A stretch of 64,000 bases of DNA, taken from NCBI RefSeq assembly GCF_003852405.1, contig NZ_QAJM01000018.1, forward strand, positions 62,001 through 126,000, given 5' to 3'. The translations under genes and the position numbers were made by a program. The stretch's first letter is position 1; every line of letters starts with the position of its first letter. This document shows positions 1 to 64,000 of this stretch, piece by piece. This DNA comes from Pseudomonas sp. KBW05 (lineage in GTDB: Bacteria; Pseudomonadota; Gammaproteobacteria; Pseudomonadales; Pseudomonadaceae). The notes under the pieces were generated by a model. The model was given only the letters and a program-made list of their open reading frames with translations. It was not told the DNA's origin and searched no databases.

Positions 1-160
1 CCGTCTCGGACGACGGTGCAGCAGCGGCAGCCTTGTTGTTGCCACCTTGCATGCCGGAAATCGCATTGGCTGCATCGCCAAGGCTGAAGCCTGCGGCGAA
101 CACCGGGCCGGCTGCCAGGGTCATCAGGCAGGAAAGGGCAAAACCGCGTGAAATCTTCAT
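1..160 (-). CDS. Small secreted protein, DUF2780 (VcgC/VcgE)-like, 5' part only
   Basis: Only the first 53 codons are in the window; the gene runs off the left edge. The start codon is at 160 on the minus strand. The product begins with a clear Sec signal peptide (MKISRGFALSCLMTLAAG, with a likely cleavage after VFA) and continues into an Ala/Gly/Asn-rich stretch (FSLGDAANAISGMQGG). This start resembles Pseudomonas proteins annotated DUF2780, which are exported and of unknown function. It is divergent from the sigma-factor gene. The family call rests on a short N-terminus and is tentative; the secreted nature is well supported. Confidence 0.6.
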   Translation of the reverse strand, partial: MKISRGFALSCLMTLAAGPVFAAGFSLGDAANAISGMQGGNNKAAAAAPSSET

Positions 161-311
161 TGAAACAACCTCTGGATGTAAGAGCTGAAAGCAGGGCTTT
201 GACTGACCATCCCGAAGGATTGTTCCCACGTAGAGATTAGTTCAGAAAAGGCTGCATCCGAATGGTCCGCCTGCGCGTATATCTCCCATGCGCCGACCGG
301 AGTTGCATGGA

Positions 312-935
312 ATGAATGCCATCGCTGAACTACCCTCTTACCGAGCGCAGTCACGCAGCCCTCGCTCGGTGATCTGGAGAAGCCTTATTTCGACTCACGA
401 TGCAGACCCGTTGCGCGCCCTGCTGGCCGAATCTGCCTCTGGCAATCGCCAGGCGTTCGAGGCGCTTTACCGCAGTGTTTCGCCGCGCTTGCACGGCATC
501 GCCCTGCGCTTCATGGGGCGCTCGGACCTGGCTGAAGAGGTACTGCAGGAAGCCTTCGTGCGCATCTGGTACAACGCCTCGCGCTACGAGGCCCACCTGG
601 CGGCACCGATGACGTGGATGGTCAACATCACCCGCAACCTGGCCATCGACCAATTACGCAAACGCCGCGAACAGCCCCTGGCCGACGGCCAACAGGACGC
701 CCTGCCCGACGACGGCCCCAGCGCCCACGAACAGCTCGACCGTGAACGTGGCGCCCAGGCACTTAGCCGCTGCCTCGATAGCCTTGACGCCGTGCAACGC
801 CAATCGATCAGTGTGGCGTACTTCAAGGGCCTGTCATGCACGGAGCTGGCCGAACACATGGCGGCGCCGCTGGGTTCGGTCAAATCCTGGATCCGTCGCG
901 GCATGGAACGCCTGCGCAGGTGCCTTGAATCATGA
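312..935 (+). CDS. ECF-type RNA polymerase sigma factor
   Basis: An alternative sigma factor of the extracytoplasmic-function type that would direct RNA polymerase to a stress regulon. Region 2 is visible (DLAEEVLQEAFVRIWYNASRYE, then the MTWMVNITRNLAIDQLRKRR helix), as is the region 4 helix-turn-helix (GLSCTELAEHMAAPLGSVKSWIRRGMERLR). The start is uncertain: ATG at 312 gives 207 residues; an in-frame ATG at 288 and GTG at 369 are alternatives. The stop overlaps the start of the next gene by four bases (ATGA), so sigma and anti-sigma are translationally coupled. The pairing with an RskA-like anti-sigma factor suggests a SigK-like group. Confidence 0.88.
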   Translation: MNAIAELPSYRAQSRSPRSVIWRSLISTHDADPLRALLAESASGNRQAFEALYRSVSPRLHGIALRFMGRSDLAEEVLQEAFVRIWYNASRYEAHLAAPMTWMVNITRNLAIDQLRKRREQPLADGQQDALPDDGPSAHEQLDRERGAQALSRCLDSLDAVQRQSISVAYFKGLSCTELAEHMAAPLGSVKSWIRRGMERLRRCLES

Positions 936-1609
936 ACTACCAAACCCCTACCCTGCGCCGCGCACTCGCCGCCGACTATGCCATTGGGCTGATGCCGGCT
1001 ACCGCCCGTCGGCGTTTTGACAGCCTGCTGCTGGACGATGCGGCGCTGCGCGTCGAACTCGGCCGCTGGCAGGACGCCCTCGCCAGCCTGTCCGGCGGGC
1101 TACCGGAACACCCGGTGCCAGACCACGTGTGGGCAGGCATCCAGGCACGCATCGAGCCGCAGGTGCTGCACCTGCCGGTGAAGAAACCGGTGTGGCGCAA
1201 TGTGCGCCTGCTGGCGGCCGCCTGCGCGGTGGGCGTGGCGCTGTTGGTGGGCGTGTTGTACCCGCGCGATCCGGGCGTGACGTACAACGCCACCCTGCTC
1301 AACGCCAGCCAGCAGCCGGCGTTGCGGGTGCAGGCGGTAGGCGATCACCTGCAAATCGAGGCGCTGGCGTTGGCCGCTGTGGAGCCCGCGCGTGACTTGG
1401 AGCTATGGGCAGTTCCCAGCGGCGGCAAACCGATATCCCTGGGCCTTGTGCCGGCCAATGGAAAAGGTCGAATTCAACTGAGCACGGCCCAGCAAGCCTT
1501 GCTCATCAAGCCGCTGACCCTGGCCGTCAGCCTGGAACCACGCGGCGGTTCGCCGACCGGCCAGCCTACTGGCCCTGTGCTATATCAAGGCCAATTGGCA
1601 TCACTTTAA
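932..1609 (+). CDS. Membrane anti-sigma factor, RskA-like
   Basis: Probable inner-membrane anti-sigma factor that holds the upstream ECF sigma factor inactive. The 225-residue product has a cytoplasmic N-terminal part (about 1-89, starting RRALAADYAIGLMPATARRRFD, typical of anti-sigma-K proteins), one membrane helix (about 91-109) and a periplasmic RskA domain (about 115-225) with the family motif LELWAVPSGGKPISLGLVP and a C-terminal GSPTGQPTGPVLYQG. No HxxxCxxC zinc motif is visible in the N-terminal part. It overlaps the sigma gene by four bases, which fixes the start. Confidence 0.85.
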   Translation: MNYQTPTLRRALAADYAIGLMPATARRRFDSLLLDDAALRVELGRWQDALASLSGGLPEHPVPDHVWAGIQARIEPQVLHLPVKKPVWRNVRLLAAACAVGVALLVGVLYPRDPGVTYNATLLNASQQPALRVQAVGDHLQIEALALAAVEPARDLELWAVPSGGKPISLGLVPANGKGRIQLSTAQQALLIKPLTLAVSLEPRGGSPTGQPTGPVLYQGQLASL

Positions 1610-1694
1610 CGAAGATCACGGCTGATGGGCTCAGGAACCCATCGCCCCGCGCAAGGTCCATGAACTAACTACAAAATTTGTCAGGAAGAGACCT

Positions 1695-2153
1695 ATGACT
1701 ACGATCGACCCCCAAGTGATTGAGTACAAGCCCTCATTCTGGACCCGGCCACGTCTTTTCGTGGGCGCTTGCCTTGTGGTACTCGCCGGTGTGGGTGGCG
1801 CCCTGTACACCCAGGACTCGGTCAAATCCGCCGCCACCCTGGTGACCACGGCCCAACAACCTGCGGCACAGATCATGGCCCACAAGGACTACCTGGAAGT
1901 GCGATCGATCGCCGCCACCGCCGTCGCGCCAGGCCAGAGCCTGGAGCTGTGGGCAATTCCCGAGGACGGCGTGCCTGTCTCCCTTGGCCTGTTGCCGGAA
2001 GATGGCAAAGGCATCATCGGGCTGAACCCGCGTCAGCAGGAATCCATCAAGAAGCCGGTAGCGCTGATGGTGAGTTCGGAAATCAAAGGCGGCTCGGTGA
2101 GCAAGCAGCCAACGGGGCCGACGGTGTATCAGGGCGCATTGGCCACTCGCTGA
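1695..2153 (+). CDS. Truncated RskA-domain paralogue (no anti-sigma domain)
   Basis: The 152-residue product repeats the C-terminal half of the preceding anti-sigma factor: a short cytoplasmic tail (1-19), one membrane helix (about 20-38) and a periplasmic RskA domain with LELWAIPEDGVPVSLGLLPEDGKG and KQPTGPTVYQG. The sigma-binding N-terminal domain is absent. A good ribosome-binding site (AGGAAGAG) precedes the ATG, and the gene lies 85 bases after the anti-sigma gene, ahead of a strong terminator. It has its own start and membrane anchor, so it looks like a separate duplicated gene rather than a broken one. It could modulate the full-length anti-sigma factor by pairing or ligand sharing; that is inference. 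Confidence 0.75.
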   Translation: MTTIDPQVIEYKPSFWTRPRLFVGACLVVLAGVGGALYTQDSVKSAATLVTTAQQPAAQIMAHKDYLEVRSIAATAVAPGQSLELWAIPEDGVPVSLGLLPEDGKGIIGLNPRQQESIKKPVALMVSSEIKGGSVSKQPTGPTVYQGALATR

Positions 2154-2158
2154 AACAA

Positions 2159-2191
2159 AAATGAGGGAGGGGGTTGCCCCCTCCCTCATTT
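2159..2191. terminator. Strong bidirectional terminator hairpin
   Basis: A perfect 15-bp stem (left arm 2159-2173, right arm 2177-2191) with a TTG loop. The core is GAGGGAGGGGG paired with CCCCCTCCCTC, flanked by A and T runs on either side. It sits between the convergent RskA paralogue (plus) and fdhA (minus), so it can end both transcripts. Confidence 0.85.
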
Positions 2192-2212
2192 GGATTACAA
2201 CATCGCCTAGGC

Positions 2213-3412
2213 TCAGGCGGCGCTGAACAACTTGTGCGGATCAATCACAAACTTCTTCGGCACACCGGCATCAAATTCGCCGTAGCCTTTTGGCGCTTGA
2301 TCCAGGCTGATCACCTCCACGCCAACGATGTCAGCGATGTTGATACGATCCCACATGATCGCCTGCATCAGCTGGCGGTTGTACTTCATCACCGGCGTCT
2401 GGCCGGTGTGGAAGCTGTGGGACTTGGCCCAGCCCAGGCCAAAGCGAATGCTCAGGCTGCCCATCTTCGCGGCGGCATCCACAGCACCTGGATCTTCGGT
2501 CACGTACAGGCCAGGAATACCAATCTTGCCCGCCACGCGCACCACACCCATCAACGAGTTGAGCACGGTGGCCGGTGCTTCGGCCTTGACGCCGTCATGC
2601 CCGTGGCCGCGGGCTTCGAAGCCCACGCAGTCCACCGCGCAATCCACTTCCGGCTCGCCCAGCAACGCGGCGATCTGTTCGTGCAGCGGGGTGTCGGTGG
2701 ACAGGTCGGCAATCTCGAAACCCTGCGCTTTGGCGTGGGCCAGGCGGATCGGGTTGACGTCACCGATGATCACCACCGCCGCACCGAGCAGGCGGGCAGA
2801 GGCGGCAGCGGCCAGGCCGACCGGGCCGGCACCGGCGATGTAGACGGTGCTGCCTGGGCCAACGCCGGCAGTCACGGCGCCGTGGTAGCCGGTGGGCAGG
2901 ATGTCGGAGAGGCAGGTCAGGTCACGGATTTTTTCCATGGCCTTGTCGCGGTCCGGCAGTTTCAGCAGGTTGAAGTCGGCATACGGCACCAGCACGTACT
3001 CGGCCTGGCCGCCGGTCCAGTCGCCCATGTCGACGTAGCCGTAGGCACCGCCCGGGCGGGCCGGGTTGACACTCAGGCACACGCCTGTGTGTTGTTCTTT
3101 GCAGGAGCGGCACAGACCGCAGGCAACGTTGAACGGCACCGAGACCAGGTCGCCGATTTTCAGGTTTTCGACGCCGCTGCCCATCTCGATCACTTCACCG
3201 GTGATCTCGTGACCGAGCACCAGGCCGACCTGGGCAGTGGTGCGGCCGCGCACCATGTGTTGGTCGGAGCCGCAGATATTGGTGGAGACCACGCGCAGGA
3301 TGACGCCGTGCTCAATCTTCCTGCCACGGGGGTCCTGCATTTTGGGATAGTCGATTTTCTGTACTTCGACCTTGCCGTTGCCGAGATACACGACACCACG
3401 ATTACCAGACAT
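2213..3412 (-). CDS. fdhA: Glutathione-independent formaldehyde dehydrogenase
   Basis: Zinc alcohol-dehydrogenase family enzyme of 399 residues that oxidises formaldehyde to formate with NAD. It would detoxify formaldehyde released when betaine, dimethylglycine and sarcosine are demethylated. Catalytic zinc ligands are visible at Cys47 (NICGSDQH) and His68 (GHE), and the structural-zinc cysteines in CGLCRSCKEQHTGVC. The nucleotide-binding segment reads VYIAGAGPVGLAAAASARLLGA. Length and sequence match the P. putida type FdhA. It is the last gene of the minus-strand sox cluster, separated from purU by a REPIN. Confidence 0.95.
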   Translation of the reverse strand: MSGNRGVVYLGNGKVEVQKIDYPKMQDPRGRKIEHGVILRVVSTNICGSDQHMVRGRTTAQVGLVLGHEITGEVIEMGSGVENLKIGDLVSVPFNVACGLCRSCKEQHTGVCLSVNPARPGGAYGYVDMGDWTGGQAEYVLVPYADFNLLKLPDRDKAMEKIRDLTCLSDILPTGYHGAVTAGVGPGSTVYIAGAGPVGLAAAASARLLGAAVVIIGDVNPIRLAHAKAQGFEIADLSTDTPLHEQIAALLGEPEVDCAVDCVGFEARGHGHDGVKAEAPATVLNSLMGVVRVAGKIGIPGLYVTEDPGAVDAAAKMGSLSIRFGLGWAKSHSFHTGQTPVMKYNRQLMQAIMWDRINIADIVGVEVISLDQAPKGYGEFDAGVPKKFVIDPHKLFSAA

Positions 3413-3517
3413 GCTTTCACCTCGCTGTTGTTTTTATGGAACCGCGTTGCCCTTGGGTGGGCAGCGCGTTAAATGCTCGGGTACAGATGCTGTTTTTGCG
3501 TTGTTAGTGAAGGCCTC

Positions 3518-3599
3518 TTCGCGAGCAAGCCCGCTCCCACATTCGACTGGGTTCCAACTTTGGAACGCGGTCGAATGTGGGAGCGGGCTTGCTCGCGAA
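3518..3599. repeat. REPIN 1 (TTGCTCGCGAA type), between purU and fdhA
   Basis: Two inverted REP arms, about 30 bp each (3518-3547 and 3570-3599), with a core of GGGAGCGGGCTTGCTCGCGA on the right arm and its complement on the left. It lies between two co-directional genes of the same pathway, directly after the purU stop. Confidence 0.9.
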
Positions 3600-3607
3600 G
3601 GCGTCCA

Positions 3608-4465
3608 TCAGAGCACCACTGTTCTATTGGCGTTCAAGAAAACCCGCCGCTCAATGTGATACCCCACCGCCCGGGCCAACGTCAGCCCTTCAATATCCCG
3701 CCCCTTGGCAATCAAATCCTCGGGATAGTGGCTGTGATCCACCACCTCCACGCCCTGGGCGATGATCGGGCCTTCGTCCAGATCGTTGTTGATGTAATGC
3801 GCCGTGGCGCCGACTAATTTCACACCCTTGTTGTACGCCTGATGATACGGCTTCGCGCCCTTGAACCCAGGCAACAACGAGTGGTGAATGTTGATGGCCT
3901 TTCCATCAAGTTTGCGGCACAGCTCCGGCGACAACACTTGCATGTAGCGCGCAAGGATCACCAATTCCGCCCCGGTGTCTTCCACCACCTGCCACACCTG
4001 ACGCTCCTGGGACGGTTTGTCGTTGGGGTCGAGGGGGAAATGGTAGTAGGGAATCTGGTGCCAGTCGGCCAATGGCTTCAGATCGGGGTGGTTGGACACC
4101 ACCGCGACCACGTCCATCGACAACTGACCGATACGCTGGCGGTACAACAGGTCGTTGAGGCAGTGATCGGCCTTGGAGACCATGATCACCACTTTTGGCC
4201 GGTAGTTCGGCGCGGTCAGTTCGAAGATCATGCCGAACGCTTCACCGCGCGTGGCCAGGCCGTCGCGGAAACCCTGCTCGTCAAAACCATCGGGCTGGCG
4301 GAACTCCACGCGGATGAAGAACCGGCCCGAAAGCCGATCATCAAACGAGTGGTGCTCAGTGACGTAGCAACCCTGCTCGAACAGGTAGCGGGTGACCGCG
4401 TCCACCGTGCCGAGCACGCTGGGGCAGTCGGCGGTCAAAATCCATGTATCAGGTGCGCGGCTCAT
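3608..4465 (-). CDS. purU: Formyltetrahydrofolate deformylase
   Basis: Hydrolyses 10-formyl-tetrahydrofolate to formate and tetrahydrofolate, regenerating free THF for the sox and glyA reactions. The 285 residues show an N-terminal ACT-like domain (about 6-85, WILTADCPSVLGTVDAVTRYL) and a formyltransferase-type C-terminal domain with the catalytic segment INIHHSLLPGFKGAKPYHQA and NNDLDEGPIIAQ. It lies 10 bases downstream of soxG, so it belongs to the same transcript. It is probably the catabolic copy of purU; other copies may exist elsewhere in the genome. Confidence 0.95.
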   Translation of the reverse strand: MSRAPDTWILTADCPSVLGTVDAVTRYLFEQGCYVTEHHSFDDRLSGRFFIRVEFRQPDGFDEQGFRDGLATRGEAFGMIFELTAPNYRPKVVIMVSKADHCLNDLLYRQRIGQLSMDVVAVVSNHPDLKPLADWHQIPYYHFPLDPNDKPSQERQVWQVVEDTGAELVILARYMQVLSPELCRKLDGKAINIHHSLLPGFKGAKPYHQAYNKGVKLVGATAHYINNDLDEGPIIAQGVEVVDHSHYPEDLIAKGRDIEGLTLARAVGYHIERRVFLNANRTVVL

Positions 4466-4475
4466 GGGGCATTCC

Positions 4476-5108
4476 TCAGGCTTGAACGCTCAGGCCGAAT
4501 TCGGCGGACGCATCCTGCAACCACAACCACCAGTAGTCCGAGAAGCTGCGGCGAATCAGCAACTCCCACGTGTCTTCGGCCGTGTGGCGGATCACCAGTT
4601 GCGACTTGGCGAACACCGTGCCCACCGCCTTGCCCACTGGGAAGTTGTCGGGGTGCACGTCGTAGCTGGTGGACTTCATCAGCACATCGCGCACGTTCGG
4701 CCCGCTCAGCTCCAGAATCTGCTGGCCGCCGCTGACGTTGACGATCTGGATATGCAGCTCACCCAGGGCTTCACGCAGGCTTTTCTCGGCGGCGAATTCT
4801 TCACCGCTTGGCACGATGAGCAACCACTCATCCGGGCCGAGCCATTGCAGGCTGGTTTCGCCCTTGATGATCACGCTCAGGGCGCCTGGCAACTCGATGC
4901 CCAGGGCCTTGTGTACGCCGGCAGCAAAGGCTGCATCGTGGCCGTCGCCACGAATGGTCAGGTGGCCCAGGAGTTTCTTTTCGCGCACGGTCACGCCGGC
5001 GTTCTTGCGGCCCTTGCCGACCAGGCTGGCGAGGTCGGCATGGTGCAGCGACGACTCGGCCTTGGCCCCGGTGGTTGGGCGTTGTTGGTAAACGTTGGCT
5101 GCTGTCAT
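4476..5108 (-). CDS. soxG: Sarcosine oxidase gamma subunit
   Basis: Gamma subunit (210 residues) of heterotetrameric sarcosine oxidase, which oxidises sarcosine to glycine and forms 5,10-methylene-THF. It resembles the folate-binding GcvT-like fold (LQWLGPDEWLLIVPSGEE, VNVSGGQQILELSGPNVRDVLMKSTSYDVHP). It follows soxA after a 148-base gap that contains a REPIN, which is unusual within a multi-subunit operon. Confidence 0.95.
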   Translation of the reverse strand: MTAANVYQQRPTTGAKAESSLHHADLASLVGKGRKNAGVTVREKKLLGHLTIRGDGHDAAFAAGVHKALGIELPGALSVIIKGETSLQWLGPDEWLLIVPSGEEFAAEKSLREALGELHIQIVNVSGGQQILELSGPNVRDVLMKSTSYDVHPDNFPVGKAVGTVFAKSQLVIRHTAEDTWELLIRRSFSDYWWLWLQDASAEFGLSVQA

Positions 5109-5149
5109 AAAGCACCTGTTCTGAATTCGGTGGTGTCTGTTCTGGCCTC

Positions 5150-5239
5150 ATCGCGGGCAAGCCCGGCTCCCACATTGACTGCATTTACACATGTTGATTT
5201 GTGAATACATTCCAGTGTGGGAGCTGGCTTGCCTGCGAT
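5150..5239. repeat. REPIN 2 (mixed arms), between soxA and soxG
   Basis: Left arm 5150-5176 (complement of the GGGAGCCGGGCTTGCCCGCGAT form) and right arm 5216-5239 (TGTGGGAGCTGGCTTGCCTG then CGAT). The two arms differ in sequence. It sits inside the sox operon between soxA and soxG. Confidence 0.88.
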
Positions 5240-5256
5240 GCAGGCGACTCGGTCCA

Positions 5257-8200
5257 TCAGATGTTCTGGCGATCGCCCTTAGGATCGAAGAACACCGAAG
5301 ACACAATCTCCGCCTCGATCACGCTGCCATCCGCCTGCGGTGAGAACACCCGCTCGCCAATGCGCTTCAAGCCGCCCTTCACCACGCCCATCGCGAACGA
5401 ATAGCCGAGGGAGTTGTGGGCATAACTTGAGGTCACGTGACCGACCATCTTCATCGGAATCGACTGCTTCGGATCGAACACCAACTGCGCGCCTTCCGGC
5501 AGCCACACTTTCGGGTCGACCGGCTTCAAGCCCACCAGTTGCTTGCGCTCTTCACGCACACAGTCTTCACGGTTCATGCCGCGCCAGCCGATCCACGAGA
5601 ACGGCTTGGTACGCCCCACACACCAGCCCATGTTCAGGTCGTCCGGGGTCATCGAGCCGTCGGTATCCTGGCCGACGATGATGAAGCCCTTCTCGGCCCG
5701 CAGCACGTGCATGGTTTCGGTGCCGTACGGGGTCAGGTTGTACTTCTTGCCGGCGTCGACGATTTTTTCCAGCACGCCCATGGCGTAGTCGGCCTGCACG
5801 TTGACTTCGTACGACAGCTCACCGGTAAACGAGATCCGGAACACCCGCGCCGGTACGCCGCCCACCAGGCCTTCTTTCCAGGTCATGAACGGGAAGCCGT
5901 CCTTGTCCAGGTCGATGTCGGTCACTTCGGCCAGCAGCTTGCGGCTGTTGGGGCCGGACAGGGTCATGGTGGCCCAGTGGTCGGTGACCGAGGTGAAGTA
6001 CACCTTGAGGTCTGGCCATTCGGTCTGCTGGTAGATTTCCAGCCACTGGAGTACGCGGGCGGCGCCGCCGGTGGTGGTGGTCATCAGGAAGTGGTTGTCG
6101 GCGAGGCAGGCGGTCACGCCGTCGTCGAAGACCATGCCGTCTTCCTTGCACATCAGGCCGTAGCGCGCCTTGCCCACGTCGAGCTTGGTCCAGGCGTTGG
6201 TGTAGATGCGGTTGAGGAACTCACGGGCATCCGGGCCCTGGATGTCGATCTTGCCGAGGGTGGACGCATCCAGCAGGCCAACGCTGTCGCGCACGGCCAG
6301 GCATTCGCGTTTCACTGCGGCGTGCAGGTCTTCACCGTTGCGCGGGAAGTACCACGGGCGTTTCCACTGGCCGACGTCTTCAAACTCGGCGCCGTTCTTC
6401 ACGTGCCAGGCTTGCAACGCGGTGTAACGGACGGGTTCGAAGATGTGCCCACAGTGACGGCCGGCTACCGCGCCGAAGGTCACCGGCGTGTAGTTCGGGC
6501 GGAACATGGTGGTGCCCATCTGCGGGATGGTCACGTTCAGCGAACGGGCGGCAATCGCCAGGCCGTTGACGTTGCCCAGCTTGCCTTGGTCGGTGCCGAA
6601 GCCCAGCGCGGTGTAGCGTTTGACGTGCTCGACCGACTCGAAACCTTCGCGGGTCGCCAGTTCGATGGCGGCGGCGGTCACGTCGTTTTGCAGGTCGACG
6701 AATTGCTTCGGTGCGCGTGCGGTGGGCTTGTCGTGGGGCACTTGGTACACGGCCAGGGTCGGCTCTTCCAAGCGGCTCAAGGCTTTTGGCAAGGTGCCTT
6801 CGACCGGCGCAAAACCGGCTTCACTGGCCGCGCGCACGCCGCCTTCAAAACCATCGGCCAAGGAATCGCCCAAGCCGTAGACGCCATTGATACCACCGAC
6901 GCACACACGTTTCTGCGGTGCTTCACCCGGTACAAAACCGAGGATGTCTTCGCGCCAGGTCGGCTTGCCGCCCAGGTGCGAGGCCAGGTGGACCACCGGG
7001 CTGTAGCCGCCGGAGCTGGCCACCAGGTCGCAGTCCAGCCACTCGCCGGGGCTGGTGACTTTGTGTGCCTTGACGTCAATCGCAGCAACGCGAGCAGCGG
7101 TCACACGCTTGGTGCCACGGGCTTCGACCACGGCGCTGCCGGTGAGGATACGAATGCCTTTGGCACGAGCTTCTTCCACCAGCGCACCACGAGGGTTGTG
7201 GCGCACATCGGCGACGGCAACCACTTGCAGGCCGGCGTCGAGCCAGTCCAGCGCAACGCGGTAGGCGTGGTCGTTGTTGGTCGACAGCACCAGTTTCTTG
7301 CCCGGTGCCACGCCGTAGCGACGCACGTAGGTCGAAACCGCACCGGCGAGCATGTTGCCCGGCACGTCGTTGTTGCCGTACACCAGCGGACGCTCGCACG
7401 CACCGGTCGCCAGCACTACGCGCTTGGCGCGCACACGGTGGATACGCTGGCGCACCACGCCAATCGGCGCACGGTCACCGAGGTGGTCGGTGAGGCGTTC
7501 GTGAATGGTCAGGAAGTTATGGTCGTGGTAGCCGTTGACGGTGGCGCGGGGCAGCAGCACCACGTCGGGCAGGGCTTTCAGTTCAGCAATGACGCTGGCG
7601 ACCCATTCGGTAGCCGGCTTGCCGTCGAGGCTTTCACGGGAATCGAGCAGCGAGCCGCCGAACTCTTCCTGCTCGTCGGCGATGATCACGCGGGCACCGC
7701 TGCGTGCGGCGGCCAGTGCAGCGGCCAAACCGGCAGGGCCTGCGCCGACTACCAGCACGTCGCAGTGACGGTTGAAGTTGTCGTAGGTGTCCGGGTCGTT
7801 CTCGGTCGGCGAGCGGCCAAGGCCAGCGGCCTTGCGGATGTACTTCTCGTACGTCATCCAGAACGATTGCGGGTACATGAAGGTTTTGTAGTAGAAACCC
7901 GGCGGCATCAGCTTGCCGCCGACCTTGCCAAGAATGCCCATCACGTCAGTGTTGACGTTCGGCCAGCCGTTGGTGCTGGTGGCGACCAGGCCTTGGTACA
8001 GCGCCTGTTGCGTGGCACGCACGTTGGGGATCTGGGTGGCTTCGGTGGCACCGATCTGCAACACCGCGTTCGGCTCTTCGGCGCCGGCGGCAAAGATGCC
8101 GCGAGGACGCGAGTACTTGAAGCTGCGGCCGATGATATCGACGCCGTTGGCCAACAGGGCGGCGGCGAGCGTGTCACCTTCAAAGCCCTTGTAGGTCTGG

Positions 8201-8274
8201 CCGTTGAAGGTAAACGTGAGGACTTTGTTACGATCGATCCGGCCACCGTTGGACAGGCGATTGGTCTGGCTCAT
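5257..8274 (-). CDS. soxA: Sarcosine oxidase alpha subunit
   Basis: Large subunit (1005 residues) of heterotetrameric sarcosine oxidase. The N-terminal part is a ferredoxin-like fold (VLTFTFNGQTYKGFEGDTLAAALLANGV), followed by an NAD-binding region with the dinucleotide motif VLVVGAGPAGLAAALAAARSG, and a C-terminal GcvT-like folate domain from about residue 600 (RDSVGLLDASTLGKIDIQGPDAREFLNRIYTN). The start overlaps the end of soxD by four bases. The length matches the family. Confidence 0.97.
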   Translation of the reverse strand: MSQTNRLSNGGRIDRNKVLTFTFNGQTYKGFEGDTLAAALLANGVDIIGRSFKYSRPRGIFAAGAEEPNAVLQIGATEATQIPNVRATQQALYQGLVATSTNGWPNVNTDVMGILGKVGGKLMPPGFYYKTFMYPQSFWMTYEKYIRKAAGLGRSPTENDPDTYDNFNRHCDVLVVGAGPAGLAAALAAARSGARVIIADEQEEFGGSLLDSRESLDGKPATEWVASVIAELKALPDVVLLPRATVNGYHDHNFLTIHERLTDHLGDRAPIGVVRQRIHRVRAKRVVLATGACERPLVYGNNDVPGNMLAGAVSTYVRRYGVAPGKKLVLSTNNDHAYRVALDWLDAGLQVVAVADVRHNPRGALVEEARAKGIRILTGSAVVEARGTKRVTAARVAAIDVKAHKVTSPGEWLDCDLVASSGGYSPVVHLASHLGGKPTWREDILGFVPGEAPQKRVCVGGINGVYGLGDSLADGFEGGVRAASEAGFAPVEGTLPKALSRLEEPTLAVYQVPHDKPTARAPKQFVDLQNDVTAAAIELATREGFESVEHVKRYTALGFGTDQGKLGNVNGLAIAARSLNVTIPQMGTTMFRPNYTPVTFGAVAGRHCGHIFEPVRYTALQAWHVKNGAEFEDVGQWKRPWYFPRNGEDLHAAVKRECLAVRDSVGLLDASTLGKIDIQGPDAREFLNRIYTNAWTKLDVGKARYGLMCKEDGMVFDDGVTACLADNHFLMTTTTGGAARVLQWLEIYQQTEWPDLKVYFTSVTDHWATMTLSGPNSRKLLAEVTDIDLDKDGFPFMTWKEGLVGGVPARVFRISFTGELSYEVNVQADYAMGVLEKIVDAGKKYNLTPYGTETMHVLRAEKGFIIVGQDTDGSMTPDDLNMGWCVGRTKPFSWIGWRGMNREDCVREERKQLVGLKPVDPKVWLPEGAQLVFDPKQSIPMKMVGHVTSSYAHNSLGYSFAMGVVKGGLKRIGERVFSPQADGSVIEAEIVSSVFFDPKGDRQNI

Positions 8275-8573
8275 ACCTTCTCTCCAGAGGCCTTGGCGGT
8301 GAATTGTGGCTTCTCACCGATCTTGTAGGTTTCAAGAATTTCGTAGGTCAGGGTGTCGCGGGTCGCGTTGAAGTACTGGCGGCAACCGGCGGCGTGAATC
8401 CACAGTTCGTGGTGCAGGCCGCGCGGGTTGTCGCGGAAGAACATGTAGTCGCCCCACTGCTCGTCGGTGCAGGTATTCGGGTCCAGCGGGCGCGGGATGT
8501 GCGCTTGGCCGGACGCGTGGAATTCCTCTTCGGAGCGCAGTTCGCCACAGTGAGGACAGAAGATATGCAACAT
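8271..8573 (-). CDS. soxD: Sarcosine oxidase delta subunit
   Basis: Small zinc-binding subunit (100 residues) of heterotetrameric sarcosine oxidase. The N-terminal zinc motif CPHCGELRSEEEFH is plain, and a later cysteine (HAAGCRQYFNATRDT) fits the fourth ligand. It lies between soxB (15 bases upstream) and soxA (four-base overlap), the classical sox B-D-A-G order. Confidence 0.96.
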   Translation of the reverse strand: MLHIFCPHCGELRSEEEFHASGQAHIPRPLDPNTCTDEQWGDYMFFRDNPRGLHHELWIHAAGCRQYFNATRDTLTYEILETYKIGEKPQFTAKASGEKV

Positions 8574-8588
8574 AGGAAATTTCTCCTG

Positions 8589-9839
8589 TTAGTGGGCGAC
8601 GGCCGCAGCGCCGTGTTCGTCGATCAACGCACCGTTGTGGAAACGGTCGATGGAGAAAGGTGCGGCCAACGGGTGCATTTCACCCTTGGCCAGGCTGGCG
8701 GCAAACACGTTGCCTGAGCCCGGTGTGGCCTTGAAGCCACCGGTGCCCCAGCCGCAGTTGAAGAACATGTTCGGTACCGGCGTCTTGGAGATGATCGGGC
8801 ACGCATCCGGCGTGGTGTCGACGATGCCACCCCACTGACGGTTCATGCGCACGCGCGACAGCACCGGGAACATTTCGACGATGGCCTGGATGGTGTGTTC
8901 GATCACCGGGTACGAACCACGCTGGCCGTAGCCGTTGTAGCCGTCGATACCGGCGCCGATCACCAGGTCGCCCTTGTCGGACTGGCTGATGTAACCGTGC
9001 ACGGCGTTGGACATGATCACGCTGTCGATAATCGGCTTGATCGGCTCCGACACCAACGCTTGCAGCGGGTGGGATTCGATCGGCAGGCGGAAGCCCGCCA
9101 GCGAGGCCATGTGCCCGGAGTTACCGGCGGTGACCACACCGACGCGCTTGGCGCCGATAAAGCCCTTGTTGGTTTCCACGCCGATGCACACGCCGTTTTC
9201 CTTGCGAAAGCCGATCACTTCGGTCTGCTGGATCAAGTCCACGCCGAGGGCGTCGGCAGCACGGGCAAAGCCCCAGGCCACGGCATCGTGACGGGCCACG
9301 CCGCCGCGGCGTTGCACGGTGGCGCCGAGCACTGGGTAGCGGGTGTTTTTCGAGCAATCCAGGTACGGGATCTCGTCCGCCACTTGCTTGGCGTTGAGCA
9401 GCTCGCCGTCCACGCCGTTGAGGCGGTTGGCACTCACGCGGCGCTCGGAATCACGGATGTCCTGCAGGGTGTGGCACAGGTTGTAGACACCACGCTGGGA
9501 GAACATCACGTTGTAGTTCAGGTCCTGGGACAGGCCTTCCCACAGTTTCATCGCGTGTTCGTACAGGTGCGCCGACTCGTCCCACAGGTAGTTGGAACGC
9601 ACGATGGTGGTGTTGCGCGCGGTGTTACCGCCGCCCAGCCAGCCTTTCTCGACCACGGCCACGTTAGTGATGCCGTGTTCCTTGGCCAGGTAGTAGGCGG
9701 TCGCCAGACCATGCCCGCCGCCGCCGACGATGACCACGTCGTAGACCTTCTTGGGGGTCGGCGTGCGCCACATCTTCTGCCAGTTTTCGTGGTGGCTGAG
9801 GGAGTGCTTGAAGAGGCCGAAGCCCGAGTAGCGTTGCAT
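8589..9839 (-). CDS. soxB: Sarcosine oxidase beta subunit
   Basis: Catalytic flavoprotein subunit (416 residues from ATG at 9839) of sarcosine oxidase. The FAD-binding motif [25 protein letters not shown] lies near residue 35, and the D-amino-acid-oxidase-like fold ends with [17 protein letters not shown]. The chosen start, [20 protein letters not shown], matches the conserved N-terminus of the family; an ATG two codons earlier (9845) is equally possible, and the longer open frame upstream runs into glyA and is not coding. It follows glyA by about 20 bases. Confidence 0.96.
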
Positions 9840-9861
9840 AGTCATTACTCCAAAACCGCGC

Positions 9862-11115
<1,254 letters not shown>

Positions 11116-11220
11116 CGCGTCTCTCCCAGCCTTTCGTATTGTTGAGGCCCGGTGCAGGGCCCTTTGATGCGATGGTAGGGCTGGCGCTTGTAGATCAAAT
11201 GCCTACGCACGCCACGCAAA

Positions 11221-11234
11221 GGTGCGTTTACGAC
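11221..11234. promoter_or_regulatory. Candidate operator GGTGCN4ACGAC upstream of glyA-sox
   Basis: GGTGCGTTTACGAC lies 106 bases upstream of the glyA start. The same spaced pattern occurs 86 bases upstream of the dipeptidase-dgc-etf operon (36,249). Both operons belong to the betaine pathway, which GbdR is known to control in P. aeruginosa, so this is a candidate regulator half-site. Assignment to GbdR is inference. Confidence 0.4.
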
Positions 11235-11258
11235 ATTCATTGAACGCCGCAGAACAAA

Positions 11259-11348
11259 TGTGGGAGCGGGCTTGCTCGCGAATGCGGTGTGTCAGCCAAT
11301 ACAGGTGTTGACTGACACACCGCATTCGCGAGCAAGCCCGCTCCCACA
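11259..11348. repeat. REPIN 3 (TTGCTCGCGAA type)
   Basis: Near-perfect 90-base inverted pair starting TGTGGGAGCGGGCTTGCTCG and ending with its complement. The inner arms GTGTGTCAG and CTGACACAC also pair, so the whole element can form one long hairpin. It lies between the traX-like gene and glyA. Confidence 0.92.
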
Positions 11349-11353
11349 GGGGG

Positions 11354-12097
11354 TTAGACAATGATCTTGCGGACGATTAGCAGCAGAAGGAAGTGCAGCG
11401 GATAAAGGGTATAAGCCCAGCGCCTCATGGCCGGTGGCGAAACATATTTGGCATGTCGCAACAAGAACAGCCCCGCCAATGGCGCAATCAGGCATGCGGC
11501 CAGCCCCAACTTCGCCACCAGCGTGTCGCTATTGAGCAAAACCTGCCATTGATTGGCGGCCACACACACCAACCCCGGCAATACGCTGAAATACCAGGGA
11601 CGGCTGAACACCAGCAGCATCGCCAACGGCAGCAGCACACCAAAAAATCCGAACATCAGGTGTGTGGAAAACACCCCGGCTATCATGACGGCAACCAGCG
11701 CCAATCCTCGATCAAAAAGCGTCTTCTGCTGCCATCCTCGCGCAACCAGCAAACCCAGCGCCAAGGTCGGCAATACGTTCAACGTATCGGCATCGTCGAT
11801 AAACATCCGATACGGCACCTCGCTGATCACGCTGAACAGCAGCAGCCAACCCAGGTAACGCCAACTGACCGAAGCGTTTTTCACCCGGTGCAGGTTCGCC
11901 GCTATCGCCAGGCAAAACCACGGGAACGCCAGGCGCCCCGGTACATACAAGCCATCCAGGCTCAACCCGACATACCGCAGGTGATCAAGCACCATGCACA
12001 GCAGCGCCAGCCATTTGAGCAAGTCCAAAGCGCCGTCTCGGACAGGTCCGACAGGCAAGGTGTCAGTAGCGTGCATAATTCCCCAACGACTTTGCAT
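11354..12097 (-). CDS. TraX family membrane protein
   Basis: A polytopic inner-membrane protein of 240-247 residues (start ATG at 12097, or at 12076 giving MHATDTLP). The N-terminal segment DGALDLLKWLALLCMVLDHLRYV is the signature of the TraX family, named for the F-plasmid pilin acetylase and common on Pseudomonas chromosomes without conjugation genes. Seven to nine hydrophobic segments are visible (for example LGWLLLFSVISEVPYRMF and LYPLHFLLLLIVRKIIV). Its chromosomal role is unknown. It is divergent from ltaE, with 69 to 90 bases between the two starts. Confidence 0.8.
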   Translation of the reverse strand: MQSRWGIMHATDTLPVGPVRDGALDLLKWLALLCMVLDHLRYVGLSLDGLYVPGRLAFPWFCLAIAANLHRVKNASVSWRYLGWLLLFSVISEVPYRMFIDDADTLNVLPTLALGLLVARGWQQKTLFDRGLALVAVMIAGVFSTHLMFGFFGVLLPLAMLLVFSRPWYFSVLPGLVCVAANQWQVLLNSDTLVAKLGLAACLIAPLAGLFLLRHAKYVSPPAMRRWAYTLYPLHFLLLLIVRKIIV

Positions 12098-12166
12098 TTA
12101 CAGTGCGTGCGCACCCCCGACAATCTTGGTTACAGTGCGCACCAACATCGACCACAGGAATGGGCC

Positions 12167-13207
12167 ATGACCGACAAGAGCCAACAATTCGCCAGCGACA
12201 ACTATTCCGGCATCTGCCCGGAAGCCTGGGCCGCCATGGAACAAGCCAACCAGGGCCATCAACGTGCCTACGGTGACGATGAATGGACCCACCGCGCCGC
12301 CGACGGTTTCCGCAACCTGTTCGAAACCGACTGCGAAGTGTTCTTCGCCTTCAACGGCACCGCCGCCAACTCCCTGGCGCTGTCCTCGCTGTGCCAGAGC
12401 TACCATAGCGTGATTTGCTCGGAAACGGCCCACGTCGAAACCGACGAATGCGGCGCGCCGGAGTTTTTCTCCAACGGCTCCAAGCTGCTCACCGCCCGCA
12501 CTGAAAACGGCAAGCTGACCCCGGAGTCGATCCGCGAGATCGCCCTCAAGCGCCAGGACATCCACTACCCCAAACCCCGCGTGGTCACCCTGACCCAGGC
12601 CACGGAAGTGGGCAGCGTGTACACCCCGGACGAAATCCGCGCCATCAGCGCCACCTGCAAAGAGCTGGGCCTGAACCTGCACATGGACGGCGCACGCTTC
12701 TCCAACGCCTGCGCGTTCCTCGGCTGCTCACCCGCCGACCTGACCTGGAAAGCCGGCGTGGATGTGTTGTGCTTTGGCGGCACCAAGAACGGCATGGCAG
12801 TGGGTGAGGCGATCCTGTTCTTCAACCACAAGCTGGCCGAAGACTTCGACTACCGCTGCAAACAGGCCGGCCAACTGGCGTCGAAAATGCGCTTCCTGTC
12901 TGCCCCGTGGGTGGGCCTGCTGGAAAATGACGCCTGGCTCAAACACGCACGCCACGCCAACCATTGCGCACAACTGCTGAGCAGCCTGGTAGCGGACATT
13001 CCTGGCGTGGAACTGATGTTCCCGGTGCAGGCCAACGGCGTGTTCCTGCAACTCTCGGAACCGGCCATCGCCGCGTTGACGGCCAAGGGCTGGCGCTTCT
13101 ACACCTTCATCGGCAAAGGCGGCGCGCGTTTCATGTGTGCGTGGGATACCGAGGAAGAGCGTGTAAGAGAATTGGCGGCGGATATTCGGGAAGTGATGGG
13201 CGCCTGA
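12167..13207 (+). CDS. ltaE: Low-specificity L-threonine aldolase
   Basis: PLP enzyme that splits L-threonine and L-allo-threonine to glycine and acetaldehyde, linking threonine to the glycine pool of this region. Start at ATG 12167 gives 346 residues, the normal length; the open frame upstream is longer but crosses the traX promoter. The PLP lysine is Lys207 in VLCFGGTKNGMAVGEA; LHMDGARFSNACAFLG carries the PLP-binding Asp and Arg. Confidence 0.95.
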   Translation: MTDKSQQFASDNYSGICPEAWAAMEQANQGHQRAYGDDEWTHRAADGFRNLFETDCEVFFAFNGTAANSLALSSLCQSYHSVICSETAHVETDECGAPEFFSNGSKLLTARTENGKLTPESIREIALKRQDIHYPKPRVVTLTQATEVGSVYTPDEIRAISATCKELGLNLHMDGARFSNACAFLGCSPADLTWKAGVDVLCFGGTKNGMAVGEAILFFNHKLAEDFDYRCKQAGQLASKMRFLSAPWVGLLENDAWLKHARHANHCAQLLSSLVADIPGVELMFPVQANGVFLQLSEPAIAALTAKGWRFYTFIGKGGARFMCAWDTEEERVRELAADIREVMGA

Positions 13208-13285
13208 TACTGGCGTAATGCCGAGTCTGTTATTTGATATTTCTGACAGCAGCACACTGCATTTTCATTGACTAGCCTCTTGGAA

Positions 13286-13324
13286 CCCGCAAGGAAAAGG
13301 CCGCTGCAGCGGCCACCTTTCGGG
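13286..13324. repeat. Long interrupted stem-loop around a 16-bp palindrome
   Basis: A perfect palindrome GGCCGCTGCAGCGGCC (13299-13314) is extended outward by AAGG/CCTT and CCCG/CGGG pairs with small bulges. On the minus strand it is followed by TTTTCC, on the plus strand by ACCTTTC. It may end the ltaE transcript or form a structured leader for the 66-codon gene 57 bases further on. Confidence 0.55.
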
Positions 13325-13380
13325 CCCAACTGCCTGCCGAATCATCGGCCGGAAACGGAAATCCAGCAGAGAGCCAAACC

Positions 13381-13581
13381 ATGGAATATCAAAGCAACGG
13401 CAACACCCTGCAAAACGACGACAGCATCAGCACCACCGTGATTGATTGGGATGAGTTCAGGAAATTCGCCAAAGTCGGCGACACCATCCGCGAGCCATCC
13501 AGGACGCTGCGGATCTACGATAAAGTCTATGAATTGACAGCATCAGGCCAGAACTTCGTCGTACACATCTACGCCCAGTAA
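13381..13581 (+). CDS. Small hypothetical protein, 66 residues
   Basis: No family is recognised. The 66-residue product is soluble-looking and acidic in the middle (STTVIDWDEFRKFAKVGDTIREPSRTLRIYDKVYELTASGQNFVVHIYAQ), with no signal peptide or membrane helix. The pattern of short beta-strand-like segments suggests a compact cytoplasmic fold. A weak GAGAG precedes the ATG. It stands alone between ltaE and gbcB, behind a long stem-loop and in front of a REPIN. Codon use looks like that of a real gene. Confidence 0.6.
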   Translation: MEYQSNGNTLQNDDSISTTVIDWDEFRKFAKVGDTIREPSRTLRIYDKVYELTASGQNFVVHIYAQ

Positions 13582-13593
13582 CCACCCCACGCA

Positions 13594-13681
13594 TGTGGGA
13601 GCTGGCTTGCCTGCGATAGCGGAGCATCAGAACCTTATAGGTAGCTGACACACCGCTATCGCAGGCAAGCCAGCTCCCACA
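13594..13681. repeat. REPIN 4 (TTGCCTGCGAT type)
   Basis: Inverted pair starting TGTGGGAGCTGGCTTGCCTG and continuing CGATAGCGG; the right arm is its complement. This is the second sequence type of REP in the window. It lies between the 66-codon gene and the end of gbcB. Confidence 0.92.
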
Positions 13682-13698
13682 TTGGACTGCGCTCGCTG

Positions 13699-14799
13699 TT
13701 AGAACTCGATGCGTACGTCGCCTTTCGGCACGCTGCAGCACGACAGGATGTAACCCTCGGCTTCGTCTTCCTCGGTGATCCCGCCGTTGTGCTCCATCTC
13801 CACTTCGCCGCCCAGCTTCATCACCTTGCACGTCCCGCAGATCCCCATGCCGCAAGCTTTAGGAATCAACAGGCCAAGCTTGGCCGCCGCCGCGTGCACG
13901 GTTTCGCCCGGGGCCACGCGGATGCTTTTACCCGAGGCAATGAATTCCACCTGGTGCAGATCCGCCAGATCGACTTCCGGCGCATCCGCCGCTTGTTCAG
14001 CTTGCTCCACCGCATCAGCGCGGGCTTCCGGTGGCGTCGCGCCGAAGGACTCCTCGTGATAACGCGCCATGTCGAAACCGGCGACTTCCAGCAAGCGCTT
14101 CACCGCATTCATGTACGGCGTCGGCCCGCAGCAGAACACTTCGCGTTCGAGGAAGTCCGGCACCATCAGTTCCAGCATCTTGTGGTTCAGGTAACCGCGA
14201 TAACCCGCCCAAGGCTCACCCAAGCCGTGCTTCTCACAGATCAGGTGCAGGCTGAAGTTGTCGATCCGCGACGCCATGTGCTCCAGTTCGCGATGGTAGA
14301 TGATGTCTTTGGGTGAGCGGGCGCTGTGGATAAACGTCATGTCGACGTTGGCGTTGGTATCGTAGAACCAGCGCGCCATGGACATCACCGGGGTAATCCC
14401 GACGCCGCCGCTGAGGTACAGCACTTTCGGGCTCGGGAAGTCGATGGCGTTGAACAACCCCACCGGCCCGTGCACCGCCAGTTCCTGACCCTCATGCAGT
14501 GTGTCGTGCAACCAGTTGGAGACTTTGCCGCCCGGTACGCGCTTGATGGTTACCGAAAAGCTATACGGCACCGACGGCGAGCTGGAAATAGTGTACGAAC
14601 GCATGATCGGCTGGCCTTCGATTTCAAGCTCCAGGGTGACGAACTGCCCAGGTTTGAAAAAGAACAGGATCGGCTGATCAGCCATAAAACAGAAGGTGCG
14701 CACGTCCCAGGTTTCCTGGATGACTTTGACGCAACGGACAATGTGCCGACCATTGGCCCAGGTCTGGGTGGTTACCGGATTCAGGAAATTGTTAGACAT
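13699..14799 (-). CDS. gbcB: Glycine betaine demethylase, reductase component
   Basis: Reductase partner of the Rieske oxygenase GbcA; passes electrons from NAD(P)H through FAD and a [2Fe-2S] centre. From ATG at 14799 it has 366 residues: a ferredoxin-reductase part (GQFVTLELEIEGQPIMRSYTISS, then LYLSGGVGITPVMSMARWF) and a C-terminal plant-type ferredoxin domain with CGMGICGTCKVMKLGG and a late cysteine (YILSCCS). The longer open frame upstream lacks support. It is divergent from gbcA. Confidence 0.95.
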   Translation of the reverse strand: MSNNFLNPVTTQTWANGRHIVRCVKVIQETWDVRTFCFMADQPILFFFKPGQFVTLELEIEGQPIMRSYTISSSPSVPYSFSVTIKRVPGGKVSNWLHDTLHEGQELAVHGPVGLFNAIDFPSPKVLYLSGGVGITPVMSMARWFYDTNANVDMTFIHSARSPKDIIYHRELEHMASRIDNFSLHLICEKHGLGEPWAGYRGYLNHKMLELMVPDFLEREVFCCGPTPYMNAVKRLLEVAGFDMARYHEESFGATPPEARADAVEQAEQAADAPEVDLADLHQVEFIASGKSIRVAPGETVHAAAAKLGLLIPKACGMGICGTCKVMKLGGEVEMEHNGGITEEDEAEGYILSCCSVPKGDVRIEF

Positions 14800-15081
14800 G
14801 TTGTTCTCCACCGCCGACGTCGGCCTTATGGTGGCGATTCTGCGTAACGCCGAATGCGCCCATTTACCTATCTGCGACATTCACATACTTATCGCGACCA
14901 GGCCCCAACTACCTAGGGTTAAGCGTCGGGATCAGATTGGGCCATGTCGCCCATGGATAAGGTTCGACGCATCGGCGGCCCCACACTCGCTCCCAACAAC
15001 GACGCTTTCTTTACGCCTTGCACTGCACTAACCGTAGCCACTATTCGCCGGCCACACAGAATGGCCATGAGGACACACACG

Positions 15082-16377
15082 ATGGACGTCACCGCAACCT
15101 TAAGCTTGGGCGATCCGCTGGAACCCGCACGCAAGGCCACCGCGCAAATGCTGCAAGAGCGCGAGCGTACCTTTTCGCTGCCACAGCCGTTTTACTCTGA
15201 TGAGCGGCTGTTCGATATCGACATGCAGGAGATCTTCCAGAAAGAGTGGTTGATCGCCGGCATGACCTGCGAGATCCCCACCAAGGGCAACTACCTGACC
15301 CTGCAAGTGGGCAAGAACCCGATCATCGTGATCCGTGGCGCCGAAGGCGTGGTCCATGCGTTTCACAACGTGTGCCGCCACCGCGGTTCGCGTCTGTGCA
15401 CCAGCGACAAGGGCAAGGTCGCCAAGCTGGTTTGCCACTACCACCAGTGGACCTACGAACTGGACGGCCGCCTGCTGTTCGCCGGCACCGAGATGGGTGC
15501 CGACTTCGACATGAAGCAATACGGCTTGAAACCGGTGAACGTGAAGACCGCCGGCGGCTACATCTTCATCAGCCTGGCCGAGAACCCGCCGGCCATCGAT
15601 GACTTCCTGTCGACGCTGAACCATTACATGGAACCGTACGACATGGAGAACACCAAGGTGGCGATCCAGACCACCTTGTTCGAAAAAGCCAACTGGAAGC
15701 TGGTGCTGGAAAACAACCGCGAGTGCTACCACTGCAACGCGTCGCACCCTGAATTGCTGAAGACCCTGCTGGAATGGGACGACGTCACCGACCCGCGCGC
15801 CGACCAGGCGTTCAAGGACCACGTCGCCGCCTCCGCTGCCGCGTGGGACGCCGAGAAGATCCCTTACGCCCACGCCAGCTTCGGCCTGCGTAACCGCATC
15901 GTGCGCATGCCGCTGCTCAAGGGCACTGTGTCGATGACTCTGGATGGCAAACAAGGCTGCGCCAAGCTGATGGGCCGTATCAAGAACCCGGACCTGGGCT
16001 CTATGCGCATCCTGCACCTGCCCCATTCGTGGAACCACTGCATGGGCGACCACATCATCGTGTTCACCGTGTGGCCGATCAGCGCCCAGGAAACCATGGT
16101 CACCACCAAGTGGATCGTGCACAAGGACGCCGTGGAAGGCGTGGACTACGACGTGGAGCGCATGCGCCAGGTGTGGGACGCGACCAACGACCAGGACCGT
16201 CGCCTGGCCGAAGAAAACCAGCGCGGCATCAACTCCACGGCCTACCAGCCGGGCCCGTACTCCAAGACGTATGAGTTCGGCGTGGTGAACTTTGTGGATT
16301 GGTACAGCGAGCGCATGCTCAGCAACCTGGGAGCGGCGCCGGCGCCGTACCTCAAAGGCGTAGCCGTACACGAATAA
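15082..16377 (+). CDS. gbcA: Glycine betaine demethylase, Rieske oxygenase component
   Basis: Oxygenase that removes one methyl of glycine betaine to give dimethylglycine and formaldehyde. The ATG at 15082 is preceded by AGGA at a suitable distance and gives 431 residues; an in-frame ATG at 15061 exists. The Rieske motif is complete: Cys98-x-His100, 17 residues, Cys118-x-x-His121 (CRHRGSRLC ... VCHYHQW). The C-terminal mononuclear-iron domain includes ENNRECYHCNASHPELL. It is divergent from gbcB across about 280 bases, in which no clear operator was identified. Confidence 0.96.
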   Translation: MDVTATLSLGDPLEPARKATAQMLQERERTFSLPQPFYSDERLFDIDMQEIFQKEWLIAGMTCEIPTKGNYLTLQVGKNPIIVIRGAEGVVHAFHNVCRHRGSRLCTSDKGKVAKLVCHYHQWTYELDGRLLFAGTEMGADFDMKQYGLKPVNVKTAGGYIFISLAENPPAIDDFLSTLNHYMEPYDMENTKVAIQTTLFEKANWKLVLENNRECYHCNASHPELLKTLLEWDDVTDPRADQAFKDHVAASAAAWDAEKIPYAHASFGLRNRIVRMPLLKGTVSMTLDGKQGCAKLMGRIKNPDLGSMRILHLPHSWNHCMGDHIIVFTVWPISAQETMVTTKWIVHKDAVEGVDYDVERMRQVWDATNDQDRRLAEENQRGINSTAYQPGPYSKTYEFGVVNFVDWYSERMLSNLGAAPAPYLKGVAVHE

Positions 16378-16380
16378 AAA

Positions 16381-16485
16381 TGTGGGAGCGGGCTTGTGTG
16401 GGAGCGGGCTTGCTCGCGAAGGCGGTGGATCAGTTGAAAATGCATTGACTGACACACCGCCTTCGCGAGCAAGCCCGCTCCCACA
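16381..16485. repeat. REPIN 5 with a partly duplicated left arm
   Basis: The left end reads TGTGGGAGCGGGCTTG twice in a row (16381-16396, then again from 16397 continuing into TTGCTCGCGAAGGCGG). The right arm is single and ends in CTCCCACA at 16485. The extra 16 bases look like the stub of an older REP into which a complete REPIN moved; compare the element at 59,883. Confidence 0.88.
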
Positions 16486-17227
16486 TTTCCCCTCTCAGTG
16501 TTCAAGATTTGAGCAACACCCTTGCAGCCCGCTCCTGCCCTGCCCTCCAGCCTTTACCCAACAACTTATCCACAAAGACACCCACAGCAATTGTGGGCAA
16601 CTGTGCTTGCCTCCCACAATTAACTGAAGAAAATCCGTGACTTATTCAACTAGCAGGTTTTAAGCAGACACTGGTCATTTTTTAACCATAACCCTGCAAG
16701 CAGCTTAAACCGTGGCCTGTAGCGGTACGCAAACACCTTATCCACAGAACCGCCAACAGACTTTGGGTGTAACTTTGCCTACGCTGTGGAAAACCACGCC
16801 AAAGCTTCATAAACCAAGGCTTCCAGAGCTTTCATTCGCATTTACGGGCAAATTGATTACTTTTTGAGCATGTTGACGAGAGCCTTTATCCATAAGGCCT
16901 GTAGCCGATAGCAAACATCTTATCCACAGAAGCGCCAACAGACTTTGGGGGCAAGTCCAGATTGCTCTACGTCCTTATCCACACGAAAACCTCCCTAAAA
17001 ACCGTCACTTAGCCTGGTCATTTTTCGTACAAGTGCCTGTAACCGTTGATTCACGTGGCCTGTGGGCAGCCACGAACACCTTATCCACAGCCACGCACAC
17101 AGCGATTGTGGGTAACCCCAGCAACTGTACAAAAAACATACGGCATCTACACTTCCCCTTGCAGTTCATTTCACAAGCCTGGGTTAACGCGGAAGTCCTT
17201 GGCGGGATAACAGGAGGCACAACGGTG
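16486..17227. other. 742-bp non-coding region with diverged repeats
   Basis: No convincing gene on either strand. A roughly 60-bp unit occurs three times with divergence, starting at 16714, 16896 and 17057 (spacing 182 and 161). It begins GGCCTGT, continues to AAACACCTTATCCACAG and in the first two copies ends with GCCAACAGACTTTGGG. A related segment is at 16566. A second shared piece, CTGGTCATTTTT, appears near 16670 and 17015. The region is clearly more AT-rich than its surroundings and ends with the AGGAGG ribosome-binding site of the first pseudopilin gene. Confidence 0.75.
16566..17089 (+). promoter_or_regulatory. Cluster of five exact DnaA-box sequences
   Basis: TTATCCACA occurs exactly, all on the plus strand, at 16566-16574, 16738-16746, 16920-16928, 16975-16983 and 17081-17089. 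A one-mismatch copy TTATCCATA lies at 16886-16894. This nine-mer is the consensus DnaA box. No dnaA, dnaN, gyrB or partition gene is near, so this is not evidently the chromosome origin; it may be a DnaA-binding/titration or DnaA-regulated promoter region, or a repeat family that happens to carry the box. Confidence 0.6.
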
Positions 17228-17722
17228 ATGCGGCAGGGTAAAACCAGCCATCACTGCGCCAAAGGTTTTACGCTGATTGAATTGCTACTGACGCTGGCCC
17301 TGCTGGCCACACTCGCGACAGTGGCTTATCCGCTGACGGCACTGATGGGTAAACGCGACCGCGAACTGGACTTGCAACGCTCGTTGCGGGAGATACGCCG
17401 CGCCATCGATTCCTACAAAGAAGCCACCGACGACGGGCGCATTGAAAAGAGCGTCAGTGCCAGTGGTTATCCACCGACCCTGCAAGCACTGGTCGAAGGC
17501 GTCACGGACAAAACCAACCTGCAAGGCAACAAGCTCTATTTCCTGCGCCGCATTCCCCGCGACCCAATGTGCGAATGCCCCGAACTTGTGCCTGAAAAAA
17601 CCTGGCAACTGCGCAGTTACAAGAGTACCGCCGACAGCCCACAAGAAGGAGAGGATGTCTTCGACGTTTCATCCCGCAGCCCCCGGGAGAGTTTGAATGG
17701 AACGTTATACAGCCAGTGGTAA
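17228..17722 (+). CDS. Type II secretion pseudopilin, GspG-like (copy 1)
   Basis: Inner-membrane pseudopilin of 164 residues expected to enter a secretion pseudopilus. The prepilin-peptidase site is classical: Gly13 followed by FTLIELLLTLALLATL with Glu18 at position +5. The start is fixed by AGGAGG at 17212; GTG at 17225 is a possible alternative. The C-terminal domain holds YFLRRIPRDPMCECPELVPEKTWQLRSY, the same layout (RR-x-DP...W) as the next two pseudopilins, suggesting they arose by duplication. The gene overlaps the next by 26 bases. It is the first gene of the secretion operon, downstream of the DnaA-box region. Confidence 0.85.
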   Translation: MRQGKTSHHCAKGFTLIELLLTLALLATLATVAYPLTALMGKRDRELDLQRSLREIRRAIDSYKEATDDGRIEKSVSASGYPPTLQALVEGVTDKTNLQGNKLYFLRRIPRDPMCECPELVPEKTWQLRSYKSTADSPQEGEDVFDVSSRSPRESLNGTLYSQW

Positions 17723-18077
17723 CCGGGGTTTTACCCTGATCGAGTTGCTGGTGGTCATGGCCATCATCGCCACGCTCATGACCCTGGTGACGCCGCACTA
17801 TTTCCGCCAGCACGCCAAGGCCCAGGAAACCGTGCTGCGTCACAACCTGTCATCCATTCGCCAGGCGTTGGACCAATACCGCGAAGACCACGGCGCCAAC
17901 CCCGAATCCCTGCAAACCCTGGTGGATAAACGCTACCTGCGCGAGGTGCCCAAAGACCCGGTGACCGGCAGCCGCGACACCTGGCAACTGCAACCCTCAG
18001 ACGAGCAAGGCCTGGGCGACGTGCGCAGCGGCGCGCCCGGCACTGCCAAGGACGGGACGGCCTATGCCGACTGGTAA
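17697..18077 (+). CDS. Type II secretion pseudopilin, GspG-like (copy 2)
   Basis: Pseudopilin of 126 residues with cleavage after Gly11 (NRG, then FTLIELLVVMAIIATLMTLV) and Glu at +5. The globular part contains SIRQALDQYREDHGANPESLQTLVDKRYLREVPKDPVTGSRDTW, a typical GspG-type layout but shorter than the major pseudopilin at 20,327. It begins inside the previous gene and overlaps the next by 14 bases, so the three are translated together. Confidence 0.85.
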   Translation: MERYTASGNRGFTLIELLVVMAIIATLMTLVTPHYFRQHAKAQETVLRHNLSSIRQALDQYREDHGANPESLQTLVDKRYLREVPKDPVTGSRDTWQLQPSDEQGLGDVRSGAPGTAKDGTAYADW

Positions 18078-18570
18078 ACAGCGCCAACACGGCTCGGTGT
18101 TCATGGGCATGTTGGTGACGGTAGCCGTGGTGGCCGTGATGCTGATGGAAGTGGGCACGCTGTGGTCCAGCGTATTGCAGCGCGAGCGCGAGCTGGAATT
18201 GCTCGCGCGGGGCAATGAGATTCGCCGGGCGATTGGGCTGTATTACCGCGAGGGCAACAGCTTTCCGAAAACCCTCGAAGACCTGGTGCTCGACCGCCGC
18301 CAGTCCACCGTCAAACGCTACCTGCGCCGGGTCTACGATGACCCGCTGACCGGCAGCCCTGAATGGGGCGTGGTCGAGGGGCCGGGTGAAACCATCATGG
18401 GTGTGTTCAGCACAGCCAAGGGCACGCCGTTCAAACAAGGCAACTTTGCAGTCATCAATCAAAGTTTTACAGGGCAAGGTAGTTATCAAGGGTGGGTGTT
18501 TCTGTATGGCTCTGTACAGAGTAATCCTGTAACCCGCACCGCTCCCATGGGAGATCAGCTGAAACCATGA
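18064..18570 (+). CDS. Atypical pseudopilin without Glu+5 (copy 3)
   Basis: A 168-residue protein with one N-terminal membrane helix (about 12-32, VFMGMLVTVAVVAVMLMEVG). Its globular domain matches the two upstream pseudopilins (NEIRRAIGLYYREGNSFPKTLEDLVLDRR ... YLRRVYDDPLTGSPEWGVV). The processing site is unusual: Gly10 is followed by SVFMG, with no glutamate at +5. Among pseudopilins the tip protein GspK also lacks Glu5, so this may be the tip subunit, although it is much shorter than GspK. Confidence 0.75.
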   Translation: MPTGKQRQHGSVFMGMLVTVAVVAVMLMEVGTLWSSVLQRERELELLARGNEIRRAIGLYYREGNSFPKTLEDLVLDRRQSTVKRYLRRVYDDPLTGSPEWGVVEGPGETIMGVFSTAKGTPFKQGNFAVINQSFTGQGSYQGWVFLYGSVQSNPVTRTAPMGDQLKP

Positions 18571-18645
18571 TGGCAAGTGAATAAATCACATTGATCGTTC
18601 CAGCCGTTCGGAACTTGGTTATCTGAATTGAAGGTGGACTCGAGC

Positions 18646-20145
18646 ATGAACACTTTAACGCGGTATTTGAATTATTTGATTCTTGGTTTGCTGACGGCAA
18701 TCGTGTCGGTACCCACAACGAGTTGGGGGCATGGATTTGTCGGACTCCCAATTGATAGGCAATCCAACTGTAAAAGCACAGGAGGGCATTGGTCGGGCTA
18801 CATTGTTGATGACGGCTGCAGAACAGCAGCCGCCATAGAGCCAACGGATGCTGACAAAGCTTATCCGACCGATCAGTTCCATGAGTTCTCCATCAATACA
18901 TTTTCAGCCACTACACCTATTAATCAAATATTGGATCAGCTCCAACAAGGGATGGTGTGCTCGGCAAATGACCCCAAAAAGAGAAGCATGTCCGTGCCAA
19001 CAAAAGACTGGACAAAAGAGCCTTTAACTTCAGGGTCGTCGTTGAATATAAAGCTATTTATGACTGCGGTTCACGTACCCAGCCGAGCGTTCGTCTTCAT
19101 CACCAAGCCAGGATTCAACTCTGCAACGACCTCCGTCAGTGTGGGCGACCTTGTGCCCCTTGGCGGTGTTCATCCGATCACAGCAACTGATGTCCAGCAG
19201 CCGCAATCCGGGACAATACCCAAGGGTCTATGGGCTAGTGGCGTAGTGCAGTTACCCGTCGTTCTTCCAAACGGCCAAACCGGCCCAGCTGTAATCGTGG
19301 TGATTTGGGCCAGAGATGATGACAAGGGCGAGACGTTCGTCATGTGCAGTGACGTGACATTTGGAGGGGGGCAAATCCCGGTAAAACGCTATCTCATTGG
19401 GACTTTCGTCGACCCCGCAACCAAAACAGCGAAGCCCGGCGACAGTATCCGTCACCGTGTCATCAGTAATGGCAACGACGTGAGTGACCAGAAAGTAACG
19501 CTTAACGCGAACAACCTGGACCCCACGCAATGGAGTAAGCAGTTGAAGGACCTCATCACCAACCAAGACATCGAGATTGGCCATGAGGAGAATGGAAAAA
19601 TCGAATTCGACGACACAAATGCAAAGAGAAACCACGTGTACTACAAACATGATGGCGCCATGCAGAACATGACGGTCATTGACGGTGAGGGCCCTGCTCC
19701 AACCCCGGTGGCAGAAATTACCGGACCTGTCGACTTGGTTTCCGGACAACCCTATACCTTCACCGGGACGCTTAGAAACGCGCAGAACACCCCACAATAT
19801 GCGTGGGCCCCGGTATTGATCACTAATAACATCAGTTCTAAAACAGTAACCGGACCTGCACCCGTCGTCACACAGCCCACGGACTTTATAGTGCGATTGA
19901 ACACACGCGATGGGCAAACCGGCGCCAACTACACCGCGACACATGCCGTCAGAGTGTCTCCAGCTACAGGTTTCCCTCAATGGAAACCGAATGGCGGCTA
20001 TAACAGCGGCTCAGAAGTATCCAATCATGGCGTGAACTACCGGTGCAAACAGGGAGCCGCCGGAGCATGGTGCGGGCAGGACGTAAATGAACCTGGCAAA
20101 CCTGGCTCCACATTCTGGCAGCGAGCGTGGGACGTTGTTCCTTGA
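18646..20145 (+). CDS. AA10 lytic polysaccharide monooxygenase with C-terminal chitin-binding module
   Basis: Secreted copper enzyme expected to cleave chitin (possibly cellulose) oxidatively. From ATG 18646 (AAGGTGG upstream) the product has 499 residues. The signal peptide ends at Gly28, leaving His29 (HGFVG) as mature residue 1. The second copper histidine is His143 in LFMTAVHVPSRAFVFITKPG, and a Phe in ETFVMCSDVTF fits the axial position. After the AA10 domain (to about 245) come a middle region and a C-terminal carbohydrate-binding module like CBM5/12 or CBM73 (FPQWKPNGGYNSGSEVSNHG ... FWQRAWDVVP). The domain order recalls P. aeruginosa CbpD, a type II secretion substrate. It interrupts the pseudopilin genes, and its base composition is visibly more AT-rich than its neighbours. 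Confidence 0.9.
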   Translation: MNTLTRYLNYLILGLLTAIVSVPTTSWGHGFVGLPIDRQSNCKSTGGHWSGYIVDDGCRTAAAIEPTDADKAYPTDQFHEFSINTFSATTPINQILDQLQQGMVCSANDPKKRSMSVPTKDWTKEPLTSGSSLNIKLFMTAVHVPSRAFVFITKPGFNSATTSVSVGDLVPLGGVHPITATDVQQPQSGTIPKGLWASGVVQLPVVLPNGQTGPAVIVVIWARDDDKGETFVMCSDVTFGGGQIPVKRYLIGTFVDPATKTAKPGDSIRHRVISNGNDVSDQKVTLNANNLDPTQWSKQLKDLITNQDIEIGHEENGKIEFDDTNAKRNHVYYKHDGAMQNMTVIDGEGPAPTPVAEITGPVDLVSGQPYTFTGTLRNAQNTPQYAWAPVLITNNISSKTVTGPAPVVTQPTDFIVRLNTRDGQTGANYTATHAVRVSPATGFPQWKPNGGYNSGSEVSNHGVNYRCKQGAAGAWCGQDVNEPGKPGSTFWQRAWDVVP

Positions 20146-20190
20146 CTCAAGTGCTTATGCACTGACTCGATAACTGCAAGCGCCAAACGT

Positions 20191-20216
20191 TATAGGGCGC
20201 CTAACGGCGCCTTATA
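20191..20216 (+). terminator. Hairpin after the LPMO gene
   Basis: An 11-bp stem (20191-20201 with 20206-20216, TATAGGGCGCC against GGCGCCTTATA with one G-T pair) and a TAAC loop, about 45 bases after the LPMO stop. There is no strong T run, so it may slow or partly end transcription before gspG. Confidence 0.6.
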
Positions 20217-20326
20217 TCGCGCACCGCTACAGTTGAAAGCAGTACAGGTTCTAACGTAGTCCTACCGGCGGTGCCCGCTTGAAAAACGTGGGCCGGAAGA
20301 GTTATACACAACCGCCGGGTATCGTC

Positions 20327-20758
20327 ATGCGCACACGCACGCTTATCCACAGCCCCCAAAGCGGCTTCACCCTGCTGGAGCTGCTCGTCGTCCTGCTGAT
20401 CATCGCCCTCCTCGCCGGCTACGTCGGCCCGAAGATGTTCGATCGCCTGGAACTGGCCAAAGTGCAAACCGCCCAGGGCCAGATGAAGTCCCTTGCCGAC
20501 GCCTTGAACCAGTACCGCCTGGACAACGGCAACTACCCCGACGAAACCCTCGGCCTCAATGCCCTGACTACCCGTCCCGCCAACGCCACCAACTGGCAGG
20601 GACCGTATCTGAAAACGCTGCCGCCCGACCCCTGGGGTAACCCCTATATCTTCAAGAACCCTGGCACTCCACCCAACGACGCCGAGATCATCTCCCTGGG
20701 CCGCGATGGCAAGGCCGGTGGGGTGAACACCTACGCCGACATCGTCTACGGACTGTGA
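20327..20758 (+). CDS. gspG: Major pseudopilin GspG
   Basis: Major pseudopilin of the secretion system; 143 residues from ATG 20327, the usual GspG length. The prepilin site is Gly13 then FTLLELLVVLLIIALLAGYVGPKMF with Glu at +5. The C-terminal half has the GspG signature WQGPYLKTLPPDPWGNPYIF and a likely calcium-binding end (ISLGRDGKAGG). An upstream TTG (20279) could extend the leader, but the ATG form fits the family. The next gene begins one base after the stop. Confidence 0.93.
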   Translation: MRTRTLIHSPQSGFTLLELLVVLLIIALLAGYVGPKMFDRLELAKVQTAQGQMKSLADALNQYRLDNGNYPDETLGLNALTTRPANATNWQGPYLKTLPPDPWGNPYIFKNPGTPPNDAEIISLGRDGKAGGVNTYADIVYGL

Positions 20759-20759
20759 C

Positions 20760-21224
20760 ATGCACACGCTGCGGATGGTCCTGACCCTGTTGTGCCTTAT
20801 CGGCACCGCCCAGGCCAACTGTTGGCAGTTGGCGGCCAGCCGCTATCACGTCGATCCCTTGTTGCTGTACGCCATCGCCAAGGTCGAATCCAACCTCAAC
20901 CCCCGCGCACGCAATATCAACGGCGACGGCAGCCAGGACATCGGCCTGATGCAGATCAACAGCCGCCACTTGCCCGCGCTCGCGCAGTTCGGCATCACCG
21001 AGCAGCACTTGATCAACCAGCCGTGCACCAGTGTGATGGTCGGCGCGTGGATCCTGGCCGGGTTCATTCAGGAACAGGGCTATGGCTGGCAGGCTGTCGG
21101 AGCCTATAACGCGGGCGCCCGGCCGGATCGTGAAGCACGCCGTATGCGCTATGCACGGGCGGTATGGCACTACTACGGCGACCTGGTGCAACAGCGCCAA
21201 CAACTGGCCAGGCAGACGCCATGA
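20760..21224 (+). CDS. Lytic transglycosylase, SLT domain (IpgF/VirB1-like)
   Basis: Periplasmic peptidoglycan-cleaving enzyme of 154 residues with a signal peptide (about 1-19, cleaved after AQA). The SLT catalytic glutamate is Glu43 in LLYAIAKVESNLNPRA; DIGLMQINSRHLP and VGAYNAGARPD are the other family motifs. Such enzymes open the cell wall for large envelope machines and are usual in type III, type IV secretion and some pilus loci, but unusual inside a type II secretion operon. It starts one base after gspG and overlaps gspF by four bases (ATGA). Confidence 0.9.
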   Translation: MHTLRMVLTLLCLIGTAQANCWQLAASRYHVDPLLLYAIAKVESNLNPRARNINGDGSQDIGLMQINSRHLPALAQFGITEQHLINQPCTSVMVGAWILAGFIQEQGYGWQAVGAYNAGARPDREARRMRYARAVWHYYGDLVQQRQQLARQTP

Positions 21225-22405
21225 TCGACATCGACGCGCGCATCATCCGCGACGGCCATTTGCAGACCTTGCGTCTGCAAGCCCTCGACCTCACCCAGGC
21301 GCGCCGGCAACTGCAAGCCGACGGCGCCCAGGTCGTCTCGCTGAAGGCACGTCGCCAACTCAAGCTGCCCAGCCGTCGCGCCAAATTCGCCCTCGGCCTG
21401 TTTATCCAGGAGCTGGTGGTGTTGCTGGACGCCGGCCTGGTGCTGGTGGAAGCCGTGGAAACCCTGCGCGACAAAGCGCCGCCAGGGATCAACCGGCAGG
21501 TCATGAGCGATTTGCTTGCATCGATGTACGAAGGCAATTCACTGTCCAGGGCGATGCAGCTCAAGCCACAGATTTTTCCCGAGCTGTTGATCGCCACCGT
21601 GGCCTCGTCCGAGCACAGCGGCCAACTGGCCGTAGCGCTACGACGTTATCACCATTTCGAAGCGCATCTGGAGACGGTGAAAAAGCGCGTGAGCGGCGCA
21701 CTGATGTACCCCTTGGTGGTGTTGGGCGTGGGCGCGTTGATCCTGCTGTTCCTGTTGTTTTTCGTGATTCCGCGCTTTGCCTCGGTGTTCGATGCGGTGG
21801 CCGACCTGCCCGCCACCGCGCGCTTTATGGTGTGGTGGGGCGCGCTGGTGGATACACGCGGCACCGAGCTGTTGATCGGCCTGGTGCTGGCGATCATCGC
21901 GCTCGTGGTGCTGCTGCGCAGCGCCGCCTTCAAACGCCGGGTCGCCAACCTGTTCTGGAAAATCCCCAGCCTCGGCGCTCAGCGCACGCTGTTTATCCTC
22001 GCGCGCTTTTATCGCACCGCCGGCATGTTGCTGATGGGCGGCATGCCAGTGGTCACGGCGGTGGAAATGTCCGGCGCACTGCTGCCCATCGAGCGCCAGG
22101 CCGACCTGCGCCACGCCATGACCGATATCCAGGCCGGCCAGCCGCTTTCCACGTCCCTGGCGCGCCATCAACTGACCACCGCCGTTGCCGAACGCCTGCT
22201 TCGCGTCGGCGAGCAAAGCGGTGAATTGGCGGCCATGTGCGAGCGTATTGCGCAGTTTCACGACGAAGCGCTGGAGCGCGCCATCGAGCTGTTCAGCAAG
22301 GTTTTCGAACCCTTGCTGATGCTGGTGGTGGGCGGGCTGATCGGCCTGATCGTGTTCATGTTGTACATGCCGATTTTTGAATTGGCAGGATCCATACAGG
22401 GGTAA
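21221..22405 (+). CDS. gspF: Type II secretion inner-membrane platform protein GspF
   Basis: Polytopic platform protein of 394 residues (GspF/PilC family) on which the pseudopilus is assembled. Two repeated T2SSF domains are seen: one near 70-190 (FIQELVVLLDAGLVLVEAVETL) and one near 270-390 (LARFYRTAGMLLMGGMPVVTAVEMSG). Membrane helices lie near 170-195 (VLGVGALILLFLLFFVIPRF), 225-245 and at the C-terminus (LMLVVGGLIGLIVFMLYMPIF). ATG 21221 overlaps the upstream stop. Confidence 0.93.
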   Translation: MIDIDARIIRDGHLQTLRLQALDLTQARRQLQADGAQVVSLKARRQLKLPSRRAKFALGLFIQELVVLLDAGLVLVEAVETLRDKAPPGINRQVMSDLLASMYEGNSLSRAMQLKPQIFPELLIATVASSEHSGQLAVALRRYHHFEAHLETVKKRVSGALMYPLVVLGVGALILLFLLFFVIPRFASVFDAVADLPATARFMVWWGALVDTRGTELLIGLVLAIIALVVLLRSAAFKRRVANLFWKIPSLGAQRTLFILARFYRTAGMLLMGGMPVVTAVEMSGALLPIERQADLRHAMTDIQAGQPLSTSLARHQLTTAVAERLLRVGEQSGELAAMCERIAQFHDEALERAIELFSKVFEPLLMLVVGGLIGLIVFMLYMPIFELAGSIQG

Positions 22406-22409
22406 TGCC

Positions 22410-24047
22410 ATGAGCGAGCAGACGCGGCAGTGGCAAGCGCTAGCGGAGCAGCGCTCGATGTCAGTGGCCAACTACTTGGTGGAAGTGCTGCACGAGTCGC
22501 CCGATCAATTGAGCAGCATTGCCGCGCCACTGGGCTTGATCGCCATCGAGCCCGGTCAGCTGGAACACCATTGGCGTTTCGACGTGTTGTCGCTGCCTCA
22601 GTCGCTGATCCACAACGTGCTCCCCCTGGACTACCAGGGCCAAACCTGCCTGGCGCTGGGCGAGCCGTTTACCCTGGCCAACCGACACTGGCTCCAGTCC
22701 ACCCCTGGCCTGCGCCAGCTGCCCCTGGCCATGAGCCTGCCGGGTGCGGTCAAGGCCCAACTGAAACTGGCCGAAGCCAGCCAGCGCGTGATGCAACCCT
22801 TCGGCGAAGGCGACGAAAACGTCCGCGTCGGCCAGGCCGCCGAAGAGATCTCACTGAGCAGCCTCGCCCGCGATGACAACCCGGTGGTGCGCCTGGTCAA
22901 CTCGATGTTGTTCGACGCCTTGCAAAGCCGCGCCAGCGATATCCATGTGGAAACCAACCCCGAAGGCCTGGAGATCAAGTACCGCATCGACGGCGTGTTG
23001 CAAAAGATGGGCAAAGCCAGCGGCCTGGACATGGCCGAACAGGCGCTGTCACGGATCAAGGTGTTGTCGGAGCTGGATATCGGCGAGCGCCGGGTGCCTC
23101 AGGACGGGCGTTTCAAAATGAAAATCCAGGGCCGCGAGGTGGATTTCCGCGTGTCGATCATGCCCAGCATCCACGGTGAAGACGCGGTGCTGCGCATCCT
23201 CGACAAGTCGCAGCGCGGCGAGTCCCTGAGCCTGGAAAGCCTCGGCCTGGCCGCTGACACCATTGCGCGTATTCGCGTGTTGGCCAGCGAGCCCTACGGC
23301 ATGTTGATCGTCACCGGGCCCACTGGCAGTGGCAAGTCCACGACCCTGTATGCCGCACTCACGGAGATCAATACGGGCGAGCAGAAAATCATCACCATCG
23401 AAGACCCGGTGGAGTATCACTTGGCCGGTGTGACGCAGATCCCGGTCAACGACAAGAAGGGCCTGACATTCGCCCGTGGCCTGCGCTCGATCCTGCGCCA
23501 CGATCCCGACACGATTCTGGTGGGGGAAATCCGCGATGGCGAAACCGCCGGTATCGCCGTGCAAGCCGCCCTGACCGGTCACCGCGTGCTGACCTCGTTG
23601 CACGCCAACAGCGCCTTCAGCGTCCTTGAGCGTTTCAGCTACATGGACGTCGATGCCCACAGCGTGGTGGAAGCCCTCAACGGTGTGGTTGCTCAACGCC
23701 TGGTGCGACGCATCTGCGCGGACTGTGGGGTCACTACCAAACCCGATGCAGAAATCGCTCGGCTCGCCCACTTGACCAGTGCCCAGCTCAAGCAAGGCCA
23801 CTACCGCATCGGCAAAGGCTGCGAGGCCTGCCGCCACACCGGCTATCGCGGGCGGATCGCCCTGGCAGAAGTCCTCGGCATGACCGACAGCATCAAACAA
23901 GGGCTGCTCGACCGCAGTTCGGCAGCCACCTTGCGCGAGCTGGCGCGCGAAGCCGGCCACGTGTTCATCCGCGATATCGCCCTGGCCCACGCGGCCCAGG
24001 GCGATACCACGCTCAAGGAGATCCACCGTGTCATTTCCCTTTACTGA
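22410..24047 (+). CDS. gspE: Type II secretion ATPase GspE
   Basis: Cytoplasmic hexameric ATPase (545 residues from ATG 22410) that powers pseudopilus assembly. It shows an N-terminal N1E-like domain, Walker A GPTGSGKST at 303-311, Asp box ITIEDPVEYHLAGVTQIPVN, Walker B ILVGEIRD at 369-376 and the zinc tetracysteine Cys436/439/471/474. It follows gspF by four bases and its end overlaps the next gene by 20 bases. Confidence 0.94.
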   Translation: MSEQTRQWQALAEQRSMSVANYLVEVLHESPDQLSSIAAPLGLIAIEPGQLEHHWRFDVLSLPQSLIHNVLPLDYQGQTCLALGEPFTLANRHWLQSTPGLRQLPLAMSLPGAVKAQLKLAEASQRVMQPFGEGDENVRVGQAAEEISLSSLARDDNPVVRLVNSMLFDALQSRASDIHVETNPEGLEIKYRIDGVLQKMGKASGLDMAEQALSRIKVLSELDIGERRVPQDGRFKMKIQGREVDFRVSIMPSIHGEDAVLRILDKSQRGESLSLESLGLAADTIARIRVLASEPYGMLIVTGPTGSGKSTTLYAALTEINTGEQKIITIEDPVEYHLAGVTQIPVNDKKGLTFARGLRSILRHDPDTILVGEIRDGETAGIAVQAALTGHRVLTSLHANSAFSVLERFSYMDVDAHSVVEALNGVVAQRLVRRICADCGVTTKPDAEIARLAHLTSAQLKQGHYRIGKGCEACRHTGYRGRIALAEVLGMTDSIKQGLLDRSSAATLRELAREAGHVFIRDIALAHAAQGDTTLKEIHRVISLY

Positions 24048-24753
24048 GCACGTGGTGTGGTTACACAACAGCGGCGCCACGTGGGCCGCCCGCCCGCGCT
24101 GGCGGGGCGCAACCGTATGGCGCGCGGAGCAGGCCGGCGAGCCGTTGGCAGCCTGCGCGCAATTGCTGGAGCAAGCACCGCGCGGGCGCGTGCGGTTTCT
24201 GGACCGGGCCAACGTACTGCTGGGGTTTCCCCATGTGCACTATCTGATGCTGCCATGGCAGACAGGCCTGCACCGCCAGGTTGACTGGCAAGGATTTGCT
24301 GAAGCCGCATTCAACCAGCAGGCCGGTATCGGTGCCGAGGGCTGGCAAGTGCAGGTCGCCAACAGTGCCTTCGGCCATGACCGCCTCGCGGTGGCGATCC
24401 AACGCGACCTGCTGCAAGACCTGCGCGACCTGTTCAAGCTGGCGCGCTTGCCCCTGCTGACCTGCACGCCATTGCTCACGGCCGTGGCCCAGCGCTACTG
24501 GCGGTACCTGCCCGAAGACTGCGTGCTCGCGGTCCCCGAAGCCACCGGCCTCAGTTGCCTCTATCGGCAACAGGGCACGCCGTCCCAGGTGTGCGTGCTG
24601 CCCACCCAACCCGACAGCCTATTGAGCGACAACCTGTTCACTGCCGACCTGCTCGCGCAACGCTCGGCGCCAGCCACGCTGATCGTCGCCAATCGCCCTG
24701 TCGCGCCATGGCTGGGGCCGTTGCATCCCTGGCTGGAGGAAGCCCCGGCATGA
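24028..24753 (+). CDS. Probable GspL/PilM-like cytoplasmic component
   Basis: A 241-residue protein starting at GTG 24028 (AAGGAGAT five to six bases upstream), with no signal peptide or membrane helix. Sequence similarity is too weak for a firm call. Its place between the ATPase gene and genes for PilN-, PilO- and PilP-like proteins is where pilM or the cytoplasmic half of gspL would be; segments such as FLDRANVLLGFPHVHYLMLPW and LPEDCVLAVPEATGLSCLYRQQG would fit an actin-like fold. The function is inferred from context. Confidence 0.5.
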   Translation: MSFPFTEHVVWLHNSGATWAARPRWRGATVWRAEQAGEPLAACAQLLEQAPRGRVRFLDRANVLLGFPHVHYLMLPWQTGLHRQVDWQGFAEAAFNQQAGIGAEGWQVQVANSAFGHDRLAVAIQRDLLQDLRDLFKLARLPLLTCTPLLTAVAQRYWRYLPEDCVLAVPEATGLSCLYRQQGTPSQVCVLPTQPDSLLSDNLFTADLLAQRSAPATLIVANRPVAPWLGPLHPWLEEAPA

Positions 24754-25304
24754 ACTCCAGGCTCACGACCCTCAGGCAACAGTTGCGCGCGGCCCCTGCG
24801 CCCGGGGTGGATTTCCAACACCCCAACGCCGCCCACCGACCGTTGCTGGCGGTGTTATGGCTGCTGGCGCTGGCGCTGCTGTTCAACACCTGGCAGCACT
24901 GGCAGCGCATGGAGCAACAGCAACTGCGCACCGATGAGCTGGAACAGCAATTCATTCAACTGACACGTCGCCAGGAGCAGTTGATCCAGGCTGCCATTCG
25001 CCTGTCGCCCCAGCAAAAACAGCAGCTGGAGGCGTTCTCCAAACAGTCGCAGACGCCCTTTGCACTGATCGACGCAGTCGCCCAGGCCTGGTCCAAGGAG
25101 ATCGCCCTGACGCGGATAGAAGTCAACACCCAGAACCAAGTGCTGCACCTGGACCTGGAAGCCCGGGCATTGGCCGAAGCGTTCCGTTTTGTCGAGCGGC
25201 TCAAGGCCAAGCCGGGGGTGCGTGTGAGCCTGCAACAAAGCGCGCGCAAGCCCAACGACCCGCAACACCCGGTGCAGGTCAAACTCACCGTTGGCGCGGG
25301 GTAA
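24750..25304 (+). CDS. Bitopic membrane protein, GspL-C/PilN-like
   Basis: A 184-residue protein with a short cytoplasmic N-terminus (about 1-30), one membrane helix (about 31-47, LLAVLWLLALALLF), a Gln-rich coiled coil (about 52-100) and a small periplasmic ferredoxin-like domain (KEIALTRIEVNTQNQVLHLDLEARALAEAFRFVERLKAKPGVRVSLQQ). This layout is that of PilN or of the C-terminal half of GspL. It overlaps the upstream gene by four bases and is followed six bases later by the PilO/GspM-like gene. Confidence 0.65.
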   Translation: MNSRLTTLRQQLRAAPAPGVDFQHPNAAHRPLLAVLWLLALALLFNTWQHWQRMEQQQLRTDELEQQFIQLTRRQEQLIQAAIRLSPQQKQQLEAFSKQSQTPFALIDAVAQAWSKEIALTRIEVNTQNQVLHLDLEARALAEAFRFVERLKAKPGVRVSLQQSARKPNDPQHPVQVKLTVGAG

Positions 25305-25310
25305 CCGCCC

Positions 25311-25847
25311 ATGGACATCCTCACTCGTCACCTGCCGCGCCTGCGCTGGCAGCTGATGCAATGGCAACAAGGCCTGGGCTTCTGGGGCTTGTTGGCGCTG
25401 GGGGTGATGGCGGCAACGCTGTTGATTGAAGTGGCGCTGATTCACCCGGCGGGCATCGCCGACCAGCAGCGACGCCAGGAACTGGAGGCCGGTATCGCCG
25501 AACAACCCCAGGATGTGCAGGTCACCGAGCCGGCGGTGGTGGATAAAATGCCCAGCGCCCATGACTTCGCCCCGCGCCTGGAAACGTTGCTGGGCACCCT
25601 CACCCAGCGTGGTTTCATCATTGAACAAACCACCCTGGCCTACTCCGCGCCGGGCGACACCGGGCTGCAACGCCTGGAGGTCGAGATCCCACTCAGCGGC
25701 CCCTACGTGCTGTTGCGCGAAGCCTTGGCGGACGTGGCGCAGCAGCCGGCCGTGCGTATCGAAAGCGTGACCCTGGAACGCAAGGAGATCCTCAGTGGCG
25801 TGCTCACCATCAGCCTCAAAGTCAGCGTCCTGGGGGTGGTGGAATGA
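25311..25847 (+). CDS. Bitopic membrane protein, GspM/PilO-like
   Basis: A 178-residue protein with one membrane helix (about 23-44, FWGLLALGVMAATLLIEVALI), a short linker helix and a periplasmic alpha/beta domain (LETLLGTLTQRGFIIEQTTLAY ... LQRLEVEIPLSGPYVLLREALADVAQQPAVRIESVTLERKE). This matches the PilO/GspM arrangement, which forms dimers with PilN/GspL in the inner-membrane platform. It overlaps the next gene by four bases (ATGA). Confidence 0.65.
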   Translation: MDILTRHLPRLRWQLMQWQQGLGFWGLLALGVMAATLLIEVALIHPAGIADQQRRQELEAGIAEQPQDVQVTEPAVVDKMPSAHDFAPRLETLLGTLTQRGFIIEQTTLAYSAPGDTGLQRLEVEIPLSGPYVLLREALADVAQQPAVRIESVTLERKEILSGVLTISLKVSVLGVVE

Positions 25848-26329
25848 AGCTGCCGCTGTATTTGCGCGCGCTGTTGCTGCTGACCTTGATTGGCTGCGGC
25901 TGGCTGTTCTGGCAAGACGCGCCGCAACGCCCGGCCAACGCGCCTGTGGCGCAAGTTGCCAAACCCATCGACACTGCGACCGTCTCAACGCCCGAACCAC
26001 CGGCGAGCCCAGTGATCGACCTGTTCCCTGCCCAAACCTGGGTCCCGTTGCCGCCGCCGACACCGGTGGACAACTCACCGCCCAAACCACCGCCGTTGCC
26101 CTTCACCGTCGCCGCGCAATGGCGTTACGAGAACCAGGCAAAAATCGTCGTGCTAAGCGGCAATGGCAGCCAATACACCCTGTGCAACCGTTGCGCGGTG
26201 CCCGGGCGCATCGTGCCGGGCAAGATGCTCGACGCGCACTACCGACTGGACAAACTTACCGATACCGCCGTGGTGCTGACCTACATGCCGCTCAAGCATG
26301 TCAGCACCCTGCGCCTGGACACGCGTTGA
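25844..26329 (+). CDS. GspC/PilP-like periplasmic connector
   Basis: A 161-residue protein with an N-terminal membrane anchor (about 7-24; a Cys at 18 follows LTLIG and could be a lipobox-like site), a long Pro-rich linker (about 28-92) and a small C-terminal domain (about 93-161) with FTVAAQWRYENQAKIVVLSGNG, a CNRC pair and ending LKHVSTLRLDTR. The homology-region domain of GspC and PilP, which contacts the secretin, has this size and place. There is no PDZ domain. It directly precedes the secretin gene, as pilP precedes pilQ. Confidence 0.65.
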   Translation: MKLPLYLRALLLLTLIGCGWLFWQDAPQRPANAPVAQVAKPIDTATVSTPEPPASPVIDLFPAQTWVPLPPPTPVDNSPPKPPPLPFTVAAQWRYENQAKIVVLSGNGSQYTLCNRCAVPGRIVPGKMLDAHYRLDKLTDTAVVLTYMPLKHVSTLRLDTR

Positions 26330-26347
26330 CCGGGAAAGGAAACGATC

Positions 26348-28285
26348 ATGTCGATACGTACGTGGATCCCCTTGAGCCTGACGCTGATGCTGCTCAATGG
26401 CTGCGAGACCCAGCGGGCGATCAAGCACAGCGAAGAGTTGCGTCAACAAGGCGACATCGTCAGGTCAGTCGAAGTGCTCCAGGCCGAAGCCAAAACCGCG
26501 CCCGACGATGTGCAATTGCGCACGGCGCAATTCGGCAAGCTGGAGCTGCTGGTTGCCCAATACAGCCGCGAGGCCAGCACCGCGCTGATGCGCGGCGACG
26601 ACGCGGCGGCCATCCGCGCGCTGGAAACCATCCTCAAATACGACCCCAGCAACCTCGGCGCACGCCAGGAAATCCAGAGCATCCAGGCCATGAAACAACT
26701 GCGCCCGCAACTGGCGCGGGCCTATGAAATGAAACGCGCCAACCCGGTGGAAGCGCTCAACCTGGTGCGCCAGATCATCGCGCAAAAGCCCAACTACCGT
26801 GAGGCCCTGGACTTTCGCAACGCCCTGACCCGCGAGCTGGTGAGCGCCGACTATCTGAGTGCCAACCTGTCCGACGCCATGCGCAAACCCCTGAGCCTGG
26901 AATTCAGCTCCCAGAGCCTGAGCACGATTTTCGAAACCATCGCGCGCCTGTCGGGGGTCAACTTTGTCATCGACAAGGACGTCAATCCGAGCGCCGCTGC
27001 CAGCATGACGGCCAGTCGCACCACGGCCGAAGATGCACTGAACCTGTTGCTGACCACCCAGGGGCTGGAGAAGAAAATCCTCAACAACAACACGATCCTG
27101 ATCTACCCCCGGCGCCCGGACAAAGAACGCGAATACCGCGAGCTGGCGGTGCGCACGTTCTACCTCAGCCATGGCGACGCCAAGGTCGTCGCCGCCGAGA
27201 TCAAGCAGGTGCTCAAGCCCAAGGAAGTACTGGTGGATGAGCGTCTGAACGCGGTGATCGTACGTGATGGGCTCGACACCCTGAGCGCCGTGGAGAAGAT
27301 GGTTGAGGCCATTGATATCGCGCAGTCGGAAGTGACCATTGATATCCAGGTGCTGGAGGTTGGCGTGGACGATGAGCAAAACCTGGGCATCCAGTACCCG
27401 GGGAGCATTGGCTTGTCGGTCGGCAACCTGGCCAACGTACCCGCCGGGCTGGCGGGCATCCCCATCAGCGCATTGCGCGGGATCAATGGCGATAACATTC
27501 TGCTGGATTCGGGGAGCACCTCGGCGCGCATCAATATGCTGCAACGCAGCGGCAACACCGTGACCCTGGCCAACCCACGGGTACGCGTGCGCAACCGCGA
27601 AGAGGCCTCGGTCAATATCGGCGACAAGATCCCCGTAGTGACCACCACCACCGCCAACCAGATCACCACCTCATCCGTGTCCTACCAGGACGTGGGGTTG
27701 CAGATCAGCGTCAAGCCGATCATCAGCCTGAGCGATGAGGTCAACCTGGAACTGAACGTGGAAATGAGCCATATCACCAAGCGGATCGAGGCGACAGACA
27801 CGGTTCCGGCGACGTTTGAACTGGGTTCCCGCGCCACCAAGACGCTGCTGACCGCGCGAAACAATGAAACCCAGATTGTCTCGGGCCTGATCCGCACCGC
27901 CGAGATCGACGAAGGCTCTGGGCTGCCCTGGTTGAGCCAGATCCCCTGGATCGGCAAGAAGCTGTTTGGCACCAACAAAAGCACCCAGCAGAAAACCGAA
28001 ATCATCCTGCTGCTGACGCCGAGGATCGAGCGCAACCTGGATCTACCGATCTCGCAGATCAGCACCTTTCACAGCGGCACCGAGGCGCGCAGTTCGACGG
28101 AGGGGATGATCTTGCGCGATACCACCGAGAAGATGATTCTCAAGCCGACGGGGGGTGATCCAACGCCGCCGATACCACCGCCGATGAACACGTCGGGGCC
28201 TTGGGAACCGTTGCCGCCGCCGTTGCCACCACTTGTGCCCAAACCTGCACCAGTATCGGCACCTCAGGCTCCCCAGACACAGTGA
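26348..28285 (+). CDS. gspD: Lipoprotein secretin (GspD/PilQ/MshL-like) with TPR-like N-terminus
   Basis: Outer-membrane channel of the system, 645 residues. The signal peptide ends in a lipobox (LMLLNGC, Cys19), so the secretin is probably lipidated and self-targeted. Residues about 25-170 look like helical TPR repeats (REASTALMRGDDAAAIRALETILKYDPSN). Then come an STN/N0-type domain (PLSLEFSSQSLSTIFETIARLSGVNFVIDKDVN), an N1-type domain (VRTFYLSHGDAKVVAAEIKQVL) and the secretin core with VTLANPRVRVRNREEASVNIGDKIPVV and LLTPRI near its end. The tail is Pro-rich. Lipidated secretins such as HxcQ work without a pilotin, and no pilotin gene is present here. Confidence 0.9.
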   Translation: MSIRTWIPLSLTLMLLNGCETQRAIKHSEELRQQGDIVRSVEVLQAEAKTAPDDVQLRTAQFGKLELLVAQYSREASTALMRGDDAAAIRALETILKYDPSNLGARQEIQSIQAMKQLRPQLARAYEMKRANPVEALNLVRQIIAQKPNYREALDFRNALTRELVSADYLSANLSDAMRKPLSLEFSSQSLSTIFETIARLSGVNFVIDKDVNPSAAASMTASRTTAEDALNLLLTTQGLEKKILNNNTILIYPRRPDKEREYRELAVRTFYLSHGDAKVVAAEIKQVLKPKEVLVDERLNAVIVRDGLDTLSAVEKMVEAIDIAQSEVTIDIQVLEVGVDDEQNLGIQYPGSIGLSVGNLANVPAGLAGIPISALRGINGDNILLDSGSTSARINMLQRSGNTVTLANPRVRVRNREEASVNIGDKIPVVTTTTANQITTSSVSYQDVGLQISVKPIISLSDEVNLELNVEMSHITKRIEATDTVPATFELGSRATKTLLTARNNETQIVSGLIRTAEIDEGSGLPWLSQIPWIGKKLFGTNKSTQQKTEIILLLTPRIERNLDLPISQISTFHSGTEARSSTEGMILRDTTEKMILKPTGGDPTPPIPPPMNTSGPWEPLPPPLPPLVPKPAPVSAPQAPQTQ

Positions 28286-28293
28286 AGACCCAA

Positions 28294-28383
28294 TGTGGGA
28301 GCGGGCTTGCTCGCGAATGTGGTGTGTCAGCCAACCTATTCATTGACTGATCCACCGCATTCGCGAGCAAGCCCGCTCCCACA
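28294..28383. repeat. REPIN 6 (TTGCTCGCGAA type)
   Basis: Inverted pair of 90 bases with arms TGTGGGAGCGGGCTTGCTCG and complement, between the convergent ends of the secretin gene and etfB. It may serve as the transcript end for both. Confidence 0.92.
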
Positions 28384-28405
28384 CTTGATCTTCTGCGCTT
28401 TCGGA

Positions 28406-29176
28406 TTAGCGGACGACGCCTTCTTCCACCAACAACTTGAGAATCGCCTGTGCGCCCTCTTCCGCGCTCACGCCCTTGAGCACCTGCCCGCCGCCCCCAC
28501 TGGCCTTGGCCGTCGCTGCCTTCATCCGATCCGCACCGCTCTTGGCCTTGATCACCTTCAGGCGCTTGGGCCGCGGCTTGGCCGGTTGCAACACCGCGTC
28601 GGCGAACAAGCCATCCTCTTCAACCTCGACCTCATGGGCTGCCAGTTCACCGCGTTGCGCCGGACCATACGCGCTCTGCCGAGGCTTCGGTGCGGCGTTA
28701 TCCACCGTCGCGAGGAACGGCAAGCGCACCTTCAACCGCCGCCGCTGCCCACGCGGCAAGGCTTGCAGCACGTGCGCCACGCCGCCGTCGATGGACTCCA
28801 CCTGCGCCAGCCCGACAATCAACGGCCAGCCCAATTGCTCGGCGAGCAAAAACGGCAACATGCCCGAGCCTTCGCCGGTTTCCGCCTGGCTGCCGGCGAG
28901 CACCACATGGGCACCTGCATCGCGCAGATAGTCGCTGAGCACCGGTAACGCATCGCTGCCGGCCGGTTGTTCCAGCACATGCAATTGCGGCAGGCCCATG
29001 CCCAGGTAACTGCGCAGGGTCGGCTCGTTGATATTGCCGGCGTGCAGCACCTGCAACTTATCCCCAGCCATCTGCAAACCCAGCTCGACCGCACGCGCGT
29101 CTTGCTCGGCGCGGCGCGGGCGCCCGGAAGTCGGGTGGGCGCCGATGGACACCAGGCTGATTACATTCGTGGTCAT
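28406..29176 (-). CDS. etfB: Electron transfer flavoprotein beta subunit (dimethylglycine pathway)
   Basis: Beta subunit of an electron-transfer flavoprotein that accepts electrons from dimethylglycine demethylation. From ATG 29176 it has 256 residues. Adenine-nucleotide-binding alpha-hydrolase features include VLHAGNINEPTLRSYLGMGLPQLHVLE and AGAHVVLAGSQAETGEGSGMLPFLLAEQLGWP, the ETF-beta signature area. It differs from the housekeeping EtfB and has an extended charged stretch near 190-225 (KPRPKRLKVIKAKSGADRM). It lies 10 bases after etfA. Confidence 0.9.
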   Translation of the reverse strand: MTTNVISLVSIGAHPTSGRPRRAEQDARAVELGLQMAGDKLQVLHAGNINEPTLRSYLGMGLPQLHVLEQPAGSDALPVLSDYLRDAGAHVVLAGSQAETGEGSGMLPFLLAEQLGWPLIVGLAQVESIDGGVAHVLQALPRGQRRRLKVRLPFLATVDNAAPKPRQSAYGPAQRGELAAHEVEVEEDGLFADAVLQPAKPRPKRLKVIKAKSGADRMKAATAKASGGGGQVLKGVSAEEGAQAILKLLVEEGVVR

Positions 29177-29186
29177 GGCCAACTCC

Positions 29187-30407
29187 TTAAGCCGCATCGC
29201 GCTTGGCGCCGTTGCGGTAGGTTTCTACCGCAGCGATCAAGGCTTGCAGAATCGCGGCGCTGTCGCCGATCACCGACAGGTCGGCACGCTTGATCATGTC
29301 GCAACTCGGGTCGAGGTTGATCGCCACCACCTTGTCGCAGGCACCAATGCCTTGCAGGTGCTGGATCGCCCCGGAAATACCCACCGCCACATACACCCGC
29401 GCGGTGACCCAGATGCCGCTGGCGCCGACCTGGCGGTCGCGGGCCATAAAGCCGTCGTCCACGGCCACCCGTGATGCGCCTTCGGTGGCGCCGAGGGCGG
29501 CGGCGGTCTGGTGGAACAGCGCCCAGTCCTTCACGCCGTTGCCGCCGGAGAAAATGAATTCGGCTTCGGCCATCGGAATGGCTGCCGGATCCACCGCCAC
29601 CGCACCAAGATCCTCGATGCGCGAAAGGCTGCGTGCCAGGGGTGTGGATAACTCCACGGGCAACACTTCGTGGCGGGTTTCGCTGACCGGTTCCGCGCAC
29701 TCCACGGCAGCGAGGATCAGGCGCGGCAATGGCCGGGCCAAGTCTTCCTGGCCCGCACCGGCGCGGCCGATGCACTCGTCACCCTTGATCTGCCATACGC
29801 GCGTGGCCGGGCGTTCCTTGAGGCTGGCAGCAAAGCGCCGGCCCAATTCGCCGCCACCGCTGCGGCTGTCCGGCAGCAACCAGTGGCGTGGATTGAACTG
29901 GTTATCCACAGCCCGCAAACCTTGCACCCGTTGTTCCGGTGCATAACCGTCGAACTCGTGGCCCTCCAGCACCAGCAGGCGATCGACACCGGCCGTGGCG
30001 AACGCGCTTTCCTTGTGCTCGCCAAACACCACCGCCAGCACCGCGCCGTCGCTGCCCGCGAGTTGTCGGGCGAGGCCGAGCAAGTCGCGGTCGTGGCTGC
30101 TCAAGCGGCCACCGACCATGTCCGGCACCACGTTGATGTAAAACGCCGGCGCGGCAATCTGATGCAGCGGCAACTGCACTTCCACCGCCGCCGTGCGCTT
30201 GGCCGCGCCGCCCTGCTGGGCGCCGCTGCGGTCGATGCGCTTGATGCCGTTGGGGCCGATAAAACCGACGCCATGTACGTTTTTGCGGATGACACCGTTG
30301 GGGCCCATCCAGCTGTGTTGCACCGGCTGCATCGCCGCATGCAGCGGGTGCAGACGGTTGCGGGCGATCCATTCGGCCCGGGGGTCGCGGCGGATAATGT
30401 CGCTCAT
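29187..30407 (-). CDS. etfA: Electron transfer flavoprotein alpha subunit (dimethylglycine pathway)
   Basis: Alpha subunit of the dedicated ETF, 406 residues from ATG 30407 (four-base overlap with the dgcB stop). It is longer than the usual EtfA (about 310) owing to an N-terminal extension of about 80 residues (RRDPRAEWIARNRLHPLHAAM ... GPNGIKRIDR). The FAD-binding C-terminal half shows ASRVAVDDGFMARDRQVGASG and VAVGISGAIQHLQGIGACDKVVAINLDPSCDMIKRADL. Together with EtfB it is expected to link DgcAB to the respiratory chain. Confidence 0.92.
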   Translation of the reverse strand: MSDIIRRDPRAEWIARNRLHPLHAAMQPVQHSWMGPNGVIRKNVHGVGFIGPNGIKRIDRSGAQQGGAAKRTAAVEVQLPLHQIAAPAFYINVVPDMVGGRLSSHDRDLLGLARQLAGSDGAVLAVVFGEHKESAFATAGVDRLLVLEGHEFDGYAPEQRVQGLRAVDNQFNPRHWLLPDSRSGGGELGRRFAASLKERPATRVWQIKGDECIGRAGAGQEDLARPLPRLILAAVECAEPVSETRHEVLPVELSTPLARSLSRIEDLGAVAVDPAAIPMAEAEFIFSGGNGVKDWALFHQTAAALGATEGASRVAVDDGFMARDRQVGASGIWVTARVYVAVGISGAIQHLQGIGACDKVVAINLDPSCDMIKRADLSVIGDSAAILQALIAAVETYRNGAKRDAA

Positions 30408-32350
30408 CAATGCACCTCCGCAGGTTCACGCTTTATGGGGGCTTTGGCAGGCGCGGCGTCTTCCAGCAAGGCATCAGCGACCAGTTCGGCAATGTCTTTG
30501 ATCAAAGGTCTTGGCTCAACAACACCCTCAAGCATCGCCGTGCACTGTGGACAACCCACGGCCACCAGTTCGGCACCGGTTTCGCGGATGTCTTCCATGC
30601 GCATATCGGGAATGCGCTGCTTGCCGGGAATGTCGGTGATCGGCGCCCCGCCACCACCGCCGCAGCAGCGTGAACGGAAGCCCGAGCGTTGCATCTCCTT
30701 GACCTCGATGCCCAGCGCGCGCAACACCTGGCGCGGCGCCTCGTATTCGCCGTTGTAGCGGCCCAGGTAGCACGGGTCGTGATAGGTCACGCTATTGCCC
30801 TTGTGCTGCCCCAGATTCAGCGCGCCCTCGCCGATCAGCTCGGCCATGAAGGTGCTGTGGTGCTGCACAACGTAGTTGCCGTTGAAGGCGCCGTACTCGT
30901 TTTTCAGCACATGGAAACTGTGCGGGTCGCAGGTGACGATGCGCTTGAAGCTGTACTTGGCCAGGGTCTGGATATTGCGCGAAGCCAGCAACTGGAAGGT
31001 CGCTTCGTCGCCCAGGCGGCGGGCCACGTCGCCGCTGTCGCGTTCTTCCAGGCCGAGCACGGCGAAGTCGACATTCGCCGCCTTGAGCACTTTGACGAAG
31101 GCGCGCAGGGTGCGTTGGTTGCGCATGTCGAAGGCACCGTCGCCGACCCAGAACAGCACGTCGGCGGAGCCTTTTTCGCTGAGCAACGGCAGGTTCAGGT
31201 CCGCCGCCCAGTTCAACCGGCCGCCCGGAGCGAAGCCGCCGGGGTTGTCGGTGGCGATGAGGTTTTCGAGGACTTCGGCGCCCTTGTTCGGCGTCGCGCC
31301 TTTTTCCAGGGTGAGGTGGCGGCGCATGTCGACGATGGCGTCCACGTGCTCGATCATCATCGGGCACTCTTCCACGCAGGCGCGGCAGGTGGTGCAGGAC
31401 CACAGGGTCTCGGCGTCCACCAGGCCGTTGACGATCGGCTGATGCGGGTTGCCGCTGTGTTCACCAATCGCTTTGCCTGGATAAGGGCTGCCGGCGAACT
31501 TCGCATCGGTGCCACCGGCCAGGCCAACAACCATGTCCTGGATCAGCTTTTTCGGGTTCAGCGGCTGGCCGGCAGCAAAGGCCGGGCACGCGGCTTCGCA
31601 CTTGCCGCATTGCACGCAGGCGTCGAAACCGAGCAGTTGGTTCCAAGTGAAATCCTTGGGTTTTTCCACGCCCAGGGGCGCGGTCTTGTCGCTCAAATCC
31701 AGCGGTTTCAAACCGGTGGAACGCCCGCCGCCAAAGCGCTCGGCGCGGCGGTGCCAGGCCAGGTGCAGGGCACCGGCGAAGGCGTGTTTCATCGGGCCGC
31801 CCCAGGTCATGCCGAAGAACATCTCGCTGACGCCCCACAACACACCCACGCTCAACAACGCCGCGAGCAGCCAGCCGCCGAAGTCCGCCGGCAGGATCCC
31901 GGCCACCGGCAAGGTCACCAGGAAGAAGCTCACCGAGAACGCCATCAGGCTTTTCGGCAGGCGCATCCACGGGCCTTTCGACAAGCGTGACGGCGGGTTG
32001 CGCCGACGCAGGTAAACGAAGGTCGCGCCGACAAACATCAGCACCGAGGCCAGCAACAAGGCGTAGCCGAGGATGCGATTTTGCAGGCCGAAGCCGTGCA
32101 CCAGGATGGCGAGCAGCGCCGACAGCAAAAAGCCTAGCGCCGTGGCGGCGTGGGTGTTGGCCATGTATTTGTCGCGAACGACCACGTGGTGCAGGTCGAC
32201 CATGTAGCGCTTGGGCATGGCCAGCAGGCCGCCCAGCAGGTCGACTTTGGACGCACGGCCACGGCGCCACATGTTTACCCGGCGCAGGGCGCCGAGGACG
32301 GCAAGGCCCAGGGCGGCAAACAAAAGGATAGGAAGCAAGGTATTCAACAT
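30407..32350 (-). CDS. dgcB: Dimethylglycine demethylation iron-sulfur membrane protein
   Basis: Membrane iron-sulfur protein of 647 residues, partner of DgcA. Four to five membrane helices occupy about 1-190 (MLNTLLPILLFAALGLAVLGAL and others). A two-cluster [4Fe-4S] ferredoxin domain follows (CVQCGKCEAACP and CTTCRACVEECP), and the C-terminal part has CCG-type motifs (DPCYLGRYNGEYEAPR, SRCCGGGGG) as in heterodisulfide-reductase-like proteins. ATG 32350 was chosen because it starts the first membrane helix. Confidence 0.93.
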   Translation of the reverse strand: MLNTLLPILLFAALGLAVLGALRRVNMWRRGRASKVDLLGGLLAMPKRYMVDLHHVVVRDKYMANTHAATALGFLLSALLAILVHGFGLQNRILGYALLLASVLMFVGATFVYLRRRNPPSRLSKGPWMRLPKSLMAFSVSFFLVTLPVAGILPADFGGWLLAALLSVGVLWGVSEMFFGMTWGGPMKHAFAGALHLAWHRRAERFGGGRSTGLKPLDLSDKTAPLGVEKPKDFTWNQLLGFDACVQCGKCEAACPAFAAGQPLNPKKLIQDMVVGLAGGTDAKFAGSPYPGKAIGEHSGNPHQPIVNGLVDAETLWSCTTCRACVEECPMMIEHVDAIVDMRRHLTLEKGATPNKGAEVLENLIATDNPGGFAPGGRLNWAADLNLPLLSEKGSADVLFWVGDGAFDMRNQRTLRAFVKVLKAANVDFAVLGLEERDSGDVARRLGDEATFQLLASRNIQTLAKYSFKRIVTCDPHSFHVLKNEYGAFNGNYVVQHHSTFMAELIGEGALNLGQHKGNSVTYHDPCYLGRYNGEYEAPRQVLRALGIEVKEMQRSGFRSRCCGGGGGAPITDIPGKQRIPDMRMEDIRETGAELVAVGCPQCTAMLEGVVEPRPLIKDIAELVADALLEDAAPAKAPIKREPAEVH

Positions 32351-32399
32351 GGTGAAGCTCCCAAAGACCACACAGGTCTACTGTGAAACTGGCCCCAAA

Positions 32400-32489
32400 T
32401 GTGGGAGCGGGCTTGCTCGCGAAGGCGGTGTGTCAGCTGACGCATCCGGTGGCTGATTCACCGCCTTCGCGAGCAAGCCCGCTCCCACA
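32400..32489. repeat. REPIN 7 (TTGCTCGCGAA type), between dgcA and dgcB
   Basis: Complete 90-base inverted REP pair inside the dipeptidase-dgc-etf operon, between the dgcA stop and the dgcB start. Confidence 0.92.
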
Positions 32490-32523
32490 TTTTTGACCGA
32501 GTACACATTGGTTCAAGGCTGGG

Positions 32524-34584
32524 TCAGAAATCCTTGCAAAGGCGCAGGGCGTCATAGATCGCAGCGTGGGTGTTGCGCTGCGCCACGCAGTCGCCGATGC
32601 GGAACAGCAAGTAACCGTCACCCGCCTCGCTCAGGCACGGCTGCGGCTTGATCGCGAACAGCGCCTCGACGTCCATCTGGCCCTTGTTGCGCGAGCCTTC
32701 CTTGAGGGCGTAGTAGATCGCTTCATCCGGGCGCACGCCGTTTTCGACGACCACCTGGTCCACCACACGTTCTTCTTTGGCGCCGGTGTATTCGTTCTCC
32801 AGCACCGCCACCAGCTTGTCGCCTTCGCGGTAGACCTTTTCCAGCATCATGTCGCCGGTCATGATCACTTCCTTGGGGTACATGCTGCGGTAGTAGGTCG
32901 GGAACGACGTACCGCCGATGGCCACGCCGGGCTTGATGTCGTCGGTGACGATCTCCACCTGGCTGCCTTTGTCCGCAAGGAAATCCGCCACCGACATGCC
33001 GGTGAATTCGCAGATGGTGTCGTAGACCAGTACGTTTTTGCCCGGCGCGACTTTGCCGTCGAGCACGTCCCAACTGCTGACCACCAGGCCTTCCGCCGCG
33101 CCCCAGTGTTCGTTCTGCTCCAGGAACGGATGCCCACCCACGGCCAGCACCACCACGTCCGGGCGCAGGTCCAAGATAGTCGCCGCATCGGCGGCCACGC
33201 CCAGGCGCAGGTCGACATTCAAGCGCGCCAGCTCCAACTGGAACCAGCGGGTGATCCCGGCAATCTGGTCACGCTGCGGCGCCTTGGATGCGGTGGTGAT
33301 TTGCCCACCAATAAATTCTTTCTTCTCGAACAGGGTCACGTCATGGCCACGCTCGGCGGCGACGCGTGCAGCTTCCATCCCGGCAGGGCCGGCACCGACC
33401 ACCACGACCTTGCGTTTGACCCCGGTGGTTTTCTCGATGATATGCGGCACGCCCATGTATTCACGGGACGTCGCGGCGTTCTGGATGCACAGCACATCCA
33501 GGCCCTGGTACTGGCGGTCGATGCAGTAGTTGGCGCCGACGCACTGTTTGATCTGGTCGATCTGGCCCATCTTGATCTTGGCGATCAGGTGCGGGTCGGC
33601 CATGTGCGCACGGGTCATGCCGACCATGTCCACGTAGCCGCCTTCCAGAATGCGCGTGGCCTGGTTCGGGTCCTTGATGTTCTGCGCGTGCAGCACCGGG
33701 GCCTTGACCACTTCCTTGATCCCGGCGGCCAAGTGCAGGAATGGCTCCGGTGGATAACTCATGTTGGGGATGACGTTGGCCAGGGTGTTGTGGGTGTCGC
33801 AACCCGAGCCCACGACGCCGATGAAGTCGAGCATGCCGGTGTCGTCGTAGTACTTGGCGATCTGCTTCATGTCCTCGTGGGACAAGCCGTCCGGGTGGAA
33901 CTCGTCACCGCACAGGCGGATGCCCACGCAGAAATCCGGGCCGACTTCCTTGCGCACAGCCTTCAGCACTTCCAGGCCGAAACGCATGCGGTTTTCGAAG
34001 CTGCCGCCCCATTCGTCGGTACGCTTGTTGACCCGCGGGCTCCAGAACTGGTCGATCATGTGCTGGTGCACGGCCGACAGTTCCACGCCGTCGAGGCCAC
34101 CGGCTTTCGCGCGGCCAGCAGCGGCGGCGTAGTTGCCGATCACCCGCCAGATTTCTTCCGGCTCGATGGTCTTGCAGGTGGCACGGTGCACCGGCTCACG
34201 CACGCCGGACGGCGACATCAGGGTCGGCCAGTTGAAGCCGTCCCAGCGCGAGCGACGGCCCATGTGGGTAATCTGGATCATGATCTTGGCGCCATGCTTG
34301 TGCATGGCGTCGGCCAGGTTCTGGAAGTGCGGGATGATGCGGTCGGTGGACAAGTTCACCGAGCTCCACCATTCCTGCGGGCTGTCGATGGCCACGACGG
34401 ACGAACCGCCACAGATTGCCAGGCCGATGCCGCCCTTGGCTTTCTCTTCGTAATAACGGATGTAGCGCTCGGTGGTCATGCCGCCGTCGGTGGCATACAC
34501 CTCGGCGTGGGCGGTACTGAGCACGCGGTTGCGGATGGTCAGTTTGCCGATCTGGATCGGCGCAAACATTGCTTCGAAAGCCAT
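32524..34584 (-). CDS. dgcA: Dimethylglycine demethylase, Old-Yellow-Enzyme-like flavoprotein
   Basis: Demethylates dimethylglycine to sarcosine. The 686 residues comprise an FMN TIM barrel (about 1-370, FAPIQIGKLTIRNRVLSTAHAEVYA; GGLDGVELSAVHQHMIDQFWSP), a [4Fe-4S] cysteine cluster near 340-365 (CVGANYCIDRQYQGLDVLC) and FAD/NAD-binding domains starting at KVVVVGAGPAGMEAARVAAERG. This is the layout of trimethylamine-dehydrogenase and 2,4-dienoyl-CoA-reductase relatives. It follows the DUF5943-like gene by 15 bases. Confidence 0.95.
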   Translation of the reverse strand: MAFEAMFAPIQIGKLTIRNRVLSTAHAEVYATDGGMTTERYIRYYEEKAKGGIGLAICGGSSVVAIDSPQEWWSSVNLSTDRIIPHFQNLADAMHKHGAKIMIQITHMGRRSRWDGFNWPTLMSPSGVREPVHRATCKTIEPEEIWRVIGNYAAAAGRAKAGGLDGVELSAVHQHMIDQFWSPRVNKRTDEWGGSFENRMRFGLEVLKAVRKEVGPDFCVGIRLCGDEFHPDGLSHEDMKQIAKYYDDTGMLDFIGVVGSGCDTHNTLANVIPNMSYPPEPFLHLAAGIKEVVKAPVLHAQNIKDPNQATRILEGGYVDMVGMTRAHMADPHLIAKIKMGQIDQIKQCVGANYCIDRQYQGLDVLCIQNAATSREYMGVPHIIEKTTGVKRKVVVVGAGPAGMEAARVAAERGHDVTLFEKKEFIGGQITTASKAPQRDQIAGITRWFQLELARLNVDLRLGVAADAATILDLRPDVVVLAVGGHPFLEQNEHWGAAEGLVVSSWDVLDGKVAPGKNVLVYDTICEFTGMSVADFLADKGSQVEIVTDDIKPGVAIGGTSFPTYYRSMYPKEVIMTGDMMLEKVYREGDKLVAVLENEYTGAKEERVVDQVVVENGVRPDEAIYYALKEGSRNKGQMDVEALFAIKPQPCLSEAGDGYLLFRIGDCVAQRNTHAAIYDALRLCKDF

Positions 34585-34599
34585 GGCACGGTCCTCGGC

Positions 34600-35130
34600 T
34601 TACAACGGCTTGACGGTGAACAAGCCGTCGTCGTGGCCCTCTTCGGAGCCTCCGTAGACTTGTTCGGCGACGGTGCGGATCTGGCTGCCGCGCGCTTGCA
34701 GAATCTGGTCCATGGCGCCGGCAAACCAGCCGGTGAACATGTAGTCCACTTTGCGCCCGACCTTGCCGTACACGTAGACAAATGCGGAGTGCTCCAGCTT
34801 GACGCTGCAGGTGCCTTTGTCGAGGTCGATGTCCTGGATCTTGAACAGGCCCCAGCCGCGTTGCGACAGGCGCTTCATGTAGTGTTCGAACACGGCGACG
34901 CCTTCCAGGCCGTGGCATTCGGCTTCTTTTTCACACCAGTGCCAGGCGGATTTGTAGCCGGCTTTGTAGAGGATCTCGGCGTAGGCATCGGCGCCCAGGA
35001 CTTCCTCGATACCGATGTGGTTGTTGACGAAGAAATGGCGCGGCACATACAGCATGGGCAGGGCGTCGGAGGTCCAGACACCGGTCTCGCTGTCGACTTC
35101 GATAGGTAATTGCGGGGCGATCTTGGCCAT
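34600..35130 (-). CDS. Conserved protein DUF5943-like, dgc operon
   Basis: A 176-residue cytoplasmic protein with no signal or membrane segment. It is the counterpart of the small gene always found before dgcA in pseudomonads (PA5397 in PAO1, from memory). The sequence contains a V4R-like stretch (VPRHFFVNNHIGIEEVLGADAYAEILYKAGYKSAWHWCEKEAECHGLEGVAVFEHYMKRLSQRGWGLFKIQDID) that hints at a small-molecule-binding fold with two cysteines near 67-73. Its role in dimethylglycine breakdown is unknown. Confidence 0.8.
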   Translation of the reverse strand: MAKIAPQLPIEVDSETGVWTSDALPMLYVPRHFFVNNHIGIEEVLGADAYAEILYKAGYKSAWHWCEKEAECHGLEGVAVFEHYMKRLSQRGWGLFKIQDIDLDKGTCSVKLEHSAFVYVYGKVGRKVDYMFTGWFAGAMDQILQARGSQIRTVAEQVYGGSEEGHDDGLFTVKPL

Positions 35131-35185
35131 GGAAACTTAACTCCAGAAAAATTTTTATGTAGGTGTTGCGCAGTGTTGCGCTGGC

Positions 35186-36163
35186 TTATTCGCCCCAGAC
35201 GTCCTTGAGGACGTTGACCCAGTTCTCGCCCATGATCTTGCGCACCACGCGTTCGCTGTGGCCGCGCTTGAGCAGGGTTTCGGTGAGGTTGGGGAACTCG
35301 CCCACGGTGCGGATGCCCAGTGGGTTGATGATCTTGCCGAAGCTGGTCAGGCGGCGGGCGTAGCCCTTGTCATGGGTCAGCATTTCGAAGAAATCCTGGC
35401 CATGGCCCTGGGTGAAGTCGGTGCCGATGCCGATGGCGTCTTCGCCGACGATGTTCATGGTGTATTCGATGGCTTCGGCGTAGTCGTCGATGGTCGAATC
35501 GATGCCCTTGGCCAGGAACGGCGCGAACATGGTCACGCCAACAAAACCGCCGTGGTCCGCAATAAACTTGAGTTCTTCATCGGACTTGTTGCGCGGGTGC
35601 TCCTTGAGCCCGGACGGCAGGCAGTGGGAGTAGCACACCGGTTTTTTCGATTCGAGGATGACTTCTTCGGAAGTCTTGGAGCCGACGTGGGACAGGTCGC
35701 ACATGATGCCGACGCGGTTCATCTCGCCGACGATCTCACGGCCAAAACCCGACAGGCCGCCGTCGCGCTCGTAGCAACCGGTGCCGACCAGGTTCTGGGT
35801 GTTGTAGCACATCTGCACCACGCCAACGCCGAGCTGCTTGAAGATCTCGACGTAGCCGAGTTGGTCTTCGAACGCGTGGGCATTCTGGAAGCCGAAGATG
35901 ATGCCGGTCTTACCCAGTTCCTTGGCGCGGCGGATGTCGGCGGTGGTTTTCACCGGGATCACCAGGTCGCTGTTCTCACGGATCAGGGTCTGGCTGGCCA
36001 CGATGTTATTGATGGTGGCCTGGAACCCTTCCCACACCGACACGGTGCAGTTGGCGGCGGTGAGGCCACCTTTGCGCATGTCCTCGAACAGGTCGCGGTT
36101 CCACTTGGCAATAATCAGCCCGTCGATAACGATGCTGTCGGCGTGCAATTCGGCTGGGCTCAT
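35186..36163 (-). CDS. Membrane-dipeptidase-like metallohydrolase (M19)
   Basis: Zinc hydrolase of the renal-dipeptidase family, 325 residues from ATG 36163. The N-terminal IVIDGLIIAKWNRDLFEDMRKGG lacks the usual HxD of active M19 enzymes (here DGLI), whereas downstream segments (MCDLSHVGSKTSEEVILESKKPVCYSHC, GIGTDFTQGHG) carry the family ligands. It heads the dgc operon, as PA5396 does. The substrate is unknown; with part of the first metal site changed, it may act on something other than dipeptides. Confidence 0.85.
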   Translation of the reverse strand: MSPAELHADSIVIDGLIIAKWNRDLFEDMRKGGLTAANCTVSVWEGFQATINNIVASQTLIRENSDLVIPVKTTADIRRAKELGKTGIIFGFQNAHAFEDQLGYVEIFKQLGVGVVQMCYNTQNLVGTGCYERDGGLSGFGREIVGEMNRVGIMCDLSHVGSKTSEEVILESKKPVCYSHCLPSGLKEHPRNKSDEELKFIADHGGFVGVTMFAPFLAKGIDSTIDDYAEAIEYTMNIVGEDAIGIGTDFTQGHGQDFFEMLTHDKGYARRLTSFGKIINPLGIRTVGEFPNLTETLLKRGHSERVVRKIMGENWVNVLKDVWGE

Positions 36164-36248
36164 CAGGCGTCCCCTTATTGGCGATTCATGCGCCGAATCG
36201 TCTGCCGGCGCTTTGGGGCCAGCATATGCCCAGGGACAACCCGAGCCG

Positions 36249-36262
36249 GGTGCAAAAACGAC
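36249..36262. promoter_or_regulatory. Candidate operator GGTGCN4ACGAC upstream of the dgc operon
   Basis: GGTGCAAAAACGAC lies 86 bases upstream of the dipeptidase start and matches the element at 11,221 upstream of glyA-sox in all ten fixed positions. It is read on the plus strand in both cases while both operons run on the minus strand, so the relative orientation is conserved. Confidence 0.4.
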
Positions 36263-36382
36263 AGGGGAATTGCCGAAAGCGTCAATCCACGACAAAGGCT
36301 GCTATGACAGCTCTGACTGGCGGCTGTTCTTTGTCCTACTCTTGGGCCAGAATTCCCGCATCACCTGATATGAGACGGCGCA

Positions 36383-36784
36383 ATGAAATCGATTTTCCTG
36401 GCTTTGGCACTCATCGCAACCACCGCCCATGCGGCCGAAGACACCGACAGCACGCCCTGCGACGGCATCGAAAACGACAAACAAACCCTGGAATGCGCCA
36501 CCTACAACAAAACCACCGCCGAACAACTGCTCAAGGATAACTACCAGGGCCTGCTGGAACGCATGGCCGCGACCTACGGCAGCGACAAGACCAAGCTGGC
36601 GGACATTACCGCTCGTCTGAAGGATGCCCAGCAGAAGTGGGAAAAACTGCGGGATGCCGATTGCGCCGTGGACACCTTCCCAGCGGTGAACGGCACCAAG
36701 GCTTACGCGATTGCGGTAAATGATTGCCTGGCGCGGATGAGTGATGAGCGGTCGGAGTTTTTGGAGTCGATTGGGCAGGAATAA
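36383..36784 (+). CDS. LprI-like (DUF1311) secreted protein
   Basis: A 133-residue exported protein: signal peptide 1-17 (MKSIFLALALIATTAHA), then a helical domain with four cysteines (DSTPCDGIENDKQTLECATYNK and DADCAVDT ... NDCLARM), the pattern of the lysozyme-inhibitor LprI / DUF1311 family. The probable location is the periplasm. It is divergent from the dgc operon and is followed 41 bases later by a DUF3010 gene. Confidence 0.8.
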   Translation: MKSIFLALALIATTAHAAEDTDSTPCDGIENDKQTLECATYNKTTAEQLLKDNYQGLLERMAATYGSDKTKLADITARLKDAQQKWEKLRDADCAVDTFPAVNGTKAYAIAVNDCLARMSDERSEFLESIGQE

Positions 36785-36825
36785 GCGACAATCCCCGGCA
36801 CTTTCTTTCTGAACCAAGGCCACTC

Positions 36826-37242
36826 ATGACTATCTGCGGCATCGAAATCAAAGGCAGCGAAGCCATCATCGCCGTCGCTTCCCTGGACAACCAGGCGCTG
36901 ACCCATGTCGCCCTGGCCACCAAGAAAATCGCCCTCGAAGACGATGATGAAGCGGCCAACGTCAAAGCCTTCGCCGCCCAGGTGAAGGCGTTTGTGCAGG
37001 CCAACGGCATCGAGCGGATTGCGATCAAGAAGCGCAGCAAGAAGGGTGAGTTCGCCGGCGGGCCGACTACGTTCAAGATTGAGGGCGTGTTTCAGTTGCT
37101 GGAGGGTGTGGAGATAACGTTGTTGTCGCCGCAGACCATCAATGCGCAGAACAAGAAACACAACTTTGAACTGCCGGCCAGCCTGAACAAATATCAGCAT
37201 GAAGCCTACAAAGCTGCCTGCTCGGCTCTGCTGAAAAAATAA
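36826..37242 (+). CDS. DUF3010 family protein
   Basis: A 138-residue cytoplasmic protein beginning MTICGIEIKGSEAIIAVASLD, which matches the DUF3010 family of proteobacteria. The N-terminal alternating beta pattern and SPQTINAQNKK ... LPASLNKYQHEAYKAACSAL suggest an RNase-H-like (RuvC/Gpp) fold; this is a weak inference from the strand order. The function is unknown. A REPIN follows the stop. Confidence 0.8.
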   Translation: MTICGIEIKGSEAIIAVASLDNQALTHVALATKKIALEDDDEAANVKAFAAQVKAFVQANGIERIAIKKRSKKGEFAGGPTTFKIEGVFQLLEGVEITLLSPQTINAQNKKHNFELPASLNKYQHEAYKAACSALLKK

Positions 37243-37259
37243 GCCACACCGAGTATCCA

Positions 37260-37331
37260 TGTGGGAGCTGGCTTGCCTGCGATAGCGATGTAAGCCTCAC
37301 CACCGCCATCGCAGGCAAGCCAGCTCCCACA
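37260..37331. repeat. REPIN 8 (TTGCCTGCGAT type)
   Basis: Short inverted pair of 72 bases (TGTGGGAGCTGGCTTGCCTG then CGATAGCGATG, with complement), between the convergent DUF3010 and ATPase genes. Confidence 0.92.
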
Positions 37332-37349
37332 TTTGTCCTGCGTTGCCTT

Positions 37350-38528
37350 TTAGATGGATGTCTGGCGCTTGTGCAGCAGCCACTCGCCGAACGACTTGTC
37401 TTCCAGGGCATAGCCTCCCCGGCTCGACTTCCAGACCAGCTCCTTGTCGCGCAGCGCATCGATACAGGCCTGAATAGTCTGGGTGCCCGGCACCACGTCA
37501 CTGCCCATGTCTTCCAGCGCCTTGCTCACCGCCGTGACAGTACTGTCGGTAAACGGTGCGAAAGGTTCGTTGCTCTGTGAACGCTCCACCATCACTTCCA
37601 GCACCGCACGCTGAGGGATGGTCAGGGCATTCCAGGCACTTTCGAATTCGGTCCACACGCCAGCACGCAGCGATTCGGCGCGACTGTGCAGCAATTGACC
37701 CAGGTTATTCGCCTCACCCAACTCAAGCGCCACTTCACCCAGGATGGTGCGCAACATCTCCGGGCGACGGCCCACCCGCTCAAAGACTTCATCAATGTCA
37801 TCAGCGTTGAACTGGTTAGTCTCGGCCAAAAGGGCGTTGATATGCACGGTATACGCTTGGGTAAACTCCCTGCCCAACAGCGGAAAAGGCGTGATGCTGG
37901 AACCGAAGAATGGCTGGCTTTTGCCTAATACCAAATGGGCCAGCTTGTCGCGATTGGAGCCGGTGAACACCAGATACAAGCCGTTGCCTTCCTCGTCGCG
38001 ACCTTGGTTGAGTTGATCCCTGGCAGCCTTAAGCGCAAACATCGCGTTGATACCAGACTCGCTGGTGAGTGCGTGCTGTGCTTCATCTATCACCAGCACG
38101 ACGGTTTTTTCTGCCGCGCTGTGGAGCAGTTCCAACGCCTGGGTCAGCGTTGCGCCGACAGGTAATTGTGGCTTGGTAAAGTCCCAGGACAGGGTGCGCA
38201 GAAAGCTTAACTTCTCGATTCCCATGTTCTTCGCCAGCTTGCGAATGCCCTTTTCATAGGGAACCAGCGCTGCGGCAATCGCGCTGGCAATCAACTCTGC
38301 GGGGTCTTTTTCTTTATCAGCCCACAGATCGACATACACCGTCATCCAGCCCCTGAGCTGGCATTCCGGGATCAGATCTTCGCGCAAAAAGGTGCTTTTG
38401 CCGGTACGACGTGGCGCCGCGAGAAACAGGCCAGACGTGAAATCCTGAATACCAGCCCCCACCAAGCCGTCGGCAATGCTGCTGGCCAGGGTGGGACGGC
38501 GGAACACGAAGCCGTTATTCTTGGACAT
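37350..38528 (-). CDS. Orphan AAA/STAND-like P-loop ATPase
   Basis: A 392-residue cytoplasmic ATPase of the AAA_16/ATP-binding superfamily. Walker A is FLAAPRRTGKSTFLRED (lysine at 44), Walker B is TVVLVIDEAQHAL, and an Arg-rich sensor region lies near VGRRPEMLRTILGE. The C-terminal part (about 285-392) looks like a winged-helix domain (WNALTIPQRAVLEVMVERS ... IDALRDKELVWKSSRGGYALEDKSFGEWLLHK). No partner gene adjoins it. The promoter region holds AT-rich palindromes unlike the rest of the window. It may be an accessory gene (defence or regulation), but nothing in the sequence fixes the role. Confidence 0.75.
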   Translation of the reverse strand: MSKNNGFVFRRPTLASSIADGLVGAGIQDFTSGLFLAAPRRTGKSTFLREDLIPECQLRGWMTVYVDLWADKEKDPAELIASAIAAALVPYEKGIRKLAKNMGIEKLSFLRTLSWDFTKPQLPVGATLTQALELLHSAAEKTVVLVIDEAQHALTSESGINAMFALKAARDQLNQGRDEEGNGLYLVFTGSNRDKLAHLVLGKSQPFFGSSITPFPLLGREFTQAYTVHINALLAETNQFNADDIDEVFERVGRRPEMLRTILGEVALELGEANNLGQLLHSRAESLRAGVWTEFESAWNALTIPQRAVLEVMVERSQSNEPFAPFTDSTVTAVSKALEDMGSDVVPGTQTIQACIDALRDKELVWKSSRGGYALEDKSFGEWLLHKRQTSI

Positions 38529-38541
38529 GTTTTTATACCCA

Positions 38542-38591
38542 ATTATAGGAAGGACTATAAATTATAGTCGCGAGTATAATTGACTATAATT
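38542..38591. promoter_or_regulatory. AT-rich palindrome and direct repeats upstream of the ATPase gene
   Basis: A 17-bp palindrome (GACTATAAATTATAGTC, 38553-38569), a preceding ATTATAGG and a following direct repeat TATAATTGAC/TATAATTG (38575-38591) lie within 65 bases upstream of the ATG at 38528. Repeated (A)CTATAATT units suggest an operator for an autoregulated gene; -10-like TATAAT is included. Confidence 0.6.
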
Positions 38592-38596
38592 GCTCG

Positions 38597-39541
38597 TCAA
38601 ACCACCTCCCGTCGCCGATCCTCCCTCGGACACTTCGCAAACCGCGCCCGGTAACTACGGGTGAAATACGACGGCGATTCAAACCCGCAGGCAATACTCA
38701 CCTCCAGCACACTCATGTCGCTCTGGCGCAACAGCTGCCGGGCTTTTTCCAGGCGCAGGCCGAGGTAGAAGTTGCTCGGCGTGTCGTTCAGGTGCAGGCG
38801 AAACAGGCGCTCCAACTGGCGCCGCGTAACCTTGATCGCTTCGGCCAACGCCAGGGTGGTCAGCGGCGGTTCGCTGTGTTGTTCCATCTCGCCGATCACT
38901 TGCACCAGTTTCTTGTTGTTGATGCCGTAGCGCGTGGCGATCTGCATGCGTTGGTGGTCTTTGCGTGGGCGGATGCGGCCGAGTACGAATTGTTCAGAGA
39001 CCTGGATCGCCAGCTCAGGCCCGTGGGCCTGGGCGATCAGGTCGAGCATCAGGTCAATGGAGGCGGTGCCGCCGGCGCAAGTGATGCGGCGGCGGTCGAT
39101 CTCGAACAGTTCCTGGGTCACGCTGAGATGCGGATAGGACTCCTTGAACGCGTCGATGGCTTCCCAGTGCAGGGTCAGGCGGTAGCCGTCGAGCAGGCCC
39201 GCTTCGGCGAGGACGCAGGCGCCGGTATCGATGGCGCCGAGGGTCACGCCGTCATGGTCGAGGCGGCGCAGCCAGTGTTCCAGCGCAGGCGTGGCGAACT
39301 TCAGCGGTTCAAAGCCGGCCACCACCAATAACGTCGCGCCCTTTTTCAGGGGCTCCAGCGCTGCATCGACGTTGACCGACATGCCATTGCTCGCCAATAC
39401 CGCGCCGCCATCGGCACTCAGCACGTGCCAGCGGTACAGCTCGCCGCGAAAGCGATTGGCCACCCGCAGCGGTTCAAGGGCGGAGATAAAACCGATGGCC
39501 GAGAAGCCCGGCATCAGCAGAAAGTAGAAATCCTGGGACAT
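38597..39541 (-). CDS. cdhR: Carnitine catabolism transcription activator
   Basis: GlxA-type AraC-family activator of 314 residues (ATG at 39541, MSQDFYFLLMPGFSAIGF). The N-terminal DJ-1/PfpI-like amidotransferase domain (about 1-175) is ligand-sensing; the C-terminal AraC helix-turn-helix pair is at about 215-310 (LALAEAIKVTRRQLERLFRLHLNDTPSNFYLGLRLEKARQLL ... EVSIACGFESPSYFTRSYRARFAKCP). It is divergent from caiX-cdhCAB, the arrangement of CdhR in P. aeruginosa. Confidence 0.93.
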   Translation of the reverse strand: MSQDFYFLLMPGFSAIGFISALEPLRVANRFRGELYRWHVLSADGGAVLASNGMSVNVDAALEPLKKGATLLVVAGFEPLKFATPALEHWLRRLDHDGVTLGAIDTGACVLAEAGLLDGYRLTLHWEAIDAFKESYPHLSVTQELFEIDRRRITCAGGTASIDLMLDLIAQAHGPELAIQVSEQFVLGRIRPRKDHQRMQIATRYGINNKKLVQVIGEMEQHSEPPLTTLALAEAIKVTRRQLERLFRLHLNDTPSNFYLGLRLEKARQLLRQSDMSVLEVSIACGFESPSYFTRSYRARFAKCPREDRRREVV

Positions 39542-39734
39542 GGTGGCGCTCTCGTCGGGCGGGCAGCGTGGCACTGTGATACTCCCGTTCGCAACGGGTT
39601 TCAAGAGGACAGGTCGCTGCAGTGCAAGAGTCGGTCGCCGCCGTGCGTTTTACCGCCCCGCAAGCTGCGTAACGTGGCGTCACGGTGCACAAAGACACCG
39701 GCCCCCACAATAACGACCTGCCGAGGGACCCACC

Positions 39735-40667
39735 ATGAACCGACTGTTACTCGCACTCAGCGCCAGCGCCATTTTCAGTACCAACGTCATGGCGGCCGAC
39801 GCGGCATCCTGCCAGAACGTGCGCATGGGCGTGGTGAACTGGACCGACGTGATCGCCACCAGCGCCATGACCCAAGTGTTGCTCGACGGCCTCGGCTACA
39901 AGACCAAACAAACCAGCGCCTCCCAGCAAATCATCTTCGCCGGCATCCGCGACCAGCGCCTGGACCTGTTCCTGGGCTACTGGAACCCGCTGATGACCCA
40001 GACCATCACGCCGTTCGTCGACGCCAAGCAGGTCAAGGTCCTCGATAAACCCAGCCTGGAAGACGCGCGCGCCACCCTCGCCGTGCCGACGTACCTGGCG
40101 GACAAGGGCCTGAAAACCTTCGCCGATATTGCCAAGTTCGACAAGGAACTGGGCGGCAAGATCTACGGCATCGAGCCAGGCTCAGGCGCCAATACCCAGA
40201 TCAAGGCGATGATCGCCAAGAACCAGTTCGGCCTGGGCAAATTCCAGCTGGTGGAGTCCAGCGAAGCCGGCATGCTCGCCGCCGTCGACCGCGCGGTGCG
40301 CCGCAAGGAAGCCGTGGTGTTCTTCGGCTGGGCGCCGCACCCGATGAACGTCAACGTCGCCATGACCTACCTCAGCGGCAGCGACGACGCCCTGGGCCCG
40401 AACGAAGGCATGGCCACCGTGTGGAGCGTCACGTCGCCGACCTACGCCGAGCAGTGCCCCAACGTCCACAAACTGCTGACCAACCTGACCTTCACCGCCG
40501 CCGACGAGAGCCGGATGATGCAACCGTTGCTGGACCACAAGGACGCGATCGAGTCCGCCAAGCAGTGGCTCAAGGATCACCCGCAAGACCAGCAGCGCTG
40601 GCTTGAAGGTGTGACCACCTTCGACGGCAAGCCGGCTGCGGCCAACCTGCAACTGACCAGCAAATAA
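39735..40667 (+). CDS. caiX: Carnitine-binding periplasmic protein
   Basis: OpuAC-type substrate-binding protein of 310 residues with a signal peptide (1-20, cleaved after VMA). It is a clear paralogue of CbcX at 47,377 (shared [26 protein letters not shown] and GWAPHPMN). It has no permease of its own here; in Pseudomonas CaiX is known to deliver carnitine to the CbcWV permease, which is encoded 8 kb downstream. First gene of the cdh operon. Confidence 0.94.
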
Positions 40668-40685
40668 CTCACTTTCCATCACCGC

Positions 40686-40709
40686 TTCGCAGCCAGATAC
40701 GGCTGCGAA
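40686..40709 (+). promoter_or_regulatory. Intercistronic hairpin between caiX and cdhC
   Basis: Perfect 9-bp stem TTCGCAGCC / GGCTGCGAA with AGATAC loop. No T run follows, so it probably stabilises the caiX message or reduces read-through rather than ending the operon. Confidence 0.65.
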
Positions 40710-40740
40710 CGGCATCACAACGCCTGTAAGGAACCGCCCC

Positions 40741-41628
40741 ATGAACCATGACGTCATCATCACCTGCGCACTCACCGGTGCTGGCGACACGACCAGCCGC
40801 AGCCCCCACGTGCCGGTCACTCCCAAGCAAATCGCCGCCGCTGCGGTGGAAGCCGCCAAGGCTGGCGCCACCGTTGTGCACTGCCACGTGCGCGACCCCG
40901 AAACCGGCAAGTTCAGCCGCGACGTCGCCCTGTACCGCGAAGTGATGGAGCGCATCCGCGAGGCCGACATCGACATCATCGTCAACCTCACGGCGGGCAT
41001 GGGCGGCGACCTGGAGATCGGCGCCGGTGAGAACCCGATGGAATTCGGCCCCAACACTGACCTGGTCGGCCCGCTGACGCGCCTGGCCCATGTCGAAGCG
41101 TTGCTACCGGAAATCTGCACCCTGGACTGCGGCACCCTCAACTTCGGCGATGGCGACACCATTTACGTGTCCACCCCGGCCCAACTGCGGGCAGGCGCCA
41201 AACGTATCCAGGAGCTGGGCGTGAAGGCCGAGCTGGAAATCTTCGACACCGGCCACCTGTGGTTTGCCAAGCAGCTGATCAAGGAAGGCTTGCTCGACAA
41301 CCCGCTGTTCCAACTGTGCCTGGGCATCCCCTGGGGCGCACCGGCCGACACCACCACCATGAAAGCCATGGTCGACAACCTGCCCGCCGACGCCGTGTGG
41401 GCCGGCTTTGGCATCGGCCGCATGCAAATGCCGATGGCGGCGCAAGCGGTGCTGCTGGGCGGCAACGTGCGAGTCGGTTTGGAAGACAACTTGTGGCTGG
41501 ACAAAGGCGTGCTGGCGACCAATGGGCAACTGGTGGAACGCGCCAGTGAAATCCTCAGCCGCCTGGGTGCGCGAGTGCTGACCCCAGCCGAAGGCCGCAT
41601 CAAGATGGGCCTGACCCAACGCCGCTAA
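40741..41628 (+). CDS. cdhC: 3-dehydrocarnitine cleavage enzyme (BKACE/DUF849)
   Basis: Zinc enzyme (295 residues) of the beta-keto-acid cleavage family. With acetyl-CoA it converts 3-dehydrocarnitine to betainyl-CoA and acetoacetate. Family motifs are [24 protein letters not shown] at the N-terminus and [17 protein letters not shown], whose histidines bind zinc; [12 protein letters not shown] is near the end. It lies between caiX and cdhA. Confidence 0.94.
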
Positions 41629-41653
41629 CCCCCTGCCGAAAACGGATTAAAAA

Positions 41654-41743
41654 TGTGGGAGCGGGCTTGCTCGCGAAAGCGGTGGATCAGTCACCGGATA
41701 CATCAACTGGCACACCGCTTTCGCGAGCAAGCCCGCTCCCACA
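41654..41743. repeat. REPIN 9 (TTGCTCGCGAA type), between cdhC and cdhA
   Basis: Complete 90-base inverted REP pair within the carnitine operon. Confidence 0.92.
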
Positions 41744-41795
41744 TTTAGATCTTCATTCCCACAGGGAATCACCGAACTCTTCAGGATTGTCGCCA

Positions 41796-42761
41796 ATGAG
41801 CTTTATCACCGAAATCAAAACCTTCGCCGCCCTCGGCAGCGGTGTCATCGGCAGCGGTTGGGTGTCCCGCGCCCTCGCCCACGGCCTGGATGTAATCGCC
41901 TGGGACCCCGCGCCCGGCGCCGAAGCCGCTCTGCGCAAACGCGTCGCCAACGCCTGGGGCGCCCTTGAGAAGCAAGGCCTGGCACCCGGTGCCTCCCAGG
42001 ACCGCTTGCGCTTCGTCGCCACCATCGAGGAGTGCGTAAAAGACGCCGACTTCATCCAGGAAAGCGCCCCGGAACGCCTGGAGTTGAAGCTGGAACTGCA
42101 CAGCAAGATCAGCGCCGCCGCCAAGCCGAACGCACTGATTGGCTCCAGCACGTCCGGCCTGTTGCCGAGTGAGTTCTACGAGGGCTCGACCCACCCGGAA
42201 CGCTGCGTGGTCGGTCACCCGTTCAACCCGGTCTACCTGTTGCCGCTGGTGGAAGTGGTGGGCGGTAAAAACACCGCACCAGAGGCGATTCAGGCGGCGA
42301 TCAAGGTGTACGAATCCCTCGGCATGCGCCCGCTGCACGTGCGCAAGGAAGTCCCTGGCTTTATCGCCGACCGTCTGCTCGAAGCCCTTTGGCGCGAGGC
42401 GCTGCACCTGGTGAACGACGGCGTGGCGACCACCGGCGAAATCGACGACGCCATCCGTTTTGGCGCCGGGCTGCGCTGGTCGTTCATGGGTACATTCCTT
42501 ACCTACACCCTGGCCGGTGGCGATGCGGGCATGCGCCATTTCATGGCACAGTTCGGCCCGGCCTTGCAGTTGCCGTGGACGTATTTGCCGGCGCCAGAGC
42601 TGACGGAAAAGCTGATTGATGATGTGGTCGACGGCACCAGCGATCAGCTAGGCAAACACAGCATTTCGGCGCTGGAGCGCTATCGTGATGATTGCCTGCT
42701 GGCGGTGCTGGAGGCGGTGAAAACCACCAAGGCCAAACACGGCATGACTTTCGCTGAATAA
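41796..42761 (+). CDS. cdhA: L-carnitine 3-dehydrogenase
   Basis: NAD-dependent enzyme of the 3-hydroxyacyl-CoA dehydrogenase family (321 residues from ATG 41796) that oxidises L-carnitine to 3-dehydrocarnitine. NAD motif GSGVIGSGW at 14-22; catalytic region [22 protein letters not shown]-terminal domain begins [21 protein letters not shown]. The longer open frame upstream is a translated REPIN and was rejected. Confidence 0.95.
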
Positions 42762-42775
42762 CAGCTATTGATCTG

Positions 42776-42846
42776 TGTGGGAGCTGGCTTGCCTGCGATA
42801 GCGATGCAAGATTCACCACCGCCATCGCAGGCAAGCCAGCTCCCAC
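42776..42846. repeat. REPIN 10 (TTGCCTGCGAT type), between cdhA and cdhB
   Basis: Inverted pair of 71 bases of the second REP type, in the short gap between two genes of the carnitine operon. Confidence 0.92.
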
Positions 42847-42881
42847 TTTTTTGACCGAGTTCCTGATCCAGGATTAATACC

Positions 42882-43367
42882 ATGCCTGCACTGACGACTT
42901 ACACCACCAACATCCACCCCGACTGGGTGGACTACAACGGCCACCTGCGCGACGCGTTCTACCTGCTGATCTTCAGCTACGCCACCGACGCCCTCATGGA
43001 CACCCTCGGCCTCGACAGCGAAAACCGCGAAGCCAGCGGCCATTCGCTGTTCACCCTGGAACTGCACCTGAACTACCTGCACGAAGTGAAACTCGGCGCC
43101 GAGGTCGAGGTACATACCCAACTGATCGCCCATGACGCCAAGCGCCTGCACCTCTATCACAGCCTGCATTTAGTCGGGGATGAAAAGGAGCTGGCCGGCA
43201 ACGAGCAGATGCTGCTCCACGTCGACCTCGCCGGGCCGCATGCGGCGCCGTTTACCGAGGCGTCATTGCAACGCCTTTCGGCGATCAGTCAGGAGCAGAT
43301 CGACCTGCCGCGTCCTGCCCTGCTCGGCCGGGTCATCGGCATAAAAAAAGCCCCGATCAAGCCGTGA
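42882..43367 (+). CDS. cdhB: Betainyl-CoA thioesterase
   Basis: Hot-dog-fold thioesterase of 161 residues that releases glycine betaine from betainyl-CoA, ending the carnitine branch. The active-site segment HPDWVDYNGHLRDAFYLLIFS is typical of the 4-hydroxybenzoyl-CoA thioesterase family. It is last of the caiX-cdhC-cdhA-cdhB series. Confidence 0.92.
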   Translation: MPALTTYTTNIHPDWVDYNGHLRDAFYLLIFSYATDALMDTLGLDSENREASGHSLFTLELHLNYLHEVKLGAEVEVHTQLIAHDAKRLHLYHSLHLVGDEKELAGNEQMLLHVDLAGPHAAPFTEASLQRLSAISQEQIDLPRPALLGRVIGIKKAPIKP

Positions 43368-43592
43368 CAAGATCGAGGCAGAATGTTTTGTGTGAGCCGT
43401 ACATCCCGAGGGTGACCAAACCTTCAAGCTGCTTGCTTGAGCTCAGTGTGCCTATTACTTCTGTCGGCAAATGGCCCGAAAACGACATGCCCATAGCCAT
43501 CTGAGGCATTCGCGCAATCTGCCCTTGCCGACCGGTTGAGCGGCTACCAGAATCCAGGTCAAACCCCGCTCCCTTCACCAGGATAAAACGTC

Positions 43593-43856
43593 ATGATGCA
43601 TGCGGATTTGATTGATCAGGATGACCTGCTGGGCCAACTGCGCTCACTGGGTTTTGAGGTGTCCAGCGGCTCCACCGCCGAGCAGGCGTGCGAGTGTGCG
43701 GTACGCGGTTTGAGCGAAGCGCGGGCCAAGGCGCTGAAAGGGATGGTCGAGCAGATGTACACCGGCAGTGCGACGATCTTGCCGGCGGTGCGCCAGGCGA
43801 TTGATAAGCAGTTGTTGCCGGCGTTGGTGCAGTTCAAGCAGAACTCTGGGGCCTGA
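43593..43856 (+). CDS. Small hypothetical protein, 87 residues
   Basis: An 87-residue soluble, helical protein (LLGQLRSLGFEVSSGSTAEQACECAVRGLSEARAKALKGMVEQMYTGSATILPAVRQAIDKQLLPALVQFKQ) with two close cysteines (CEC, about 33-35). Start ATG 43593 or 43596, with AGGA 10 bases before. It lies after the carnitine operon and before the convergent gbdR. I do not recognise a family. The 225 bases before it hold no other gene that I can support. Confidence 0.6.
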   Translation: MMHADLIDQDDLLGQLRSLGFEVSSGSTAEQACECAVRGLSEARAKALKGMVEQMYTGSATILPAVRQAIDKQLLPALVQFKQNSGA

Positions 43857-43865
43857 TAGACCGCT

Positions 43866-43947
43866 TTCGCGAGCAAGCCCGCTCCCACATTCGACCGAGT
43901 TCCAACTTTGAAATGCAGTCAAATGTGGGAGCGGGCTTGCTCGCGAA
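43866..43947. repeat. REPIN 11 (TTGCTCGCGAA type, arms reversed)
   Basis: Arms point outward (TTCGCGAGC first, GCTCGCGAA last), with a 25-30 base centre, between the convergent 87-codon gene and gbdR. Confidence 0.92.
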
Positions 43948-43962
43948 TACAGACAACTCGGT

Positions 43963-45066
43963 CTAGAGCCTTACGCTGGCAAAAGTCGACTCATTGCGCG
44001 CCTGGCTCAACGCCGACAACGGCCCCGACAACGGTGACAACACCAGTGCCTGCGGAATCGGCATCATCGCCACCTGCTGGGTGGTGTTGGAGCCCACGCG
44101 CTCATCCCGCGGCGGAATGCCGAAGTATTCGCGGTAGCACTTGGAGAAGTGCGGCGTGGAGACAAACCCGCACACCGACGCCACTTCGATGATCGACATC
44201 GGCGTTTGCTTGAGCAACTGCCGCGCACGGATCAGGCGCAGCTTCAGGTAGTAACGCGACGGCGAGCAGTGCAGATACTTCTGGAACAGCCGCTCCAACT
44301 GGCGCCGCGACACGGCGACGTACACCGCCAGTTCGTCGAGGTCGATCGGTTCTTCCAGGTTGGCTTCCATCAGCGCGACGATTTCCTGCAGCTTCGGCTG
44401 GTTGGTGCCGAGCATGTGCTTGAGCGGCACACGTTGGTGATCCTGTTCGTTGCGGATGCGTTCGTACACAAACATCTCGGAGATCGCGGCGGACAATTCA
44501 CGCCCGTGATCGCGGCTGATCAAGTGCAGCATCATGTCCAGCGGCGCGGTGCCACCGGAGCTGGTGAAGCGGTTGCGGTCGAGGGTGAACAGGCGTGTGC
44601 TCATGGCCACGCGGGGGAAAGCTTCCTGCATCGACGCCAGGCATTCCCAGTGCACGCTGCAATCAAAACCATCAAGCAGACCGGCGCACGCCAGGGCCCA
44701 GCTGCCGGTGCACACCGCACCCAGGCGGCGCGATTGGCGCGCCTGGCTTTGCAGCCACGACACGTGTTCACGGGTGACGGTGCGCTGGATGCCCACGCCG
44801 CCGCAGACAATCACGGTGTCCAGGGCCGGGGCTTTGTGCATGGAGGCATCGGGGGTGATTTGCAGGCCGTCGCTGGCCCACACCTGGTTGCCATCGACAC
44901 TCAAGGTTGTCCAGCGATACAGCTCGCGGCCGGACAGCTGGTTGGCCATGCGCAGGGGTTCGACTGCGGACGCCAGGGAAATCAGCGTGAAATTGTCCAG
45001 CAGCAAAAAGCCGATGGATTGAGGCGCACGGTTCTGGGGTTGAGCCCCGGAGTTGAACGACGTCAT
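43963..45066 (-). CDS. gbdR: Glycine betaine catabolism activator
   Basis: GlxA-type AraC-family activator of 367 residues (ATG 45066), the length of P. aeruginosa GbdR. It senses glycine betaine and dimethylglycine and activates the gbc, dgc, sox and cbc genes. N-terminal amidotransferase-like domain with the nucleophile-region AVCTGSWALACAGLLDG; C-terminal AraC domain ELAVYVAVSRRQLERLFQKYLHCSPSRYYLKLRLIRARQLL and VCGFVSTPHFSKCYREYFGIPP. It is the paralogue of CdhR in this window. Confidence 0.95.
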   Translation of the reverse strand: MTSFNSGAQPQNRAPQSIGFLLLDNFTLISLASAVEPLRMANQLSGRELYRWTTLSVDGNQVWASDGLQITPDASMHKAPALDTVIVCGGVGIQRTVTREHVSWLQSQARQSRRLGAVCTGSWALACAGLLDGFDCSVHWECLASMQEAFPRVAMSTRLFTLDRNRFTSSGGTAPLDMMLHLISRDHGRELSAAISEMFVYERIRNEQDHQRVPLKHMLGTNQPKLQEIVALMEANLEEPIDLDELAVYVAVSRRQLERLFQKYLHCSPSRYYLKLRLIRARQLLKQTPMSIIEVASVCGFVSTPHFSKCYREYFGIPPRDERVGSNTTQQVAMMPIPQALVLSPLSGPLSALSQARNESTFASVRL

Positions 45067-45584
45067 CACAGTATCTCCTCACACAAAGCGGGTGATGGCC
45101 TCAGGCGAGGCTCTTGTTATTGCGCTCTTCAACCGGCGAGGCGAGAGGCTTTGAATTGATAGAGCAATTGCCATGCCTAAAATTGAATGGCCGTCCAATA
45201 ACTCCTAAAAACGACGTTTTGACGCGTCTATATAAGCCCGTGTCGCAAGTGCGGGTATGAGCGGAAAAGGACGTAGGAACGTGCCCGCCCAAGGGCTGTG
45301 AGCAGATCGGTAGCACTTGTGGGAAGGCGCTTTGCGGGCGTGGGACGAGTCTGTCACCGCTGGCACGGGTAACGGATGGTTAGGCAGGAAATCGTTTGGG
45401 AGCTACTTATCTGTTTGCGACGCGCTAAAAGGTGGCGCTTTTGGCTTGGGCGTTCACTTTGTGAGCAGTGTTGTCTGGACTATCGCATTCGCGAGCAAGC
45501 CCGCTCCCACACTTGACCGCATTCTCAGTTGGAACTCGGTCAAATGTGGGAGCGGGCTTGCTCGCGAATGCAGGCGACTCGGTC
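45067..45584. other. 518-bp region upstream of gbdR
   Basis: No gene is supported. The first part carries the gbdR promoter (an AAAACGACGTTTT palindrome lies near 45,210); the last 100 bases are REPIN 12. Open frames here are translated REP sequence. Confidence 0.6.
45485..45571. repeat. REPIN 12 (TTGCTCGCGAA type, arms reversed)
   Basis: Outward-facing arms (GCATTCGCG first, CGCGAATGC last), directly after the sdaB stop. Confidence 0.92.
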
Positions 45585-46961
45585 TCAACACTCGACAGCA
45601 CTCACCGCCAACCCACCCCGCGATGTCTCCTTGTACTTGTCATGCATATCCGCCCCGGTATCGCGCATCGTCCGGATCACCCGGTCCAGCGAGATAAAGT
45701 GCTGGCCATCCCCGCGCAAAGCCATCTGCGCCGCGTTGATCGCCTTCACCGCCGCAATCGCATTGCGCTCGATGCACGGCACTTGCACCAGCCCGCCCAC
45801 CGGGTCACAGGTCAGGCCGAGGTTGTGCTCCAGGCCGATTTCCGCGGCGTTGCACAGTTGCTCAGGCGTGGCGCCGAGGATTTCCGCCAGCCCGGCAGCC
45901 GCCATGGCGCAAGCCGAACCGACTTCACCCTGGCAGCCCACTTCGGCGCCGGAGATCGACGCGTTCTTCTTGCACAGGATGCCCACCGCCGCTGCGCCGA
46001 GCATGTAGTCCACGACGTTGGCTTCGGTGACTTCTTCGCTGAACTTCATAAAGTAGTGCAGCACCGCCGGGATGATCCCCGCCGCGCCGTTGGTGGGGGC
46101 GGTCACCATGCGCCCACCGGCGGCGTTCTCCTCGTTCACCGCGAGAGCGAACAGGTTGACCCATTCCATCGCGCTCAAGGTCGAGCCGATCACGTTGGGC
46201 TTGCCCAGTTCCTGCAAGCTGCGGTGCAACTTGGCCGCGCGGCGGCGTACGTTGAGGCCGCCCGGCAGGATGCCTTCGTGCTTGAGGCCCTGCTCCACGC
46301 AATCTTGCATGGCGCGCCAGAGCTTCATCAGGCCGCTGCGGATTTCTTCTTCGCTGCGCCAGACCTTTTCGTTCGCCAGCATCAGCTCGGCGACGCGCAG
46401 GTTGTGGGTCTTGCACAGCTGCAACAGCTCTGCCGCGCTGGAGAAATCGTAAGGCAGCTCGGTGCGGTCCATGTCGGCCACGCCGCTTTGTGCCTGGGCT
46501 TCATCCACCACGAAGCCACCGCCCACGGAATAGTAGGTGTCGCGGTGCAGCTCGCCGTTGTCGCCATGCACCACGAGGGTCATGGCATTGGGGTGGAACG
46601 GCAGGTTTTCGTCGAGCAGTTGCATGTCGCGCGCCCACACAAAAGGCACTGGCAGGCGCCCGTCGAGCAATAACGTGTCGGTTTCACGCAGGGTCGCGAT
46701 GCGAATGCCGATTTGCGACGGATCGATAGCGTCGGGCCATTCACCCATCAAGCCCATGATGGTGGCGGTGTCGCTGCCATGGCCGATGCCGGTGGCCGAC
46801 AGCGAGCCATACAGCTGCACTTCGACGCGCCGTACTTGCTCCAGCCACTCGCGTTCGCGCAAGCCTTGCACGAACAACGCCGCGGCGCGCATGGGGCCGA
46901 CGGTGTGAGAACTCGAAGGCCCGATGCCGATCTTGAACAGGTCGAAAACGCTGATAGCCAT
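45585..46961 (-). CDS. sdaB: L-serine dehydratase
   Basis: Iron-sulfur L-serine ammonia-lyase of 458 residues; converts serine to pyruvate and ammonia, the exit of the choline-to-serine route. The N-terminal [17 protein letters not shown] and the C-terminal cysteines of the [4Fe-4S] site ([33 protein letters not shown]) are present. It is divergent from cbcX. Confidence 0.96.
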
Positions 46962-47376
46962 TGCGGTAGAACTCCTCGATAAGCACGGCCAGGCTTGAAC
47001 GAGGTGCTACGCTCAGATCGCCCAGATGGCGGCATCATCAAGCTTTTGTTCGTCATCACGGCGTCTCACACCGACGTGACCATGCTCACCAGCGTCGCTG
47101 CCGTGCGTTCCCTGGTTTTGGCCGTTTTTTGCGGTGCAGATGGGTAAAAACAGCAGTTTTACCTTTTGAAAAATCTGTAAGCGACGTCACCGACACTGGA
47201 TACGACCATCCCTGTACTGGATACGACGCCCCCTGTAGGCGTCAGATTTTCACTGGTACATGATCAGTCTCGACTCGTTTGCAAGGCACCGTGCCAGAGC
47301 TGTTGTCGCACGTACCAACCGCAACACCTATAAAGCGCGGCGAAGGCCGCCAGAAAAAACACAGGAGTCTAGCCCT
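46962..47376. other. 415-bp divergent promoter region sdaB/cbcX
   Basis: No gene. It holds the paired direct repeat described at 47,195 and the AGGAG ribosome-binding site of cbcX; no other structure was found. Confidence 0.6.
47195..47227 (+). promoter_or_regulatory. Direct repeat ACTGGATACGAC upstream of cbcX
   Basis: ACTGGATACGAC occurs twice, at 47195-47206 and 47216-47227, exactly 21 bp apart (two helical turns), 150-180 bases before cbcX. Two half-sites on one face of the helix are typical of AraC-family operators; GbdR is the natural candidate because it controls cbcXWV in P. aeruginosa. Confidence 0.6.
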
Positions 47377-48324
47377 ATGAAAGGTTCACCCCAGTTGTTG
47401 TTGGCCGCCATGTTGAGTCTGCCAGTCCTGGCGCACGCTGCAGAACCGGCACAATGTCAGACCGTCAACTTCTCCGATGTCGGCTGGACCGACATCACCG
47501 TCACCACCGCGACCACCAGCGAAGTCCTCAAGGGCCTGGGCTACAAGCCGCGCACCACGATGATTTCGGTACCGGTGACCTACAAGTCCCTGGCCGACGG
47601 CAAGAACATGGACATCTTCCTCGGCAACTGGATGCCGACCATGGAAAACGACATCAAGCAGTACCGTGATGCCGGCACCGTGGAGACCGTGCGCGCCAAC
47701 CTGGAGAACGCCAAGTACACCCTGGCGGTCCCCGAGGCGCTGTACAACAAAGGCCTGAAGGACTTCGCCGATATCGCCAAATTCAAGGAAGAGCTGGGCG
47801 GCAAGATCTATGGCATCGAGCCGGGCAACGACGGCAACCGCACCATCCAGACGCTGATCGACAAAGACGCCTTCGGCCTGAAAACCGCCGGTTTCAAAGT
47901 GGTCGAATCCAGCGAAGCCGGGATGCTCTCCCAGGTCGAGCGCGCCTCCAAGCGTGACCAGGCCATCGTGTTCCTCGGCTGGGAACCGCACCCGATGAAC
48001 ACCCGCTTCAAGATGAAGTACCTGACCGGTGGTGACGACTCGTTCGGCCCCAACTACGGCCAGGCGACCATCTACACCAACACCCGCAAGGGCTACTCCG
48101 AGGAATGCAGCAACGTTGGCCAGCTGCTGAAAAACCTGGTGTTCACCCTGGACATGGAAAGCACCCTGATGGGCAAAGTCCTGGACGACAAACAAAAACC
48201 CGACGCGGCCGCCAAAGCGTGGCTCAAAGCTAACCCGCAAGTCCTCGACACCTGGCTCGCCGGTGTTACCACTGTGGATGGCAAACCTGGACTGGACGCC
48301 GTTAAAGCCTACCTCGCCAAGTAA
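47377..48324 (+). CDS. cbcX: Choline-binding periplasmic protein
   Basis: OpuAC-type binding protein, 315 residues from ATG 47377 (AGGAG upstream), with a signal peptide ending HAA. Motifs: SDVGWTDITVTTATTSEVLKGLGY, FLGNWMPTMENDI and [13 protein letters not shown]. Feeds choline to the CbcWV transporter. Paralogue of CaiX. Confidence 0.95.
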   Translation: MKGSPQLLLAAMLSLPVLAHAAEPAQCQTVNFSDVGWTDITVTTATTSEVLKGLGYKPRTTMISVPVTYKSLADGKNMDIFLGNWMPTMENDIKQYRDAGTVETVRANLENAKYTLAVPEALYNKGLKDFADIAKFKEELGGKIYGIEPGNDGNRTIQTLIDKDAFGLKTAGFKVVESSEAGMLSQVERASKRDQAIVFLGWEPHPMNTRFKMKYLTGGDDSFGPNYGQATIYTNTRKGYSEECSNVGQLLKNLVFTLDMESTLMGKVLDDKQKPDAAAKAWLKANPQVLDTWLAGVTTVDGKPGLDAVKAYLAK

Positions 48325-48334
48325 CACCGTTGTC

Positions 48335-48358
48335 CCCGGGGCGGTACGCTGCCCCGGG
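48335..48358 (+). promoter_or_regulatory. Intercistronic hairpin between cbcX and cbcW
   Basis: Stem CCCGGGGC / GCCCCGGG (8 bp) with an 8-base loop, followed by ATGTTTTCC. It resembles a weak terminator and could lower permease expression relative to the binding protein. Confidence 0.7.
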
Positions 48359-48393
48359 ATGTTTTCCCTCTTCGCATGTGGACATTCACTACC

Positions 48394-49239
48394 ATGCTGA
48401 CTGAACAGAAAATCCCACTAGGCCAGTACATCGCTGCCTTCGTTGAATGGTTGACCCAACACGGCGCCAACTACTTCGACGCAATCGCATCGACCCTGGA
48501 AACGATGATCCACGGCGTGACATTTGCGCTGACCTGGTTCAATCCGCTGGCATTGATCGGTCTGATTGCGCTGCTGGCTCACTTTATTCAACGCAAATGG
48601 GGCCTGACCGTCTTTGTCATCGCCTCCTTCCTGCTGATCCTCAACCTGGGGTACTGGCAGGAAACCATGGAGACCCTGGCGCAAGTGCTGTTCGCCACCC
48701 TGGTCTGCGTGGTCATCGGTGTGCCGCTGGGCATTGTTGCCGCGCACAAACCGTTGTTCTACACAATGATGCGGCCGGTGCTCGATCTGATGCAGACCGT
48801 ACCGACCTTCGTCTACCTCATCCCTACCCTGACCCTCTTCGGGCTGGGTGTGGTGCCTGGCTTGATCTCGACGGTGGTGTTCGCGATTGCCGCGCCGATC
48901 CGCCTGACCTACCTGGGTATCCGCGACGTTCCCCAAGAGCTGCTCGACGCTGGCAAAGCCTTTGGCTGCTCGCGCCGTCAACTGCTCTCGCGCATTGAAC
49001 TGCCCCACGCCATGCCGAGCATCGCTGCCGGCATAACCCAATGCATCATGCTGTCGTTGTCGATGGTGGTGATCGCGGCCCTGGTGGGCGCCGACGGCCT
49101 CGGCAAACCGGTGGTCAACGCACTCAACACCGCTGACATCGCCCTGGGCTTTGAAGCTGGCCTGGCAATCGTCCTGCTGGCCATCATGCTCGACCGCATC
49201 TGCAAACAACCCGACGCCAAAGTAGGGGGTGATGCATGA
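48394..49239 (+). CDS. cbcW: Quaternary-amine ABC transporter permease
   Basis: Inner-membrane permease of 281 residues from ATG 48394 (an ATG at 48376 would add six codons). Six or more membrane helices (LALIGLIALLAHFI, VIASFLLILNLGYW, VLFATLVCVVIGVPLGIVAA, LISTVVFAIAAPI and others). The EAA loop, which contacts the ATPase, is visible as VPQELLDAGKAFGCSRRQLLSRIELPHAMPSI. It overlaps cbcV by four bases. Confidence 0.95.
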   Translation: MLTEQKIPLGQYIAAFVEWLTQHGANYFDAIASTLETMIHGVTFALTWFNPLALIGLIALLAHFIQRKWGLTVFVIASFLLILNLGYWQETMETLAQVLFATLVCVVIGVPLGIVAAHKPLFYTMMRPVLDLMQTVPTFVYLIPTLTLFGLGVVPGLISTVVFAIAAPIRLTYLGIRDVPQELLDAGKAFGCSRRQLLSRIELPHAMPSIAAGITQCIMLSLSMVVIAALVGADGLGKPVVNALNTADIALGFEAGLAIVLLAIMLDRICKQPDAKVGGDA

Positions 49240-50414
49240 GCATTATCCGATTCGACAATGTCGACGTGATCTTCTCCAAAGACCCACGCGAAGCGCTCAA
49301 GCTGCTGGACCAGGGCATGAGCCGTAACGAAATCCTGAAAAAGACCGGGCAGATTGTCGGCGTAGAAAAAGCCAGCCTGGACATCGAGAAAGGCGAGATC
49401 TGCGTGCTGATGGGCCTCTCGGGCTCGGGCAAATCCAGCTTGCTGCGCTGCATCAACGGCCTCAACACCGTGAGCCGTGGCCAGCTGTTCGTGGAGCATG
49501 AAGGTCGCCAGATCGACATCGCCTCTTGCACCCCGGCCGAGCTGAAAATGATGCGCACCAAACGCATCGCCATGGTGTTCCAGAAGTTCGCCCTGATGCC
49601 TTGGCTGACGGTGCGCGAAAACATCAGCTTCGGCCTGGAGATGCAAGGCCGCCCGGAGAAAGACCGGCGCAAGCTGGTGGATGAAAAACTCGAGCTGGTG
49701 GGCCTGACCCAATGGCGCAACAAGAAGCCGGACGAGCTGTCGGGCGGCATGCAGCAACGCGTCGGCCTGGCCCGCGCCTTGGCGATGGACGCCGATATCC
49801 TGTTGATGGACGAGCCCTTCTCCGCCCTCGACCCATTGATCCGCCAGGGCTTGCAGGACGAGCTGCTGGAGCTGCAACGCAAGCTGAGCAAGACCATCGT
49901 GTTTGTGAGCCACGACCTCGACGAGGCGCTCAAACTGGGCAGCCGCATCGCGATCATGAAAGACGGCAAGATCATCCAGTACAGCGTGCCGGAAGAGATC
50001 GTGCTGAACCCGGCGGACGACTATGTGCGCACCTTCGTCGCCCACACCAACCCGCTGAACGTACTGTGCGGGCGCAGCCTGATGCGCACCCTGGACAACT
50101 GCAAGCGCGTCAATGGCTCAGTGTGTCTCGATCCGGGTGGCGACTCGTGGCTGGACCTGGCCGAAGGCAACACCATCAAGGGTGCTCGCCAGAATGGCGC
50201 AGTGATGAATTTGCAGAACTGGGCGCCGGGGCAAGCGGTGGAAGGTTTGGGCCGGGTGCCGACGCTGGTGGACTCGAATATCGGCATGCGCGATGCGTTG
50301 CAGATTCGGTATCAGACCGGGAACAAGCTGGTGTTGCATGACAACAACAAGGTGGTGGGGATCTTGGGGGATAGCGAGTTGTACCATGCCCTGCTAGGCA
50401 AGAACCTGGGGTAA
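49236..50414 (+). CDS. cbcV: Quaternary-amine ABC transporter ATPase
   Basis: ATP-binding subunit of 392 residues, OpuAA/ProV type. Walker A MGLSGSGKSSLLR, signature LSGGMQQRVGLARA, Walker B DILLMDEPFSALDP, H-loop VFVSHDLDEA. Residues from about 275 to the end form a C-terminal regulatory domain (VHNGSVCLDPGGDSWLDL-like stretch, then LVLHDNNKVVGILGDSELYHALL), CBS-like in the last part. Probably shared by CbcX and CaiX. Confidence 0.95.
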   Translation: MSIIRFDNVDVIFSKDPREALKLLDQGMSRNEILKKTGQIVGVEKASLDIEKGEICVLMGLSGSGKSSLLRCINGLNTVSRGQLFVEHEGRQIDIASCTPAELKMMRTKRIAMVFQKFALMPWLTVRENISFGLEMQGRPEKDRRKLVDEKLELVGLTQWRNKKPDELSGGMQQRVGLARALAMDADILLMDEPFSALDPLIRQGLQDELLELQRKLSKTIVFVSHDLDEALKLGSRIAIMKDGKIIQYSVPEEIVLNPADDYVRTFVAHTNPLNVLCGRSLMRTLDNCKRVNGSVCLDPGGDSWLDLAEGNTIKGARQNGAVMNLQNWAPGQAVEGLGRVPTLVDSNIGMRDALQIRYQTGNKLVLHDNNKVVGILGDSELYHALLGKNLG

Positions 50415-50450
50415 GCCACCCCACAAACCCCACTGAAGAAATGGGGTCAA

Positions 50451-50539
50451 TGTGGGAGCGGGCTTGCTCGCGAATGCGGTGTGTCAGTCAGCACATCTGT
50501 CACTGATCCACCGCATTCGCGAGCAAGCCCGCTCCCACA
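50451..50539. repeat. REPIN 13 (TTGCTCGCGAA type)
   Basis: Complete inverted REP pair of 89 bases between the convergent cbcV and betT. Confidence 0.92.
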
Positions 50540-50584
50540 TTTAGACCCAGCAGTGTCAGTGAGGACACTGCCAGGCTTCAACTA

Positions 50585-52576
50585 TCAGCTATAGACCCGG
50601 CCAAGGAGCTGCCGATGGCTTTCAAACTGATCGAGCACGTCCCGGGTGATCTGTTCCTGGGCAAAGCCCATCAGGTCGTATTCCTGAGGCCCGTTGTGCA
50701 GGTACACCTCGGCACGGTAGTAGCGGGTGCGCTCTTCTTCAGGCAGGTCAGTGGAAGCCGACGAGTAAGCATCCAGGCTCACTTCGTAGACAAACGGGTT
50801 GCCCTCTTCCATCTCGATCCGCACACCGATGCAGCGTTTGGATTTGCCCAGCAGCGTCTGCACTTCCAATCCCTGTTCGCGCAACGCCACGGCGGCTTCT
50901 TCCAACGCCGGCGTTACGTGCTTGTCCATGAAACGCTGCACCGTGCCCTGGCTCGGTTGCAGGTCCAGCGCGGTCAGGCGCTCGCTGAAACCACGACGGC
51001 CACGCTCGGCCAATTGCGCCTGCTCTTGTTCGATGGCCACGTCCTGGCGCATCGCCTTGTGCAAACCGAACATAAAGAACACCAGCACCACCGAGAACGG
51101 CAGCCCCGCCAGCACCACCATGGTCTGCATGGCCTGGAAGTTGCCGGCAAACAGCAGGCCGATGGTCACCAGGGTGATCACCGCCGACCAGAAGATCCGC
51201 AGCCAGTGCGGCGCGTCTTCGTCCACATTGCCGCCTTTGCACGACAGGTTGGCCATCATCACCGCGCCGGAATCCGCCGGGGTCAGGAACAGCACAAAGC
51301 CAACAAAGATCGACACGCCGATGACGATTTTCGACGCCGGGTAATGCTCCAGCAGTTGGTAGATAGCCATCGACGGCTGTTCCAGCGCCGTCTTGCCCAA
51401 CTCCACGGCACCGTGGTTCAGCACCAAATCCAGCGCCGAGTTACCAAAGATCGACAGCCACGCCAGGGTGAAGCCCAGCGGGATCAGCAATACGCCGGCC
51501 ACCAGTTCGCGCACCAAGCGACCACGGGAAATCCGCGCGATGAACATACCGACGAATGGCGCCCAGGAAATCCACCACGCCCAATAGAACAGGGTCCACA
51601 GGCCCATCCAGCCTTCGGTCTTCGCCGCGTCGCCTTCGTACACATAGAGGTCGAAGGTTTTCAGCACGATACCGTTGAGGTAGTCACCCGTGTTCTGCAC
51701 CAAGCCATTGAGCAGGTGCAGGGTCGGGCCAAACAACAGCACAAAAATCAGCAAACCGCTGAACAGCACGATGTTGAGGTTGGACAGGCGGCGAATGCCG
51801 TTCTCCACACCCGACACGGCAGCGATGGTCGCCACGGTGCTCATCACGATGATCACGATCAGCAGGTTGGTGTTGTTGTGCTCCATGCCGAACAGGTTTT
51901 CCAACCCGGACGACACTTGCATCGCGCCAATCCCCAGGTTGGTCACCAGGCCCAGCAGGGTCACGAACATGCCGAAACCGTCCACCGCGTGGCCGGCCGC
52001 GCCCTTCACCCAACGCTCGCCCACCAGCGGGTACAGCGCCGATCGCAAGGCCAGCGGCTGGTTATGACGGTAGGCGAAGTACGCCACGGCCAGGCCAACC
52101 AAGGCGTAGATCGCCCAGCCGTGCAGGCCCCAGTGCAGGAACGTCAGTTGCAACGCCTGGCGTGCAGCCATATTGCTGGCGGCCGCGCCTTCGGGCGGGT
52201 TGAAGTAGTGATCCAACGGCTCCGAGGCGCCGAAGTACAGCAGCGAGATGCCGATACCCGACGAGAACAACATGCCGGCCCAGGCGCCGTAGCTGAAGTC
52301 CGGGGTGTCGTCCTTGCTGCCCAGTTTCAGTTTGCCGTAGGAAGAAAACGCCAAGCCCACCACAAACACCAGGTAAGCGGCGATGACCACCATGTAATAC
52401 CAGCCGAAGCTTTTCGACAGCCACGCCTGTGCGACGCCGAGCATGCGCCCGGCCTCCTGCGGGGCGATGATCAGGATGGCCGTCAACAACAGAATCAACG
52501 CGGTGGAGGTGTAGAACACCCAACCGTTGACCCGCACCTTTTCTGGCGGGGTCTTTATAAGAGAGGCAGAACTCAT
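50585..52576 (-). CDS. betT: Choline transporter, BCCT family
   Basis: Sodium- or proton-coupled high-affinity choline uptake protein, 663 residues from ATG 52576. The core has twelve membrane helices (YGAWAGMLFSSGIGISLLYFGASEP; WTLFYWAWWISWAPFVGMFIARISRGR is the BCCT signature). The cytoplasmic C-terminal tail of about 150 residues (from HKAMRQDVAIEQEQAQLAE) marks the osmosensitive long-tail BetT type. Divergent from betI. Confidence 0.95.
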   Translation of the reverse strand: MSSASLIKTPPEKVRVNGWVFYTSTALILLLTAILIIAPQEAGRMLGVAQAWLSKSFGWYYMVVIAAYLVFVVGLAFSSYGKLKLGSKDDTPDFSYGAWAGMLFSSGIGISLLYFGASEPLDHYFNPPEGAAASNMAARQALQLTFLHWGLHGWAIYALVGLAVAYFAYRHNQPLALRSALYPLVGERWVKGAAGHAVDGFGMFVTLLGLVTNLGIGAMQVSSGLENLFGMEHNNTNLLIVIIVMSTVATIAAVSGVENGIRRLSNLNIVLFSGLLIFVLLFGPTLHLLNGLVQNTGDYLNGIVLKTFDLYVYEGDAAKTEGWMGLWTLFYWAWWISWAPFVGMFIARISRGRLVRELVAGVLLIPLGFTLAWLSIFGNSALDLVLNHGAVELGKTALEQPSMAIYQLLEHYPASKIVIGVSIFVGFVLFLTPADSGAVMMANLSCKGGNVDEDAPHWLRIFWSAVITLVTIGLLFAGNFQAMQTMVVLAGLPFSVVLVFFMFGLHKAMRQDVAIEQEQAQLAERGRRGFSERLTALDLQPSQGTVQRFMDKHVTPALEEAAVALREQGLEVQTLLGKSKRCIGVRIEMEEGNPFVYEVSLDAYSSASTDLPEEERTRYYRAEVYLHNGPQEYDLMGFAQEQITRDVLDQFESHRQLLGRVYS

Positions 52577-52899
52577 GGCGCAGATGCTCCGGGCAGTGCG
52601 AAAGAGAAACACAAGGCAGCGGTTATCCCGGGACATCGCTTTATGGGCAGGCGACGGACGGGTGTTATAAAGACACCCCGAAAATCCTCGGCCCCCTACC
52701 GAACCGGTAGACAGGGCGTTTCAAGGGTTTTTGCAGGTGTCATTTGTCGCGGCTTCCAGGTAGGAAACTTCTGTAGGCAGCGACCATTTGTCGCAGATCT
52801 TATTCTTTGTTGATTGAACGTTCAATCAAAACAAAATAGACTGGCCATCAAGCCGACGGACGTTTATCGCCCCTCGGCAGGCCTAAGGAGAGGTGCTAC
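52577..52899. other. 323-bp divergent betT/betI control region
   Basis: No gene. It holds the BetI palindrome at 52810, two CATTTGTCGC repeats (52741-52750 and 52785-52794, 44 bp apart; the second within GCGACCATTTGTCGC) and a small CTACCG/CGGTAG hairpin (52696-52710). Confidence 0.7.
52810..52829. promoter_or_regulatory. BetI operator palindrome
   Basis: TTGATTGAACGTTCAATCAA is a perfect 20-bp palindrome 71 bases before betI. It matches the known TetR-type BetI operator, which releases BetI when choline is present, and would control betT and betIBA together. Confidence 0.9.
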
Positions 52900-53493
52900 A
52901 TGCCCAAGGTCGGTATGCAACCCATACGCCGCCAGCAATTGATCGAAGCCACCTTGACGGCCATCGATCAGGTCGGGATGGGAGATGCCAGCATTGCGCT
53001 GATCGCCCGTTTGGCCGGCGTCTCGAACGGCATCATCAGTCACTACTTCAAGGACAAGAACGGCCTTATTGCAGCGACGATGCGCTATTTGATGAACGCG
53101 CTGATCGACAACGTCCACGAACGCCGACTGGCCCTGACGGACGACAGCCCACGGGCGCACCTTCAGGTGATCATCGAGGGCAACTTCGACGCCAGCCAGG
53201 TCAACGGCCCGGCAATGAAAACCTGGCTGGCCTTCTGGGCCACCAGCATGCACCACCCGTCATTGCACCGGTTGCAGCGGATCAACGATCAACGTCTGTA
53301 TTCCAACCTGTGCTGCCAGTTCCGCCGCGTGCTGCCATTGCCGCACGCACGCAAAGCAGCCCGCGGGCTGGCGGCCCTGATCGACGGTTTGTGGTTGCGC
53401 GGCGCCCTGTCGGGAGACGCTTTCGACACGGCGCAGGCGCAACGGATCGCTTACGAATACATGGATTTCCAATTGGCCAAGCAGGTGAGTTAG
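52900..53493 (+). CDS. betI: Choline-responsive repressor
   Basis: TetR-family repressor of 197 residues. N-terminal helix-turn-helix [36 protein letters not shown]; ligand domain follows with [38 protein letters not shown]. First gene of betIBA, repressing its own operon and betT through the palindrome upstream. Confidence 0.96.
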
Positions 53494-53526
53494 AGCACAC
53501 ATAAACCGCTCAACCCCTGAACGCTG

Positions 53527-53547
53527 CCGCACCGGCCTACGGTGCGG
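53527..53547 (+). promoter_or_regulatory. Intercistronic hairpin between betI and betB
   Basis: Stem CCGCACCG / CGGTGCGG (8 bp) with a GCCTA loop, about 40 bases before the betB start, without a T run. It may set the ratio of betI to betBA messages. Confidence 0.65.
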
Positions 53548-53585
53548 TGGTCAACGCCAACCACTTATGCACTTGCGAGGACTTT

Positions 53586-55058
53586 ATGGCCCGTTTCGAA
53601 CTGCAAAAACTCTACATTGACGGCGGCTACAGCGACGCTGGCAGCGATGCCACCTTCGAAGCCATCAACCCGGCTAACGGTGAAGTTCTCGCCCAAGTGC
53701 AACGCGCTACCAAGGAAGACGTTGAACGTGCCGTGGTCAGCGCCGAAAAAGGCCAGAAAATCTGGGCCGCCATGACCGCCATGGAGCGTTCGCGCATCCT
53801 GCGTCGTGCCGTCGATATCCTGCGCGAGCGCAACGATGAGCTGGCCGCCCTGGAAACCCTGGACACCGGCAAAGCCTTCTCCGAAACCAAATACGTCGAC
53901 ATCGTCACCGGCGCCGACGTGCTCGAATACTACGCAGGCCTGGTGCCGGCGATTGAAGGCGAGCAGATCCCATTGCGCGACACCGCCTTCGTCTACACCC
54001 GCCGCGAGCCGCTGGGCGTGGTGGCCGGTATCGGCGCGTGGAACTACCCGATCCAGATCGCCCTGTGGAAATCCGCGCCAGCCCTGGCGGCCGGTAACGC
54101 AATGATCTTCAAGCCAAGCGAAGTCACCTCGCTGACCACCCTGAAACTGGCCGAGATCTACACCGAAGCCGGCGTTCCAGCAGGCGTGTTCAACGTATTG
54201 ACCGGCAGCGGCCGTGAAGTCGGCACCTGGCTGACCGAGCACCCGCGCATCGAAAAAATCTCCTTCACCGGCGGCACCGACACCGGCAAGAAGGTCATGG
54301 CCAGCGCTTCCAGCTCTTCGCTGAAAGACGTGACCATGGAACTGGGCGGCAAGTCCCCGCTGATCATCTTCGACGACGCCGACCTCGACCGCGCCGCCGA
54401 CACCGCGATGATGGCCAACTTCTACAGCTCCGGCCAGGTCTGCACCAACGGCACTCGCGTGTTCGTGCCGAAGCACCTGCAAGCGGCGTTTGAAGCCAAG
54501 ATCGTCGAGCGTGTTGCGCGCATTCGCGTCGGCAACCCGGAAGACGAAAACACCAACTTCGGTCCGCTGGTCAGCTTCCAACACATGGAAAGCGTGCTGG
54601 GCTACATCGCCAAGGGCAAAGAGCAAGGCGCACGCCTGCTGTGCGGCGGCGACCGCCTGACCGACGGCGACTTCGCCAAAGGCGCCTTCGTGGCCCCGAC
54701 CGTGTTCACTGACTGCACCGACGACATGGTCATCGTGCGTGAAGAAATCTTCGGCCCAGTGATGGCGATCCTGACCTACGAAACCGAAGAAGAAGTGATC
54801 CGCCGCGCCAACGACACCGACTTCGGCCTGGCCGCTGGCCTGGTGACCAAAGACCTGAACCGCGCGCACCGCGTGATTCATCAGCTGGAAGCGGGTATCT
54901 GCTGGATCAACGCCTGGGGCGAGTCCGACGCGAAGATGCCAGTGGGCGGCTACAAGCAATCCGGTGTGGGCCGTGAGAACGGCATCAGCTCGCTGAACAA
55001 CTTCACCCGCATCAAATCGGTACAGGTTGAGCTGGGCGATTACGTCTCGGTGTTCTAA
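53586..55058 (+). CDS. betB: Betaine aldehyde dehydrogenase
   Basis: Oxidises betaine aldehyde to glycine betaine with NAD(P). ATG 53586 gives 490 residues, the family length. The catalytic residues Glu252 (MELGGKSP) and Cys286 ([13 protein letters not shown]) fall at the same numbers as in the P. aeruginosa enzyme, supporting the start. Other motifs: [26 protein letters not shown]. Confidence 0.97.
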
Positions 55059-55090
55059 GACCCGAGTCCTGTATTGCCTGCGAGGCCGCC

Positions 55091-55164
55091 TTCGCGGGCA
55101 AGCCCGCTCCCACATTTTGTTCTATGTGAACCCGATCAAATGTGGGAGCTGGCTTGCCTGCGAT
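55091..55164. repeat. REPIN 14 (mixed arms), between betB and betA
   Basis: Left arm of the TTCGCGGGCAAGCCCGCTCC form, right arm TGTGGGAGCTGGCTTGCCTG then CGAT. It lies inside the betIBA operon. Confidence 0.88.
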
Positions 55165-55214
55165 GAGTGCGAAGCACTCGCCTGTCCTGACCATCTCCAA
55201 AGAGGGTGCATCCA

Positions 55215-56918
55215 ATGTCCCAAGAATACGACTACATCATCGTGGGTGCCGGTTCCGCCGGTAACACCCTGGCGACCCGTCTCACCGAAGACGAAGGCGT
55301 CACCGTCCTGCTGCTGGAAGCCGGCGGCCCCGACTACCGCTTCGACTTCCGCACGCAAATGCCGGCAGCGCTGGCGTTCCCGCTGCAAGGCCGCCGCTAC
55401 AACTGGGCCTACGAAACCGATCCAGAGCCACATATGGACGGCCGCCGCATGGAATGTGGGCGCGGCAAGGGCCTGGGCGGTTCTTCCCTAATCAACGGCA
55501 TGTGCTACATCCGCGGCAACGCGATGGACTACGACGGCTGGGCGAAACTGCCAGGCCTGGAAAACTGGACCTACCTCGACTGCCTGCCGTACTTCCGCAA
55601 AGCGGAAACCCGCGACATCGGCCCCAACGATTGGCACGGCGGCGATGGCCCGGTCAGCGTGACCACGCCAAAGGCGGGCAACAACCCGCTGTTCCACGCC
55701 ATGGTTGAAGCCGGCGTACAGGCCGGTTACCCGCGCACCGTCGACTTGAACGGCTACCAGCAAGAAGGCTTCGGCCCGATGGACCGTACCGTCACGCCTA
55801 AAGGCCGTCGCGCCAGCACCGCACGCGGCTACCTGGACACGGCCAAGAAGCGTTCCACACTGACCATCGTCACCCACGCCCTCAGCGACAAAGTGCTGTT
55901 TGAAGGCAAGCGTGCCGTTGGCGTGCGTTACCTGATCGGCGCGGCTGAAGAGCGCGTTGAAGCCCGTGCACGCAAAGAAGTGATCGTGTGCAGTGGCGCC
56001 ATCGGTTCGCCGCAACTGCTGCAACGCTCCGGCGTCGGCCCGGCCGAACTGCTGAACAACCTCGACATCCCGGTGGTCCACGACCTGCCAGGCGTCGGCG
56101 AAAACCTGCAGGACCACCTTGAGCTGTACCTGCAATATGCGTGCACCCAACCGGTGTCGCTGTACCCGTCGCTGCTCTGGTACAACCAGCCAGCCATCGG
56201 TGCCGAGTGGCTGTTCAACGGCACCGGTATCGGCGCCAGCAACCAGTTCGAAGCGGGCGGTTTTATCCGTACCCGTGAAGAATTCGAGTGGCCGAACATC
56301 CAGTACCACTTCCTGCCGGTAGCGATTAACTACAACGGCAGCAACGGTGTGAAAGAGCACGGTTTCCAGGCGCACATGGGTTCCATGCGTTCGCCAAGCC
56401 GTGGTCGCATCCAGCTGAAGTCGAAGAACCCACGGGACTACCCGAGCATCCTCTTCAACTACATGGCCACCGAGCAAGACTGGCAGGAGTTCCGCGACGG
56501 CATCCGCCTGACCCGGGAAATCATGCAGCAGCCGGCGCTGGACCAATACCGTGGTCGCGAAATCAGCCCGGGCATCGACGTGCAAACCGACGAGCAACTC
56601 GACAAGTTCATCCGCGAGCACGCCGAGACCGCGTTCCACCCGTCCTGCTCGTGCAAGATGGGCACCGACGACATGGCGGTAGTGGACGGCGAAGGCCGCG
56701 TGCATGGCATGCAAGGCCTGCGCGTTGTGGATGCGTCGATCATGCCGATCATCACCACCGGCAACCTGAACGCGCCGACGATCATGATCGCCGAGAAAAT
56801 CGCCGACAAGATCCGTGGCCGCCAGCCGCTGCCGCGCAGCACTGCCGACTACTACGTGGCGGGCGATGCGCCGGTGCGTGGCAAGCCGATGCGTGAAGTG
56901 GGCCCGACTGCGCAGTAA
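55215..56918 (+). CDS. betA: Choline dehydrogenase
   Basis: Membrane-associated GMC flavoprotein, 567 residues from ATG 55215. FAD motif [17 protein letters not shown] at 8-24, GMC signatures [20 protein letters not shown] and [16 protein letters not shown], catalytic region [10 protein letters not shown] and [16 protein letters not shown]. Oxidises choline to betaine aldehyde. Last gene of betIBA. Confidence 0.97.
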
Positions 56919-56939
56919 CTGATACACCGCGTCGCGCCC

Positions 56940-57022
56940 TTCGCGAGCAAGCCCGCTCCCACATTTGACCGAGTTCCAACATAGGAATGCGCTCAAAATG
57001 TGGGAGCGGGCTTGCTCGCGAA
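56940..57022. repeat. REPIN 15 (TTGCTCGCGAA type, arms reversed)
   Basis: Outward-facing REP arms after betA, ahead of the TldD-like gene. Confidence 0.92.
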
Positions 57023-57108
57023 GAGGCCCGAGCAGTCACTGCAAAACCCCTCCTTGATCAGCTACTCTGTCCGCCTGCCCGCGACGAGCCGCCCACAAGG
57101 AAGGCCCC

Positions 57109-58551
57109 ATGTTCGAACACCACGCCACACTCAAAAAACACTTCAGTGCCCTGCGCACCCGCGCCGAATTCTTCTCCCTGCGTTACGTCCGCGAATCCGG
57201 CCACTACCTGGCCGTGCGCAAGAACGTCGCCGAACCGCCGCACCTGAACCACGACGAAGGCGCCATGCTCACCGTGCGTCTCAATGGTGTGGAAGCCTAT
57301 GCCGCGACCAACGACATTTCCCTGACTGGCCTGCAAGCCGCCCTTGAGCGCGCCGAGCAACAAGCACGGTTGATCAAACCCCACGCCCTGCTCGACCTGC
57401 GCGACCAGCCGGTGTCCAGCGATGTGGCTGATTACCTGTCCCCCGATCTCGAGCAAGCCTTCCCGTCCTTGAGCGACTGCTACCAACTGCTGGGCGACGA
57501 GTCGGCCGCCGTGCCCAAAGACGAGCGCCTGGTGAACTGGGAAGTCAGCCTGGGCCTGACCCGCGTCGAACAGATCTACCTCAACAGTGCCGGCGCCGAA
57601 CTGCGCCAGGCCCAGCGCTTTGTGTTCCCCGGCGTCAACGTCACCGCCTACGACGGCCATGACAGCCAGACCCGCACCCTCGGCGGCAGCAACTTCGGCC
57701 AGCAAGGCGGCTTTGGCGTGATCAGCCGCTTCGGCCTGGCCGGCGCCGCGCCGCGCATTGCCGACGAGGCCCTGCAACTGCTGCTCGCGCCGAACACTCC
57801 CAACGGCCCGCACGACCTGTTGCTGATGCCCGACCAGATGATCCTGCAGATCCACGAATCCATCGGCCACCCGCTGGAACTGGACCGCATCTTGGGCGAT
57901 GAGCGCAATTACGCCGGCACCAGCTTTGTCAAAGCCAGCGACTTCGGCCAGCTGCAATACGGCTCACCATTGCTCAACGTGACCTTCGACCCGGACATTC
58001 CCGAACAGCTCGCCAGCTACGGCCATGACGACGACGGCACCGCCGCCAACAAACAATTCCTGATTCGCGACGGGCTGTTGCTCAAGCCGTTGGGCGGCGC
58101 GTTGTCGCAATTCCGTTCGGGCATGGGCGGCGTCGCCAACAGCCGCGCCAGCAGCTGGAACCGCGCGCCCATCGACCGTATGGCCAACCTGAATATCGAG
58201 GCCGGCGACCAGAGCTTCGAGCAACTGGTGGGCGGTATCGAGAACGGCATCCTGATGTCCACCAACCGTTCGTGGTCCATTGATGACGCGCGCAATAAAT
58301 TCCAGTTCGGCTGCGAATGGGGCCAGTTGATCGAAAACGGCGAGCTCAAAGGCGTGGTGAAAAACCCCAACTACAGGGCGATTTCCGCGCAGTTCTGGCG
58401 CAACCTCAGCGCCGTCGGCGATGCCAGCACCTTCAAGGTGCTGGGCACGCCGAACTGCGGCAAAGGCGAACCCAACCAGGTGATCCGCGTGGGGCATGCC
58501 TCGCCTGCGTGTGTGTTCAGCAACGTCGATGTATTTGGGGGAGATGCCTGA
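57109..58551 (+). CDS. TldD-like metalloprotease subunit
   Basis: A 480-residue protein of the TldD/PmbA (peptidase U62) family. The HExxxH zinc motif is intact: His249-Glu250-...-His254 (IHESIGHPLELDR), and TPNCGKGEPNQ near the C-terminus gives the third ligand Cys. It is shorter and more diverged than housekeeping TldD. The stop overlaps the next gene by one base (TGATG); the two probably form a TldD/TldE heterodimer. The substrate is unknown. Confidence 0.88.
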   Translation: MFEHHATLKKHFSALRTRAEFFSLRYVRESGHYLAVRKNVAEPPHLNHDEGAMLTVRLNGVEAYAATNDISLTGLQAALERAEQQARLIKPHALLDLRDQPVSSDVADYLSPDLEQAFPSLSDCYQLLGDESAAVPKDERLVNWEVSLGLTRVEQIYLNSAGAELRQAQRFVFPGVNVTAYDGHDSQTRTLGGSNFGQQGGFGVISRFGLAGAAPRIADEALQLLLAPNTPNGPHDLLLMPDQMILQIHESIGHPLELDRILGDERNYAGTSFVKASDFGQLQYGSPLLNVTFDPDIPEQLASYGHDDDGTAANKQFLIRDGLLLKPLGGALSQFRSGMGGVANSRASSWNRAPIDRMANLNIEAGDQSFEQLVGGIENGILMSTNRSWSIDDARNKFQFGCEWGQLIENGELKGVVKNPNYRAISAQFWRNLSAVGDASTFKVLGTPNCGKGEPNQVIRVGHASPACVFSNVDVFGGDA

Positions 58552-59867
58552 TGGACAACTTCAAGGCACTGGTGGAATGGCTCAAGCAGGCCATCACCGA
58601 TAACGAGCAATTTCACTTGGGTTACGCTGCAGAAGCGTCCGAGTTCGTGCGCTTCAACCACGCCAAGGTGCGCCAGGCCGGGCAGGTGCAACAGGCCAGC
58701 CTGCACCTCAAGCTGATCAACGACGGGCGCCACGCCGACCTCGGCATCACCCTGGCCGGCGAGCCGGCGCTGGACCGCCAGCGCCTCGCCGATGGCCTGC
58801 AACAGTTGCGCGAGACCTTGCCGCTGTTGCCACAAGACCCGTACCTGTTGCTCAACCACAACGCCTGGCAAAGCAGCAACGAACAGGCCCAGCCGTTGCC
58901 GGAGCTGGCCCAGGTGTTGGAAGACATCAGCCGCGCCGCAGAGGGCGTCGATCTGGTCGGCTTCTATGCCGCCGGCCCGATCAGCCGGGGCTTCGCCAGT
59001 TCATCGGGCGCCTTCGGCTGGCACCAGGCCAATAGTTTCAACTTCGATTTCAGCCTGTTCCACGCCAACGGCGAAGCGGTCAAGGCCAGCTACGCCGGGC
59101 ACACCTGGGACAGCAGCGAATTTGCCGCGCGCTTCCAGCAAGCCCGTGAGCAGCTCGAATTCCTCGGCCGCCCGCTACATAAACTCGCGCCTGGGCACTA
59201 CCGCGCCTACCTCGCTCCGGCTGCGATGGAGGAAATCATCGACCTCATCACCTGGGGTGGTTTTTCCGCCCAGGCCATCGCCAGCAAAAGCAGTTCGCTG
59301 CAAAAGCTGTATGCCGGCGAGCAGACCCTGAGCCCGCTGGTGACGGTGAGCGAGCAGGTCAGCGGTTCCCTGAGCGAAGCGTTCTCCAGCGAAGGCTATC
59401 CGCGCGGCGACGTGACACTGATCAATGCCGGCAAGGCTGCGGGCGAATTGATCAACTCCCGCAGCGCCGCCGAATACGGCCTGAGCACCAACGGCGCCAG
59501 CAGTGACGAAGCACCGAGCGCCTTGCAGATGGCGGCCGGCAGCCTGGCCCAGGCCGACATCCTCAAGCAGTTGGGCACGGGTTTGTACATCAGCAACCTG
59601 TGGTACCTGAACTACTCCGACCTGCCGGCCGCACGCCTTACCGGCATGACGCGCTTTGCCACGTTCTGGGTGGAAGACGGCGAGATCAAGGCGCCGGTGA
59701 GTACGATGCGCTTTGATGACAGTGTGTTCAGCCTGCTGGGGTCGCAGTTGGAAGCGCTGACGGCGGAGCGGGAGTTGTTGTTGTCGGCGAGTACCTACGA
59801 CCAGCGCAACACTTCCTCCAATTTGCTGCCAGGCGCCTTGGTAAACCGCCTGACCTTGACCCTCTAA
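58551..59867 (+). CDS. TldE/PmbA-like partner subunit
   Basis: A 438-residue protein of the same superfamily, without HExxxH (EEIIDLITWGGFSAQA stands at the corresponding place), as expected of the non-catalytic TldE/PmbA subunit. C-terminal LGTGLYISNLWYLNYSDLPAARLTGMTRFATFWVEDGEI is the PmbA signature. Coupled to the upstream gene by a one-base overlap. Confidence 0.88.
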   Translation: MDNFKALVEWLKQAITDNEQFHLGYAAEASEFVRFNHAKVRQAGQVQQASLHLKLINDGRHADLGITLAGEPALDRQRLADGLQQLRETLPLLPQDPYLLLNHNAWQSSNEQAQPLPELAQVLEDISRAAEGVDLVGFYAAGPISRGFASSSGAFGWHQANSFNFDFSLFHANGEAVKASYAGHTWDSSEFAARFQQAREQLEFLGRPLHKLAPGHYRAYLAPAAMEEIIDLITWGGFSAQAIASKSSSLQKLYAGEQTLSPLVTVSEQVSGSLSEAFSSEGYPRGDVTLINAGKAAGELINSRSAAEYGLSTNGASSDEAPSALQMAAGSLAQADILKQLGTGLYISNLWYLNYSDLPAARLTGMTRFATFWVEDGEIKAPVSTMRFDDSVFSLLGSQLEALTAERELLLSASTYDQRNTSSNLLPGALVNRLTLTL

Positions 59868-59882
59868 ACACAGCAAATTCCC

Positions 59883-60004
59883 TGTGGGAGCTGGCTTGTG
59901 TGGGAGCGGGCTTGCTCGCGAATACGGTGTGTCAGTCACTGAATGAGTTGACTGACCCACCGTATTCGCGAGCAAGCCCGCTCCCACACAAGCCCACTCC
60001 CACA
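59883..60004. repeat. REPIN 16, nested: a complete REPIN inside truncated REP arms
   Basis: Outer stubs TGTGGGAGCTGGCTTG (59883-59898) and CAAGCCCACTCCCACA (59989-60004) flank a complete TTGCTCGCGAA-type REPIN (59899-59988). Both stubs are cut at the same internal point, just after GGCTTG. Confidence 0.9.
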
Positions 60005-60120
60005 TTAGTTTTGCGGTGTTTTCAGGTAACTCAATTCCCATATTCCTACCGTGAAATCCTATCTCGCACTTGTTCCCCTGTGCTCTGTTGTCCCCCGCAA
60101 AAAACCTCGCTATAACGGTT

Positions 60121-60137
60121 GGTGGCATACCGCCACC
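60121..60137 (+). promoter_or_regulatory. Hairpin in front of the phaG-like start
   Basis: GGTGGC / GCCACC stem with an ATACC loop, ending four bases before the AGGAAG ribosome-binding site. It could affect translation start; it also makes an upstream TTG start at 60119 unlikely. Confidence 0.5.
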
Positions 60138-60157
60138 CACAGGAAGTGAGCGTTGAC

Positions 60158-61006
60158 ATGGACCACGGTAGTTTCGTCATCAACAAGCTGTACAAGCACT
60201 ACAACGTACACGTCGAGCAACTGGGAGACGACCCGCAAAAAAACACCGTGCTGATGGTCAATGGCGCGCTGTCCACCACCCGCTCGTTCGCCCGCACCAG
60301 CAAGTGCCTGGCCGAGCATTTCAATGTGCTGCTGTTCGACCTGCCTTTCTCCGGCTATTCCCGCGAGCACAATGCTGACCTGGACCTGGTGACCAAGGAC
60401 GACGAAGTGCAGATGCTGCGTGCCCTGGTGGAACGCTTCGAGGTCAACCATCTGGTGTCGGCCTCCTGGGGCGGCATCTCCACGCTGCTGACCCTGGCCC
60501 ACAACCCGCCGTCGATCCAAAGCTCGGTGGTGATGGCCCTGGCGCCCAACCTCAACCAGGCCATGCTCGATTACGTGGAGCGCGTGCGGGTGCTGATCGA
60601 GGCAGATGACAAGTCTGCGGTTGGCGATTTGCTCAACGAGACGGTGGGCAAACATCTGTCGCCTCGGCTCAAGCGCAACAACCATCGGCACCTGTCCACA
60701 ATGGCCACCACCGAATACCGCCAGGCGCGCTTTCATATCCATCAAGTGCTGGCCTTGGGCGATGGCAATTACCTGCCCGCGCTCAAGCAGATTGAAACAC
60801 CGGTGCACTTCATCAACGGCACCCTGGACGAATACACGCCGGCCGCCGAAGCGCAGTTGTTCAAGGCGTACGTGGGGCGCAGCAGCTTTGCCGTGGCCGA
60901 ACATACCGGCCACTTGCTCGACCTTGAATCCAGCGAAGCTGCCGTGGCCGTGCACGCTGCGTTGCTGGATTTCCTGGTGGGAAAAGGCGCGACGGATGGC
61001 GCATAA
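60158..61006 (+). CDS. PhaG/RhlA-like 3-hydroxyacyl transferase or thioesterase
   Basis: Alpha/beta-hydrolase of 282 residues (ATG 60158; GTG 60146 possible). It closely follows the PhaG/RhlA family: [41 protein letters not shown], nucleophile elbow [21 protein letters not shown] with the catalytic Asp, and [10 protein letters not shown] with the catalytic His. PhaG draws 3-hydroxyacyl chains from fatty-acid synthesis for polyhydroxyalkanoate; RhlA makes the lipid part of rhamnolipids. The sequence looks closer to PhaG. No rhlB or pha genes are near. Confidence 0.85.
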
Positions 61007-61043
61007 TCGCCAACACATAGCCTGCTAACAAAAAGGGTTTTCT

Positions 61044-62471
61044 ATGCCGAATCGCGTCCCGCTCGATGCCAAGACCGCCCGCTGGCTCCCCTGGGTGGTG
61101 GCGATTGCCTTCTTCATGCAGTCGCTGGACGGGACGATTCTGAACACCGCGTTACCGGCCATGGCCCGCGACCTCGCGGAAAACCCGCTGCGCATGCAAG
61201 GCGTGGTGATTGCCTACATGCTCACCGTAGCGTTGCTGATCCCCGCGTCGGGCTGGATCGCCGACCGTTTCGGTACCAAGAAAATCTTCTTTGGCGCGAT
61301 CATGCTGTTCAGCATTGGTTCGCTGCTCTGCGCGTTATCCAGCAGCTTGAGCATGCTGATCGGCGCGCGGGTGATCCAGGGCCTGGGCGGCGCGCTGATG
61401 CTGCCGGTGGGGCGACTGGTGGTGCTGCGTGCTTACCCGCGCTCCGAGCTGGTGCGGATCATGGGCTTCATCACCATCCCCGGCCTGCTCGGCCCATTGC
61501 TCGGCCCGACCATGGGCGGCTGGATGGTGCAGTACCTGACGTGGCACTGGATCTTTTTGATCAACCTGCCGGTGGGCATGATTGGCTGCTACGCCGTGTG
61601 GAAATTCATCCCCGACCTGCGCGGCAGCGAACGCACGCGGTTCGACGGGATCGGCTTCCTGCTGTTTGGCGCGGCGATGGTGCTGATCACCATCGCCATG
61701 GAAGGCCTGGGCGAACTGCACCTGCCGCACCTGCGGGTGATGTTGCTGCTGTTCGGCGGGCTGGCGTGCCTGGCGGCGTACTGGCTGCGCGCCGGGCATA
61801 TCGATAACCCGCTGTTTTCGCCGGTGCTGTTCAAGACCCGCACCTTTGCCGTGGGCATCCTCGGCAACCTGTTTGCGCGCCTGGGCAGCGGCGCGTTGCC
61901 GTTCCTGGTGCCGTTGCTGTTGCAGGTGGCGCTGGGTTATTCACCGTCGGAAGCGGGAATGAGCATGCTGCCGCTGGCGGCGGCGGCGATGTTTGCCAAG
62001 TCCATCGCGCGGCCGTTGATCGAGCGTTTGGGCTACCGCATCGTGCTCACCGGCAACACCCTGGCGCTGGGCATCATGCTGGCGAGCATGGGCCTGGTCA
62101 CGGAACACACGCCCTACCCGCTGCTGCTGGGCATGTTGGCGGTGCTGGGGGCGATCAACTCGCTGCAATTCACCGCGATGAACACCGTGACCCTGATCGA
62201 CCTCGACGACGCCCAGGCCAGCAGCGGCAACAGCCTGCTGTCGGTGGTGGCGCAATTGTCCCTGAGCCTTGGGGTCGCATGTGCCGGTGCGTTGCTCGGC
62301 GGTTTCACCGCTGAAACGGGCAACGACGGCGTGGAAAGCGTACTCGGTGCGTTCCAGTTGACCTTCCTCACCGTGGGCATCATGGCCATGCTGGCGGCGG
62401 CGATCTTCCTGCAATTGTCGCCAAAAGACGGCAAACGCGTGGCCAGCCCGGAGCAGCACATCGAGCATTAA
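61044..62471 (+). CDS. MFS multidrug exporter, MdtD/DHA2 type
   Basis: Inner-membrane drug:proton antiporter of 475 residues, 14-helix DHA2 family. Motif A SGWIADRFGTKKIFFGAIM, motif C-like GLLGPLLGPTMGGWM, and the N-terminal SLDGTILNTALPAMARDL typical of EmrB/MdtD. It follows the phaG-like gene by 37 bases; a shared transcript is possible. Confidence 0.9.
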   Translation: MPNRVPLDAKTARWLPWVVAIAFFMQSLDGTILNTALPAMARDLAENPLRMQGVVIAYMLTVALLIPASGWIADRFGTKKIFFGAIMLFSIGSLLCALSSSLSMLIGARVIQGLGGALMLPVGRLVVLRAYPRSELVRIMGFITIPGLLGPLLGPTMGGWMVQYLTWHWIFLINLPVGMIGCYAVWKFIPDLRGSERTRFDGIGFLLFGAAMVLITIAMEGLGELHLPHLRVMLLLFGGLACLAAYWLRAGHIDNPLFSPVLFKTRTFAVGILGNLFARLGSGALPFLVPLLLQVALGYSPSEAGMSMLPLAAAAMFAKSIARPLIERLGYRIVLTGNTLALGIMLASMGLVTEHTPYPLLLGMLAVLGAINSLQFTAMNTVTLIDLDDAQASSGNSLLSVVAQLSLSLGVACAGALLGGFTAETGNDGVESVLGAFQLTFLTVGIMAMLAAAIFLQLSPKDGKRVASPEQHIEH

Positions 62472-62554
62472 GCGGCTTCTCGTCTAGAACTTGCGGGGAA
62501 AATCCCACAGGGCTGGTACACTGCGCGACATTTTGTTTTTGCAGAGCCAGCCCC

Positions 62555-63940
62555 GTGACCACCATCGCCACCGCTTTTAATACTTTGCCCCTGTCCGCCG
62601 CCATGCTGGCTAACCTCGACTCGCTGGGTTATGTCGAGATGACGCAGATCCAGGCGCAAAGCTTGCCGGTGATCCTCAAGGGGCTGGACCTGATCGCCCA
62701 GGCCAAGACCGGCAGCGGCAAGACCGCTGCATTCGGCATCGGCCTGTTGAACCCGATCAACCCACGCTATTTCGGCTGCCAGGCCCTCGTGATGTGCCCG
62801 ACCCGTGAGCTGGCCGACCAGGTCGCCAAGGAAATCCGTCGCCTGGCCCGTGCCGAAGACAACATCAAGGTCCTGACCCTGTGCGGCGGCGTGTCCCTCG
62901 GCCCGCAGATCGCCTCGCTGGAACACGGCGCCCACGTCATCGTCGGCACGCCGGGCCGTATCCAGCAGCACCTGCGCAAGGGTTCGCTGGTACTGGACGG
63001 CTTGAACACGCTGATCCTCGACGAAGCCGACCGCATGCTCGACATGGGCTTCTACGACGCCATCGAAGACATCATCAGCAAGACCCCGCCACGCCGCCAG
63101 ACCCTGCTGTTCTCGGCCACCTACCCGGTGAGCATCAAGCAGCTGGCCTCCAAGTTCATGCGCGCGCCGCAACAGGTTAAAGCCGAAGCGTTCCACTCCG
63201 ACGACCAGATCGAGCAGCGTTTCTACGAGATCTCGCCGGAAGAGCGCATGGACGCCGTGACCAAAGTCCTGGCGCACTTCCGCCCGGCTTCGTGCGTAGC
63301 GTTCTGCTTTACCAAGCAGCAAGTGCAGGAAACCGTGGATCACCTGACGGCCAAGGGCATTTCCGCCGTGGGCCTGCATGGCGACCTGGAACAGCGCGAC
63401 CGTGACCAGGTACTGGCGATGTTCGCCAACCGCAGCACCTCGGTGCTGGTGGCGACTGACGTGGCGGCACGCGGTCTGGACATTGACGCGCTGGACATGG
63501 TGATCAACGTCGAACTGGCCCGTGACTCGGAAATCCACATTCACCGCGTGGGTCGTACTGGCCGTGCCGGCGAGACCGGGATTGCCATCAGCCTGGTTGC
63601 ACCGTCCGAAGCGCACCGCGCCCAGGCCATCGAGCAACTGCAGAAGTCGCCGCTGAACTGGGACCAACTGGACAACCTCAAGCCGCAAAGCGGTGGTCCG
63701 TTGCTGCCGGTGATGAGCACTCTGTGCATCGCTGCCGGGCGTAAAGACAAAGTGCGTCCGGGTGACATCCTCGGCGCATTGACCGGTGAAGCCGGGATTC
63801 CGGGGGCGCAGGTGGGCAAGATTGCGATCTTTGACTTCCAGGCGTTTGTGGCCGTGGAGCGTGGGATCGCCAAACAGGCGTTGCAGCGTTTGAATGACGG
63901 CAAGATCAAGGGCCGTTCGTTGCGCGTGCGCATCCTGTAA
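62555..63940 (+). CDS. dbpA: ATP-dependent RNA helicase
   Basis: DEAD-box helicase (461 residues, GTG start at 62555) acting on 23S rRNA in large-subunit assembly. Q-motif region YVEMTQIQAQSLPVIL, Walker A AKTGSGKTAA, motif II LDEADRMLDMGF, motif III FSATYP, motif VI HRVGRTGRAG. The C-terminal 75 residues (LCIAAGRKDKVRPGDILGALTGEAGIPGAQVGKIAIFD) form the DbpA RNA-binding domain that recognises 23S hairpin 92. Confidence 0.96.
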   Translation: MTTIATAFNTLPLSAAMLANLDSLGYVEMTQIQAQSLPVILKGLDLIAQAKTGSGKTAAFGIGLLNPINPRYFGCQALVMCPTRELADQVAKEIRRLARAEDNIKVLTLCGGVSLGPQIASLEHGAHVIVGTPGRIQQHLRKGSLVLDGLNTLILDEADRMLDMGFYDAIEDIISKTPPRRQTLLFSATYPVSIKQLASKFMRAPQQVKAEAFHSDDQIEQRFYEISPEERMDAVTKVLAHFRPASCVAFCFTKQQVQETVDHLTAKGISAVGLHGDLEQRDRDQVLAMFANRSTSVLVATDVAARGLDIDALDMVINVELARDSEIHIHRVGRTGRAGETGIAISLVAPSEAHRAQAIEQLQKSPLNWDQLDNLKPQSGGPLLPVMSTLCIAAGRKDKVRPGDILGALTGEAGIPGAQVGKIAIFDFQAFVAVERGIAKQALQRLNDGKIKGRSLRVRIL

Positions 63941-63967
63941 AGCTCTCAAGCTCTACAGAGATCAAAA

Positions 63968-64000
63968 TGTGGGAGCGGGCTTGCTCGCGAATGCGGTGGA
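63968..64000. repeat. REPIN 17, left part (runs off the window)
   Basis: TGTGGGAGCGGGCTTGCTCG then CGAATGCGGTGGA at the right edge, after dbpA. Confidence 0.85.

Follow-up and report, generated by a model that had tools for sequence, protein, structure and literature searches.

The window analysed here, a 64,000-nucleotide stretch of DNA from Pseudomonas sp. KBW05, contains on its + strand a 13-gene type II-like secretion operon (17225-28285), which we read, with a probability of about 60%, as an Xcm-like operon for atypical type II secretion, devoted to a lytic polysaccharide monooxygenase (LPMO) and provided with a slot in which this cargo is exchanged. The reading is carried by the anatomy and the lineage of the operon, by the copper-site residues of the LPMO and by a slot-specific divergence with sharp edges.

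Organization of the operon

The following features were assigned, with family matches where obtained:

17225-17722, +: psp1, pseudopilin (GFTLIE); PF07963 3.8e-7, TIGR02532
17697-18077, +: psp2, GspG-like pseudopilin (GFTLIE); PF07963 1.1e-8, PF08334 2.5e-4, TIGR01710 61.8 bits (below its cut-off of 88.85)
18064-18570, +: psp3, pseudopilin-like (GSVFMG, no Glu at +5); conserved among 14 rows
18571-18645, no strand: conserved spacer, left edge of the putative cassette; 82-92% DNA identity in nine relatives, falling at the cargo start
18646-20145, +: cargo, secreted AA10 LPMO, 499 aa; PF03067 (LPMO_10) 5.6e-25, PF18416 (GbpA_2) 4.9e-8
20146-20326, no strand: spacer after the cargo, right edge of the putative cassette; 68-87% DNA identity in nine relatives
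20327-20758, +: gspG, major pseudopilin; PF08334 6.2e-34, TIGR01710 145.3 bits (above its cut-off of 88.85)
20760-21224, +: SLT lytic transglycosylase, IagB-like; PF01464 1.3e-26, NF011856 182.7 bits (below its cut-off of 208)
21221-22405, +: gspF, platform protein; PF00482 8.8e-40, TIGR02120 232.8 bits (below its cut-off of 424), tree
22410-24047, +: gspE, assembly ATPase; PF00437 5.7e-123, TIGR02533 472.4 bits (below its cut-off of 630), tree
24028-24753, +: M, cytoplasmic, candidate counterpart of PilM or the GspL N-domain; no strong TM stretch, AF2 pLDDT 92.6
24750-25304, +: N, one TM, candidate counterpart of PilN or the GspL C-domain, from topology
25311-25847, +: O, one TM, candidate GspM/PilO counterpart; T2SSM_b match in relatives
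25844-26329, +: P, candidate PilP or GspC counterpart with one TM and a six-strand domain but without PDZ; AF2 pLDDT 78.2, pTM 0.47
26348-28285, +: gspD, predicted lipidated secretin whose N-terminal part is TPR-like; tree, PF00263 2e-33, PF03958, PF07660, TIGR02517 147 bits (below its cut-off of 351)

The analysis confirmed the operon limits, the tandem pseudopilins, GspG, the SLT enzyme, GspF, GspE, the four small genes and the lipobox secretin described in an earlier note on this DNA, which had omitted the LPMO gene. Its start for psp1, at ATG 17228, gives way to GTG 17225, which is probably the true start since this codon is kept in five relatives and the next one varies. Three tandem GspG-like pseudopilins had also been described: the tandem trio stands, but psp3 matched no Pfam or NCBIfam family and lacks the Glu at +5, a residue absent from all 64 loci of the family that were read, a number that includes nine duplicates. 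Pfam homologues of GspE, GspF, GspG and the secretin are all present, and GspG alone passes its NCBIfam equivalog cut-off, GspE, GspF and GspD scoring below theirs. The secretin carries a lipobox (LNGC at 16-19, with Cys19 invariant in 14 rows) and by this Cys is a liposecretin, its lipidation being predicted.

Gene order and near-equal lengths are kept in 13 relatives, with two exceptions, L051, in which the cargo gene is interrupted, and L049, in which the end of psp3 is divergent. The operon was found in 14 of the 299 congeners sampled, the KBW05 genome counted, and its neighbours in the window are gbcA and etf genes; the type strain P. grimontii DSM 17515 (L075) also carries the operon. 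Promoter and terminator scans gave a signal no higher than shuffles.

Within the operon, Pfam and NCBIfam family scans found no full-size GspC, GspH, GspI, GspJ, GspK, GspL or GspM, no prepilin peptidase and no pilotin; nor did they match a GspC with PDZ domain or coiled coil, a fused GspL, GspH-K of the usual size or a retraction ATPase. This bears out, for the operon, the absence of GspC, H, I, J, K and L, peptidase and pilotin claimed earlier. Likewise, the peptidase had been expected in the genome rather than in the operon, and two matches lie elsewhere (C11:301169 and C65:433361), any choice between them being one that we infer. The same genome has another GspE at C24 and another long secretin at C36, and, judging from these sequences, it also holds parts of a canonical T2SS.

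The operon encodes an AA10 LPMO

The cargo combines an LPMO_10 domain with an N-terminal His brace, features by which its sequence qualifies as an AA10 LPMO. Its signal peptide and the cleavage before the mature N-terminal His29 were judged by eye, and its C-terminal end is CBM5/12-like (CBM_5_12, PF02839, 5.2e-4, below the cut-off of that family). His29 and His143, the copper-binding pair, and Phe231 are kept in 26/26 distinct cargos, a set obtained from 38 slot loci (the window, 13 and 24) by setting aside two cut by contig ends, one interrupted (L051) and nine repeats. P. aeruginosa CbpD and Vibrio GbpA likewise combine an AA10 domain with a GbpA_2-like domain and a C-terminal binding module; they differ from the slot LPMO, whose gene lies within a secretion operon and is exchanged among neighbours.

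An LPMO lies within the operon in 14/14 operon genomes (in G139 as two partial matches, one with a stop), and it probably says what the operon is for. We consider it unlikely that the machine exports other proteins, the LPMO being a passenger or leaving by a canonical Xcp and the slot hosting a variable gene. Such a route would find canonical GspE and GspD parts in the KBW05 genome and a precedent in CbpD, a P. aeruginosa LPMO that we take to be an Xcp substrate; against it stand the constant presence of an LPMO in the slot, also where the genome carries a second LPMO outside it, the conservation of the copper-site residues in every distinct cargo, and the fact that the operon shares no other gene.

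Candidate stand-ins for the missing subunits

Most of the T2SS parts that are missing may have stand-ins within the operon. psp1-psp3 are candidates for the minor pseudopilins, psp3 possibly in the place of GspK, and the lipidated secretin could substitute for a pilotin, while M and N together are candidate stand-ins for GspL, O for GspM and P for a GspC without PDZ domain. In Pfam and NCBIfam, none of the four proteins encoded in the window matched a PilM/N/O/P or Gsp family. Searching the PDB with profiles of M and P gave no match up to E 1, and among their relatives and those of N the Pfam scans returned no convincing family. By hhalign, the matches of M to GspL (P 0.00085, probability 24%) and of P to GspC (P 0.007, probability 5%) were weak, and O showed no kinship with N. 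A weak GspL_C match (0.014) was given by 1/19 N relatives. T2SSM_b was matched by 7/18 O relatives (best 2.6e-9), one relative also matching PilO, and not by the window's O; a plasmid relative carries the annotation GspMb/PilO. The PilM-N-O-P set with a pilus-like platform proposed in the earlier note can be kept as an inner platform split over four small genes, whose order and membrane topology fit PilM/N/O/P, but not as a family assignment of the window proteins; because a clear family match exists solely for O relatives, "pilus-like" rests on gene order and topology.

The split M-N-O-P order and the several pilin-like genes would also suit a type IV or MSHA-like pilus on the cell surface, whose tip might carry the LPMO or with which the LPMO might have no connection, and GspE scores 442 bits against PilB and 472 against GspE. 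We regard such a pilus as very improbable, since GspG lies above the T2SS GspG cut-off, the operon gave no match to a retraction ATPase, and GspE, GspF and GspD do not group with pilus-type rows in trees that contained no named MSHA system; pilus identity was rejected.

The machine belongs to an Xcm-like lineage

In the GspE tree, the operon groups with Xcm-like atypical T2SSs (34/34 rows, support 100/100), a grouping joined by 26/27 rows in the GspF tree and 35/35 in the GspD tree. The Xcm-like loci were gathered through similarity to the window's GspD or GspE, and L108 (in the GspD tree also L101) was counted as family though the triad test did not label it. The window's GspE lies outside the T2SS clade both in the one careful GspE tree (100/100) and when Pseudomonas T2SSs were added (100 SH-aLRT); this last tree and those of GspF and GspD were quick searches. 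GspE and GspF do not group with PilB and PilC. The GspE trees place the family on one side and T2SS and pilus-type rows together on the other, and hence do not show that it stands closer to pili. The psp1-psp2-psp3 triad, with a psp3 without Glu5, is common to the window and the Xcm-like loci.

In these trees the machine falls outside the sampled rows of canonical T2SSs and of pili. The distinct T2SS lineage claimed earlier holds in that the components fall outside canonical rows in all three trees, but the lineage is not new: by its sequences it joins the already known Xcm-like systems, and the window's operon belongs to a sister branch whose parts all lie together in a single operon. A published account of the LPMO-carrying branch was not found in a search beyond whose reach most subscription full texts lay.

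Xcm of Pseudomonas putida GB-1/KT2440 was reportedly described by de Vrind et al. in 2003 and, in the part of that literature accessible to us, is said to be needed for secretion of the Mn-oxidising factor. Seven Pseudomonas clusters taken as Xcm share with the window the GspE and GspD clade, the same triad and M/P-like small genes; unlike the window operon, they lack GspF, SLT and LPMO genes over the 19.5 kb that was read. One scanned Xcm cluster adjoins SCO, beta-propeller and SurA-type genes and CsgE/F/G, whereas the window operon adjoins gbcA and etf. The large upstream ORF of the Xcm cluster, MnxG-like by its layout, matched no Pfam family. The neighbours of the Xcm genes are named csm; the P. 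putida Xcm context has csgEFG-like neighbours, with GspG and GspF encoded elsewhere, whereas in the window both lie in the operon.

According to the accessible parts of one report (PMC12369383), Txc of P. paraeruginosa PA7 secretes a linked chitin-binding protein, CbpE, so that Txc and the window have in common a T2SS whose genes lie next to that of such a secreted protein; three Txc-like clusters, moreover, adjoin a GbpA-type LPMO. To the idea that the operon is an ordinary Txc-type T2SS with a CbpE-like LPMO we nevertheless give almost no weight. Txc is, in the same parts of that report, a canonical T2SS with a GspL, txcY, and Txc-like clusters have GspJ/K-type genes, unlike the operon; the Txc LPMO adjoins the gene block, whereas the window's sits between pseudopilin genes. 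Canonical T2SS membership was rejected with the Txc-like rows included, as their GspE falls in the canonical T2SS clade and the window's outside it. The row label Txc-like, on whose correctness this rejection depends, is our own, as is Hpl-like; Hpl, given as PA2669-PA2677 in what we could access of PMC12369383, and Hxc could not be singled out by name for comparison.

The cargo gene diverges more than the machine and is probably exchanged

Among 171 pairs of 19 genomes, the slot proteins have a median identity of 43% (range 20-87), whereas the 12 machine genes have medians of 73-91%. In DNA profiles made for 9 of the 18 other core genomes, identity drops sharply at both borders of the cargo gene, and in places the C-terminal cargo module moves separately. 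Between the window and L086, its nearest relative by the machine, dS is 0.08 for psp3 and 0.10 for GspG, with a cargo between them that is saturated and of a different AA10 type (L082 and L086 carry another type); the other machine genes, at 0.22-0.71, lie above both flanks, which counts against our reading. In three core genomes the stand-alone LPMOs are 83-91% identical and the slot cargos 51-61% (six long stand-alone LPMOs were read, at 57-91% identity, that of L164 being left out). By these comparisons the cargo gene appears to behave as a replaceable cassette, exchanged perhaps by recombination.

Several pairs show graded cargo identities of 69-87%, and in two, L046-L077 and L048-L095, cargo dS (0.49 and 0.54) falls within the machine-gene range, as plain descent predicts. 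A cargo that is one fast-evolving orthologue under diversifying selection, never exchanged, would fit such pairs, but we hold it to be highly unlikely: dN/dS is 0.08-0.18 in the 8 resolved of 10 chosen pairs, the DNA edges are sharp, a C-terminal module moves on its own, L082 and L086 hold the other AA10 type, and the stand-alone LPMOs of three of these genomes are slow to change. Change in place as the main source of cargo variety was rejected on the saturated cargo dS beside flanks at 0.08-0.10. As a further point against our reading, cargo distance correlates weakly with that of GspE (r 0.35, p 0.025) and of M (r 0.27, p 0.021), values uncorrected for 24 tests.

A model for export and its implications

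For an exporter dedicated to an exchangeable LPMO, we infer the following course. The LPMO would cross the inner membrane via Sec, then fold and load copper in the periplasm. Pseudopilins matured by a prepilin peptidase encoded outside the operon would be built by GspE and GspF, with psp1-psp3 as primers, into a short pseudopilus of GspG, which would drive the LPMO through the lipidated secretin. M, N, O and P would link the secretin with its motor, and an opening in the cell wall would be made for the machine by the SLT enzyme. Once exported, the LPMO may cleave chitin, cellulose or a similar polysaccharide. Recombination in the conserved flanks would swap whole LPMO genes, sometimes just the C-terminal module, and the machine would be retained.

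More tentatively, and with slightly less than even confidence, the Xcm-like family as a whole might consist of single-cargo exporters that receive different enzymes: LPMOs of two AA10 types here and, beside the machines of relatives, copper-protein operons, a di-haem peroxidase or large repeat proteins. In the window's branch the cargo would be swapped as a cassette without a matching change in the machine. If so, the feature recognised must be general or a short shared signal. A nearly constant machine with a replaced linked cargo amounts to a natural domain-swap experiment on how a T2SS recognises folded cargo, and the natural cargos of this near-constant machine, 26 or more and as little as 20% identical, could, were the reading true, locate the T2SS export signal. 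It would also give a testable function to a branch of atypical T2SSs that falls short of the cut-offs of standard family models, and it suggests LPMOs as a locally exchanged trait in environmental and plant-associated Pseudomonas.

A reduced second T2SS with one linked cargo has a parallel in Shewanella vesiculosa HM13, where the accessible parts of the report describe a non-canonical GspD2 translocon without GspC, L, M, H, I and J and its cargo P49 (PMC6971210). The likeness is one of description; unlike the window's system, that translocon has GspK2 and sends to vesicles a cargo that is not an LPMO.

Operon content and genomic surroundings

The source genome of the window (6.5 Mb, 69 contigs) carries an operon with the order psp1, psp2 and psp3 (tandem pseudopilin genes), an AA10 LPMO gene, gspG, an SLT transglycosylase gene, gspF, gspE, four small genes (M, N, O and P) and gspD, in the following setting.

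ends at 16377: gbcA, upstream neighbour
16566-17089, + strand: five DnaA boxes, in the gbcA-psp1 interval
17225-28285, + strand: operon of 13 genes, several of them overlapping
18646-20145: LPMO gene, in the slot between psp3 and gspG (the cargo)
from 28406, opposite strand to the operon: electron-transfer flavoprotein pair, downstream neighbour

Pfam and NCBIfam backed psp1, psp2, GspG, SLT, GspF, GspE and the secretin, all listed in the earlier note, which had left out the 499-aa LPMO gene. Where a carrier of this operon is named, it is a Pseudomonas (24 of the 33 loci in one set of relatives). In three of the four operon-less genomes read, gbcA and etfB lie ~790-870 bp apart, and the upstream stretch of the window aligns to this gap; in the fourth (L201) the distance is ~8.6 kb. 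Because operon-less genomes show this gap, the operon would be either an addition at the gbcA/etf site in this branch or lost elsewhere.

The five DnaA boxes (TTATCCACA) are exact, on one strand, and lie at 16566, 16738, 16920, 16975 and 17081; the whole window holds 10 exact boxes against 0.13 expected. The same set (spacing 172/182/54-55/106) occurs at L044 and L045 and in the operon-less L199 and L200, while L201 has five boxes with different spacing, L198 four and L053 none. The cluster is possibly a DnaA-titration or reactivation site older than the operon. REP-like short inverted repeats flank the operon (~16397-16488 and 28290-28390), with more copies in the corresponding region of L200 and, partly, L199.

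The machine belongs to an atypical T2SS lineage

The careful GspE tree separated 34 rows of the Xcm-like family from 39 others (support 100/100), with Izhakiella and Serratia sp. AKBS12 joining the window's branch (100/100). GspD placed all 35 family rows together (SH-aLRT 100) and GspF 26 of 27, with L106 outside; adding Xcp-, Txc-like and other T2SS rows from Pseudomonas left the family rows apart (21 of 21). Since family loci were picked by similarity to the window's GspD or GspE, their mutual nearness is partly due to selection, and the informative part of these sequence trees is the split from canonical T2SS. The earlier proposal of a distinct T2SS lineage agrees with this separation in all three trees, but the machine (the other 12 operon genes) is not categorically new: it falls in an already known lineage of atypical T2SSs, as part of an LPMO-dedicated branch of which searches of an open-access library gave no description.

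In the genus sample, close GspD (65-100%) was found in 14 of 299 genomes, the window's own included, and GspD at 31-35% in 100 of 299, one genome having both; beyond the genus, matches came from 8 of 368 class-sample genomes. Some betaproteobacterial relatives (L157, L158; L099, L103) have a longer secretin (751-794 aa), annotated 'cohesin domain-containing' in two plasmid records among them. A Burkholderia ambifaria plasmid relative adjoins a di-haem cytochrome c peroxidase gene, and Eleftheria and Janthinobacterium plasmid relatives adjoin large repeat proteins.

Seven of the 100 genomes with GspD at 31-35% were read (L057-L063), and we infer that these clusters are Xcm, a system described from P. 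putida in 2003. GspE, GspD and the psp triad were present in 7/7, and GspF, SLT, LPMO and a separate GspG gave no match within 19.5 kb. The one Pfam-scanned cluster (L060) has beta-propeller, two SCO, cytochrome c/binding protein and SurA-type genes upstream and CsgE, CsgF and CsgG downstream; a large ORF further upstream, cut by the end of the stretch, had no Pfam match. Its upstream layout agrees with the mnxG operon of P. putida GB-1 and KT2440.

Small inner-platform genes and pseudopilins

M lacks a strong membrane stretch, and N, O and P each carry a single one close to the N-terminus, a topology shared with PilM-N-O-P and with GspL (as two halves), GspM and GspC. Family evidence that they may be counterparts of either set is thin: O relatives matched T2SSM_b in 7 of 18 (best 2.6e-9) and PilO in one (0.0043), M aligned collinearly but weakly to canonical GspL (P 0.00085, probability 24%), and P more weakly still to GspC (P 0.007, probability 5%). 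For M, AF2 gave a confident alpha/beta model (pLDDT 92.6); its model of P combines a helix with a six-strand domain (pLDDT 78.2, pTM 0.47).

Among 64 family loci, nine of them duplicates, Glu at +5 was found in 62 for psp1 and 62 for psp2 (the remaining two each were not read) and in none for psp3, although in some of its rows the automated reading settled on a later Gly. Canonical GspK likewise lacks Glu5. The final part of psp3 in L049 (G286) differs from the other 13 rows (58% identity), perhaps by damage or assembly error. In the Serratia relative L097, a prepilin peptidase-like gene (by eye; 13275-14042, + strand) directly follows psp3, whereas the Pseudomonas operon has none there.

A probably exchangeable cargo on a constant machine

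The outstanding feature of the operon is an exchangeable cargo on a constant machine. Besides a signal peptide, judged by eye, the cargo has LPMO_10 and GbpA_2 domains and ends in a CBM5/12-like match that scores below cut-off; among its PDB profile relatives are CbpD, GbpA, fusolin and a chain named chitinase B. His29, His143 and Phe231, the copper-site residues, are conserved in all 26 distinct cargos (38 loci minus 2 cut by contig ends, the interrupted L051 and 9 repeats). An LPMO model matched the slot in 14/14 operon genomes, in G139 as two partial matches, one with a stop; this interrupted reading frame (L051) may reflect damage or assembly error.

Across all 171 pairs among 19 core genomes, median identities were 88, 91, 84 and 90% for psp1, psp2, psp3 and GspG, 85, 91, 86 and 90% for SLT, GspF, GspE and GspD, 75, 73, 74 and 76% for M, N, O and P, and 43% (range 20-87) for the cargo. 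As a control, three core genomes were compared for their stand-alone LPMOs, which are 83-91% identical, against 51-61% for the slot cargos of the same genomes. By Pfam, the L082 and L086 cargos are of another AA10 type, which shares 48-54% identity with stand-alone GbpA-type LPMOs and 20-25% with three of the other slot cargos, despite the L086 machine being nearest to the window's (GspE 93%).

DNA identity to the window in nine core relatives was 84-96% in psp3 and 82-92% in the 75-bp spacer, fell to 48-73% over the cargo's signal, catalytic and middle segments, and was 68-87% in the right spacer and 85-96% in gspG. For the cargo's C-terminal module it is 86-87% in L047 and L050 versus 50-61% in the seven remaining relatives, so this module would move independently. 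In the window-L086 comparison, psp3 had a dS of 0.08 and GspG one of 0.10, the six further machine genes measured gave 0.22-0.71, and the cargo was saturated. Cargo dN/dS was 0.08-0.18 in the 8 of 10 pairs with a resolved value, and in L046-L077 and L048-L095 cargo dS was similar to the machine's, as plain descent gives. Cargo distance was weakly linked to that of GspE (19 genomes) and of M (17 genomes) among 24 uncorrected tests; no machine gene clearly tracks the cargo.

The simplest account is that the operon would export its own LPMO through the Xcm-like machine and that recombination in the conserved flanks would replace the cargo gene; export by the window's machine, the substrate and the recognition rule are what we infer. 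Precedents exist in Txc, with CbpE (PMC12369383), and in the GspD2 translocon of Shewanella, with P49 (PMC6971210). Three canonical Pseudomonas T2SS clusters (L186, L187 and L188) have a GbpA-type LPMO adjoining gspD, which is a second, separate T2SS-LPMO linkage.
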